NCBI GenBank assembly: GCA_947034895.1
Contig: OX344762.1
Location: 15,170,760-15,234,759 of the forward strand
Reading direction: 5' to 3'
Source of the DNA: Rhytidiadelphus loreus
Lineage: Eukaryota > Streptophyta > Bryopsida > Hypnales > Hylocomiaceae
DNA: 64,000 bases
Positions 1-64,000 of the stretch are shown here, piece by piece (the stretch's first letter is position 1; each line of letters begins with the position of its first letter). Under the pieces are notes generated by a model, which worked only from the letters and a program-made list of their open reading frames with translations, was not told the DNA's origin and searched no databases. A program made the translations under genes and the position numbers.

Positions 1-840
1 TGCCACAGTGATCTCTGGAGACCCACATCACGCTCTGTACATGCATCGCGTTCTCCGCTAGACCGTAAGCTCTGGGGACCCACCCACGTTGGCCAAATTG
101 CATTCAACGGGCGGACAGGGGATGAGAGACTGCGGCTCATTGCATGTTCTCAGGGACACTGGAATTAGTAATTCTTGCATGAGTGCACACAAGCCGTTCA
201 TCAAATTACCCGGTTTTTATGATCCAGGAGGGAGACACACAGTACGTGTAAGGAACAAACTCGCTTGCAAATGAGTAACTTTTCATTCTGTGGTAATGCA
301 ATCTGACAAGTCAGCTTCCAGTTGCCAGCTCCGTTTCGCTTGGGTCCTTGAAAGGTGTGGACTTGCACTTAGTATTCGTTTCCAGCAATGGAAGATTACT
401 GCTTGCCGTGAGCGATGTCTGGAAGCATTTCCTCTTGTTGTATCTGTAGAGTATTCGAGAGCTAGGAGTGTGGGGGTGCACTTACGCTGTCAAATTCAAT
501 TTAGTTCCGAGCTCCATCGGTGACATGGCCAGCATTCTTTGATCTTCTTGGAGCTTGGTGATGTTGGTGGTGAGAAGCTCCTCTCTCACCCACACTAATC
601 ACTTTGCAAGTCTCACTTCGCCTGTGACTCGCATTCCTTTCATGTGAGATGCCCCGTGCATGTGCATCAGCTTGCAAACGGGAAAACGAAACATTCTATG
701 CGAAACTATCACTGGGTATCTTCAAATCTATTGCTGTGCAAAGCAATATGGCCTCACGTGAGTGAAGAGTTTGCACTACTGAGGATTCTTCTCTTCAGGA
801 TTTGAGTGCTCTTTTTGCACGAATATTTCATTCAATCGCT
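1..840. other. Upstream region of the GH31 gene
   Basis: No convincing gene. It lies directly 5' of the GH31 start codon and should hold its promoter and 5' UTR. A short direct repeat (CTCTGGRGACCCAC) occurs near positions 13 and 71. Small open frames here lack recognisable similarity or coding texture. Confidence 0.5.
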
Positions 841-3800
841 ATGACCATGGCTTATGTGCGGAAGTACCGGGTTACCACCTTGCTGGTAACCATGGGCTTG
901 CTGCTCCTCGTGCTCGTGGGGCTCAGCTGGTGGCCTACAGCGGTGGACGAGAATCAAGTCGGGTACGGCTACCGCGTCGTCTGCGTCAACCAAGTGCTGA
1001 ATGGCGATGCCATCCTCGCCGACCTTGACCTCATCAAGCAAACGAATGTTTACGGCCCTGACATCGAGCATCTGAAACTCACCGCCAGGTAAATTGACAC
1101 ACAGTCTACAACAGGATTTCGCAGCTTCAAACGAAGTTTCACTACTTCTTTTGATCGAATCGTTCTACTCTCAATCCTATTTACAGCGGTCTTCTCTAAA
1201 ATAGCATTCGAGAATATCCTGCACACTTGTTACACTCAATCTATGTCATCGTGAGAAATGTTGGGACCCTAGGTGGTAAGATTAAAGAGATTTGAGGGTT
1301 TACATAATACCAGTCTTGAAGCTGTTCTAAAATCAGTCATGTCTCAAATTTGCTCATTCGTGGCGTGATTTTGCAGGTATGACAACCAAGACAGGATCCG
1401 CGTTCATCTCACAGACCAAAACTCGCCACGATGGGAGGTGCCATCTGACCTAATTCCGAGGGCGACAGCGCAAGAGCTCAACACGCTCCGCAACTCTACG
1501 TACTCGGACCAATCCTCCAAAGCGGCATGTCGCAAGCTCAAGCTTCCGATTTCGGAACCGACCATCCCAGCCCAAAACACAAACCATCCGCTGGAATTTT
1601 CCTACACCAGCGACCCATTCGGATTCGCCATCACGAGGAGATCCAACGGAGAGGTTTTGTTCAACAGCACGCCGAGCTCGTCCAAGGACGCCATTCCCTC
1701 TTTCAACAACCTCGTGTTCAAGGACCAGTACATCGAACTCTCCACTCAGTTACCTCCAGACTCCGCGATCTATGGGCTCGGAGAAGGCACGCACCCTGCG
1801 GGGCTTCGTCTGGCCAAGGGACACAAATATACGTTGTGGGCCACCGACATCGGCAGCTACAATGAGGACATCGACTTGTACGGGAGTTACCCTTTCTACA
1901 TGGACGTCAGGAAGGAAGGTTTGGTGCATGGCGTGCAACTTGTTAATAGCAATGGCATGGACTGCGTTTATGGAGACGAAGCGCTGTCGTTTCGAATCAT
2001 TGGAGGGATTTTGGACCTCTACTTCTTCGCGGGGCCGTCGCCTCGAGATGTCATGGATCAGTACACGCAGTTCGTTGGCCGCCCTGCGCCCATGCCATAC
2101 TGGACTCTCGGTAAGATCACCCAACCGAGTCGTTCTAATAAGATTCAAATTGATCGAGCTTAAACCCTGGAAAACAGAGGACTTCTGGTTTCAAAATGCC
2201 CAAATGGATTGATCATATTGTGCAAGATGTAATTCAGATGGAGAAAATTTTACATCACCAGAATCATTGAAGAAATTTGCATGTGCTGATCAGAAAGAAA
2301 TGAAATTGAACAAATGATAGTCTCTATACGACCTACTCAAAACTGCTGGAAATGTAGATCGCTTGCTACCACAATCGAGTCGCTGTAGTCAGATTGTTCT
2401 TGTAGAAATTGGTGAAGAAGATCGAAGTCGACCTTAACCTACAGCCATTGTTGCATGCAGGGTTTCACCAGTCTCGCTATGGCTACAGGAGTTTGAAAGA
2501 GATAGAAACGGTGGTGATGAGGTACAAAGAAGTGGGCCTCCCTCTGGAATCCATGTGGTCCGACATTGACTACATGGACCGCTACATGGACTTCACCGTG
2601 GATCCTGACACGTACCCGCCAGTGCAGCTTCGCAAGTTCATCGACACTCTGCACGCCAACAACCAGAAGTTCATGATGATTGTCGATCCAGGTGCGCTTG
2701 ACCTAACTGTTCAAATTGACGCTGATTCTTGATGTAATGGCTGCATCCAATCTAATCCTATCAATGCGCTTTGTTCATGGACTCACAGACCTACATTGAC
2801 GGACTCACTGATGCCTCTAGGAATCAAAATTGACGAGAGCTACCCTCCGTATGTGCGCGGCAAGGAGCTGGACGTGTTCGTGAAGATGGAGAATGGGGAG
2901 GACTACTTGGGGCAAGTGTGGCCGGGGGCGGTGCACTACCCGGACTTCCTCCACCCGAATGCCAAGCAATGGTGGGCCAAGGAGATCTCCGATTTCTACA
3001 AGGAAATGCCGTTCGATGGATTGTGGCTGGACATGAATGAGCCGTCCAATTTCTGCTCGGGGCCGAATTGCTATTACCCTCCCGACGTCGTGTGCCCGGA
3101 AGCGCTTGACTGGTGTTGCATGGTGTGCGACAACACCAATGTGTCGCGCTGGGACCGGCCGCCCTACCATATCAACACACACTGGAACAAGGAGCTTTTT
3201 GAGAAGACCATCGCCATGACGGCTCGTCACTACAACGACGCCAAGCACTACGACGTGCATAACATCTACGGGTCGGTGCAGACCGTCGCTACGTTCAAAG
3301 CCCTGGCAGAGGTAAATAAATAAACAATCTCGTGCACGAAAGGAAAACCGTAAGAGTCTGACTAATTGCGTCTTGCAATAACAAACATTGTGTCCATCAA
3401 TTGCCGAAGAACAAATCGGAAAGTGATAAACAAATCAAATTGAGAGAGATGGAGTTGAGGCAAACCGTAAGAATCTGTCCAACTGTCCAATACCGTCTTG
3501 CAGCACGAGAGTGTTGATCAATTGCCGAAGAATATAACTGAAAACGTACTCAGGTAGATGTCCTGATTCCACCTTATACCATGTATCTATAATTTCACTT
3601 GATGTCATTCATTTGTGGAAAGTGTTTAAGCTTCTCACGATTAGCGTTAAGGAGTCAGTAAGGTCGGAACAAGCATATGGTCAGAGGACAACTTTTGTGA
3701 AAGATAACTTTGGATATTCATAACCAATTCAATACCACTCCCAAATCTTACAAAACGACTCGTGCTCGGTTCCATTTTCTCTTGACAACAATGGAAAGGA

Positions 3801-5189
3801 ATTTAGAATTAATTCTCATCATGTTCACATAGGTCAGATCCTTGTTTAGAAGAAACTTACATAAGGTGTCCGTGCAGACGACCGCTAGTTGAAAGCCATG
3901 AAAGATGTAAACCATCCCATGCACAGATTGAGAGAAACTGCAAACACTAAAAACTAAGAATCTATCAAACAGTCCAATTTCCACTGGACGCTGTTGTAAC
4001 AACAAGCAGAGCGTAGATCAATTGCCGAATATCAATGAACTAGGTATTGATTTCTGGAAATGGAATCCTGCAGGTAACGAAGAAACGACCATTTGTGATG
4101 TCGCGCTCGTTGTTTCCCGGCACCGGTGCGTTCACAGCACACTGGTCCGGCGACAACGGCGCGTCCTGGAAAGACCTCCGTTATTCCATCGCGAGCATCC
4201 TCAACTCCGGCCTGTTCGGCATCCCAATGGTGGGAGCGGACATCTGCGGCTTCTGGCCAGCCACATGGGAGGAGCTTTGCAACCGATGGATCCAACTCGG
4301 CGCCTTCTACCCGTTCGCTCGCGACCACTCCGACGTGCACTTCAGCCCTCAAGAGCTTTACCTCTGGAAATCCGTCACGCACTCCGCCAAGAAAGTCCTC
4401 TTGGTCCGCTACAAGCTCCTCCCCTTCCTGTACACACTTCTACACGAAGCGCACATGAAGGGAACCCCCGTCGCCCGCGCGCTCTTCTTCGTCTTCCCAG
4501 CCGATCCCGCCACACTCGACGTCAGCGACCAATTCCTCCTCGGCGACACATTACTCGTCTCTCCTGTGCTCCGTGGTGGCCAAACCTCCGTGAAAGCGTA
4601 TTTCCCTAAAGGCACGTGGTATAACATCTTCGATTACTCCCGCATCAACTCTTCAGGCTCTCACTTCGTCCTTGATGCGCCCTGGGACTCCATCAACGTG
4701 CACATCCGCGGTGGCTCCATCGTGCCAATGCAAGAATACGCTAACACCACGGCCTTAGTGCGCCAGAGTCCTATCACATTCTTAGTCGCATTCGAAAACG
4801 GAAACTCCTCGGTGTCCGGGGAGGTTTTCCTCGACAACGATGACGACATCGACATGACTGTTCGACCTAAAAACTCCACGTACCTGAAACTGGAAGGGGA
4901 ACTGACGGCAACGGGAGGTTACATTCGCAGCAATGTCACATTCGGCGACTGGGCGGAGGCGCAGAGCTTGTATGTGCACAAGATTAGACTTTTGGGAGTG
5001 GAGAAGAGGCCCTCCTCAGTAGTGATTGATGGAGATGCTGCGCCGGAGAGTGTGAAGCTGGGTTTCAATGCAACTGTTGCGATGCTGGAGATTTCGGGGT
5101 TGCGGTTGTCGGCGGGGAAAGACTTTGAGCTTGTGTGGGACATTGTGTCTCCTCCTCCTGCTACTTCCACTCCTGTTGCTTCGAGTTGA
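841..5189 (+). CDS. GH31 alpha-glucosidase / alpha-xylosidase, membrane-anchored or secreted
   Basis: Family GH31 glycosidase that removes terminal alpha-glucosyl or alpha-xylosyl residues; plant members act in the secretory pathway and cell wall. Five exons, 841-1088, 1377-2110, 2461-2691, 2821-3311 and 4074-5189, all with GT-AG borders, join in phase to 2,820 nt (939 aa), close to the usual 900-915 aa. The start is the first ATG (841) in this frame; a second ATG follows at 847 in good context (ACCATGG). Residues about 8-28 form one hydrophobic segment ending in Trp-Trp, a signal anchor or signal peptide. The galactose-mutarotase-like N domain contains the YGLGEGTH motif. The nucleophile lies in GLWLDMNEPSNF (Asp about 475) and the acid/base in HWSGDNGASW (Asp about 595). 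The C-terminal beta domains are complete and end at TGA. I see no frameshift or stop, so the gene looks functional. Whether glucose or xylose is preferred cannot be told by eye. Confidence 0.95.
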
Positions 5190-6202
5190 AAGAATTGACT
5201 GCAGAGTTTCAAATTCTCCATCAATTGCACACAACTCGTCGTGCAATTGATAGCGATTCTCGTAATAGATTTTCAATTTCTGCATCAATTGCAAGAATTG
5301 CAAGACCTAGCGCGGGAAGGATTTCTGTAACGATGGCGAAGATTATCGTCAATCTTTCGGGGTAGACCAATGATGCTCACTATTTTTCTGTCTGTGAGTG
5401 GAACATTCTTATTACCCTGTGAACCAAACCAGACAATACTCGGTTTTGATATGTTTTGGAGATTTCGTGTACTTTTATCTTGAAATAGAGCTTTTTGCGA
5501 TTTTAAAATACTGCTTGGGAATGTGCCTGATGTTTTGATTTCGGATTAGAATTTTTAGTAAACACGAACTGCTTATGTTACACTAGCTTACAAAAAAAAA
5601 CCTCACAGTATATGGGCTTCATTTGGTCACTATATCGTAACATTTTTGAACATGAAGGGAGGTATCTCCAACATTGTTAGCGACATTAGCTCTGAAAAAG
5701 TCAAGAAAATTCAAGACAAATGCAATGCACACTTCAAAATCAGAATTTCACAATACATGTATACTATATAGCACATTACAGTGCACACCCAACTCTTGTA
5801 TCATTCAGTATTTAGAAAAAAATTTAGGCTCTCAGCTTCAAATTGCACTAAATTACTTATTTACTAAATTTTTTATATTTTAAAGCTGAGTAGAAAGCTT
5901 CAGAAGCTTCATTTTGTTGTATTTCCTCAAAATAAAAAGATCACTTTTGAACGTCAAAATCGAGTTTCTGAAGCAAATTTTCAAAAGTGCTAAAATACAC
6001 CACAAAAAATTTCATTCCGTTTTGTGAAACAAAACCCATATATTAAATTTAAAAAATAATTAATATGATTTAATCATGAGCAGATATCATAAACAAAGTT
6101 GTACACAAAAAAAAGCTAGATAAGAAATCATCCACTTATTACTTACCACTGATCTGTTTGGCCATTCATAAGCCACTTTTTGGCTCCTCCGACCTTTTAG
6201 GC
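5190..6202. other. 3' flank and AT-rich intergenic DNA
   Basis: The 3' end of the GH31 transcript should lie in the first few hundred bases. The rest is AT-rich with poly-A and poly-T runs. No gene or known repeat seen. Confidence 0.4.
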
Positions 6203-6206
6203 TTAA

Positions 6207-6843
6207 CCCTTAAATGCCTGAGGCACCACAATATGGTGTTTGCAAAACTTTGAAGTTAAATAAATCCTAGCCAATTTGTTATTTTTAGTAGTTTATATTT
6301 GTTAAATATTCTTCTTGAAGTCTAGTTTTGCCTCTAAAAGTCCGATCTTGAAAATAAATGACAATGATTTTTCTATAAGAGATCTTGTGCACAGGTACCT
6401 TGTGCAATCTTGACTTTCCATAGTGTTAAGAGCTCTTGGAAATGAGTCTCAAATACACTAGATCTTGGAGAAAAAATCACAGTCTAAATTCATTTAAAAA
6501 ATTTGTAGATTGAATTTTGAGAAGTCGTAAATTGATTTGAGTTCTTCAAGTTAGGCCCCTTAACCTCATATTTTTTTGGTCTTCAACTTTTTAGATTTGA
6601 CTTGCAAAAAAGACTTCAATTCCTTTTTGCAATTTTAGCACCCTCATAATCAAACGTTATAATCTTTCACTTCATAAATGATATTGTTGTGCTTTCTTTT
6701 CCTATGCAATCTCTAACAAGTCTAGTTTGAATTTGTACGGTTACAATTTCAGAAAAATTGAAACATCTTATCAAAATGTTGGCATTTTGTTCAATTTAGA
6801 GCAGTTTTCAGGAAGTTGAAAACATGCCTCGAGCATTTAGGGG
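6207..6843. mobile_element. Non-autonomous TTAA-flanked element (piggyBac-type MITE)
   Basis: A 637-bp segment flanked by TTAA on both sides (6203-6206 and 6844-6847). It begins CCCTTAAATGCCTGAGGCA and ends TGCCTCGAGCATTTAGGGG, so the termini are imperfect inverted repeats of about 19 bp starting with CCC. TTAA target duplication and CCC ends are the hallmark of the piggyBac superfamily. The interior has no coding capacity. Two further TTAA elements with CCCYTAAAG-like ends occur at 15,283 and 44,832. Confidence 0.7.
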
Positions 6844-6847
6844 TTAA

Positions 6848-7810
6848 AGTAAGGGTCCATTTCAATTAGTTTCACAATGAATTGTGAGTCTTTGAATAGC
6901 GTTACAAGTAAAGAGGTATTTGGTGGTGACCTTCAGTGTCAACTTTTCTCAAAAATGGCGTTTGAGTGATAGTCTTTTCCTAAACTAGTATGAGAATGTA
7001 TGGACAAAATTTCAAAAACTTTGACCTTGTAGATGGGTAATGGTTTGCTTTGAGTATCACTTTCTAGACACACTAATTAGGTTATTTTTGTTTTAAACCT
7101 CCAAAATTTGTCTATTTTGTTCATTTTGATGAAGTAAGAAGACTCTAAAATTAAAATAAAAAAGTCATGCACCTCAATAAAATGAAGATGTATATTCCTA
7201 TTGAGTTTTTTTAATAACATTGAATTTTTTTGAATCTTTTCTTAAAGGTGAGAAAAATCGCTAAATTTTGGGATTTGCAAGCATCATAGTGTACAATTTA
7301 TTAAGTTTTTATTAATAAAATTAAATATTTAATGTATTGAACCACTTAATGTAAGTCATATCCAAAAATGATATTAAAATAAAATTATTTGATATTCCAA
7401 ATGCTTGTTTTTGAGGATTCTATATGCTTGGGACAAAACGTACTTTTTCAACTAAAAAATTCATTAAAAATTCTTAAAATTCTTAAAATTCTTTGATTTT
7501 GATTTTAAATTTATTTTTCTTGATACATTACAAGTATAGGCAACTAAAACCACATTTTGTAAAACCATACATTATTATATTTAAAAGTTGAAGTTGTTTG
7601 ATACAGTGCAATGGACTAACATTGTAGTTGAGACAACATTTTTGGGTACGCAAAGCAAACCATCACCTAGATTGCAAGATATTTGTGTTTTAAAGTGAAG
7701 GAAACAAGAATTTTTGCTCCTTGTGTTGCTAGATTATAAGACTTTGACTCTTCTTCATTTCATTTTCATACTGTCTATAGGTTTTGAATTTTGAACTTTT
7801 GATGTTATGA
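6848..7810. other. AT-rich DNA without recognisable genes
   Basis: Very AT-rich. A stretch near 6,986-7,030 (FCAAAAACTTTGA-type text) resembles one near 40,470-40,500, so this is probably old repeat debris. Nothing coding seen. Confidence 0.35.
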
Positions 7811-8048
7811 GCAATTTTGTTAAAATGGCGGTATTCCATTGGCATTTGTACTTGAAGGAGTGGAGATTGAGGTATATTGAGGCACCTATTCATCTCATAT
7901 CAAGCATCGATTGTGTCCAATGCGTGCCCAAATCACCACTTGTTTACGTATAGCATCGCCCCCACCATTGTCTTGTGCAAGATCTCATGCCGTGATTGGT
8001 CCCCTGAACCACCATTTTAATGGAATACCGCCATTTTAACAAAATTGC
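7811..8048. repeat. Foldback / MITE-like inverted repeat with 30-bp perfect arms
   Basis: Positions 7811-7840 and 8019-8048 are perfect reverse complements over 30 bp (arm begins GCAATTTTGTTAAAATGGCG). The spacer is 178 bp and non-coding. Perfect arms suggest a recent or selected hairpin, for example a small MITE or a source of small RNAs. I could not define a target duplication. Confidence 0.75.
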
Positions 8049-9294
8049 CCATTGTTGAAGAATTGTGTTGAGGAGTCTTAGGAAGAAAAAAAATTTAACT
8101 TTTTTTTTGTTCTTTGAAAAATTGTTGAGTAGAATTAGATGTAAGATAGAATGAAAATCTAAATCATTAAGTAGCTCTAAGATGGAATTGAAATGCACTA
8201 CAATTCCAATGGTGAGACTATTTCTAGCAAGCAAATTGAACCTTGTGGAACTATTTTTTTTGGAAAGTTGCAAAAGTGGAGTTCAAAAACAAATCTAATA
8301 AGTTATTTTCTCAAGAAGATGCAAAAGATTGCCCACAAAACAAGAACCTCCATAACTTTCACAATGGAACGAAATCAACGCTTTCCATGTAGAGAGAAAA
8401 TATAATCTATGAGAAACAAAAAAAAAATTTCAAATTTATTTCAAGTTTGATACATACAGAAGCCAAAGCCTCAAAAGTCAGTATCCTCTTTGATGTTGAC
8501 CAGATAACCACATGTATAGAAAAACGAGACACAAACCTCTCTCTGTTATCAACACACTGGCTTCCAGTGTACGGTGTTGTGTGAATGTGTAGTCATAGCT
8601 TGTTAATACCACTTGTTCATCTGGTTTCCTGCATCAAGACAGGCAAGTGCCAATGGCACGTGAGAGACTTTGACAACGGAGAGAAACCTAATTGCGACAC
8701 CTACCTATATATGGAACATCCCAAAATATTGCACATTGAGTACGTATAGATCATGAGAATGTACACACCTCAACACCAAAAAATCGTGTCATTTAGCAGA
8801 TAAAACTACAAACTTTCATAACTTCTGAATACATTATCCAAATAATGCATTCTCAGGGCGCGCTGGAATTCTCTTCGATAAGCTACAGTTCTGTAACACG
8901 AATCCTTTCAAATCTGGCATTTCTAAGAATAGTAACTATGCTCAGCGCAAGTATCGCTTTTGAGTGTAGGTAACATAGCATCCAGTCAAAGATCTAAGCA
9001 AAATATCTTAACCTCAAGAAGAAATTTACGACATGCTCCTACGTATTAGTTGCAGTACTTTCCTTGTGAAAGTTTACCCAGCACATGCGTAACCGCGAAA
9101 GCAGGCACTCCTCAATGAGTGACTAACCGAATCATCTGTTGACCAAAATAACCAAAATACAATCCCGTCACCACCTGATAATCACCTGCTGCCGTATGGC
9201 CTTTTCAAGAGACCAATTCCATCTATACGAAGACATAGCGGCAACAAGTTAGGTTAATAAATTTAACGAGTGAAGTGGGAGACCACAAACCGTA
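8049..9294. other. Intergenic, no recognisable gene
   Basis: AT-rich to neutral DNA between the foldback repeat and the TIP41-like fragment. Short open frames occur but none shows a family motif or splice-joined continuity. Confidence 0.35.
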
Positions 9295-9512
9295 CGTGCG
9301 AATCTCCCATTTTGCAGCAGCAGGAATCTGAGCAGGGGGGAGGCTCTCTTGCCGCCACCTTCGCAGAGCAGCATCCAACGCATTGAGGTGGGTCTTAACG
9401 CCAGTGGCTTCATGGGGAAATTTCCAGGGCATTTGTCGCCAAATACCATCTCCGGTAGGTGAATTGTTCTCAGCATTTTCTCAAACCTATACCACCACTC
9501 TGTCCATTCATT
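9295..9512 (-). pseudogene. TIP41-like protein fragment, frameshifted
   Basis: Minus-strand translation reads NEWTEWWYRFEKMLRTIHLP then EMVFGDK, and after a one-base frame change continues HEATGVKTHLNALDAALRRW, RQESLPP and IPAAAKWEIR. This order (HLPEMVFG, A(S/T)GxKxHxNAxDAL, W, E(A/S)LPPxxxPAAAKW) is the conserved core of TIP41-like proteins, which regulate type 2A phosphatase in TOR signalling. The frame break falls between FGDK and the HEATG block, and similarity stops abruptly after WEIRT, so the downstream core is missing. No upstream or downstream exons were found. Most likely a relict gene fragment; a real gene with a misread base and distant exons is less likely. Confidence 0.65.
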
Positions 9513-10189
9513 GACGTTTGGCGTCCCATGCCGTGGACCTTGTTGTAGGACAGAAGTGCAACTATTCATCCTCAGAATATTGTTGTGAAAAGGAGAAGTG
9601 TTCTACAGTAGGTTGACTTCCAATGACGGAGTGCTTTTGCTATTTCTAAAGCCGATGATTCATACTGTAATGAAAAGGGATGATTTCGGCTTCTTTGTTT
9701 TGTGGTTGCTCGTTTTTTTTTTCCCTTTGTGGTTTTATTTTGGTTGAGGTTGAGTGAAAAAAGAAAAATTGATCGCTGAGGTTTTGTCCTCTGGTTCTGT
9801 GTACTGTTTCCGCTTATCAATGCGAATTGTCCATTTGCTTTAAAAAAAAGAAGATGGGATGATTTCCAAGGTCACCCCCTTCGTCATTTGAAGGGTTACT
9901 ACACCTACGTCACATTCCAGATCATGAATCGAATCAATTTCTTCCGATTATCACCCAAGAAAGAAAGAAAAACTAAACCTCTGGACAATTTGAATTCGAA
10001 TTTCGAATCACTCACTTCTCGAGACGGCACATTCCAAATGACTGCAGTAATTTCTCCCGACTATCATAAAAAATTCTCCTCCAAGAAAGAGAAAACCCGA
10101 AACCTGCTCTGGACAATTCGAATTTCGATTTTCCAAATCACTCACTTCTCGCGAGGCCCCATTTTGAGGATTGGTTTCTTGCGCGTCAA
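9513..10189. other. Intergenic
   Basis: No supported gene. Two near-copies of a phrase around GGACAATT(T/C)GAATT lie near 9,983 and 10,112, within a short local duplication (about 9,955-10,150). Confidence 0.35.
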
Positions 10190-10313
10190 GATGGACCAGC
10201 CGCCGACGCGAATTCCTCGGACTCCATCGCCTTCGATCAACTGTGCGCCTTTCGCTTGCAAGGCCTTGTTACGTCGGAGCGACTCTTCGTCAGTTTCCAG
10301 ACAATCCGACTAC
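10190..10313 (+). CDS. Possible first coding exon of an unknown protein
   Basis: An ATG in strong context (AAGATGG) opens a GC-rich frame coding about 41 residues (begins MDQPPTRIPRTPSPSINCAP, Ser/Pro/Arg-rich). It ends at a plausible donor, CTACAG|GTTGGT. The base composition stands out from the AT-rich surroundings. I found no second exon that joins to it and recognise no family. It may be a truncated gene 5' end or chance. Confidence 0.2.
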
Positions 10314-11430
10314 AGGTTGGTTTAATTGTTCAGCGACGTTGCCACATGTGCAACCGTCACAGGCCATGCTCAATCAATCGCGATTGAAATAAATCCCAAC
10401 GCGGTTGACTTGCGGATCACATTCAAGGTATTCTTTGGCTTTGATTTCAGATAATTTGATCTTCCCACCTTGTCCTGATCAATGCTCTTAAAAAATTTCC
10501 AATCTTTCTTAGGCTCAAAGGAAAGGAGCCTTGCTTTAACAAAAGCTACAGTCGATGTGAGGAAGTTTGAGTCTTTTACTCTTCTTTTTTTTGTTGTTTA
10601 TAGCTACTGAAAAAGTGAGCAAATGCAACAGTGTGTCGGAACTTATTGTAGAGTAGCTGCTTGTTTTATAGCTCCTGAACAGATTTTTCTATAGAGACGG
10701 CAAATTGAAGAGCATTTACAGGACTCAGAAAGACAAAAATGATTGATTGCACGAGAGTGCATACACTATATAATGGGAGCAGTTGATCTCCTTGTGGAAA
10801 GAGTACATGTGAGGTTCTCGTAGCCCTTGAGGGACTAAACTACGATATATGCTACATTCCAACGCAAACTTTTCACTCTGAAAGTATAAATACAGAAGCT
10901 AGTGATATAAGCTTAAGACCATCACCTTGTGCCACACTATGGCAGCAAGAAACGTGGTCCACTACAATTCACAGAAGCCCATACAGAGAAACCATGGTAC
11001 AAATGTTCACATTCGGAAAGACTTCAAGCGTTTTTCGTTAAATCTGTAATCTCCTCCAACGAAAGTTTCTGACACCAAAATCACCACAAAAATAGAGTAA
11101 ATGAGAAAGAGGTGAGAAGCGCACGTAAATCTCAATCACAGTGCAGTGACCTACAACATTACCACTGCCATCACTGTCCACAAACTTCAATTGTCCTATT
11201 CTACATGTTTCATTCAAAATTTCACCAACATTCTTGAAGCAAAAACGTTTCCAACACACCAGTGTTTTCAAGTTTCAAAACACTGGAATTCTAGGTAAGC
11301 AACACAGAAGCATTTAAAAATTTTATGACTTGGTAAAAACTCAACAAAATTTCGCAACAGGAAATTTTGAAATAATTTGTTCATGACTGGAGAGGTAAGG
11401 CAACTCATGTTCAAGTGCATAGAAATATAC
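10314..11430. other. Region 3' of the FTR gene; possible last exon near 11,038-11,235
   Basis: Mostly non-coding. On the minus strand a frame after a TTCAAG acceptor near 11,236 reads NVGEILNETC and continues open to 11,038. The EILNET segment resembles the (D/E)EIKETT tail of FTR catalytic chains, so it may be the last FTR exon, but the extra length would be unusual. Confidence 0.3.
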
Positions 11431-13077
11431 CTGTTCTTGTCCTGCAAAGTCATTATCAGGCGTTAAGAACAACATGCAATGGCACTCCTTCCTCTCACGC
11501 ATAGGAACGCAAGGACAGTTCCAAAAACCTTGCTGAACTTCAGCCACCTTGTCGTCGTAATGCCTAAGCAATCAATATAAGTGTGAGACAATGCAATTTC
11601 GTAAGAATGAAACAATCCCGCCTAGATCAACTACATAATCCTTTTACAAATTGAATGGAACCTCAAAGGTCAACTTCTGCAGGGACAGTGGGAAAAATAA
11701 ATAAATTTGAGGGCAATCCGGCAAAAAAACTACATACCTGCACGGACAAAGAGGCGCGCCTAAAGTATCTTTATGCTCTGCCAAGCCCTGCGAAACAACC
11801 ACCCATTTCAGTGCCAGAGAGAAATCAAGAAATACAAGAATACAATAATACAATTCGAACATCACACGAGGTCTCGTAGCAATCCCCACTGAAAAGGAAG
11901 GGTTCTAGATCCAAACATAAAACGCCAGTTAATGGAATATTGTAGTAAGAGAAATATCAAGAGGTCCCCCACCTTGACGACAACGGCAGTGACACCCTTG
12001 TCCACGCAGAAGAAAGTGTCTGATTTCCTTGCATACTGTTCCGAAAATTTGCGCATAACTTCCAGAGACTTATCAGATGGCTCTCCTGCTATAACATCAG
12101 ACCAAAACTTCAGGCACCAATCCGTAAAAGGAATGACCTTGTGTTGCAATTCAATTTCTTAATCGCAAATCCCAATTATACAAAAAAATTTACAGTATAA
12201 GCTTACTCCCAATTCATAATGAAAACTCTCTACGGGTTGAACAAGCAGAACAAGCGACATGAACATTGAAATATTGATCAATACGAAATTACACAGCCTA
12301 AGGAAATGCCCTAATGCTAGGTCATGCCAAACTAATACGCAGATTGAGCTCTAAAATCCATGCGATTGAGTAGGTAACGTCATCACCAGTCACAGTATGA
12401 AGGTACACATCTCAGAAGATTGGATTCACAAAGCTGCTGCTGGTAAGTTAATCTTGACTCGATAGAACATTACGTCAATGTTAAATGATATAAAATTAAG
12501 GTCAAATTCATGTTGAATGAATGTTAACTTAATAGTTGCCAATGTAATATCAAGTTAGTGTTTAAGAAAGGTACTAACATCGCACTAACATTAACTGAAA
12601 ATCATTTACATTACATTAACTTTGAGTGAACAGAGGACTATATGAATCTATTACCCTTAAACTCAACTTTGAGAACTTTGTCAACCTAATGAAGGTCCTT
12701 TGTGAAGCATTAATTGCTACGTCCCATTGCCTCGGAAATAATTTGTCCGGAAAACTGACAGATGTTGCTTGGGACAAGATTGTTTTAAGAGACAGCTATT
12801 CCATGTTCAGTGCCATAGTCCTTAGTTTCGTAGCAAAATGAATACTCAGTGGAAAGACAAAAACAGAGCTCAAATGAAATCAAAACCTCACCCCGCCAGA
12901 AGTACATCGGAGCAATTTCATACCTCCTGCCCGAACAACGAGACACTTTGGAGCAACAGAAACGGGCGTGCAAGTTCCTAAAAGTCCGCTAGACTGCGAA
13001 CAAAAGGAAGAGCGGCTGCTCAGCTGGGATGGCGTAAACACGCCTACCATCCCCACACCAGTCATCAAGCAAGCCAT
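11431..13077 (-). CDS. FTRC: Ferredoxin-thioredoxin reductase catalytic (beta) chain, chloroplast precursor
   Basis: The catalytic [4Fe-4S] subunit of FTR, which passes electrons from photosynthetic ferredoxin to thioredoxins in the stroma. Four exons on the minus strand, 13077-12924, 12085-11973, 11787-11738 and 11563-11431, have GT-AG borders and join in phase to 450 nt (150 codons). Exon 1 starts at ATG in good context (AGGATGG) and encodes a Ser-rich transit peptide. The mature part contains FCVDKGVTAVVVK, GAPLCPCRHYDDK and FWNCPCVPMRERKECHC. The spacing CPC-x16-CPC-x8-CHC is exact for the family and all cluster and redox cysteines are present. The short C-terminal tail (about 14 residues in plants) is not confidently placed; see 11,038-11,235. 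The 838-bp first intron holds no gene. Looks functional. Confidence 0.93.
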
Positions 13078-15278
13078 CCTCCCTGCTCTTTCAAGCTCCG
13101 AGCCAATTCAAAACGCCTTCAACCTCAATTCCTCCTGCATCAGTACTTCAATGAGCTGCTCATCGTAGAGAAGACCACAAACTGGGCCAAAATTCGAATA
13201 CTCCCTCGTAAGGGAGTATCCCATAGAGCTATCCGAGTGGATTATAATATTGTTAGTGAATTACAACGCGCGGACCTTGCAAGCTCAATACACATTGAAA
13301 CAGATACATCGAGAATCCCCAATCGTGCTCCAAACCAAACACATTTTCACAAAGCAACTTCGAGAATCCCCAATCATGCTTCAAATTTTTTTGCTGCAAG
13401 TTGGATGGAATATGCAAATGCAGCTGGAATCGCATCGCATTAAGGACCAGAGACCCACCTCACAAAATGCAGCAAGACTTTATCAAAGCTGAGTAAATGA
13501 AGCGATCTGTGGACAGTTTCTGCACAAACGCGGAAATCCGAGTCTTCGAATTGAGCATAAATATCACAAAATACTGCAATTTTTTCACTTGACATTAGGG
13601 TTCGTCACTGTCGAAGCGGTGGATAAGATGCAGAGTTGACGCACATGGGAAAGGCCAGTCTGCATTGGATGGGGGTTGTATGGCTCAGTGGATGAAATCT
13701 GAGAGCTCCACTCAATACTCAGGAAAAGTGGATGAATGTGGAGAATGCCGTGCAACAAACGGTGATTTCATTCGTTAGTGTAACCGACTACCAAATCCTG
13801 TAATGACAGAAAAATTTGTATGCGGCGTGTGTGCAACACACAAGTGCTTCAAATGTAGCAAGCACTTGCCAAATGTCACACTGAGGGTGTTTCACTGTAA
13901 GGGGGAGTCACAGTATCTAAGGTGGGCACCCCCAAAACCGCCACTTTTGGCTGCTGTGCCTTGTTATACTCGTCTAATTTTCATTGATTTTTTTGTTGCC
14001 AAGTGAAAGGAAGTTCCAACGCACCAAAGAACACGACATTTGGATACCTTATGCAAAAGTTATGAAGGTCGTAGATTATTTGGTAGAGATTCTAAAATTG
14101 TTTCTTCCACATTAGGTAGACTGAGGCACCTGTACTTGATCATTTAAGCAATTTTGTAGCACATTGTGAGCACTATGAGGCGGGGGAAATTTTTCCCATG
14201 TTGGAAGATGGGAAATATGGGGATTGCAATTTTTTATTTATTTATTATTTCCAAAATTGAAATTAGGGTGAATTTTAGGAGCCAAAAAGTACTCATGACC
14301 CATCACCAATGTCTAGACTCTTTCAATTTTGATCATTCAAGAACCACTTTCCGGCTCACTACTTCCTACTTTTTTGCTCACAACTTTGGGACATGTGTCG
14401 CAACCTTATTAGTCCCAACCTTGAAAAGGACCAAAAAGGAACATTCTAAGCTTTAGTTGAAAATCTATTGAAACCTTGGTTGGAAATAGTGCACCCTCCA
14501 AGTTGGGTATTGGGCATGGTTGACAATTGGTGCCTCTACCTTAAGTACATATTGATTTGAGAGATGGACGTAGAGTAATGATGGCGGTTTGGGGTCAATC
14601 ACACTTTGGGGGTACCTTACAAATACTCAACCATTTAGGTCCCAAGGTAATTTTGACTAAAATAAAAATATTGAAGGAATCTTTTTTTAAGATAGAAAAA
14701 AATCTAAGTAGATGTGCACAATGCCATTGTATAGAATAGAAGTGTATGTGAAAGACATGCCATGTGTAAAAAATGACCATGATCCATAATCTCCATTGGA
14801 AAAAAAATTGTGATCAAAGTAAGCATATATGTAGATCTTGTCTTTGTTGTTAAAAAAATATGAAATATGATTGGTTTCAAGATAGTCATACAGAAAGAAG
14901 AAGGTAAAAATGAGACACTTTGGATTATGAACATATGGTGGTAATGTTGTCAAATAGGAAAGAACCACATTTAAATATGTAAATTGCACCAAGAAATATG
15001 AGCATTACACATGAAACAAATAGATTTTGGATGTATTAAATCTTTTATTGAAAATGCCTACAAGTTCTTGAAGGCAATATTCTTCAATCAACAGAACTTC
15101 CAAGAGCGCACTTATAGGCTACAAGTACCACATTGGGAGTAAGTAAATAGGAAAAATTTATAAAATCCTACAAACAAAAACTTTGATTATATACAAAAAT
15201 CTATTGTACAAAGATAGAGACATTACATTTCTTTGGGACCTTGGCAAGGACCTTGGCTTCTTTCACTACAATGGTAGG
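13078..15278. other. FTR upstream region and repeat-rich DNA
   Basis: The first few hundred bases should hold the FTR promoter. A direct repeat, CGAGAATCCCCAATCRTGCT, occurs at about 13,309 and 13,360. Beyond 13,900 the DNA is AT-rich. The phrase TAAGGTGGGCACCCCCAAAA near 13,919 is partly inverted near 14,585-14,625, perhaps ends of an old element. No gene recognised. Confidence 0.35.
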
Positions 15279-15282
15279 TTAA

Positions 15283-16208
15283 CCCCTAAAGGACTGGACT
15301 GTGTTTTTTGGCTGTATAGAAATTTTGGGCAGGTGCATGTGATTGGAGATTTGCATATTTTATGCTAAAATTTTAATAGAATATGGGCACAAGGAATATC
15401 TTTCATATGCACCAAATTTCATGACATTTGGAAATATGAGTCAAAAGTTATAGCCTAATATGTTACTTTTTTTTCATAACTGGGTAGTTCGGGCAAATCA
15501 GAAAAAATCACTTTTTTCAGAAAAAAAAATTTGAAATTGATTTTCTAGAGTTTTACATACACAAAAAGCTTTGAATCATTCCATTTTGATCAATGAGTCA
15601 AAAGTTATGAGGATTTCTTTATTTGGAGGCAGTTTTGGATTTCCTACTCTAAAATAAACTTTGAAATCCTTTATCTTACCCAATTTTCAATATTTTTGGA
15701 CAAAAATAAAATTTTAGGATGTAGATACATTATTACAATATTTAGACCTTTGGTATTGGAAATTTTCAAGTCCATATTTAAATTGTAAATAATTTAGTAT
15801 TTTTAATCATTCTCTACTACTGCCTTTTTACTATTTTTTTCCTATATGTTGTACTATTCCAAATCATCTGAAAATTTTCAAGCATGTGGCCAACTTGTCT
15901 AGGAAAACAAATCCAAAGAAGCACCACCATTTAGGTCATTTTTTCATAGAAATGTGAGCTTGTGAAGTGCAGCTGCCCTGCTTTTCGCAGGGTCAAAAAA
16001 ATGATTTTAGTTAATTTGAATGCTTACATCTTGCAATCCACCAGGTGGAAATGTCTGAAATTTTTCCCACATGTTTTTTATACTATATAATACAAGATCC
16101 TACAGTTAGATATGTCAAAAAAGCTTTTTTTCAAAATTTTGGTACTTGTACTAGAAATGGCAGTTTTGGATTGTTTTTGGTGAAAATATAGTGACGGTCC
16201 TTTAAGGG
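15283..16208. mobile_element. Non-autonomous TTAA-flanked element (piggyBac-type MITE)
   Basis: A 926-bp segment between TTAA at 15,279-15,282 and 16,209-16,212. It begins CCCCTAAAGGACTGGACTG and ends GTGACGGTCCTTTAAGGG; the ends are imperfect inverted repeats (about 12 of 15 matches) starting with CCC. The interior is AT-rich and non-coding. Same end type as the elements at 6,207 and 44,832. Confidence 0.72.
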
Positions 16209-16212
16209 TTAA

Positions 16213-17929
16213 ATAGGCATTCTTCTATCATTGTTCCCCTAAAAATTCTCCTCAACTATATTTGTTCTTCCCTTTAGGTGCACACCTAACTTATACATCT
16301 CACACCGTTTGCATTTTTTTTATGTACTATGTGGTCGAAGAACCAACACCTACCTGAAAGACAACATGTTTCGTACTCGGGGCGCTCGGGGCATGTTCAT
16401 GAATAGTGAATTGGTGAAAAAAGCAATTTGCCGTCGAGCTTCTAAATTTTCGGGAACATCCATACCAGATTCTCTCTCCGTGAGTAGAAGGTGGTGCCTT
16501 TCTATCATGATCATGCTTGAATAAGCCTCCCTAGCTTCTACAGTAGATTCATTTTTATTTTCAAGATCAAACTTTTACAAATAAGGTTCCACCAAAAAAA
16601 ACTATAAACCTCCTTTCCTAATCAAATTCTCAATTCTTCTTGGATTTTTACTTATAGTTAGATTACACAACTTTGCAACAAGTCTTGGGGGCGTGGGACC
16701 TAAAGGGTTAAGTGAGTTGGAAGAAGCCTTATTCATCTCCTAGGATGAATTCAAGATTTTTCAATGGGTTCAAGGAAAGATTCTTGGTTATCCACTCAAT
16801 TCCTTCCACAAGCATTTTTTCAACAAATTAGTCAAATGAGGGCTTCATGTTATGACTCCCCTTATTATGTCCATTAGAGGGGATTTGGGGGTTCTGGAGG
16901 GTTGTGAGTTCTCAAACTACGGGGAACAAGGGCACTCTGCCATTGTAGCGCCGGTGTTAGAGGCTTATGTGGTTGAACTTCAACCACGTCAAATAATAAA
17001 ATGAAATTTTAAAAACTTTTTTTTCATTTAAAAACTAAAAAGGGGGGGGGGAATGAAAATGATTTTTTTGTTTTAAAATTAATATTCTAAAAACAAGCCA
17101 TTCTTTCACTATAGGGGGGCAATAAGGATAACAAGCCTGAAATGGCCCTCCTTTTGCTCCAAATCCCATCTAATGTTACATCTCACTTCTCCAAATCCTA
17201 CATTAAGGTCAAATCTCAACTTTCTTGGGTTGTAGGTTGTGAATAAAAAAGATCATATTTGAGACTTGGAATATTATAGTGTGAAAGTCTAAATCGCAAC
17301 TCTAAAGCCCAAATTTTCTCATGTATAATATTAAATAAAAATTGTATGTCAAAATTGGGTCAGAAAGCCAAAATATTATTTTACAATCCCTTACATTGAG
17401 TTTGCAATGGAGAAATTTGTCTACAAAATCAATAAAAAATAATGTTTGATTTAGTCTTATTTTTTATTTTTTTAAATACAAATCAATAATTGAGATTTAA
17501 ACCAGTGTTGGATCTCTATTTTTGCTAAACTCAACTCCAATTTCTTAGGCACAAAACCTCTAAAATTTGTTGCTATGTTATAGGCATTTTTTTAGTGTAC
17601 CAGGATTTGGACTCGGATTTGGATCAAGGAACATATATAGTATGAAGTTCCAAGTCCAATTACCAGCTCTCCACCAATTAAAATTTTAGAATTCCAAAAG
17701 ACTTGAGACATGGCAATATGGAATGTAGTGAGATTAGGTCTTCAATTTGATATTCTATATGGAACTAAAGTACAAAGATCAAAAACCATTTACAAAACTC
17801 CTAAAGGAACAAATATCGATTCAAGCTACGGACAATTGGAATATGTGTTGGAGTCTTGGAGATGATAAAGTAAAAAATGAACAAACAATTTTGAAAATTT
17901 GGCATGAGATGGAGACATTCACCCATTAA
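16213..17929. other. Repeat debris with one orphan TTAA end and a coding-like scrap
   Basis: CCTAAAGGG-TTAA at about 16,699-16,712 looks like another right end of the TTAA family without a visible partner. A GC-richer stretch (16,330-16,500) gives an open plus-strand frame (TYLKDNMFRTRGARGMF and onward) that I do not recognise. A run of nine or ten G lies near 17,043. The rest is AT-rich. Confidence 0.3.
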
Positions 17930-17979
17930 AATTAATATAAAAAATGATGATTGGATGCCCATGTCAAAAGTTATAATGC

Positions 17980-18640
17980 TCAAAAATTTGGGTAGTTTAG
18001 GCAATTTAGGCATCTTTTGCAAATTCCTCACCTACTTTTGAACTTTGGCATGCATATAACTAACATGATATATTATGCTATTATACTCCAGAAAACTACG
18101 TCTAGTATAAAATTTTCATCTAAGAGCAATCAAACTCTACTAATTTGGCCTAGCAACTTTGAAAAAAAATATTTTTATCTCATAAAAATCCCTATTATCT
18201 TGGAATTTGGCTCTCAAAATTCTTGAATATTTTCCACACAATTAAAACATTTATCTCTAATTTTTCACTATTTGGATTTCAAACAAAAAAATTCCTCACT
18301 ATGTAAGAAATCATCTAAAAATGACTATTGTATTTCTATTTTACTTGATTTCTTTGTATTGTAGGAGGATTTAGAGTAAGGTAAATCCCATATTTACTTC
18401 TAATATTTTGCATGAATGTATCTAATAAGATGTAGTACTTGTTGGTTTAGAGGTTCAATTTTGTGTATAGCATAAAATTTACTGTAAGAGGGCTTGAAGT
18501 TTGTTTACCTTCTTGGTATGAATCAGTAGAATTTATTTTCTCACTTCAAACATTATAATCTTTCATTCCACATTGTATGTCAATTGGGCTAAAAAAATTT
18601 ATACGCATTTTTATAAAAGTCTATTAAATGTTTCTAGAGT
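17980..18640. repeat. Dispersed repeat, copy 1 (relative at about 44,990-45,600)
   Basis: This segment is collinear with the interior of the TTAA element at 44,832-45,714. Shared phrases in order include GCATCTTTTGCAAA, CTATTATCTTG, GTCTCTAATTTTTAACCATTTGGATT-type text, AGAGGGCTTGAAGTTTGTT and CTCACTTCAAACATTATAAT. No coding capacity. It is a second, older member of the same TTAA family with worn ends. Confidence 0.65.
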
Positions 18641-18649
18641 CAAAGTTCA

Positions 18650-20463
18650 AAGAAAAGCTTTTAGTGTCAAAATTACAATTAGGAGTTGTTTTTATTCCCT
18701 ATCAATTTTTGCATCCAAAAAACGGTGCATCTTGGTCAAATTTGATTGTAACTTTCAAAATATTCATTTTTGGTTTTGTGATTGAAACTATGTAGATAAA
18801 TGAAGCATGAACACTTATATTTCAAATCCATTTTGAAAACTTTGGAAAATTCAAAAATTCAATTAATAATTTCATTTAGAAGCTTTATATGCTAAAATCC
18901 AATTCAAATCATTATTTTTATACTCTATTCTTTTTTTGTATGTGTAAGTGTGAAAAATTATAAATAAATGAATCCTTTTGTTTTGAGGTGTGAATGGAGT
19001 TTATAGTATCTTTGGTTTTAGAAACACATCGTGATAGAAGCTTATATGTTAATTGATTTGAGGAATTACTATGTGATTCTAAAAGTGAGCAATTGACGAG
19101 TTCCAAGACGAGTTCTTAAAAGTTAGATAAGTGAGGATTTGGTCTTCTTCTCATTCCAATTCTCTCTCTCCACTTCGAGTATATAAAAACTAAGGAACAC
19201 TTTTGTGGAAGTATATGAACATTTTTTTGTGTAATTAAAGCTTAAGCATATAGTTTTGAATTGTGTAAGTTCTAGTGATTGGGCAACTTTGTGTGTGTAT
19301 TTCATTTGAGTTTCAAGACACAATGATTGGGCAATGGTTTTGTGTGTGAAGAATTATTGGTTTCTTCTACTTAAAGCAATTGATTGTGTGTGTGTGTAAT
19401 TTTGATTGAATAGTTTTGGTTGTTTGTATAAGCTTGGAGCAATGTGTGTGTTCTCATTAAGACTTGAAGTAATTGTTACTTGAGAAAGGATTGTAGCTTA
19501 AAGCTAATATTTTTGTCAATATTTGGTATATGGTTGTACCAGTTTGTATAAGCTTAAAGTGTTGTGTGTGATGATTATGTTTAAAGTAGATTTATGAGTA
19601 GTCTAAGTATTTCAAATTCATATATTTATATTTTGTAGAAGATCTTAAAGGTGTATTGATGGAAATAGTTGATGGCTTAAAGCTTGTTGTGTTTGAAGGA
19701 GAGAATTGCATATTTGGTGTACAAACTATGTAACTATTTACAAAAATCCTAATAATTGGATAAGTTTGGAGAATTGAGAGTGTAGATCTAAAGACTGGAT
19801 AAGTGAATTCTAAGTTATAGCTTGAAGTTGTATCAATGGTTGTGTGTTTGAATTTATCTTGATAAGGAGAGTATGAATGAGTATTAGTATTGATAGCCTT
19901 ATATTCAAAAAAGCTTTAAATAAATGTGTAGTTGATGGCAAACTGGTGAAATATTTATAGTTTGTCTATTTAGATAACATGGCTTTAAGCAAACTATTAT
20001 AATAATGCTACGAGCAAATGTGAAGACATGTGATTCATTGATAATACAGGAGTACTAAGAGTAGTTTGGTGAACAAAGAGTGACACTTAAGCAATTATTA
20101 TTATTAAGCCTATGCTTAAGTTGTTCAAGAAGTTGTTGCAACATGAAATGATTATTGTTATGTTTGAAGCTAAATGTTATGTTTACCCTTGCTTAAGTGT
20201 GCTTCTTGCTTGAATTCCATACTAGAATAAGACAAAAATTGCATATTTGTCTTGATATTTGTTTCATTGCATTCATGTATGTGAGTGTGTCAGACAAAAA
20301 TTAGTTATAGGATAAATGTGTGAATCCTTTTATTCCAAACCAAGGGGTGAATTAAGTTATATTTCCTTTATAAATAGAATTGTAGATCGTTTCTATTTTC
20401 AAATGTGACTTTAGTCACGACACATTATACTAATTGGTCATTCCGCGGATTTTGAACCCCTAT
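18650..20463. other. AT-rich, TGTG-rich DNA left of the large transposon
   Basis: Low-complexity AT-rich sequence with many scattered GTGTGTG and AGCTTAAAG phrases. No gene, RNA gene or defined element seen. Confidence 0.35.
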
Positions 20464-20473
20464 ACTATAATCA
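20464..20473. repeat. Left target-site duplication ACTATAATCA
   Basis: Perfect match to 33,095-33,104. With this boundary the element starts CA and ends TG. Confidence 0.85.
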
Positions 20474-20541
20474 CAACGGTTCTAGATTGTGAGCGTGTGA
20501 GCGCGAGCCTGCGAGCGTTGAGCAGGAAGTATGTGAGCGCG
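20474..20541 (+). repeat. Left terminal inverted repeat with GTGAGC cluster
   Basis: After the 20-bp terminus come clustered GTGAGC and related GCGAGC/TTGAGC copies up to about 20,540. They are the inverted counterpart of the cluster at 33,034-33,094 and are likely transposase binding sites. Confidence 0.75.
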
Positions 20542-20642
20542 GAGTTCTGAAATTAAAAAAACTGAGTAATATTTCAAAAAATAGAATTTTTTTAATAATT
20601 ATTATAAAACTTACTATTTCGAGTAAATTTTAGTACACAATG

Positions 20643-20740
20643 ACCGTGGACCTATGACCGTGGACTTAGCACCATGGGCCGGTTACCGTGGACTTAGCAC
20701 CCATGACTTCTTACCGTGGATCTATTACCGTGGTTATGTA
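20643..20740 (+). repeat. 14-bp subterminal tandem repeat, seven units
   Basis: ACCGTGG begins at 20,643, 20,657, 20,685, 20,713 and 20,727, with degenerate copies (ACCATGG, ACCCATG) at 20,671 and 20,699. This gives seven units of exactly 14 bp (for example ACCGTGGACTTAGC). It lies between the left terminus and the 3' end of the transposase gene. I do not see a counterpart at the right end. Confidence 0.8.
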
Positions 20741-20980
20741 CAATTTGTATAAATTTTTTAATTTTAATAATTGGTTACAGTAATAGAAGTACATATTGTG
20801 AAAGGCAAACAGATGACCTATAGGAAAATGCAAATTCTGATTGAAAATAGGTTGTATTGAATACTTCAAGGAATTACTGTATTTGTCCAAATACAAAATG
20901 GTACTTTTGAAGCTAGACATCTATGAATAGTCTACAGTCCTTCAATCATTAACACCGATCAGTTAGGTATTGTTGGACTT

Positions 20981-23900
20981 CTAAACATGTTGAAGACTAT
21001 CCTCCGAAACTTTGATGATACCGGCCTTTGTGAGAAGGAGCTTCACTTCATTGAAGCTGAAGCTTGGAGAATGTATGAAGTTATCCTCTGTCGGATTCAT
21101 TTTGCTGAAGTAGCGAAGTAAGTAATAAAGATGTTTGCAATGAACATACTGTTGGCGTCCACCAATTGCTGAAACAGCCATGTCGACAAAATCGGGACAA
21201 GTGCACTCTGGATACATGCCAAGTGTAATGCGATAAAGCTTCTGCTTTGGCTCAAGTCCGGATTGAAGGGAGATTATGGCTCCAAGTCCAGGGAAGGGGA
21301 GCAAGGTTACTCCCAAAATCGTTCCCTTGACATTACCAGCGCTCTCCCATTTATTGCGGTGCTCTGTTGTAGGAGCATTTGCAATACGTCGAATAGCCTT
21401 GCTCCTTCGAGTAGTTGGATTTGTGTCTGCATGTAAAGGACTAGGGTGATCATAGTAGATGGCCTAGAAGACATTGGACATGGTGAATAAACGTCAAGGG
21501 GACATAGCTGGCCGTTGTTGTAGCTGGAAACCAGCCTCCTGTAGCAACAACGTCTCTTGGCGGGTCAAATTAGTGCCTGTTAGTACAGGCCACACATCCG
21601 GGACTTGGGGCCAATCAATTACCCAACTACGTTTAGATCCTTGTACACATCGTTCAATATCATCTGGGCAAAACCAGAAGTCGGTCATGATCTCCTTGTT
21701 TCCGCCATATTGTTTTTTTCTACCACGGTAGGTCGGAGCTGGTGTACCACTAGATCCCTTTGCAATTTTGGCAACACAATGGATGTTTGAACTTCTTTGT
21801 TGCGCGTGACACTTGCAACTGGACTTGTGCGAAATTCTTGCAATATGCCACTGTGAAGTATCACATTCACTCTCCATTGCAGTTGTCACATGTGGTACAT
21901 GGGCAGAATCAACCAGTGTGTCTGCTTCATTAGAGGCAACCGTGGGTGAACGTGTCGATCGTGTCTGTACTCGAGGCTGAGAGAAGTTTACCTTGTCTGG
22001 ACGATGGGAGTCACCATCTGACCCAATCGGAAGGTCAAGCTTGCGCTTACTGCTACCAAATACTTCTTCGCCTTCCAAATGCGGAATACGTGATCCAACA
22101 CCGGCCCCTCCAGGAAGTTCATTGAGTGCCTCCGCAATCTTCTTTGGATCACCGCTACGTCTAGCGCCTCGTAACTTTAACTCCTCTTTGGATGGCCCTG
22201 ACCTTGATATGTTGCCATTAAGAAAAGCTCGATAATTGGTCATTTGCATGAAAGCTCGAATGCAGTCATCAGAAGTGGCAGCAAACAAATCATTACCCCG
22301 ATTACCTGACTGCTGCAACCACCTATTATGGACTGTTTCGGATAAGTTGCATGACGGCATATCCGCCATCTCCTCAACATTTAAGTCCTGAAACAATGAT
22401 ATCAAAGACAAAGTAAAAGAAAAATTAAGTATCACCACTGATAGTTCTCATTTACAATGACACAGTTAAACTTTGATCTAACCACTATGCGGCAAAGGCT
22501 CCCCTCGGCGCCGAGGGGAGAATCCCCGATACCCTAGAGTGATGAATATCTCCAAACAAGGCAGAAATATTTGTTCCAAATTTGATTTCAGAAAAATAAA
22601 AGTGGATCCATAAGATTGCAGAATGAAAATAATTAGGTAGAAGAAATACCATTTGCATAAAGCCGCCCCATTGACGATATCTGAAGTGCCAAAATGCAAG
22701 CCACAACTCCAATTCCCTCATAGCATCTTCCGAGGCTGCTCCAGATGAAAGCCACCAAGATCGTATCGCTAGGTAACGCATCTCAGCTTCGTCCATAGAT
22801 TTGGAGTCTTTGTATTGCTTACAAAGTCGAGTATGTTGGTGTTGCAAGTCCGGCTTGATGAGCTTCTGTGTATGGCGATGCAAAGAGGTACTCCAATGTA
22901 AAAGACATGTTCTCTCCCGGTTCACCATCTCTATTTTAGGATCTCCTGATCCGTAGACAATTCGAACGACATTCCAATTCGCTTGTGCACTGTCTGCCAT
23001 AAAGCCTTTAAAGTTTGGATTCTCAATGCCATTGCGTCTCATGACTCCGTTCAGAGATCTCCACATGATGCATTGAACCACAGTGTCCTCAGATTGCATA
23101 TCACACACAGCAATTGTCATGACTTTCCTGCAACCTGTATCATAAACGTGGCAGGCTATGGTTGTCCAGTCTTTAACTCGCTTGACATGGTCAAACATGA
23201 GCCATGCGTTCTCCAGATCTCCGCCCGGTTGCATCCGATTCACAAGGTCCACACCACTCCCTGGTCCTTCTACTAGCATTTTAAACAAATAAACCTTCTC
23301 CTTGCCTTGACCAGGAAACACACTGTCATGGATGTACTCAAACCGCAAATTTCTTTTCATATTCATGATACTATCTATTATCCCACTTTTGCCACTTGAA
23401 CGGAAAGACGAAATAACATTTCGGATATTAGGAGAACTTAGTATTTGGAACTTGTCTATGACATCATCTAACGAATCTCCCCGCAACATCTGCTTTGGAC
23501 CTTCACCGTTGTGTATCAAGTGGTTATCAAGAAATTTCTTGCTAGCTGCTAGGGCAATGGCAGAGTTAGTGGCATTAGGGGTTTTCGAAACCTCACTAGC
23601 GATGAGTCCGGCTACAACACCTAAGGACTCTCTACATGTTCCTGAAGCTACATGATGCACGTGATTCCCCAAATGAATGCAAGCTCTAGTCATGCTTGCA
23701 GAATCTCCAAAAACGTAATAGATTCGAGCATGACAGACATTGATGCAATGAGGCGGACATTTGCATATCTTACAGAGGAGAGTAGAATCCTTTGGAGGAA
23801 ATGCACCAATACAAAATGGACCAGGAGTAAAACCACACCACTCAGTCTCGTTCGGATGAGAAGAACGCTTCAAGTAGTCGCATTCTGAATTCTTACAGAT

Positions 23901-24797
23901 AAGATGGCCGGCACAGGAAGATTTTCTGAACTTTAGGCCGTCGTGATTGTTGATGTTAGACGTCATTGTCCTACACCAAGCGTGACCATCGTATCGTTTA
24001 TCCATGCCCTGTAACTTCCCAGCAGAGGACGACGAAATCGAAATTGGAAGAGAAGGCAACTCAAAAACTACATCTCCGTTAAAATTTGTAGGAAGGTACT
24101 GCACCTTATGATGGATGAGTGCATCATAGTCTATCGAAGCTACTTCGTTCCGAGAACCATGCATCGCCGCTAGCTTGCGTAGGCAACCAACAATACTAAT
24201 CGCAGATGCACAACTAGGATATGTTGGTGGACGGAAGTGCGTGGACAGAGCAGGACTACTAGAAGGCGTTAAATTTAAACTAGACGGTGTCATGTGGGCC
24301 CCCTCAGAGACTCTACTAGGAAGTGCTGGTTGGTTTGGAGACTCTCCCTCGGACTCACTCGAGAGATCTATGACATGGTCATTTGGTTCCTTCTTGACGG
24401 TGACAAACGGAAGAAGATTGACAACATTCCTAACATGCTCACGTTCTAAAGTGTTATGGTTGTCACGATGGGAAGGAGGCATATCCAGTGTAGAATGCTC
24501 GGAATGCCGAGGTAAGATCTGAGTGGAGTTTGTACTCATCACAGACGGTAAACCATAAGCTCGATAGCGCCCTCGACGAAGATGCCAGACATGATTGTCA
24601 TCAATTACCATTCTCTGCATATGGATCAACTCTCTCAAAATGCCAGACTCAGACAGTACCTCCTCTTCAACATAGATACTAGACAGGGCAAATCCAAAAC
24701 GTACATGAAGAAGGTGAGCAGACACCGCCACAAAATCTCCATCTCCTAGAGGGAGTATGAGAGGAACCTCGTGGCCATCCGCTCTGAGGGAGGCCAT
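20981..24797 (-). CDS. MULE-class transposase with GCM/WRKY-like zinc domain, DDE core and SWIM finger
   Basis: Predicted to cut and move the surrounding 12.6-kb element. Exon 1 is 24797-22650, exon 2 begins at 22387, exon 3 is 21463-20981 (TAG stop). The exon 2 donor is provisional (about 21587, the in-phase GT); with it the product is about 1,143 aa. Residues 136-150 hold VKKEP and VIDLSSESE, a sumoylation site next to a SUMO-binding motif. Residues about 268-382 form a Cys/His-rich domain (YDGHAW, NNHDG, SCAGHLIC, CKICKCPP, HLGNHVHH) like the GCM/WRKY zinc fold seen in MULE-type transposases. The catalytic core has candidate Asp 536 (LMFDHV), Asp 602 (MADSAQANWN), the MULE-type C-x2-H (RTCLLHW, 631-634) and Glu near 695-697. 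Exon 3 carries a SWIM finger, CTC then x19 then CKH (about 1070-1094). The frames are open, so this transposase may be intact. Confidence 0.85.
22499..22520. repeat. 22-bp perfect GC palindrome in transposase intron 1
   Basis: The core CCCCTCGGCGCCGAGGGG, extended by CT and AG, is its own reverse complement. It sits in the 262-bp intron 22,388-22,649. The same CGGCGCCGAGGGGA core is the most conserved part of the minisatellite at 26.6-28.1 kb, in the other gene of the element. Confidence 0.8.
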
Positions 24798-26216
24798 CTT
24801 TCAGAAATCAAAGAGCAACATCGACAATGACAATATGACCTAAACTTCTGCAGCGCTCAAGAAAGGTTGAATCTAGAGCCTCTCCCAAACAGATTTGATA
24901 ATAAATAATTTTCAATGTCAGTATCTGCAATCAATATCCATCAATGAAATAGAATCCGTATACAATGTACTTGGAAGCGCAGACGATACAGACAGTTGCA
25001 GTTGTAATTAAGGAAATGCGCTCACCTATCCATTGAATAAAATTAACACCAAAGCCAAATGAAATTAACTTTATTAAGGTTAGTAGTTTGTTTCTGGCAC
25101 CATATGAGGCTTATGAGCATGAAGTAATTACTGAACTTCTCTGTAACCATGTTCCTGCTATTACGTAAAGGAGATCGTTCCTTCTAGAAATTAAGTAGCG
25201 CCGACTATGGAGTCTAAACATAAAGTGTCAGCAGTCACCAACAAAATTATAGGCACACGCTAGTGAAAATGGAGTACTCTATTTTAGTAATGTGCAATTT
25301 GAAAGATCGGATTAGACAATCTTGTGGTATTTAATAATATCAATTATTGTAATTCAAATGACTAGTAGGTTCAAATCATGTACGCCTGAGACGAATTATA
25401 ATATTAAAAGTACTGAATCCTGCTTAGCAGATGTAGTGATGATAGCATCATTGGTAACAATTCTGTAGAATGCATACATTGTTCTACTTCAATATAATAC
25501 CTCACTTCCCACTAATAATCAACAATATGGTCGACTGTATATACTATTAGTCATATGCTTACGCCAGATTGCACACGCGATGGAATTGTGCATACATATA
25601 GGAAAAGGAGGAAGAGAAGAAAACTTTTATTTTCTTCTAGTAGGGAGTTGCACAGGTCAAGGAATAGAAGTAAGAAGGTTGCATTACTGTGTGAGTCCGA
25701 GTCGTGCGAAGAAACTGCAACTGCTCAAATGCAAGAATACGACTTCCATGGAGATCTCATTGTTGAGAGTCAACATATTGTAACGAGCCTAGAAGAAGGG
25801 CCGCAGAGGAACAGCATTGGCCACGGGTGATTGCGTAATGTCGTAAGTGAATTTACTCTCCCTTCACATTTGCTACCTCTTCGCAATATTGTGTATTGGC
25901 GATACCATTATTATACCTACTGATGTATTTGGATGTGGTAGTACGTACTTTCGTAAATCAGGTAGTTATCCTCAAAGTAAATGAGTTCTACAAATAATCT
26001 CACCACCACATTAGGTATGAAATTTTGATAGATCACTTCTCCTAAACACGAAGACTAATGGTCAGACAGTAAGCTTTGTAGAATCTAAGACATTGAGCAT
26101 TGGTTCAATCCTTGTGCAAGTTCCTAAGAGGTTAGGGTTCGTAGTCATCCTTCATTGAAGGACCGAATCCTTAATCACGGATCACTGACGTATTTCTTGT
26201 CAACACGAAGACTGAA
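24798..26216. promoter_or_regulatory. Divergent intergenic region of the transposon
   Basis: Lies between the divergently read transposase and ParB-methyltransferase start codons, so it should contain both promoters. AT-rich. An open plus-strand frame at 25,555-25,830 (Arg/Lys-rich, begins MLTPDCTRDGIVHTYRKRR) is of doubtful reality. Near 25,792 the text GAAGAAGGGCCGCAG repeats a phrase from exon 1 of the downstream gene. Confidence 0.4.
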
Positions 26217-29200
26217 ATGGCGAGAAGACGAACCACTAGGAGCGCGGTCGCGGAGGCTCAGAGAAGTGAAGATCACGATATGAATAGCAACGATGAGGAA
26301 GAAGGGCCGCCTCAGGGGAACACGACGGATGCACGGCCAAGTATGGGCTCTGAGGAAGAAGGGCCGCATCAGGTGATCACGATGGTTGCACCACCAACTT
26401 CGGGCTCTGCGGAGGAGAGGCCAGATCAAGTGAACACAACGGATGAACCGCCAACTGCGGGCTCTGAGGTAATCGTCATTCCACCATCACTAGGAATCCT
26501 AGACAAGGGCAGAAACATGAATACAGAGTAAACTGGATTGCTTGATCGTTTTGGGGGTTTGTCCCGCAAACGTAAGTCTCCGATAGAGATTCTCGAATTT
26601 TGTTTTAGGGTAAGGCTACCCCCGACCAAACCCCCGACCATGCCATCGGTGCCGAGAGGAAGTAAATCCCATAGAGGGTTACATCCGAGAAGGTAGGCAC
26701 GGCCCACATAGGGTTTAATCACCGGTCACGTTCCTCATTAAAACACCCCCTCAAGGGCCATGCCATCGGCGACGAGGGGAAGGGTTGCCCACCGAGGGTC
26801 TGATCCGCGGAGGCTTGTCCCCATGTACGTTTCTTCGCAACTTATTCGTTTATGAATGCTGATCAAGGCAACCTCCAACGGCCACACCATCGGCGCCGAA
26901 GAGAAGGGCTGCGCACCCAGGGTCTGATCCGAGGAGGTTTGTTCCCCGACACGTTCTTCGTGATTTTTTTTTCGTTTTATCAATGCTGATTAGAGAACAC
27001 CCCCCAGGGCCTGGCCATCGGCGCCGAGGGGAAGGGCTGCGCACCTGGGTTTGATCTGAGCAGGCTTGGGCCCGAACACGTTCTTCGTGAATTTTTTTTC
27101 GTTTTATGAATGCTGATCTGAGAGCACCCCTGAGGGCCACGCCATCGGCGCCGAGGGGAAAGGCTGCCCACCGTGGGTCTGATCCGAAGAGGAAAGGGCC
27201 AAGGTACGTTTCTCCGTTATTTTTTTTTTGTTTTATGAATACTGATCAGAGAGCACCCCCCAGGGCCTGGCCATCGGCGCCGAGGGGAAGGGCTGCGCAC
27301 CTGGGTTTGATCTGAGCAGGCTTGGGTCCGAACACGTTCTTCGTGAATTTCTTTTCGTTTTATGAATGCTGATCTGAGAGCACCCTCGAGGGCCACGCCA
27401 TCGGCGCCGAGGGGAAGGGCTGCCCACCGTGGGCCTGATCCGAGGAGGCTTATCCCCGACGCTGTCTTTGTGATTTTTTTTTCGTTTTATGAATGCTGAT
27501 CTGAGAGCACCCTTGAGGGCCACGCCATCGGCGCCGAGGGGAAAGGCTGCCCACCGTGGGTCTGATCCGAAGAGGAAAGGGCCAAGGTACGTTTCTCCGT
27601 TATTTTTTTTTTGTTTTATGAATACTGATCAGAGAGCACTCCCCAGGGCCTGGCCATCGGCGCCGAGGGGAAGGGCTGCGCACCTGGGTTTGATCTGAGC
27701 AGGCTTGGGTCCGAACACGTTCTTCGTGAATTTCTTTTCGTTTTATGAATGCTGATCTGAGAGCACCCCCGAGGGCCACGCCATCGGCGCCGAGGGGAAG
27801 GGCTGCCCACCGTGGGCCTGATCCAAGGAGGCTTGTCCCCGATGCTCTCTTCGTGATTTTTTTTTCGTTTTATGAATGCTGATCAGAGAACACTCCCCAG
27901 GGCCTGGCCAGCGGCGCCGAGGGGAAGGGCTGCACACCTAGGGCCTGATCCGAGGAGGCTTGTCCCCGACATTCTCTTTGTGATTTTTTTTTCGTTTTAT
28001 GAATGCTGATCAGAGAGCACCCCCAGGGCCACGCCATCGGCGCCGAGGGGAAGGGCTGCGCACCCAGGGTCTAATCCGCGAAAGTTATCCTCCAACAATG
28101 CATTTGTCTATGTAATGATCTTTTTCATTGTCCGTTATGTTTCAGGTGCAAGTAGGTGGACCGGTTCGAGTTTTGGATTCTTCAATGGAGAGTATCACAA
28201 CTGCTGTCAATGACCTCGTGATCGTGAATATTGACCAAGACATGGGGGAGGCTCACGAGGAATTCAAATCCGAGGATGCCTACAGGAGGTCACAGAAGGT
28301 GAATTCTGTGGCCTCCATCGCCGACTTACGTCTGAAACCTACTTCCATATCTCGGCTGCGGATTCCGTTATGTCGCCTTGTCCAGATGCCCATGGTTAGA
28401 CCCGCACTTCAGAGTGATCTCACGAAATTGGAGTAGGAGTTCGTTCATGGGTATAGAGATGGATCAAATGTTTTTTATGTGTCACTCACTAATGAGCAGG
28501 GGGAGACTGAGATGGTGTCTGCTGCGGAAAGAGAGGCTTGGGGGCCAATGTGGAATGAAGAGAATGACATCTTCAATGCGATTCTGGACGCCACACCAGG
28601 TTTGCAGAACTTCAAGGGGTCTAAGTTCTTCGTTTGTGATGGAAACCATAGACTTCTGGCGTGGACCTCTTACATTAGCAAACACCACGACTATGAGAAG
28701 GATTGGCATATATCAGTGGACTCGATCATTCTTGACACGAAGGGCAGGATTGGTGATGTCATGCATGCTATGCACGACATCAATAAGTAAGTGCTCCCAT
28801 TCAGGCATTTTTTTATTTTTGGTTTACAATGTAATCATTTAAGATGATTTTGACGTTTTTGTTTTCTGTTTCAGGCATACGGAAAGTTCGTTCATCAAGA
28901 CCAGTCTTGTTCATACGCTTTATCGTGTTCAGAAATATGGCATGCTTCCGCTTGAGAAGTTCTCAGAGCATTTGAGTGAGTCCGAGATGACTCAGTGCCA
29001 CCAGAATCTCCGAAAAAGTTGGTACTCGATGTCCGTTGAGGTGTTCACTTCATTCATCTATCGGGTAACGATTCTCACAGAACGTGTGCGTATTCTTTGT
29101 ATGTTTGAGTTGTGTAGAAGCATTAATCCTTCCAATGTTTTGCTCACTTCCATGTTGTTTTGCAGTATGAGATAGCTGCGGCTGCCGACATAGCAGTTAG

Positions 29201-32200
29201 GTTGTATAGGGAAGAGACACCTGAGGATCTGCAGTCAGAGGCGGGTGTGTTGGCTGCCATGAGGTTAGGTACGAAGGAGAAGACAGCAAGGTTAGTGTAG
29301 AAGTTGGGAAAGCTGACTGCTGTGGCCAATCCCAATCTGGGAAATGAGTGGCTCCAGGAGGTATGATGACATTTCTTTAGACCTCTCGTTTTTGTCTTCT
29401 TCTCGTTTCATTTAGTTTATTCAGCTTCAAGTGATTTATGCTTTCAGATCGAGCGTCATTGGAGCTCCAACATCACTCCCGAAATGACTCTGGAGAAGTT
29501 GCAGTTGATTGCAACATGCAATGTGAGCAAGGAGCATAAGGTTAAGTGGCTTACATGGTGGAACTCATCAGTTCAAACGAGGGAGGCAAGAAGGTTCCCA
29601 CTGAAGCCAGCTGGAGAGATAGAACTGAAGTCTTTCCTATCGAAGGCGTGCTGGTATGCAGGGGTAAGTGTTTTTAGTTCATTTCATTCATGTTTTAGTC
29701 ATCTCGTTTTCGGGTTGCGATCTAGTCCACGGTGACATTGGATGGTTAGTGCAATTTGGATTGCGATGTAATCTATTACTATACATGACAACTTTTAATG
29801 GCCTTGCAGATACAAGACACGGGAGCTGAAATGTTTGATAACATTGTGAAGAAAGACCAGTTGAAATTAGCTATGGACTCTCCCCAAGAGCCCGAGACTT
29901 TTCCAGAGTATGTTGAGGACTGGAGAATTCGAGTGTGGGACCACGCTTTCTTGCCCCAATTTCGGGGACACGATGTCTTCAGAAAGTCAGATGACTTCAA
30001 GAAACACAAGGGCTCTGATCTAGTTGTCAAACGGGTGATCTACCGGTGAGAATTTGATATCTTAATGCCATTGTGATATGTTTCATTAAGTTTGTTTACT
30101 GCGATGTTTAATCATTTTCTGTATTCTGAAGAGTTTGGTCTGTACAGGTATTTCAAGTATGAACTGTTGCCTAAGGGGGCAATTGCAAAGCGCGATCTAC
30201 CTGCATTTTGGGGAACATGGTTGGATGTTTCATCAGAGCATTGTATGTTCTCGGCGTCGCAATTGAGATGGTGGACGAGTTTGCATTTGAAAACCGGTGC
30301 GTGGTATTTGGATTGCCCGCTGGAATTCACGCCGTTGCCTGAGGACCATTTGAAGCGGTCGATCAATACTGATGCTGTGGTTCAAGATGTTGACGAGTTT
30401 GCCGGCCTTGATGACAATGCCAAGGCAAAGGCAATCAAGAGGAGAGACGACGTCGACAAGAAGATTGCACTCAAGAACTCCGAGGCGGTGGACAAGGCAA
30501 AGGAGAGAGCCACAAAGAAGACAAAGAAGCTTACTGAGTCGGAGCAAGTACTAGTGGCGGAGAAGGGAAAGGGGAAAGGGAAGAATGCCGAAGAGGGTGT
30601 CTTACGTTCATCCACAAAAGACGAGGGCTCCCAACATCAACGCTCCAATTCACGTGGCACTAAGTGTGATTCTGAGTATGCTTCACTTAGCAATGACGAG
30701 ATGCAACATGGTCCATCCGCTGTAGAGTACCTTCAGGATTCGGAGATATTGATTGCCGAGCTGGTTCTAAATTACTCTCTTACTGATGTCTTGGCCGATC
30801 CTCTACCCCAAGTATACCATGACATTGTCAGTTTTCTTGACAAGGTTCGCATTTTCAATTTCTTCCATTTTTTACTTTGGTTTTTGCTCTTTAACATTAT
30901 TGGTCTGTTTGCTAATTGATTAAATCATTTTGCAGCACAAAGGAGAGAAGGAGCGTTTCTTCCGTGGTGTTCGGAGTGATAAACCCCGAGTGGACCTCGT
31001 CATTGCGGACATGCCCGAGGGTTTGCCTGTCCCAGGTCTATCGGCACCTGCACATACTGTTCCGAAATGGAACATGGTCCACCCTTATGGGCTAGAGGCG
31101 GTGTTCGAGTTTGCTGATGGTCATTTGCACGATGACGGTGCGTTACTCATTATTCATTCTCGGAGTCCTGTCGTCAAGGCTACGATTTTGAAGTACGCTG
31201 CAACATATTCGTTTAAGAAGATGAAGGATTGGTGGGGAACGAATTGGCTTCATTTGGCCTCACCAATCTCTACTGGATGTACGGTATGATCATCCTTCAC
31301 TTTTCCCTATTTTATTCATGGATTCGTCTTCTCTTGACAAAAATGCTATCATTCTTGAATATGACATAATGTACTATAGGTGGTGTATTTTTTGTTTACT
31401 TCTATTTTGATTCTCTTAATTGATTACATTTCTACTTCTATGGATTTGTTATGGCAACTAATAGTTCATATTTGATCATTCAATTTGGACTAATTCACCG
31501 TGTATCTCTTTGCTCTTGTAGACTCAATTCTTCCGTGTCATGTTGCTGGTTAGGAACTTGGATGGTATTGGTCCTTCCAAGTTTCAATTCCAGCCATGCC
31601 CAAAGTTGAGGGAGCTAGGAGTAGATGTGGCAGTTGATGATGTTATTCAGAATTTCACGAAGAAAGAGACATTGACCATGGATAGCAAATTCAAGCCTTG
31701 GAGGGGTGCAAGAGAAAAGGATCCCCGATTCATGCAGATGTTGATAGAAGCATCAACGTTTGCCAATGATGTTGTTATTGATTGCACTGCTGCGACCGGT
31801 ATGTGCATGAGCATTCAATGTCTTCTATTGTTTTTGTTGATCCAAATTTTTTCTTCAATTCTCATTGAGTTTTGTAGTAATTGGATTTGTTTTGTTTTGT
31901 GGATTAGGGGCTTCCATCCACGCTTGCAGGATTTCGAGCAGGCACATCATTGCACTTGAAGAAGACAAAGCCATTTTTGAGGCAATTTTGGCCCCAATGA
32001 TTCGCGCACCGAAAGATGTTCCACCTATAGTCGTTGCCGTTGTATAGGATTCTGACGATGATGAAGGTCAGGAAATTGAAGTTCCCCACATCGTGAAGAA
32101 ATCTCGTTTCAGTAAGTAAGTCTACCCATGCTTGCTTTTTTCCAAAATTTCCTAGAGATAGATGTCTACTATTCATTATTTTCACTTCAAGTTTTTCTTC

Positions 32201-32535
32201 CAAGCTTCTTTCATTGTGAACGTGAACTTCTTGCCATTCCTAATTATCATTTTTTCATTTGCAGCATGACTTACAATTCGGTGGCTCTCCGGCCATTTTT
32301 CACTCTACCATCTTTTTTTCCAAGCCCGGAGAAGCCCTTTTTGTTGCCATCATATGCAGAGGCTGTCGCTGGGACATTGGCCTGTCAAGAGGATTTTTGT
32401 AGATGGAGAAAGTCTAAGTCTTTAGACCCTACAATTCTGCAATTTATAGATGAGACAGCTCTAGAATCAGAGCAGGAGATCTCATCCACTGAGAGTAGTG
32501 ACAACTCTCATTCTATGTCTTCGTCATCTACATGA
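26217..32535 (+). CDS. ParB-like / N6A-N4C DNA methyltransferase fusion, 11 exons, three in-frame TAG codons
   Basis: Exons 26217-26468, 28146-28786, 28875-29064, 29166-29360, 29448-29663, 29810-30045, 30148-30844, 30936-31283, 31522-31798, 31908-32115 and 32265-32535 all have GT-AG borders and sum to 3,531 nt (1,176 codons plus TGA), every junction in phase. Exon 1 starts at ATG (GAAATGG) and encodes acidic repeats of about 20 aa (EEEGPPQ, EEEGPHQ, EERPDQ). Exon 2 holds a ParB/Srx-like motif, FVCDGNHRLLAW (Asp about 249). A charged Lys-rich linker lies at about 665-780. A methyltransferase fold follows, with the catalytic loop first (VDLVIADMPEGLP, Asp 834) and the SAM-binding motif last (DVVIDCTAATGASIHACR then IALEEDK, about 1008-1035), the order of beta-class amino-methyltransferases. 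The catalytic D-P-P-Y/W reads DMPE, so activity is uncertain. In-frame TAG codons at 28,434, 29,298 and 32,045 break this copy; flanking coding texture continues unchanged. ParB plus N4/N6 methylase is otherwise a bacterial/phage pairing. Confidence 0.78.
26600..28090 (+). repeat. GC-rich minisatellite, about 127-bp unit, 12 copies, inside intron 1
   Basis: The core CCATCGGCGCCGAGGGGAAG recurs at about 26643, 26763, 26887, 27015, 27142, 27271, 27398, 27525, 27654, 27781, 27908 and 28034, spacing mostly 127-129 bp. Each unit also has TCGTTTTATGAATGCTGATC, a poly-T run and a GTCTGATCCGAGGAGG-like box. Units differ in subtype, and 27,106-27,315 is almost identical to 27,489-27,698, a 383-bp three-unit higher-order repeat. 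The array fills intron 26,469-28,145; open frames across it are repeat artefacts. Confidence 0.92.
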
Positions 32536-33033
32536 CTCTATTTTTTGTTTGTTTTCAGGCGTTGATTTTTATTTTATTGTTTATTGTACGTTGTTTTGTG
32601 TACTTCAATTAGAATTATCTACATAATCCTGATCAAGAACAAATAGTTAGAGGTACAACTTCATACCCTAAACCCTGATCCAAATCTTTTGTTGAATCAA
32701 AAACTGCATTCTACAAGCTATATTTCAGTATGTAAAAAAACATCATGAACAATTTATTTTTATGGATGAAATTCACATCATCAACCCCAAAAATAAATAG
32801 CCTGATTTCAGTGCAATTGTGATTTGTAGACTAATTATCTTTTTCTTTATAAATACCCTAACATAGTGTCAATAAAATTTGCAATGAATTTCACTGATAA
32901 TGGATTCAGTTACTCTACAATCAGAAAATTTAAATCACAATTTATTTTTTCCCATCATATATTGTGAGGTGTAGTCCTCATTCCAATTTCCACAGTCATA
33001 GGTACTTCATCAATTTCCAACAGAAAAAATTGT
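32536..33033. other. 3' subterminal region of the transposon
   Basis: AT-rich, non-coding DNA between the TGA of the ParB-methyltransferase gene and the right GTGAGC cluster. It should contain the 3' UTR and polyadenylation site. Confidence 0.4.
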
Positions 33034-33094
33034 ATGCTCGCATGCTCACACGCTCACACGCTCACGCTCACAGGCTCACAAAATAGCAACCCTG
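33034..33094 (-). repeat. Right terminal inverted repeat with GCTCAC cluster
   Basis: GCTCAC/GCTCGC copies (GTGAGC/GCGAGC on the other strand) leading to the terminus ending GCAACCCTG. Inverted counterpart of 20,474-20,541. Confidence 0.75.
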
Positions 33095-33104
33095 ACTATA
33101 ATCA
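33095..33104. repeat. Right target-site duplication ACTATAATCA
   Basis: Perfect copy of 20,464-20,473. Confidence 0.85.
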
Positions 33105-34715
33105 TGGGTTTTGTGAGAAAGGCAAAATCTAGACTACAATATGATTTTAAATTTAAGCTATAGAATATTGTTTTTCATTCTAATCTACATTTTTATCATA
33201 ATTTTAAATTGTTTTAATATATATATTCTAATTGAATAGAAATTTATTTTCATGCTATAATGTTTAATCAACATCTATAGAAAAAGAATTTTTCCACAAA
33301 TAAAGCTATTAAAATTTTATCAATTCTATAAAGTCTAAAGTTAACTTGATAGAAGTAATTTGATAGTCATTGTTAAGAATGTTTTGTATATACAAAAGAA
33401 GAAAATTACTTGGAAATTTTTTACATTATTCTTCATGAATGTCTATTTGTAATTCGTGAAAAAATTATAAATTAACTATCATATTACATTTTAACAATTT
33501 ATTTTAACTTATCTATGTAGAAATTATAATTTATTACAAATCTAACAAAGATTTTTTGCATTTATAGATAACAGTTAGTTTCATATACTAAAAATATAAG
33601 ATTGAAACTTGAATATGATTTTAAAAGTTAATAGAATTGACTAATTGCTATCCAACAAAAATAATAGTTGACTATATAGGAAGAGAATCGATCCTTTGAA
33701 GGTTAATTAGAAACTAATTTAACCAAATTAAAAGGTTTTGAAAGCCCAATTGTAGATACAATGTGGTGTTTTGTATATTTGATATAGAAGATGTACAAAT
33801 TGAGGTTTAATGGTACTTTGACCTTCCCAATTTGGATCAATATTGTATTCCTTACATGTTTCAAAAATATTCAAAACGGTCTCATATTCTACATTTATGG
33901 ATTTATATTTGAACTTAATAAGGTTAAGATGTTGAAAAGACATCTATATGGAAGATGATAATTGTTGAATTATCAATCTAATCTAAAGGTGTTTGCCTAG
34001 CCATATTTTTGTATATAGTTCATACTTTAGGAGTTGAATACAATATAGTATATATGGTCAACTTTCCAACATACATTTAAGGTTCAACTTGTAGACAAAT
34101 GAAAGTAAAAAATATTTTAGAACATCTATATATGTTTGTGTATGGTATTTTCATATTTTCTAGTTAATTTTCAAACTCAAAACTCAAATAATCGTTACAA
34201 TGTCCAATAGATACACTTTTGAAGCACCTTCAAAAAAAACTTTTTATACCATACAATTTTTATTGTTATCAAAAGACATTCAAATTGTAATTTTTTTTAT
34301 CATTTGCAAAAATTTCTAACAAACTTAACTATAACAAACATCTAATTTTATTACCTTATTAAAATTCTCATCTATAAGTAATAGATGTTTAGAAGCTTCG
34401 ATCAATCCAAAATGAGTTGATTGAAATTTGGGGATAAATTATAGGTTCAACTACTTCTTGAATTCCATGCACAATAAAAATGAGTATATAATAAAGACAG
34501 AATGATTCAAGGATCAAATGTGATGATTATTACTTTAAAAACACCAGCCAAATCATTTTAGGAAATGGGCTACTTACAAAAAATTGGTACACAATTGCTT
34601 TAAAAAAATTGTCTATGAAATAAATTCACCTCTTTGAAATTTGTATGAACATATTGCATACATATTTGTATTTATATTCAATATATATGTACTATACAAT
34701 ATCATTTGGCCAATG
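33105..34715. other. AT-rich DNA without recognisable features
   Basis: Strongly AT-rich sequence between the large transposon and Ty3-like copy A. No coding texture or defined repeat seen. Confidence 0.4.
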
Positions 34716-35040
34716 TGTATGTCACGAGAGGCGCGTGGATGTTGATTCCGTATCAGGCGACATTTACAGAGTCAGGGAAGTGTTCAAGGAGGCTTGGAGC
34801 GCCCGAGACGCCAATGAGAACTAGGCATCTCGTTTGGGGACCTCAAACCCTTTGACCTCGACGTAGAGTTGTTGGAGACTCATTTTTTCAAGTTGAGTCT
34901 CCCACGTGATGGGGTGAGAGGTTTTGCCTCGCGGGCTTCATCCAAACATGCGATCATTCTTCAAGAATGGCATTGACTGACTTTGTAATATATTGTGAGG
35001 TTTTTCCAATTTCTTGAGAAGCTTTTCCTCACATTTTATT

Positions 35041-35280
35041 ACTTGAAAAAGATCTCACTATGTTTATAGGTGTACGCGCAGTGAAAATCAACACCCAAAG
35101 TAGTAGAAAAATGAGTTTTGAAGTGTTTTTGAGGTGCTTTGTGTGTGCTGGAATTGCAAGCAAAGTTGGAGCTTGGGCACCATGACCATGGCTTTAGAAG
35201 ATTTTAGCTTTGGAAATGGGTCTTAAACCCATATTTGAAAGTTAGGAGTATTATTGGCTTTGCTTGGGGATTAGGATAAG
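35041..35280 (+). repeat. Leader segment of copy A, repeated at 39,081-39,280
   Basis: The stretch from ACTTGAAAAAGATCTCACTA to the CCCATATTTGA area is found again, nearly unchanged, at 39,081-39,280, and also in copy B at about 48,545-48,750. In copy A the second occurrence is fused to gag, which marks a rearrangement rather than a normal LTR. Confidence 0.8.
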
Positions 35281-36598
35281 AAAAGGGTGGGTTAAGAGTG
35301 AGCCACCTAAGGCAATCCCAAAACTTTAGGAGAAAAGTTTATCTCTCTCCTAAAAACTTTCTAAGTTAGGACTTGGAGTTTTTGACCACACATAGGAGAG
35401 AGGGATGAGACTTTGAGCTTGCAGTGGTAGTACTAGAACATGTCCTTGTCTCAACCTATGGAGTCACTCTCGTTGTGAGGGAGGTTCGCAAGTGTAGGAA
35501 AGGTTCTTTTGCAGCTATCATGGGCGAGCGATGGAGAGACGATAGTGGTGGAGAGTTATGAGATTCAAACAGTTGAAGGAAGAGACTCGTCGCACGGCAA
35601 CTGAAGACGCGTCAAGAACTGCTACCGCCAAGGCTGCGGAGGAACAAGAAAACATCTTCAGCGCACAACGAGCTCATGAAGCTCAGACGTCAACTGCATC
35701 CTCAGAGGAATCCAGCGATGAATAGCAAGACAAGGAGAGTGATTGAATTGACAGAGGATTTGTGGAGTGGGCATTGTCAGAGGCTATTGTGATCGGAAGG
35801 CTTCTCGGGCATTGGACCAGCTTTGCGCAGAGGAAAATCTACTAGTGCACGGTCTCTACTGCTTCGTATTGGAGGCTGTGGAGGAAAACTTCGTAATGCA
35901 GCTTGTACTCGGCACTCCATTGTAATGTGGTTCCGGAATTCACTCACTTCAAACAAAAGAATAACTCAAGAGAAGACTCAAGTGATTTGCAACAATTCAC
36001 TTCTTTTTTGTCAAGAATTCATCGAGAAAATTTGATGGGAGCTCTTGTGCTCCGGTTAGATTTGGTGATTGTGGAAATTGCTCAGTTTATCCATGTTTGT
36101 TGATGTTCCCTACAGAGCTAAGTTCTTGCTCTGGACGAAGAAATTAGGACTATTTGATTAAGAGTGCAGGTAGTCAACCGAGAAAAGAAGGCGGAAACAA
36201 CTCTGCTCGTTTGAAGATTGAAGGCTGAAACACTTACTGGTTCTGTAGAAGTTGATTACTTTGAGGACAAAAGAGTTTTGTTGGTTCAACTACTTGTAAC
36301 TTTTTTGCAGCTGCATCTTTAATTTTCGCAGCTCCGCAGGAATTCTTACTCATGCTCACCGCCACGATGTGCACTTGTTGATTTAGCGTCTAAAAGGTGT
36401 TCGAGGTTGGTGACCGAGCCGACCGGTACAACCGGACAAGTGACTAGTGATCACCAATCATTTGGGGCTTGGTGACCGGTTCAACCGGTCACACAAGGCG
36501 CTCAAGGCCCAATTTTTGTAAAAAAAACAAGCAACGACTATAGATGAGAGTTGGTGATTGTGGATGTTTTTTTGGATCATCTTAGGGAGTTCTAGGGT

Positions 36599-39086
36599 TT
36601 AGGGGCATTGCCTACTTATGGTGACTACTAGGGCACAAGCAATTGTCCAATCCAGAGATGTAAGACCACTAGAGTGGTGTGCATTGTCAAGGCATGAAGA
36701 GTGGCTAGAGAAGGCCGATTTTATCGCAGCAATGATCAGATTCATTTTAGACCAATTGCCAGCACGAGGACTATAATACACTAAGTCTGAGTTTTGGGAG
36801 ATATGACAAGCAGACTTGGCACAAGCACAGTGCGCTGATGTAGGCCAACTTGGTATGATGGCACATTGACTATGTGTAGAGTTGACACCATTTGTCACGT
36901 TAGAGTGTTGGGATGACGACCGTGACATGATATTGCAACGCTCTATATATGCATGATTTTTGTATGAGGTTGAAGCTTCTATTGCCATGGTTGGTTGCAA
37001 ATATCTCAATCGCAATCGGATGACAAATTTTCAAATTTTCAAATTTCTTCCTAGTTTGATAGTAGTTGTCTAGTTGAGTGGAGTTAGCCTAACAATTATT
37101 AGCTAGAGCTTATATAGGATATACTTGGCGGTATATGCTAGTCACCGATTTATACATGAAAATTTAGGGTTAATTCCCTAAATTTGATTAGTTGCTTGAC
37201 CACAACATATTATTGATATTTTTGTGGGTTTTGCTTGGTGGGATTTGCAATGGTGGTTGGGACCATATGGTATTGACACGGACAGAGGCAAGGGTGTTCA
37301 TAAGCCTTTTAGACTAATACCAGTTGGAAGCACGAAAGAAGAAGAAGTGCAAATTTTCTTGACTATAGACGACCTCGATGGGGTTCTTGAATCCTTCCAA
37401 ACTCTTCACGTAGGGTCATCCAGTGAATCTCCTCTAAGATATCAGCCTCAACAAGCAACTCTATCATTTGAACTCTCACCATTGGCTCGTGATCGATTAG
37501 GAGTTTAATCATTTAGGCAATTGGACACTAAAGTTTTAGGTCCAAAGGTCATAAAATTTTGGATTCAACAACTTGAGGTGTGCATCATTTGGGACTTACA
37601 AGCGGACTTACCTGTGATTGGAACACCATTGAGTCAAACAAGGGGGCGTGTAGAGGTAATCGATTTGGTCATTCCAAGAGTGGCAGTGGTGTTGAAGAAT
37701 GAGGGTCAACGCCGAAAAGTGGTGAAACACATCTTCGAGAGTACAATTCAATTGCCAACATTCTCATTGATTTTCACCAAGTTTCAAGCTGGGGATTACT
37801 TGTTCCACACCATGTGGCAGTGGGAACAAGGTTGGTGGTTTGGAAGAGCGTCTAGTGTTTGGGATTCTTTAATACTTGATTTCCTTGACATAGAGGTGTC
37901 ACCCACGATTTATTGTAAGGCTATGGAAGGAACACACGAGGCTTGACAACTTTGTATATAAAATTTGTTTAATATGTAAAAGTTGAATCCGCTTGGGAGG
38001 CCAAGTTATACCAGGAGCAAGACACTATTTTCCAGGAACACTGTTTTTGAGTCATCAGACACTAGTATTGTTGTACCGGTGTGTGTTTGAAGTCAAAGGC
38101 CCTTTTTAGGTAGGAGGATCCTAAGTGATTTAATTCTAGATTTTATTGACAAGCAAGAAGATTGGGTGGAAAATATTGAATGTGACAAGGAAGAAGAGCT
38201 ACCCATCATCACAGTTGACAACAGGAGGAGACTTGCTCATAACGAATCTATATTTACGTGGGACGAGATGACTACACCATATGGAGGTGTTGATCGTAGA
38301 GTTCGGCGATTTTCTAGTGCCAATAGCACCATGGAGGTGGATGACTTCCGAAGAGAGTTCACCATGTGGTGTGAACTCCAAAAGTCCCAAAACGCTAGTT
38401 TCAACCCATATGTGATGTGGAGGGCATTATTCAGATGTCTTGAAGAGGCACCTTTGGTAGACTATGGGAAATTTGAACTTACTCATTCCACCGAGATCTT
38501 AGCTTTGCGGAATTACTACGCTCCAAAATATGCTAATGTTTAAGGAGAGGGATCCACGACCATAGTGCCTGCTAGCAAAGGAAAGCAAGAGGAAGGAGGT
38601 GCGAGCGTGGGAGGCCAAGAGGCCACTGTGTTTACGGGCCTAGTGCCAGTGCCAAACCCACCCCCCTTCAATCGCACAGCTCAATTCTTTTTGCAACTGC
38701 AGTGGGATTACTATGGACAAAGGGCAGATAAAATGAAGTCACTTCGCATGTTTGCATGTGGAAGTAATGAGTCATTGTGAGAGGCGCATTTGAGACTAAG
38801 GTGGTTGATTTCCGCCACTCATTGAGTGACGGAAAAACAAGCTGTTCAACACTAGTACAATATCTTGAATAAAGAGCTCAAAACTCTTATTCGAGGTGAG
38901 GCCTTGAGGTTGGGTGTCCTACCCACCTTGAGGTATATTTTTGAGACCTCTAAGAAAATTGAGATTAATCACTTGAAGAAAAAAGAAGCCATAGGGTTTT
39001 TGCGGAAGGAAGAGAAACAACCCGAGAAGACTAAATCCGTCAAGGTTAGCAATCCAATTAATGTGAGGGATGCGGATATTACTTGA
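36599..39086 (+). pseudogene. gag-like region of Ty3-like copy A
   Basis: Broken plus-strand frames collinear with copy B. The N-terminal part (36,630-37,020) reads RPLEWCALSRHEEWLEKADF and on to LTPFVTLECWDDDRDMILQ. The middle (37,224-37,946) contains RVEVIDLVIPRVAVVLKNEG. The capsid-like part (38,166-38,540) contains TMEVDDFRREFTMWCELQKS. The C-terminal part (38,860-39,080) contains KELKTLIRGEALRLG and stops just before the CCHC knuckle. Several stops, mostly TAG or TGA, separate the blocks. Confidence 0.7.
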
Positions 39087-39384
39087 AAAAAATCTCACTA
39101 CGTTTATAGGTGTACACGTAGTGAAAATTGACACCCAAAGTAGTAGAAAAATGAGTTTTGAAGTGTTTTTGAGGTGCTTTGTGTGTGCTGGAATTGCAAG
39201 CAAAGTTGGAGCTTGGACACCATGACCATAGCTTTAGAGCATTTTAGCCTTGGAAATGGATCCTACACCCATAATTGAGATTAGGTTGCTAGCCAATGAC
39301 AAGGTCCATTATTAACTTATTGCACGCTTTCTCTCATGTTGGCTCGATATGATCTTGGCACAATGTGTTTGTGTACGACATGTA

Positions 39385-42300
39385 CAAAACATAATGATAT
39401 TTTTCAAGCATAGAAAAAAATTTACAATATAGATGTACAAATTGAAATACAGATGTGAATACAAATTTCTATATATCCCATATTTTTTGTTGAAGTACAT
39501 GAAAGATTCCTATGTATGAGATATAACTCATTCTTAAAGAATTTTTAACAAGAAAGTTGACCTTAATATGTTCTTAAGGTCTACATCAAGAACTTTGTTT
39601 TAAATGTTTTCATCAACCTACTTCTAAATTTTTTCATCTTGATACAACAATAAAGAAATGACATGACCATCAATCTTCTTTTTTTACTTTATAGATGGTA
39701 TTTGCAAGATGTAGTATTTGCTATAGTTATCCCCTCAAAAACACTAATGCCATAATGGAATACTAGTAAATGTATGAATACACAAACATTATAAATGTCT
39801 TTTGAGATCATCTTTAGTTTTCAAATTGTATTTTCCTTTAATTTTTATAGATAAGTGCATTATACATACCTAGTGTGGCACATATTAATCTTTTTAAGTA
39901 ATTATTTTCCTACAAATTCAATTTTGTAATTCAATACTCATATATAATTTAAAAAATGGAATAGAAAAGACTTCAATAAATTTAAATTCATTTGGAACTA
40001 AATGTAATTTTCTAATGAGGTATAATTTTTAATATTATATTTAAGTAAACTACTTTTAAAATTGAATCATTTTTTTATCAATTTCCAACCTCAATATCTT
40101 ATTTATATAGCTTGCATCAACTTGCATATTCACAACTTGCATATTCCATATGAAAAACAAGTTCAAACATCAATGTATTTTGTAAATGAAAGTTATTACT
40201 TTCATGCATCAATTTTTATATAAATTCTTCAAAATGATTTTTGATGATTTCTTTTTGTCTTAATAAATTTATGTTTAAGAAATACTTATGCATCATCATT
40301 TTCATATTTATCTAATCAATGATTATAACTCCTAACGTCCCAAGGACATTTTTCTGTAAAAAACCCTCTCAAAACCACCATTTTCAATGCAAACAATAAA
40401 ATATTTAAACATTTGTTTCTTTTGCATATCCAACTATAGGATCTTGCACTAAATTAGTATGAAAATGTTTAAGAGAAATTTCAAAAACTTTGACTATATC
40501 AATTATGAGATATAAGCATTTAAAATGAAGAAAACGAGTTTTTGTGACTAGATTATATGGCTTAGTTTGAATCTTCTTAATTTAAAATCTTTGTACTACA
40601 AATTGTGAATTTAAATTTCTTATGTTGAAGAATTCTATTGAGATTTGAGTAAATTAATTCAACCCCCCTTCGTAATTTTTTTTTTTTTTAAATTGTTAAA
40701 TTGAACTAGATACAACATAGAAGGAAAGACTTAATTGTTGATAGCTCTAAAATAGAATTAAAACACACTAATTTCCATTAGGAAAGAAATGAACCTTGAA
40801 AGGGCCGGGCTGTGAGTCTCAAACAACAGGAATGAGCAGGGAACGCAAGCCAATTTTTTTTTCCCCAAGCCAATGAATTGCAGGGCTTGATTAGTGCGGA
40901 ATAGTTCAATTAAATTTTTTTTAAATATTATGAAAATATTTTAAAAGTTAATATTAAAATTAATACAAAATTACAAAATTTTCAGGTGTGATGTGGCATT
41001 AGCGTGGGCATTAGTGCAACCACATCAGATTGTCCTTTTCCAAATCATTATTTTAATTTTTTAATTTTAATTTTTAATTAATATTTTAATATTTAAAGTT
41101 TAAAATTTATTTTTTTATTTTTTATATTATTTTAATGCACAATTTCGGCGAGTGTTCCTCACAGGGCTGTGAGTTCCATTGACGGGAACTCCTCAAAAGG
41201 AAGCAGCTTCTTTAAGGGCTCATTTTTTTCCTAATGAATAGTGAGATTGTTCAATTGAGATCTCACCAAAAATTGAGATCATATGTACTTGCTCAAACCT
41301 TTAAGAGTCCCCCGAGGGAATTCATGGGACTTTAGTGGTTAAAGAATTATAGACATTTACATGCATTAATGATTTTGCCATCCTTAAATAGATTTTGGTT
41401 GGAAAAAAAATCAAAATTAAGTGATATAGCAAATATTATCTAAAAATGTAAAGCCCAATTTTCTACCAATTATTATTTGAATATCTATGGGCCCCTATGT
41501 TTAAAAATAAGAAACAATTTTGAAATTCAACAACAAAAGCCACAAAAAAACCTAAAATCTTGCAAAAAATGATTCATCTCATATAGGTGTTGAAAAGACT
41601 TTTTTCTAAGGGGTATGGATGAGTGTACAACTTTGATCCTTTTTTTTTTTTGTAAGTTTGTAAAGATGTTATATGATATACAATTGAAAAGAAAAGAATG
41701 TACCTTGATTTTTAGCCTTGAAATGCTCAAATTCTTTTGGGGAATTTGCATGATGGTATGAAATTATAATGAATTTACTAAATTTTTTTGTTGTGATTAA
41801 AAATTTCTATTATAAATAAAAATGATGTTTTCATCATCATATCACTTAAAAGAACACAATTAGAAAACATTTGTAAATTAAAGTAATTTAAGTTTGAAAA
41901 AACAATTTCCTTCAATATTTTATACATGATCTTATAATTTTTGACATTAGAAAAATACCAAATTTTTTTTTTGATATAAATTATTTTAATCTAATCATAG
42001 TTATTTAAAATTATTATGTTTCTAATTTTCAATAGTAGTGAAATTCTTTTCATACAAATTATTATGGTTTGATAAAAATGTGTATTTAGATCATTTTCAA
42101 AGGGTGGTAATTAAAAAATGAATTAATAGCTTGAAGTTTTATTTATTAATTTGTTGTCAATTTCTATCATATTTTTGGCCAATCATACCAAAAATCATAA
42201 GGTAATGAAGTATTTTCTATTTGTAATAGAATTAAAAAGATAATGTTGTCAAAAATATATTTGAAAATGCCTAATCCAACACTATGCCTAATCCAACACT

Positions 42301-42780
42301 ATTTCATATCAAATTCATTGTCTAAAACTACCAATAATAAAATTTTGGATTTACTTTTGTTTCATGCAAAATTTGAATAGTTTTCTATAATAGACATGAT
42401 GGACAAAGAAACTCGATTATTGTTTTAAATAAGATTTTGAATTTTATTGTAATATTTAAATCGAAAGTCTAAATTCAAAGGTTCAAATTTTGAATAATTG
42501 GGTTTTGAAAGCTACATTGTTCCAAAATTTTAGAAGAACTATATATGGTCAAATCAAAAGTTTGGGATTAATGTAGAAAAATGTGTGAACACATTTGATT
42601 GGGGGCTAGAATAATATGGCGTAGAAAATTGCCACTTAAATACTTAATAGATTGATTTCTATTAAAACTTATAGAATCTTGTTAAACTTAATAGTTTTTA
42701 ACAAGCATTAACATATTCTAACAAAATCAAGTAAAAAAAGTAAAAAACAATCCAAGGAAACAAAATTTTATTAGATCTAA
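39385..42780. other. AT-rich repeat debris
   Basis: No gene seen. 40,798-41,340 is less AT-rich (GGGCTGTGAGT occurs at about 40,807 and 41,164) and may be an old element with unclear borders. The remainder is AT-rich with poly-T runs. Confidence 0.35.
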
Positions 42781-42819
42781 TGTAAATAGGAGAATTGTTT
42801 TTGTACGAGTGAGTGTCTT

Positions 42820-44000
42820 ATGAATTCAAAGAGTGAGCAACAAATCCTTGATCAAGTATTCTATTTGTCAACCTTTCGTAAAAATTTGTTCTCCATCAAA
42901 AAGGTTGTAGACAAAAGTTTTATCACAACATATGTCAAGCAATTTTGCTACTGTAAATTGGATAATGGCAATGATAGAGTTGTCGCAACCAACATTCAAA
43001 ATAACAACCTATTTCAATTAGACCTTGATTTCATCAAATTCTGTCCATTGTTGCATGTATATGTATATGTATATATACACATATACATACATATACATAC
43101 ATATACATACATATACATACATATACATACATATACATACATATACATACATATACATACATAAACATATACATGCAGATGATCTTGATATTGTTGAAGT
43201 ACTCAAAATATTGGTGCCCTAACTTCAAGAATTTTGACAACAAAGCTTAAAGTACTCAAGATGATGGTTTTGAAGCAATAACCATATTTATCCAACTACA
43301 AGGGTTATCAATTTGTCTAATATCGTACAATGAAAAAATCAGAGGTCTTTAGGTGTTTCAAAATTTTCTAAGTTGTACTATAACAAAATGAAAATTGTAT
43401 AGAATTGTTGTGCAATAATAAGGGAGGAGAACTCTTAAGAGAACTCTTGAGCAATGAGTTCAAACATCATCTTGGTAACATTGGTATTCTTCATGAGCTC
43501 ACCTATGACCTATCTGCACCCCCAAGTAAAATAGAGTGGAGGAGCATAAAAATTGTACATTAATAGTGTATCAAATCCACGTTGCATGCTCGAAAGACAA
43601 GTTGTTCAAACTACCACTTACTAACTTATCTACTAAATCAATCTACATCCCTTATACATAGTCACATAATATTGAATAAACTATAGATTGGCGATTGCCT
43701 TAATGTAAGTTGTTTTGGGGTTTAGAAGTCTCGCATTCATTTATGATTCCAAGATAAATTGTTGGAAGTTGGATCCTAAGAGCATCTAGGCAATTTTTGT
43801 TGGTGATAGTTTAGTATCCAAGGCTTATTACCTATGGAGAAATCAATAGGTGCCCAATCATAATTATTACAGATATGATATTCAATGAATACCTTGTCAA
43901 AACAAGATACTAGAAAAGCATTGTGAGGGGTAAGTATTTTTACTTCACTCCAATTTTGTTAGAGGCACCTCCATTCTAAGGGACCAAGTGAAGCTTGTGC
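42820..44000 (+). pseudogene. Ty1/copia remnant: pre-integrase, integrase and linker
   Basis: Three collinear plus-strand pieces. At 42,820-43,040 a frame reads ILDQVFYLSTFRKNLFSIKK, then NDRVVATNIQNNNLFQLDLD, a gag-pre-integrase domain (LYVPxxRKNLxSVxK, VAxGxxxxxLYxLD). At 43,430-43,560 SNEFKHHLGNIGILHELTYD matches the integrase core (GGEF-x-SNEF-x-x-x-L-x-x-x-GIxHEL). At 43,765-43,860 WKLDPKSI (stop) AIFVGDSLVSKAYYLW matches the segment before reverse transcriptase. A microsatellite separates the first two. Many stops; non-functional. Confidence 0.75.
43081..43160 (+). repeat. Microsatellite (ATATACATAC), eight units
   Basis: Eight uninterrupted 10-bp units, flanked by related TATATG/TATACA sequence. 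Open frames here on both strands are artefacts. Confidence 0.95.
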
Positions 44001-44827
44001 CTTAAAGCAACAACCAACTTGATTCACTACCACAAGAAAATAAATTTTTAGATATCATTGTGTAAGTTTGAAAGTTTCTTTACATTTTTCTTATTGTTTT
44101 TTACGAATTTATTGTTTTTTCTAAATTCTATTGTTCAAGTTCAAGGGATCGTTAAACATTATTGTTGCAAAGGGAACATTGAGTTTTTATTATAGGATTT
44201 TTTACAATTTTTGTGTGTCTTTGGAGCATTCATAGGAATTCACATTTGTTTTCAATGCATATAATTATAGGAGATTTGAACAAATAACTTTTACAAGAAA
44301 ATAATTAATTGTCCTGTAATACGTAAAGTGTTTACTTTTATCAAAAAAAATATTCCATCAAACATGTTACCATACACTATTTTAGTCACCTTCCATTTAT
44401 AAAGGAGAAAATATGAATTCTTTGTAAACAAGAAAATCAACAAATCATTTCATTAAAATTTAACCACATACACAACTACAACAATCTAAACCAATCTATA
44501 CTCGGGGGGATCACTCCTTGTAATTTAAGGTATACACCTGAGTTAAGAGGGTATTTTATGTGGGGCTATTTACCTTAATTATTGCATTTAAGATGACCGT
44601 ATTTTTATATAAAAAGCTAAAAAGGGCATATTTCCAATATCCTATAGTTTTTTATAAATTCATTCATGCAAGTTTTTAAATGGATCTATCTTACATATAA
44701 AATTTAAATGTCCAATTTTTTCCCACCCCCACCCTTCTTCACAAATTTTCTCTTCCATCTACTGCAACTATGTATGGGATAGACATTGTGAAATTAACAA
44801 TAATCAATTGAATTCAAGTGGCAATTT
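44001..44827. other. AT-rich DNA without recognisable genes
   Basis: No gene, RNA or defined element seen between the copia remnant and the TTAA element. Confidence 0.35.
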
Positions 44828-44831
44828 TTAA

Positions 44832-45714
44832 CCCATAAAGGCCAATTGTCCATTGAATGAACAATTGAAACTTTGGGTAGGTCCCTATGAAGTCAATTTT
44901 GGTCAAATGTGCATAAAATTTTGACACAAGATGTGAACGTGTATCTTCTTAGTGGAAATATAATTTCTTTCTGCCCTAAATTTTTTCGGTAGCCCTTGCA
45001 ATTTGAGCATCTTTGGGGCGTCTTTTGCAAAAAATCTCATCAACTATTGAAATTTGGCATTTATGTTACTAATAAAATATGGCATACAATTATCAAAAGT
45101 AATTTAGTTCTCAAATCACATTCTCAAAGGAGTCAAACTTTATTAGCTATGTTAGGGTGGCTTCAAGAAAAATAACCTTTTCTTCTAACCTCAAGCCCTA
45201 TTATCTTGCAATATGTGAAGTCAAAGTTTTTGAAAATTTTCCCAAATATTCTAAATATTTGTCTCTAATTTTTAACCATTTGGATTCCAATTTAAAAAAT
45301 ATCTCATTGCACAAGAAATCATCAAAAAAAGACTAGTGTATTGCCAATGCATTTAACCTCTTTGCATTGCAAGTTGATTCAGATTTTTTATGAGTGAATC
45401 CAACATCATATATTTATGAATAGTCAAAATCCTCATTTTTGTGTAGACCAAATATTTTACTCTAAGAGGGCTTGAAGTTTGTTGATCCTAGTTTGCAAGA
45501 ATGAAAATAAAGATTTTTTTTCTCACTTCAAACATTATAATCTTTCAATCCACATGGTCAAATGGGCTGAAATTGTTTCTACACGTTGTTATAACTACAT
45601 AATACACTTTTATACAATTGGATTTTTTTCAAATAATTTTTTATTTTAGACAATGCATCAAAATTAGCAATTTTGGATTCTTCCTCTTCCAAAACACCTT
45701 CTAGTCTTTAGGGG
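44832..45714. mobile_element. Non-autonomous TTAA-flanked element (piggyBac-type MITE)
   Basis: An 883-bp segment flanked by TTAA (44,828-44,831 and 45,715-45,718). It begins CCCATAAAGGCCAATTG and ends CTTCTAGTCTTTAGGGG; the outer 11 bp match inverted at 9 positions. Its interior is collinear with 17,980-18,640, so the family has at least two interior-related copies here. No coding capacity. Confidence 0.72.
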
Positions 45715-45718
45715 TTAA

Positions 45719-48216
45719 TAACATTGAACACTTTAGAATTCCTAATGAAACTATTCCATGAAAATCTCATTCAATATGAGTGTGATTAACACATAAGGTA
45801 GCAACACCCATAACCGTCAAATTAAGCAATTCAACATAGTTGGAGGCACTTTATTCTAGAAAAAATATTTTTTTAGTATTAGCAATTGAAAATCATGAAT
45901 TTTTTTAAAAAAAACTAGAATTTTTGGATAAGGCATCTAATTTCTGTGAATTTTCAAAGTAGAACTCACTAAGGCACCCTAAACCACACTCTACTAAAGT
46001 TGCCTTGATTGTAGTTCCAAAATCTAAAAAAATTAGAGCCTACCAACCACAATTAAGAATTGGCACGGTTTCAAAGTACATTTGGAGACACTTTAAGGGA
46101 ACTCTACTATCGAAGTATGGGTACACTAATGGTTATGGGCGTTGCTACCTTATGGCTTCAAAGCTTAGAGTTAAATGAACTATTAATTCTATCTTCATAT
46201 TGTACAATTTTCAGTTTGTTGAACCCACTAAGGTAAATCTTCCTATTCATACAATGTGACAATTTTTCCACTTTTAGTTGATGTCTTACATTTACATTTA
46301 GTTTGTTTTTATATATACACTACAAGTACCATGGCACAATTTTAGTGGACCACCTTTCATCATAGATTTTCTTGAATATGTCCATTTTATCACCCATATG
46401 AAATTATTTGTCTACATCTATACTCATCATATTATGAAAAATTTGCATGACTTCTATTTGTCAAGGCTAACTTATTAATAAAAATTCCTATTATATGATG
46501 TTTTTACATACCCTAATTTATATATATTAGAGTGTGTAGCATTTCATGAACCTTATAGTAGCTCTACAAATTATATAAAATTTGCCCCCTTTGAATTAAA
46601 TGAACCCTATCTTTTAACTCACATAGTTTTCTAAAAACCGTAAATGTTCCCCCCGGGAATCTATATAGTTTCCTATGTAATAGAAATTCCTTTTAAAAAC
46701 CTAATCACAACATAGTTTGAAATCACATAATTCCCCAAAAACCTCTAAGAATGTGGTGAACTCTTAATAGATGATGTAAATTGACTATACATGCTTTTTG
46801 TAATTCCCTTCAATGTGTTCAATTAAACCAATCAAACATAAGGATGATGCAGATCTCCTACCTCTTCATTTTAGTTTTTTATATGTAGATGTGCAGACAA
46901 TGTCACTTTCCTCACAATTTCAACTTTATACCTTCATGAACCTCCAATTTTTTCAAATCAACATAATTTTTTGAATTTAGGCCATGCCGCCATGGTGGTA
47001 GTATTGATCTGTGGCCTTCAAACAAAAAATGGAATCTAAGGCTTAAATTACATAATTCATAAGCTATCAATATATCTTTTCTATCTAGCATTGAGTGTAG
47101 TAACAAATGCAAATCAACAACTATTGTACATCCTTCAGTGGTCAATGTATGGTATTTAAAACATATGTAAAAGTAGTTGGCAGACGAAATTCATTATTAG
47201 ATTAAGAAACTTAAGCTCTAAGCGAGTGAGCATAACAACATAACTTATGAGATAGAGTACCAAGGTCATAATGTAGATAGACAATCAGAATTTGAACTTC
47301 TCATCAATGTGGATTTTATTGCTGAGCAATTTCTTTTGTTTTAAATGTAATAGAATTTCATTGACCACATATATCTTCAATACAAAGAGGGTTTCTCCTT
47401 AATGAACTAGTAAACTAAACTAGGGTTATACAATAATTGATAATATGTCAACATGCCAGCGCATTGAAACAAATAGAGATAATTTAATAGATAATTTAGA
47501 GATTTTCAATGAGTCATTTCATGTATATGTCCATTATCCACCTTCATACTCTCCACCATGTCTTTGCTATTTACTACAAGATGTCCCATGAGCTCTAAAG
47601 CTTGCTCATGATATGTTTTTTTCCTATTGATTTTCTTTGCTTTAATGTAAACAAAAGCACTAGCTTTATATTCTTTGTCTTGTCTTCTTCTGCATCATCC
47701 TCTTCATTAGGCATGTCACTAGAAGAAGCCGAAAGATATTTGAGCATGGATCCATTCTAATGATACTAAGAGTCTATGGAAATGTAAAACTTAGAAGTGT
47801 GGTGTGATTTTTTAGAAATGTTGTTTGTTTGCTTGTCATTCTTGTTACCTTATAAGTCTTGTGCACGTCATTGAATTTACTCTTGTGGGCCTTTAGAGTT
47901 TTTTTGATGTTAGGTTGCAAGTATAGGAGCCTTAAATGCAACTTCATCTACATGACAACAATATAAAGAGTCAAAAAATAAATGAACATACACAGGTGAA
48001 AAAAACAAACAATGTGCATATAAAATTGAAAATCATATTTCTAGAGATTAATTTGTCAAGATAGAAAGATCATATTGTACAACTATAAACATCTTAAATT
48101 CTTTGAGACCATAGAACACTAGCTACACTTTCAAGTTCCAACTAGTTAAACAAAGTTTGATTTGGCCAACACTAATTGAAAATTCTAAACACACAAAGTG
48201 CTTCTCAACGAAGAGA
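45719..48216. other. AT-rich repeat debris
   Basis: No convincing gene. A minus-strand stretch at about 47,640-47,800 has some coding texture (LSASSSDMPNEEDDAEEDKT) with stops around it; I do not recognise it. Confidence 0.35.
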
Positions 48217-48238
48217 TTGTTGTCATGAGAGGCACGTG

Positions 48239-48412
48239 GGCGTTCATTTGTATCAAGGTGACATCTATGGAGTTAGGGGGGTGTTCAAGAAGGCTTGGAA
48301 GGCCCGAGACGCCAACGAGAACTTAGCATCTCGTTTGGGGACCTCAAACCTTTTTGACCTTGACGAAGAGTTCTTGGAGACTCATCTTTTTCAAGTTGAG
48401 TCTCCCACATGA
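48239..48412 (+). CDS. Small open frame in the leader of copy B
   Basis: Reads LYQGDIYGVRGVFKKAWKAR and continues DANENLASRLGTSNLFDLDE to a TGA at 48,410. The same text, with one TAG, is present in copy A (34,760-34,905) and stays coding-like (VREVFKEAWSARDANEN). It belongs to the repeat family. Function unknown; it may be a relict of the gag N-terminus or of captured host sequence. Confidence 0.35.
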   Translation, partial: GVHLYQGDIYGVRGVFKKAWKARDANENLASRLGTSNLFDLDEEFLETHLFQVESPT

Positions 48413-48959
48413 TTGAGTGAGAGGTTCTGCCTCGTGAGCTTCATCCAAATATGCAATCATTCTTCAAAAATGGCATTGACTTGACTTTGTAGTTCATTGT
48501 GAGGTTTTTTCAGTTTCTTTAAAAACTTTTCCTTACATTTCATTACTTGAAAAAGATCTCACTACGTTTATAGGTGTACACGTAGTGAAAATTGACACCC
48601 AAAGTAGTAGAAAAATGAGTTTTGAAGTGTTTTTGATGTGTTTTGTGTGTGCTGGAATTGCAAGCAAAGTTGGAGCTTGGACACCATTACCACGGGTTTA
48701 GGGGGGTTTTAGCCTTGGAAATGGGTCCTAAATCCATATTTGGAAATTAGGTGCATTATTGGTTTAGCTTTTGGGATTAGGATAAGGAAAGGGTGGATTA
48801 GGAATGAGCCACCTAAGAGAATCCCAAGACTTTAGGGAAAAGGCTATCTCTCTTCTAGAAACACTCCAAGTTAGAACTTGGAGATTGGGGGTCCACCCAA
48901 AGGAAGGGGGATGAGACTTTGCGACTAGGAGAAGAGGAGGAGCCATGCACTTTGTATGC

Positions 48960-50040
48960 GGTGTAACTAGTGTTAAAATTTGGCTTAGAGGCGTTCAACT
49001 TGGTTTTGAGAGCGATGGTACTGGGGTTTCTTGAGTCCTGCGGTCGTGAGAACGGACTGCTTGAAAAACTGCTTCTCTGAAAATTTTTGGTGCCCAGTGA
49101 GATTGATGGGTTCCTCAAAGTGGGAGGGATCGGTGTTGCCTATGTTGCCGTGCAAAATACATTCCGCAGCTTGAGGAGCGAGCAAGTGAATAAGAATGAC
49201 TTGGAGAAGCTATTGAAGAGGGCTAGTCGTAAAGGTCTTCAAGTACACTGGAGTTGATTTTCAAGCAGTTTGCCTGCAAAGGATGAGCAACACAGTTCGG
49301 GCACTTGTTTGATCGCGTGAAAGAGCCGTGCATTTTTGGATTGCGTGTCTTGTAGCTCCTGCGGAAATCAGCCAATGTTGGAGGGATCGTTGTTCGGGCC
49401 TGTGCATTTGCTGATGGCGATGGTATTTGGAATCTTCAAATACAATGTGGCGTCTACTCCGGGGCCACATTCCAATAATTAGATTTCACTATATCGGAAG
49501 AGAAGAAGGTTTGTTCTTCACCTTGAGATTCCTACATTTTCAGATTAGGTTGAGATGAAGGAGCAGATGATTCCGTTGTCGGAGTTCGAGGACAAGTAGT
49601 TGAGGGTGTTTCATTGTTTTCTTTGTTTCTAGGTCAAACTGTGTGTAGAGCTTGCTGAATTCCAAAGGTTAGTATTGAGATGCATGGACATTAGATCATT
49701 ACATGTTATTCAAGTCAGACGTAGTCGGGACGGACTTTGGTTTCATTGGCCTGCCTGCCGAAATTGACTTCAGCACTATGCACTCCTGCATTTCGGGAAT
49801 TGGAAAATATTGTCGAGGAGTTACTGCAAAAGAACTCTGGATTTCATTTTCGATCATTTTTCTAAGCTGGTGATTGAAGAGAAGATACTTGCATTGGTTA
49901 TTCGCTCCTTTATATGAGAGTTGAAAGATATTGAGGAACTGTTAATCTCTGCATCGCCTGGGAATTAAACTCATGGGTCAGCTCTGTGGACAACTCTTGT
50001 TGCCGCTGGTGCTTCCGGGAGCCTAGAGGGTTTTGAGTGG
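48960..50040. other. Leader segment of copy B not shared with copy A
   Basis: Between the shared leader (to about 48,950) and the shared ACCGGT-rich stretch (from about 50,060), copies A (35,450-36,360) and B differ almost completely. Neither segment shows a recognisable gene. Confidence 0.45.
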
Positions 50041-50281
50041 ATGTTTGTTCTTCGGGATACTCTTTGAAGTTGGCGATCTGGATGACTAGTACGACCGGGC
50101 AGGTGACCGGTCATCACCGGTCATTTGGAACTTAGTGACTGGTTCAGCCGGTCATCAAAGTTGGGTGCTTAAGGCCCGATTTTTTCAAAAAAAAAAAAAA
50201 ATGACGATTATTTCTGAGACTTGTTCATTATAGGTATCTTTGGACCATCTTAGGAAGTGTTTAAGGTTGGGAGCCCCAGCA

Positions 50282-53165
50282 TTGTCTACTTATGGTTACT
50301 ACTAGGGAACAGCCCAACCCAGAGATGTGAGACCACTACAGCGGCGAATATTGTCAGGGTATGAACAGTGGTTGGAGAAGATAGATTTTATTGCAGCATT
50401 GCTCAAATTTATTTTAGAGTGCCTACCTACACGAGGACTGCAACACTCTAAGCTTGAGTTCTAAGACATATGACAGGCAGACTTGGCACAGGCACAGTGT
50501 GCCGATGTTGGCCATTTTGGCATGATGGCACATCGCTTATGTGTAGAGTTGACACCGTTTGTCATATTGGAGTGTTGAAATGATGACCGTGACATGATAT
50601 TGCAGCGCTTCATGTATGCACGGTTTTTGCATGAGGTAGAGGCTACTATTGCCATGGTGTGTTGCAGATATCTCAACCGCAACCGGATGATTGATTTTCA
50701 GATTTGCTTCTAATTTTATAGTAGTTTTGGGTGGAGTTAGCCTAGCAATTATTAGCTAGGACTTATATAGGGTGACTTAGTGGTGTGTGATAGTCACCGG
50801 CTTATATATGAGAATTTAGGATTCATTCCCTAAGTTTGATTACTTGCTTGACCACAACATATTCTTGGTATTTTTGTAAGTTTTGCTTGGTGGAATTTGC
50901 AATGGTAGTTGGGACCACATGGTATTGCCATGGACAAAGGCAAAGGGGTTCCTAAGCGTTTTAGACTAATATCAGTTGGAAGCATGAAAGAAGAAGAAGT
51001 GCAAATTCTCGTGACTACAGATGATCTCCAGGGGGTTCTTCAATCTTTTCAAACCCGTCATGTAGGGTCATCCAGTGAATCCTCTCTAGGACATCAGCTC
51101 CAAGAAACAACTCTACCATTTATACTCTCACCGTTGGCTCGTGATCACTTTGGAGTTCAATCATTTGGGCAACCGGGCACTAAAGTTTTAGTTCCAAAAG
51201 CCATCAAATTTTGGACTCAACAACGTGGGGTGCGCATCATTCGGGACTTACGAGCGGAGTTACCTGTGATTGGAGCACCATTGAGTCGGACAAGGGGGCG
51301 TGTGGAGGTAATTGATTTGGTCATCCCACAAGTGGCAGCGGTGTTGAAGAACGAGGGTCAACGTCGACAAGTGGTGAGACATGTTTTCGAGGGTGCAATT
51401 CAATTGCCCACATTTTCATTGATCTTTATTGAGTTTTGAGCTGGAGATTACTTGTTTCACACCATGTGACAATGGGAACAAGGTTGGTGGCTTGAGAGAG
51501 CGTCTAGTATTTGGAATTCTTTAACCCTTTGTTTCCTTGACATAGGGGTCCCACCCACAAGTTATTGTGAGGCTGTGGAAGGGACACACAAGGCTTGGCA
51601 GCTTTATATATAAACTTTGTTTTATATGTAAAAGATGGATCCGCTTGGGAGGCCGGGTTATATCAGGAGCGAGACACCATTTACTAGGGACATTGTTTCT
51701 GAGTCATCAGACACCAATGTTGTCGTACCCGTGCGCCCTCGAAGTTAGAGGCCCTTCGTTGATAGAAAGATCCGAAGTGATTTTGTTCCGTAGTTTATCA
51801 ATGGGCAAGTAGATTGGGTGGAAGACATTGAATGTGACGGGGGAGGAGAATTATTTGTCATCACAATTGACCATGGGATAACACTTGTTCATAGCGAGTT
51901 TATATTTGCATGGGACGAGATGACTATACTATATGGAGGTGTTGATCAGGGAGTCCGGCGATTTTCCGGTGCCAATGGCACTATGGAAGTGGATGACTTC
52001 TGAAGGGAGTTTACCATATGGTGTGAACTCCAAAAGTCCCAAAACGCTAGTTTCAATCCATATATGGTGTAGAGGGCATTATTTGAGTGTCTTGAAGAGG
52101 CACCTTTGGCAGACTATGGGGAATTTGAGCTTGCTCATACCACCGAGATTTTAGCCTGGCGGGATTACTACGCTCCAAAATATGCTAATATTTAGGGAGG
52201 GGGATCCACGACCATAGTGCCTATTAGCAAGGGAAAACAAGAGGAAGGGGGCGCGAGCGTGGGAAACCAAAAGGCCACCGTGACCACGGGCCTAGTGCCA
52301 GTAACTAATCCACCCCCCTTCAATTGCACAACTCAATTCTTTTTGCAACTGTAGCGGGATTACTATGGACAAAGGGTAGATAAAATGAAGTCACTTCATA
52401 CATTTGCACGTGGAAGTGATGAATCGTTGCGAGAGACACATTCAAGACTGAGGCAGTTGATTTCCGCCACTCACGGGGTAACTGAACAGCAGGCTGTTCA
52501 GCACTAGTATAGCATATTGGATAAAGAGCTCAAAACTCTTATTCGAGGTGAAGCATTGAGGTTGGGTATCACACCCACCTTAAGGTACATTTTTGAGACC
52601 TCTGAGAGAATTGAAATTAATCTCTTGGAGGAAAAAGCAGCCATGGGGTTCTTGCGAAAGGAGGAGAAACAACCCAAAAATACTAAATCCGCTAAAGCTA
52701 GCATTCTAGCCAATGTAGGAGATGCGGATATTACTTGTTTTAATTGTGGTGGGGTTGGTCATCGTCGATGAGATTGCAAACAGACATCAAAGAAAGAAAC
52801 CGCTAAGATTGGTAGGTTCTGCTCTGGTTGCAGTGTCAAGGGCCATGGAGAGGCTAGTTGTTGGAAGTTGCATCCAGAACTCAAGCCTAAGGGAGCCAAA
52901 GATACTAAGGGAACTGACTCTAAAGAGGCCAAGCCTGTAGGAGGAGAGAAGAAATCATGGAAGGCCCGATTTACAGAGTTGGAGGCTAAGATGGCAGCAA
53001 TGAGTGCTACCACGGAGATCAAGGGACCTTCTTCACAAAGGACCACAACGACCTTTTATGCAGAAGAGGACGACCATATGTTATGTGGTCTGGCGGATGT
53101 CAATGGCACGCCAAGGGATGCTTTTGTTACAACACAGAGTAAAACTGTGGTGCATGATGCACTAT
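50282..53165 (+). pseudogene. gag-like region of copy B with CCHC zinc knuckles
   Basis: Collinear with copy A. The 50,909-51,439 frame holds RVEVIDLVIPQVAAVLKNEG. A capsid-like part follows (51,818-52,190). The 52,517-52,771 frame holds KELKTLIRGEALRLGITPTL and ends in a knuckle, CFNCGGVGHRR-(stop)-DC, spacing C-x2-C-x4-H-x4-C with the aromatic position now TGA. A second Cys-rich knuckle (CSGCSVKGHGEASC) follows near 52,822. Most breaks are TGA or TAG at expected Trp, Gln or Arg codons. Confidence 0.75.
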
Positions 53166-53176
53166 GAGGGGCGAGT

Positions 53177-54045
53177 TTGGGATTGGACCCACAGCGAGGT
53201 GCAACCAATCGACAAGCGAGGTTGCCAGAGTCATTCACATTAGAGGATATGCTGCCCACTTCATCCATGGTTCCATCAATTTCAAACTCCAGCAATCGCC
53301 GATCCGCTCCAGTTGCGAAGACAAGTGGTCTAGGTACGAGCACACTTTTTGAGATAGCAACTACCATTTGTCATGCTCCTTTGTTTTCAGCATCCATGAT
53401 TGCAAATGCGCAATTCAGTGCTGCTACAATGTTCCAATTGGCAGCTACCATGTGTAAAGAAGGCACTTCAACATCGGTTAGTGCCATGGAAACTATGCTT
53501 GAGCCACAAGCGGTGGATGATGGTAATTGGATTGAGTCAGAGGGGCTTTTATTAGCAGCTGCTCGATTGAAGACTATGCCAATATGCCCGGCAATAGAGC
53601 GGTCATCCATCCCTCTAAAAGTGGTTGTACTTGACAATTTCCAGGGAATTTTCCAATTAGTTGGGTCCAAAGGGAAGGTTTTTGTGCATCGACAGGTACT
53701 ATTGGATTCCGGTGTACAATCCTTGATGCTGGGTGATTCAGCCATTGAAGGCTTGGGTTTGACCAAGGACACGTTGGAAACATATCCATGGACGATTAGT
53801 ACTTCTAGGGGGGAACAAAACAAGCAAATGGCATCATACAGAGCGAGTTGACACTACGACTACGCTATGATGATGTTGAAGATGCTAGCTTCATGAAGGT
53901 GAAAGCTATAGTCACGGAGGCCAAATCTTATGATGTTTTGGTAGGTGTTATGGTATTATACCCTATGGGTTTCACCTTGGACTTTGGGGAGGAGACAACA
54001 TCATATAGACTGGGATGGCAAGCGGGGAATGGACGTAAGGCCTAA
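53177..54045 (+). pseudogene. Retroelement aspartic protease region
   Basis: The 53,177-53,851 frame contains VFVHRQVLLDSGVQSLMLGD, with the D-S-G motif of a retropepsin-like protease at about 53,707. After a frame change it continues at 53,848-54,045 (SYDVLVGVMVLYPMGFTLDF). It lies between gag and the methyltransferase, as expected for gag-pro. Confidence 0.65.
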
Positions 54046-54311
54046 CTGCCAGCTCGTTTTATACGAGTTCTCACTAGAAATTTGGTTGATCTCTATTGTT
54101 TTTCTGGGCTTGTAGCAAACAGTCCATCCTGGTTTGAGGAGGATTTTGAAATCCTTCTATGATTGCTTCAACAGAAAAAACAGATCACATTCAGGCTTTA
54201 GAAGCTAAGGGCGAAGAATTATATCAACCTGGGATGGAATCGGCGTGGAACAGCACCGCCGACCTACAACATGCCGCAGAAACTGTGATCCAAGAGGCAT
54301 AGCAACAATCT

Positions 54312-56530
54312 TTGTTGCCACAAAATGAGGAGGACGATGGAAGTGCGGATGATCACGGCCCACCTCTAGATACTTCTACAATCCATTGGAAGCCGCCAGA
54401 CGAAGGTATTACACTTTTGGAGTTATTTGATGGTATTGGCAGTGGACTGATAGCAGTGTTGCAAGCAAGTGTAAAAGTGAAGCATTGTCGGGTAAAGAGG
54501 CCTTGCCTTGGGAAAACGCGGGGTTCTTGGCTGCAACTAGAAATGGCTCAAAATACGGAAGATCCCAAAATCAAATATACCCATAATTAAACCCCATAAT
54601 TTGCCTCATAATCATGCTCATGTAACCCCCATCATGAACCATAGAGATCAAATAAAGTGTCACATGTTTGTACAAAGTGGTATAAGTTGTGGATAAATCG
54701 CACAAAGTCCTCCAAAAGTGCACCCGACACTAATATGAGTGCCAAAACCTCCACAAAAGTTCAAAATGGGATTATGATATCTCTCTGGAAAGCTAACTCA
54801 AATAACTATAACACATCCAAATTTCAACTTAAAACCTCATACTTTCCGACTTTTATAGCCGGTCAAAGTTTACTCTCTTCAACTCAAAGGCAGCTCACTA
54901 CTACTTCACTTCCAAGGCTATAACTCTCACATACTAACTCCAAACTGACCATATAATATTTCATTGGAAAGATAACACAAATATATACAAAACCTAAAAG
55001 TTTCACTCAAAACTAAGGTACTTTACGACTTTTATAGTCGATCCAAGTTCACTCTCTCTAATTCAAAAGGCAGTTCTTCACTATTTCACCTTCAAGCCCA
55101 TAACTTTTGGATCCTAACTCCAAACTAAGAGAATGATAGCTTTTTGGAAAGATAACAACTCAATAAACAACCATGCCAAATCTCAAAATCAAAAACTTCA
55201 TAATCAGATAGATATGAGCCCTCGAAAATTCTGCCCTCAAACTTCATGACAAATTTCTTTCTCTAACTCCATCAAACATAACTTTCACACAAAAACTCCA
55301 ATTTGAGAGAGTGATAGATTTTCGGAATCACCAAAACAAGATGAACATCCTCCCAAAATTTCATAGCCAAACTCCCTATGTACAAAGTGCTCTCCTTCTT
55401 TAAACACACGGCTCTCTTAAACTAACTTGGAGGTGGAAGAAGAACAAAATAAAGCTTCAAAACATCTCTAAGTACAAGAATATAAGAATTAAGATTAAGT
55501 AGTTGTCTAACAGAGGTAAAAAAAAATTAAAGTTCAAGAGGATCATCACTCCAAATGTCTCTTGAAACTTCAATGAAAAAAAATCCTCCGCTTTTACACA
55601 AAATTAAGGATTTCATATAATGTACACATATACGATGCGACAACGTTATATTTATGTGGACAACGACGACATGGCACGACAAGTAGCGAAGCAGCATGCT
55701 CAACAGATGCGCCAAGTTTTTCCATCCTTACTAAGCACCAGTGCTATTAAGACCGCATTTGTTGTACTACCGAGCGATATTTTTTTGATTTCACATGAAG
55801 ACATTGTACGATTGGGGCATGTGGATTTAATAATTGCGGGCTGGCCATGCCAAGGTATGTCTATGGCAAGTAAGCAAAATGGCTTGAAGGACAACCGTTC
55901 TTCACGGTTTTATGATATAGTGCGAGTGATACGTTCTATTCAGAGTTCTCAACCGCGACCACCAAGGTATATTATTGAAAATGTGCCAGTGGTAAGTACT
56001 TCACGTACACGCACACTTGAGAGCATCCATTGCATTCATAGAATTATAGGAATTTCCATTCTATTGGATGCGACTGTAGTGGGTTCACGAGTTCACATAC
56101 CTCGACTTTGGTGAACCAACATGGTACCACCCGAGCTGCTACATGTAGCAGTGGGACGTATTCAACGACCCGATGTATACGTGAAAGATATTTTGGATCC
56201 CCACCGATCACCCAGGTGTGTTTATCATGATGATCAAGCTCTATTAGTGGTTGTCAATCGCAAAGGTGAATCACAAAGTGCTTTGCCTACATTGGTGAGC
56301 TTTTCAAGGTCCTATGCCTTTAAAGATAATGGACCAGGTTTAGTGTGGGATGCTCGCACTGAAGAAATGATAGAGCCTAATGCCGATGAGCGGGAATGAA
56401 CTATGGGATTCCAAACGGGCATCACCAATGTCCCAGGTATCACGGAATTTCAGAGACGATATCTTATTGGCTAAGCCATAGATTTAAATTGTCTCTCTTG
56501 GATAGTATCACTTGTTGTGGCAGAGTAAAA
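54312..56530 (+). pseudogene. Cytosine-5 DNA methyltransferase domain embedded in the retroelement, split by an insertion
   Basis: Would transfer a methyl group from SAM to cytosine C5. Motif I (LLELFDGIGSGLIAVLQAS) is at about 54,414-54,470. After an inserted block the frame resumes at 55,644 with RYIYVDNDDMARQVAKQHAQ. Motif IV, IIAGWPCQGMSMASKQNGL, has the catalytic Cys at 55,848. Motif VI ENV is at 55,977. SRVHIPRLW corresponds to motif VIII. The C-terminal part runs on (SYAFKDNGPGLVWDARTEE, then ADERE, stop, TMGFQTG, then IDLNCLSWIVSL) to about 56,530. Motif order is not permuted. Two or three late stops and the insertion make this copy dead, but catalytic motifs are conserved. Ty3 elements with such enzymes are known from charophytes; the host origin (DNMT3/DRM-like or other) needs a phylogeny. 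Confidence 0.85.
54491..55643. mobile_element. Insertion splitting the methyltransferase, with internal 179-bp repeats
   Basis: About 1.15 kb of AT-rich, non-coding DNA between motif I (VKVKHC) and the resuming frame (RYIYVDN). It contains about three diverged tandem units; GACTTTTATAGYCGRTC occurs at 54,848 and 55,027 (179 bp apart), each followed by CTCTCTYYAAYTCAAA and CAAGSCYATAAC. Terminal repeats and target duplication could not be defined, so the borders are approximate. Confidence 0.5.
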
Positions 56531-56558
56531 GCGTCGAGCTTCAACACTATCGAGCCAC

Positions 56559-56894
56559 TTGGGTTTTTATAAGCTGCGAGCGGCCATAAAACCATCTAGT
56601 TCTGGCACTCCAGACACGATGGTTGGGGGCGAAAAGGCCTTCACAGCTCATCCGTGGGATTTATGGAAGGATACTTCATTTTTCACAACTCCGAGAACGA
56701 GTTGGCCTAGTTGGGAAGAAATGGCCAAACACAAAATCAAATTGGAGGAGCAGGTGAAAAAATTATTCTTTGAGGGCCATATTGAAGGTTAGACTAATGA
56801 GCTATGGCGTTTGAGCCAAGTGGAAGAGCAATATGGCATGGCTGGAGTAGAGCAAGAGGACTCTACTTTAGGTGGTGTGCAATAGCAACCAAAG
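56559..56894 (+). pseudogene. Linker between methyltransferase and reverse transcriptase
   Basis: Open frame LGFYKLRAAIKPSSSGTPDT to about 56,790, then a TAG and an acidic stretch (SQVEEQYGMAGVEQEDS). It is collinear with the polyprotein but I recognise no domain; a processing or spacer region is likely. Confidence 0.5.
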
Positions 56895-58400
56895 GTGGAC
56901 AAACCTGCTTCAGAGGAAGATCGGAAGGAGGCGGTGACCAAAGAAACTTGGAAACCGTTGGTAGGCCTAGAAAATGAAGCAGAGGAGAAAGGGGAGCAAG
57001 AGTTCCTCAAGATGTATGTTGATTGTTTTGCCTTTAGTTTCAAGGATTTGGGAGTATTGAAGGGACAAGAGGTACGTATTAACTTGATGAATGATGCACC
57101 AATTTATCGCAAGCTGTATAAGTATAGTAAGGTAGAACGCAAGATGATTCAAGCCGGAACCAAAAAGTTGTTGGAGGCCGGATTGGTGGAAGTAGCACCA
57201 TCAGATTGTGAGTATGCATCGGCAATGGTTATGCCATCCAAGAAGGACATTTTTGGTAATTGAACCGAGAAAAGGATGTGTGGGTACTATCGTAGAATTA
57301 ATAAATTCACAAAGTCAAATCGTTATGCAATGCCAACACCGGAGGAGAACTTTGACGCCATTAGCCATGCTAAAGTATTTAGCACTTTGGATCTCTGATC
57401 GGGATATCACCAACTTGGTATTCGAGAAGGTGATAAGGGAAAGATAGCGTTCTGGGGAATTGATGAAGATGGGAAGGACCGACTCTATCAATGGAGGTTC
57501 CTTCCATTTGGTTTGAAAAATGCACCCGCTGAATTTCAAAGAGTTATGGACCGCATATTTTCTGGCTTGGATTTTGTGAAATGCTACATTGATGGCATTA
57601 TTGTCTATAACATGAATCAAAAACAACATAGAGGTCATTTGAAGGAGGTTTTTGCGAGATTAAGACTTCATGGGTTAAAACTACATCCGAACAAATGTAA
57701 GTTTTATTATGACCGTGTGGAGTATTTGGGCCACATGATATATCCTAGAGGATTAGGTGTGGTAGCTAGTAAGGTGGAGGTGATGATCTCTATTCCAAGG
57801 CCAAAGGATGTGAGTAGATTGCAGGCATTTTTGGAGTTGTGCAATTACTATCGAAAATTTGTAAAAACGTTTAGTGCCATCGCCAAGCCATTAACCATGC
57901 TGACAAGGAATGATCAACCTTGAATGTGGGGAGATGAGCAAGAGGCCGCTTTCAAGCAATTAAAGGAACATTTATCATCGGCTCTAATATTAAGGAGACC
58001 AATTTCAGGTAGAACATATCAATTGCACACGGATTAGAGCTCACTGGGGATTGGCGCGGTGTTGACTCAAATGGACGATGATGGCAAGGAGTTTGTGGTA
58101 GCTTATGCCAGTCGCTCCAACAACAACGCGGAGGCATAGTACAGCTCGTATGAAGGAGAGTGTTTAACAACGATTTGGGCAATTGCTCATTTCCGTTATT
58201 ATTTATATGGCAACGAATTTCTATTGGTTACGGACCACCAACTGTTGAAGTGGCTAATGGAGTCAGACAAGCTCACAGGCAAGCTTGCACGATGGGCTCT
58301 AATGCTAATGGAGTATGATTTTAAAGTTGTACACCGTGTCGGTTTAGTGAACATGGATGCCGACGGTTTGAGTCGCAATCAAAGTCTTAGCCAAGTGGAT
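56895..58400 (+). pseudogene. Reverse transcriptase and RNase H, Ty3/gypsy type
   Basis: RT blocks in order: NDAPIYRKLYKYSKVERKMI, EVAPSDCEYASAMVMPSKK, CGYYRRINKFTKSNRYAMPT, FSTLDL-(stop)-SGYHQL, RFLPFGLKNAPAEFQRVMD, then CYIDGIIVYN, where the catalytic YxDD box now reads YIDG. Connection domain: GLKLHPNKCKF, EYLGHMI, LQAFLELCNYYRKFV. RNase H: (T)D-(stop)-SSLGIGAVLTQ, AYASRS, SYEGECLTTIWA, VTDHQLLKWL. Stops fall at conserved Trp or Arg codons. Dead copy. Confidence 0.88.
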
Positions 58401-58599
58401 TCTACAAGGGCCCGATGGCATGTGGAGGAGGGAAAAGATTCGTTACCAGGTTGTTATTCTGCCGCTTATTTGAGTATATTGGCGATGATTGGAGACAACA
58501 CCGAGGAAGCCATCGTGGCCACGATGGATGCGGATGGTGGTGAAGAGTCTGGGGGTGCCAAGGATATTTTTGATGACGTAGAGGTGATGACATGGTGAA

Positions 58600-60150
58600 T
58601 TGGCGGTCAACACGTCAGCCAAGGAGAAAGATCGGATTTTACAACGAGCAAAGCGATTCGTGTGGGAGGGGGCTCATTTGCTTCGAGTTTGGCCAGATGG
58701 CAACAAAAAGGTGGTACCGGCACCTCATGAAAGAGCAAAGTTAATAATGCAAGCACACAAGGACTTGGAGCACTTTGAAGTGTGAAGAACTCATAGTTTG
58801 CTGCAGATTCACTATTGGTGGCGAGGTATGCAAATGCAAGTTCAACAATTGGTAGCCAGATGTATAGTGTGCGATAGAATGCGAAAGTATAGCTTGAAGA
58901 AAGGGCATCATGGAGATTGGGACTTATAACTTCCGTGGATAGTAATGGGCTATCGGTTTAGTAAGCAAGCCTCTCTCGCTTCTTTTTCACCCTATTACTT
59001 ATTGTTTGGGCGTCATCCGGTTTTACCAATGGCAATCAAACAAGATGCAGGCAAGATATTGGATCACATGGATGATCCAGACACGTGGACTCGCGTATGA
59101 GAACAACGAGCGGAATTATACAAGAGAGTGATGTCAATGGCTTTGGAGAACCTCTCTATTACGCAGCATAGAGACACTTTACGTTATGCCACGATACGAG
59201 AAGGGGCTATAGGCCTCAGGTGCGCCGTTTTCTGCCTGGTGACTATGTCTACTTAGGGTGATTGCAAGAAACACTTGTCCTATTTTTTGTCCCCTTGACC
59301 TTAGACAGGTGGTTTTTTGCTCATAACTTTTGCATCGTGTGTCCATCTTCTATGAAACTTTAAATGAAGGTACATGTGGTAGTTTTAAATGTTGAATAAT
59401 TTTTTGAATTTTTTAAAATTATTTTACTATTTTTAAACTGCCCCTGATTGGATGTCTACCTTGGCCATTTTTGGGATTTGGATTACTATTTTTGATTCAA
59501 AAATAAGAATTTGAAGCTCAAAATTGGTATGCAAGGACTTATACTAAAGTTACACAATTTCACGAAATTTTTTTCTAAAAATAGTAAACTGTCCACCCTC
59601 CACATGTGCTCAAAGAACACTACCTTTGCGCAAGTGTAGAGAACACAATTTTATTTTTCCAATAGTGAAAATTGGTGAAAAGGAGTATCTAAAAGTTAGA
59701 AAAAAATTGCTTTTTTATTGAGAATTTTTTGAATTTTTTGACTATTTTTCAAGAATTAAATTCCAAATTGTCTATTTTCTTCCATTTTTTAACCCTCTTT
59801 GACCATGCATAACTCTTAGAGATAAAAAAATTTAGGTCTGAATTTTTGCACGTATCATTTTTTTAATGCTTTACACATTATCCATATTTTTTTTATTTAA
59901 AAAAAAATTATTCCAAAATCCACGAACAGGAGTGAAATTGCCGTTTTGAACGAAAATCGGCAGGTGTTTTTTGCAACTGCCCCTTACAACAAACGGCGCC
60001 TACCACCCTCGACGTGACAGCAGGGCGTATTATTCTACGAGTGCACGAGGTGCTCAAGTCGGGAGTGTTACTCTTGGAGGGTCGTGATGGCAAGATCTGG
60101 AAGGATCACACACGCAATTGTGCGCCGTGTCATTTGCCACACATTGATGG
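58600..60150 (+). pseudogene. Integrase, core deleted, interrupted by a Harbinger-type MITE
   Basis: The zinc-binding domain is present (HKDLEHF ... QQLVARCIVCDRMRKY, HHCC type). The next residues (GHHGDWDL, stop, LPWIVMGYRFSKQASLASFS, PYYLLFGRHPVLP) belong to the far side of the core, so the DDE-containing part, over 100 residues, has been lost. The C-terminal part (LENLSITQHRDTLRYA, GDYVYL) is interrupted at 59,255 and resumes at 59,987 with QQTAPTTLDVTAGRIILRVH. Confidence 0.78.
59256..59983. mobile_element. PIF/Harbinger-type MITE inserted in the integrase
   Basis: 728 bp. Begins GGGTGATTGCAAGAAACACT and its other end reads, on the minus strand, GGGGCAGTTGCAAAAAACAC. Flanked by TTA (59,253-59,255 and 59,984-59,986). 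Taking out the element and one TTA rejoins the integrase frame (YLQQTAPTT) exactly, which proves the borders. TTA duplication and GGG ends fit PIF/Harbinger. No coding capacity. Confidence 0.88.
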
Positions 60151-60189
60151 ATGTATTGATTCCAGTAAATCACGAATTTCAGCTGGGCT

Positions 60190-60361
60190 GAAATGCGTAT
60201 TGTGTGGAAGCGTTAAAAGCGCTGCCACTATGGTGTTGTGTGATGTTTGTTCCACAGGGTGGCATATGGATTGTTTGAATCCTCCTTTGGAAGAAATCCC
60301 AGCGGGACGTTGGGGTTGTCCCAAATGTGCGTCGGAGCAACATACATCATCAACATTTTAG
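60190..60361 (+). pseudogene. PHD finger at the C-terminus of the retroelement polyprotein
   Basis: Reads CVLCGSVKSAATMVLCDVCS then TGWHMDCLNPPLEEIPAGRW and GCPKC: Cys4-His-Cys3 spacing of a PHD finger, with the Trp two residues before the last pair. The frame is continuous with the integrase tail (from 60,014) and ends at TAG 60,359. PHD fingers bind histone H3 tails, so it may direct integration to certain chromatin. Intact in this copy. Confidence 0.85.
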
Positions 60362-60794
60362 TATGGGTTTTCCACTGGGTTCTTGTTAGTACTTCAGAGA
60401 AGACCACTGAGTTTGCCAATGTGAAAAGGGCTTCAGCACCGACGAAGGGGACGAGTAAAGGAGTGGTTGTGAAACCACTTTCTACACCTGTGTACTGAGT
60501 ATTATGGTGTTTTATTTCTTTACTATGCTATGGGTGTTGCCAGTGTTTGTGCTTATGGTAATAGGATGTTTTCGCATTGCTATCATTGTTTGCAGGGTTT
60601 TACCGTGGTTGTGATTCACATCACAAGTCACGAGGCATTTTCCCTATGACCACGGTGTCCACTGTTGGTCAGGAGCTATTGGACCTTGGTGTGGTTAGGT
60701 TGCTAGCCAATGACATGGTCCATTGTTAACTTATTGCACGCTTTCTCTCATGTTGGCTCGATGTAATCTTGGCACAGTGTGTTTGTGCACGACA
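60362..60794 (+). other. 3' untranslated end of copy B
   Basis: Non-coding. The last about 110 bp (from GGTTGCTAGCCAATGAC) match the 3' end of copy A (39,283-39,380). No polypurine tract or LTR could be placed with confidence. Confidence 0.5.
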
Positions 60795-60798
60795 TTGT

Positions 60799-63060
60799 AA
60801 ATTTAAAGGGAGGTGTCATCTTATTGGAATAGCTAGCAATGCAATCAATACTTCCACCTCGCTATTCAACCAATTGCATTTGTTGTCATCTTCTTTAAAC
60901 TTTATTTGTTCATATTTTAATTTTCTTTGATGCTTCTTCTTTGGTTCTACTGCAAATATTTAACAGTCCTCATCAACATTTTTTTCCTCTCTAAAATCAA
61001 AGGTAGGGTTCTCAAAAAAATCTACATCATGCAAACACATGCATAGAAATTCTCGATCCTCACTCAATTTGCTACAACAAATTGCTAACAACTAGAAAAA
61101 AGCGACTGAAAGAGGAAGAAACAAACACTTGGACAAAACATAAAAGCCGCACACAATAACATGCAATGAACCAAGAAGCAAAAGAAGTAATGAAGAAGTA
61201 GCATAAACAAAAAAAAATCAAACTCCAAAGATAAAGAAGCTTAGAAGAAAAAAAAAAATCTTCATCAACTATAGAGATTTGTACAATCCAACGGAGGAGC
61301 CCAATCTAGCCTCCATCTAGCCCTAAATGGGAGATCGGGTCTCCCAAAATCTTGTCCCAATTGCCCTCTAGGGTTGGAGGATTTGGCACCAAAACCATAC
61401 CGCCTAAGGCAACACTTAGGATAAGTTGACCTTGAGGTGAACTGTCAAGATATGAATTATGACTATGTTTCAACTCTTGAATCTATTGTATTTTTCAAAT
61501 GGGGGAAGTTAGTAAAGAAAGAAAAAGGTTCTTTTGATGAGATTGATTGTAGATGTCTCGATTTAAAGAAGATGTGGTCATGTGGTTATGTGCTCAAACA
61601 AAAAGTAAAGACAAACTAATAGAGTACAAGAGACTTTGAGGAATAAATATTAAAAAGAATGTCATGGTGCTCTAAGCGCTAGGGATACCCAAAATTGACA
61701 TTATATAAAAAAACAATAAAACAAAAGTGGAAGAGGTGGAAAATGGGACAAAAACAAAGAAGAGGAAAGAGACTACAATAATGTTGACAAAAAAGGAAAA
61801 TAAAATGACAAGGTTGCAAAATAAAATGACGAGGTTGCAAAATAAAACGACAAGGTTGCAAATGAAAATGACAAGGTTGCAAATGAAAAAGGTCATGAGG
61901 TAACATTGAAAAAAAAACTATAGAGATAGAGAAAGAAGTCATAGAGGACAAGGATGAAAACAACAATCTAATAACAATAGAGGAGAAAAATGCTCCAAAA
62001 GCTATAACAAAGAAGAAAAGTGTTTTAAGGAATAAAATGAAAATGAAAATGGTGATGTTAAGTGATTTGAAAGAGGTAAACTAGAGTTGTAAACAAAGCT
62101 AGGGATTCCTTGATAGTTATTTTGCAGATAGTGCAAAAGGAGGCAAGTAGGTTTGGAAGTGAGGGTAGATTTTTCAAACATAAATCTTGATGAACTAGAA
62201 GAGCTAAATTTAGAGCACCCTTCTATTCGACACAATTGTCATATGATGAGAAAATTGACTGAGCTCATAAAGGCTTAGAAACCTAAGATGATGACTTTGC
62301 TATTTAAAGGTGAATTAAAGAAATTTCTCTATGATGGAAAGTTGAGTACATTGTATATTAAGCAATTGAGATTAAGCATTACCAAAAAAAGTTACTATAA
62401 TCAAGTAATTTTTTTACTAACACTAATCATTCTTCAAACTTGGATGGCCTATATAGATGTAGTATGTGAATTTGGATTTTTTTGTAGAATAAGACATAAA
62501 ATAGTGTTGTTGGAATGTGCAAATGTTGTTGAAGAGGTGGATTTTGAGGGAGTTGATTATAATTGCAGAAAATGTTTGAAAGTTTGTAGTGATTGTAGTT
62601 GGAGATTGAAGATCTCTTTGTTGGATAGGACATTGTAGGACATTGAAGCAACTTTTTGTCATATTATTTTAGAGATACAGTTTTGATACTTGTATAAAAA
62701 AACATGGTATTTCCCATGTTAGGTTTTATTTTGATATTCCTTATGGAAAATTGTAATAAAATCCATTTGAATATTTGAATATGAAACACCTTTGAGAATT
62801 GATTTTGCATTTCTTTAAGTGATTTTTTATTTTATTTTATGGTTTAGTTTTTTATTTACGTGAATAGTTTTTTCAACGTACGAAAATATACAAATTTTTC
62901 AGTGTAGGAATTTTGAAAATTACTCTATGAAGATTTATTTCTTGTGTGAATTTGACCTCTCACATATCTCTATTATGATTTATTTTCCTATATTTTGTAT
63001 ATAAAGGCTATTCAAACAAGGAATTAAAACAATAATTGCTTGTATAGAAAGTAAAAAATG
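60799..63060. other. AT-rich DNA with coding scraps and a 21-bp repeat
   Basis: No supported gene. Lys- and Glu-rich plus-strand frames occur at 61,690-62,090 with stops, and an open frame at 62,288-62,638 contains YNCRKCLKVCSDCSW but matches nothing I know. Possibly debris of another element. Confidence 0.35.
61799..61890 (+). repeat. 21-bp tandem repeat, about four units
   Basis: AATAAAATGACAAGGTTGCA-like units repeat every 21 bp, encoding repeated NKMTRLQ heptads in one plus frame. The surrounding frame is broken. Confidence 0.75.
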
Positions 63061-63429
63061 TTCCTTGTATACTGGTGCAGTATGCAGATGCCAAAAATTG
63101 AGATTAAGAGCTATGAAGATCATATCTTGTTCCATGACCACTAACTAACGCTAGACTACAATTCCCTTGATCTTCAAGGACTTACACCATTCCAAATCAC
63201 ATTTTATGACTATTATGTATCAAATTTGTTTGCAGTTGTTACAAATTGACAAACAAGCATTTTTGACAATCTAAAGGTATATAATGTTGCTATGAAAATT
63301 CTAGAAGCCAAAAAATGAATGATTTCTCTACGTCTTGAGTAAGATTTTTTCATGAAGGTAAATACTTCGAAACTAGTTTGAACCTTGCCGACATAAAAAA
63401 ATCAATCTCTTGTATATGGATTTATTGTA

Positions 63430-63960
63430 CAAAGATAAATTCAAATGGTAGTGTGACAAAGTCCAAAGCATGTCTTATGACTAAGGGCTTCTCTAAGAGC
63501 TAAAGGGGTGATTATAATCAAACTTTCAACTCAGTCATCAAACATGAAGCGAGTCGAACCATACTAGTGACATCTGAACAAAGCATCCATCTTGTTCAAT
63601 TTGATTTTTAGACAACCTATCTCAATGGCTTGCTAGATTTCATAATCTATATATTAAAAAAACTTGGGTTCAAAATTGTAGAATAAGTTAGTGTTGCCCT
63701 TATATGTATCGTCTTACAAAGTTTGTATGGCCTGAAGCAATTAGTGGATGTCTAGAATACAACCTTCGACAACTTCATGACCAAATTCAAATTGAGACCT
63801 ACGAAGGCATATGCATGTGTTTATATTTCTAAAAATGAGCCAACACTCATTTTTTGTTTGTTTGTTGATGGCATTCTTGCCTATTGCACCTCTATTTCTA
63901 AGTTAGAACTCATGCACTTAAATATGATTATTATTCTCTAAGTGTGGAATCCATTCCCTT
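63430..63960 (+). pseudogene. Ty1/copia reverse transcriptase remnant (runs toward window edge)
   Basis: Reads KACLMTKGFS, FNSVIKHEASRTILV, IHLVQFDF-(stop)-TTYLNGLLD, LQSLYGLKQL, FDNFMTKFKLRPTKAYACVY and LIFCLFVDGILAYC, which follow the copia RT order (ARLVAKGxxQ, FSPVxKxxSIR, QxDVKTAFLNG, LxKSLYGLKQ, CVY, YVDD). The catalytic box reads FVDG. Many stops; truncated upstream or by decay. Confidence 0.8.
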
Positions 63961-64000
63961 TGGCTTATACTTCATTCTTTGGAGAATGACATTCATTTTA

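What the first reader, a model, noticed from the sequence alone, without database searches (positions are those of the whole stretch)
20464..33104. A MULE-class transposon that carries a ParB-methyltransferase gene
Seen directly: a 10-bp perfect direct duplication and inverted GTGAGC-rich ends enclose 12.6 kb with two divergent spliced genes, a GCM/SWIM transposase and a ParB-like plus N6A/N4C methyltransferase fusion. Known: MULEs often capture host gene pieces, and other transposons carry DNA-modifying enzymes (for example KDZ elements with TET/JBP genes in fungi). Inferred: the methyltransferase is element-encoded equipment that marks the element's DNA, steers transposition or blocks silencing. 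I know of no described plant MULE with this cargo.
Basis: partly seen in the sequence, partly recalled or inferred. Interest (0 to 1): 0.92.

Follow-up and report, generated by a model that had tools for sequence, protein, structure and literature searches.

The report
Jumping gene carrying DNA-methyltransferase-fold gene
A large family of plant-type jumping genes carries, besides its transposase, a gene for a protein that appears to have the fold of bacterial DNA methyltransferases, and the first intron of that gene often holds clusters of mirror-image DNA motifs, which suggests that the element recognises and marks its own DNA.

Summary
Window 20474-33094 is one copy of a Mutator-like (MULE) transposon with an exact 10-bp target duplication and two divergent spliced genes. 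At least 256 loci of the gene exist, in several subfamilies. It lies divergently beside 85 of 98 close transposases and at least 22 of 52 distant ones (29 untested). Between diverged copies both genes show dN/dS well below 1. A liverwort (Riccia) has a diverse family of the protein. A model of one Riccia relative has the fold of DNA amino-methyltransferases (MboIIA, CcrM). However, the catalytic motif is D-[MLI]-P-[TSE]-G rather than DPP[YFW], and the ParB label rests on one motif.

New: dyad-symmetric motifs cluster in the gene's first intron. Here the motif is TCGGCGCCGA, which recurs in the transposase intron; distant subfamilies have other dyads. This resembles VANDAL/VANC tandem-repeat targets. 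Most likely the protein binds these sites and marks or de-silences the element. Binding, enzyme activity and effect are inferred, not shown.

The parts
20464..20473 (.). left target-site duplication ACTATAATCA
33095..33104 (.). right target-site duplication ACTATAATCA
20474..33094 (.). whole MULE element, 12,621 bp
20474..20533 (+). left GTGAGC-rich terminal inverted repeat (imperfect)
   Evidence: 27 of first 35 bases match the right end
33035..33094 (-). right terminal inverted repeat
20643..20733 (+). subterminal short repeats around ACCGTGGAC
   Evidence: TRF; possible transposase sites (inference)
22650..24797 (-). transposase exon 1 (716 aa: GCM-like zinc domain and RNase-H-like DDE core; weak ubiquitin/PB1-like match at the N terminus)
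22388..22649 (-). transposase intron
   Evidence: GT/AG in 11 of 11 copies
22499..22520 (.). perfect 22-bp palindrome CTCCCCTCGGCGCCGAGGGGAG inside the transposase intron
   Evidence: intact in 10 of 11 copies
20981..22387 (-). transposase exon 2 with SWIM-type CxC..CxH motif (by eye); two premature stops in the window copy
26217..26468 (+). methyltransferase gene exon 1 (acidic, internally repeated N terminus)
26469..28145 (+). methyltransferase gene intron 1, holding the dyad array
26744..28078 (+). tandem array, 127-bp unit x 10.5, units built around TCGGCGCCGA(GGGGA)
28146..28786 (+). methyltransferase gene exon 2 (ParB-like candidate domain; one premature stop in this copy)
28638..28652 (+). 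DGNHR motif (basis of the ParB-like label)
28875..29064 (+). methyltransferase gene exon 3
29166..29360 (+). methyltransferase gene exon 4
29448..29663 (+). methyltransferase gene exon 5
29810..30045 (+). methyltransferase gene exon 6
30148..30844 (+). methyltransferase gene exon 7
30936..31283 (+). methyltransferase gene exon 8 (start of the Rossmann domain)
31008..31022 (+). motif IV variant D-M-P-E-G
31522..31798 (+). methyltransferase gene exon 9, ending in the SAM motif I (DCTAATG)
31908..32115 (+). methyltransferase gene exon 10 (rest of motif I; match to PF01555)
32265..32535 (+). methyltransferase gene exon 11 with stop

Best explanation
Shown: this is one copy of a MULE lineage whose standard second gene encodes a large protein, homologous to Riccia proteins with a beta-class DNA amino-methyltransferase fold, and whose introns carry clusters of subfamily-specific dyad-symmetric motifs. 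Inferred: the protein recognises those dyads through its N-terminal/middle part, is loaded at the arrays in the element's own introns, and acts along the element in cis on all copies. There it methylates adenine-N6 or cytosine-N4, or at least holds the region, so that the element stays expressed and escapes host cytosine-methylation silencing. This is the role that VANC plays for VANDAL MULEs. Fast evolution of the protein together with replacement of the motif keeps each subfamily self-specific. Probabilities: integral element gene about 0.98; dyads are the protein's binding sites about 0.55; anti-silencing or self-marking as net effect about 0.4.
Against: No binding, methylation or expression data. 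Motif IV is D-[MLI]-P-[TSE]-G, not DPPY: the aromatic residue and first proline are missing. ParB domain unconfirmed. In c4_68.04 and c3_43.72 the exact-arm dyad scan is weak, top counts 3 and 2, although mismatch-tolerant counts are strong; L049 is also weak. The dyad patterns used with mismatches were chosen after looking at the sequences. The transposase-intron copy of the motif is absent in c4_68.04. One locus without a detectable methyltransferase gene still has the CTCGGATCCGAG dyad twice. Tandem arrays homogenise, so unit-level conservation is not independent evidence. The genome-wide count of the motif outside elements did not complete.
Confidence: 0.5

Rival explanations
1. The protein is a catalytically dead or partner-dependent methyltransferase-fold DNA binder (like the inactive half of METTL3-METTL14 type pairs, recalled) and works only by occupying the dyad arrays.
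For: Motif IV lacks the first proline and the aromatic residue in 11 of 11 element copies and in 17 of 17 Riccia rows that cover the place (16 D[MLI]P[TSE]G, one N-I-P-T-G); motif I is partly degenerate in the window family (DCTAATG).
Against: The aspartate (16 of 17 Riccia rows), second proline and motif I are kept over deep divergence, and the fold model covers the whole catalytic domain, which suggests that SAM binding is kept.
Confidence: 0.3
2. The methyltransferase acts in transposition itself: it marks element DNA so that replicated or inserted copies are told apart (as Dam controls Tn10; recalled), with the intron dyads as loading sites.
For: The gene is consistently coupled to the transposase.
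Against: The dyads found sit in introns, not in the terminal inverted repeats where a transposase acts.
Confidence: 0.15
3. The dyad arrays are ordinary minisatellites or splicing-related repeats with no link to the protein.
For: Arrays of 3-29 unit copies behave like unstable minisatellites; MULE clades with minisatellites are known (PMC6446971, passages).
Against: The same core recurs outside the array in the transposase intron; other subfamilies have other dyads in the same intron, some not in tandem; shuffles give about none.
Confidence: 0.25
4. The gene is a captured host gene fragment, a typical MULE passenger.
For: MULEs tend to acquire host gene fragments (PMC6446971, start of abstract in the listing).
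Against: Full-length, intron-bearing, dN/dS well below 1, in 32 of 32 end pairs and in diverged subfamilies; of 34 close copies each has at least one element end.
Confidence: 0.02

Closest known systems
VANDAL MULEs with VANC anti-silencing proteins (Arabidopsis; PMC5735166, passages)
   Same: MULE; element-encoded second protein; fast turnover; repeated short motif in introns of the element's own genes
   Different: VANC has no methyltransferase fold (recalled); its motif YAGTATTAY is not a palindrome; here the motifs are dyads and the protein is of DNA-methyltransferase fold
Mutator-like elements in general (survey PMC6446971, passages)
   Same: 8-11 bp target duplication, SWIM motif, accessory genes in some clades
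   Different: the words methyltransferase, methylase and GCM do not occur in that survey's main text; in the table passages shown the nearest accessory domain is SET in Phytophthora MULEs
DNMT-bearing retrotransposons of dinoflagellates and charophytes (PMC5890265, start of abstract)
   Same: transposable element that carries a DNA methyltransferase
   Different: retrotransposon and C5-cytosine enzyme there; DNA transposon and amino-methyltransferase fold here
ParB-methylase fusions of bacteria and phages (PMC5512222, passages)
   Same: possible ParB-like part joined to an N6-adenine-type methylase
   Different: no detected sequence kinship beyond fold and a weak motif I match; ParB part unconfirmed here
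Rotifer N4CMT, a eukaryotic N4-cytosine methyltransferase (PMC8885841, start of abstract; PDB 8s9m)
   Different: not transposon-borne as far as recalled; 15% identity over the aligned part

Membership tests
Mutator-like element (MULE) | 8-11 bp target duplication | tested here: met
   10 bp, exact in 10 of 13 copies with both ends read
Mutator-like element (MULE) | terminal inverted repeats | tested here: met
   imperfect, 27 of first 35 bases
Mutator-like element (MULE) | Mutator/IS256-type DDE transposase with C(2)H motif | tested here: inconclusive
Mutator-like element (MULE) | SWIM zinc finger | tested here: inconclusive
   CTCPDF...CKH motif in exon 2, seen by eye; no profile run on exon 2
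beta-class DNA amino-methyltransferase | Rossmann fold with motif IV before motif I | tested here: met
   model of Riccia relative P0021, residues 791-1067; colinear with the element protein. The element protein itself was not modelled
beta-class DNA amino-methyltransferase | catalytic (D/N/S)PP(Y/F/W) | tested here: not met
   D-M-P-E-G in 11 of 11 element copies; D[MLI]P[TSE]G in 16 of 17 Riccia rows that cover the place
beta-class DNA amino-methyltransferase | methyl transfer to DNA | not testable with these tools
   needs biochemistry
ParB/Srx domain | profile or fold match | tested here: inconclusive
   0 PDB profile hits, no ParB family among Pfam hits; DGNHR motif only; that part of the model is of low confidence
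VANC-type anti-silencing system | second element protein plus repeated motif in the element's own introns | tested here: met
   resemblance of layout only
VANC-type anti-silencing system | VANC protein homology | not tested
   no VANC sequence was compared
VANC-type anti-silencing system | loss of DNA methylation on element copies | not testable with these tools
   no methylome at hand

The most novel reading that the evidence does not exclude
A eukaryotic transposon superbranch with its own parS-like system: a ParB-like DNA-methyltransferase loads on element-specific dyad arrays in the element's introns and writes a non-5mC mark (6mA or 4mC) that tells self copies from host DNA and blocks silencing, with protein and dyad co-evolving between subfamilies. 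It would be a self-recognising epigenetic writer carried by a DNA transposon in hundreds of copies.
Probability: 0.3. Interest if true: 0.95.

Novelty: new variant of a known kind. Interest (0 to 1): 0.87.

Why it matters
Whether 6mA or 4mC are written and used in land-plant nuclei is, to my knowledge, open. Here is a naturally amplified, conserved gene family with a DNA amino-methyltransferase fold, tied to a transposon, with candidate target sites that differ between subfamilies. That makes the question directly testable. It also gives a second, independent-looking case for the VANC idea that MULEs evade silencing by a protein with target repeats in their own introns.

Tried and rejected

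Limits: the genome search scored 150 candidates per protein query (of 1386, 1340 and 1394) and 40 per DNA query (of 518 and 651), so all copy numbers are lower bounds. The 45 rows are 40 places plus 5 second pieces of the same places. Of 52 transposases at 75-78% identity, 18 pair by the lists, 4 more by reading and 1 shows none; 29 are untested. Of 106 methyltransferase loci at 67% or more, 22 have no listed transposase within 40 kb; at least 6 of those 22 have element ends, the others were not examined. dN/dS used 9 of 11 copies for the methyltransferase (the two with an indel in the coding exons dropped) and 10 of 11 for the transposase (one with gaps dropped). Pairs within the youngest group give ratios up to 2.8 from few changes. 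256 loci = listed rows 150+150-44; they are exon-2 matches, broken ones included. Intron limits used for the relatives were set by eye.
Full report
What is there. Window 20474-33094 is a 12,621-bp element between exact copies of the 10-bp duplication ACTATAATCA. Its ends are imperfect inverted repeats rich in GTGAGC. On the minus strand lies a two-exon transposase. On the plus strand, divergently, lies an 11-exon gene for a protein of 1176 residues. The window copy is decayed: three premature stops in the methyltransferase gene and two in the transposase, all C-to-T changes against the majority of the copies read.

The gene belongs to the element. The genome of the window (407 Mb, 489 contigs, unnamed) was searched with both ends: 45 rows at 40 places for the left end and 40 rows for the right end, with only 40 candidates scored each. 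Of the 40 left ends, 32 pair with a right end at 11.6-110 kb; 8 do not. 31 of these 32 pairs enclose a methyltransferase copy of at least 83% identity in exon 2, and the remaining pair encloses one of 70%. Of 34 such close gene copies, 31 lie inside end pairs and 3 have one recognised end nearby. Ten other copies were read in full: 10 of 10 are colinear with the window element. Four of 11 copies have an open methyltransferase frame with standard splice sites, 5 of 11 an open transposase frame and 2 of 11 both.

The gene is old in the element and conserved. Searches with exon 2 of the methyltransferase find at least 256 loci in the same genome, in groups of 83-100, 67-79 and 56-60% identity to the window family, plus rows closer to a distant member. 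Transposase searches give three groups. Divergent pairing within 40 kb holds for 29 of 30 transposases at 93-100% and 56 of 68 at 84-92%; in 200 controls with shifted positions on average 0.86 (maximum 4) of 150 pair. Seen from the other side, 28 of 34, 56 of 72 and 8 of 44 methyltransferase loci have a listed transposase. In the 75-78% transposase group 18 of 52 pair within 15 kb by the truncated lists. Of 5 further loci read, 4 carry the gene and 1 shows none in 17 kb. dN/dS between lineages is 0.27-0.42 for the methyltransferase and 0.19-0.28 for the most diverged transposase. Four such pairs give Fisher p of 4e-4 to 4e-20. The methyltransferase diverges faster: in c3_43.72 its exons are at 44-73% amino-acid identity while the transposase is at 79-95%.

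The motif arrays. Intron 1 of the methyltransferase gene holds a tandem array of 3-29 units per copy; the 3 are in c5_21.03, whose unit has diverged. The most conserved 14-mers of 160 units lie on GGCGCCGAGGGGA (97% against a mean of 89%). The same core lies in a perfect 22-bp palindrome in the single intron of the transposase gene, intact in 10 of 11 copies. In the 64-kb window TCGGCGCCGA occurs 10 times, all inside the element. The diverged relative c3_42.03 has a 106-bp unit of different sequence that keeps CCATCGGCGCCGAGGGGA in its consensus, and an 18-bp palindrome with the same core in its transposase intron. c3_43.72 keeps 7 near-matches (up to 2 mismatches) in intron 1 against 0.09 in shuffles, none in 9.5 kb of the rest of the element, and one in the transposase intron. 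c4_68.04 carries another palindrome, TCAGTCGGATCCGACTGA, at 5 places (0-3 mismatches) in that intron, not in tandem. c4_7.18 carries TTGCGN4CGCAA 9 times there, 6 of them in the repeat-rich first 750 bases, and nowhere else in the 7 kb read. L050 and L051 carry further dyads upstream of exon 2, mostly in tandem; L049 is weak. An exact-arm dyad scan that assumed no motif ranks these first in the window, c3_42.03 and c4_7.18 (9, 11, 9 copies; shuffle maximum 2), but is weak in c4_68.04 (3) and c3_43.72 (2).

How it most likely works. VANC proteins of VANDAL MULEs bind short motifs that form fast-changing tandem repeats in introns of the element's own genes and remove DNA methylation over the whole element (PMC5735166, passages). 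The layout here is alike, with a methyltransferase-fold protein and dyads in place of VANC and its motif. I infer that the protein loads on the dyads and marks or frees the element. Binding, enzyme activity and effect are not shown.

Novelty. Six literature searches (listings only, open-access full text only) showed no MULE with such a gene. A survey of MULE clades does not contain the words methyltransferase, methylase or GCM in its main text (PMC6446971, find). Subscription papers, for example Iyer and Aravind on eukaryotic adenine methylases (recalled), could not be checked.

Noticed in passing
window 1438-5189: Two open frames with the look of a glycoside hydrolase family 31 (alpha-glucosidase-like) host gene left of the element (by eye, recalled).
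   Followed up: no
window 26294-26469: Exon 1 of the methyltransferase gene is itself a 57-bp coding tandem repeat (3.1 copies).
   Followed up: no
L042-L043 (reverse complement, c4_68.04): A second, oppositely oriented element with its own methyltransferase gene appears to be inserted into the methyltransferase gene of the first.
   Followed up: partly
L037-L038 (c3_43.72), about 6800-10900: Intron 1 of the methyltransferase gene is interrupted by a roughly 4-kb insert that looks like another repeat element.
   Followed up: no
window and L017-L036, coding regions: All six premature stops in the nine indel-free methyltransferase copies are C-to-T changes (CAG or CGA), as expected from deamination of methylated cytosine in CHG/CG sites; one transposase stop is G-to-A.
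   Followed up: yes
Riccia sorocarpa proteins P0001-P0031: A diverse family of the same protein in a liverwort (34-88% local identity to P0001), annotated as hypothetical, one as trimethylguanosine synthase.
   Followed up: partly
L039 (C1:15325500-15331350): Shares about 400 terminal bases (69%) with the element's right end without a detectable methyltransferase gene.
   Followed up: partly
L047 6543 and 6799: CTCGGATCCGAG dyads in tandem beside a distant transposase whose methyltransferase gene was not found in 17 kb.
   Followed up: partly
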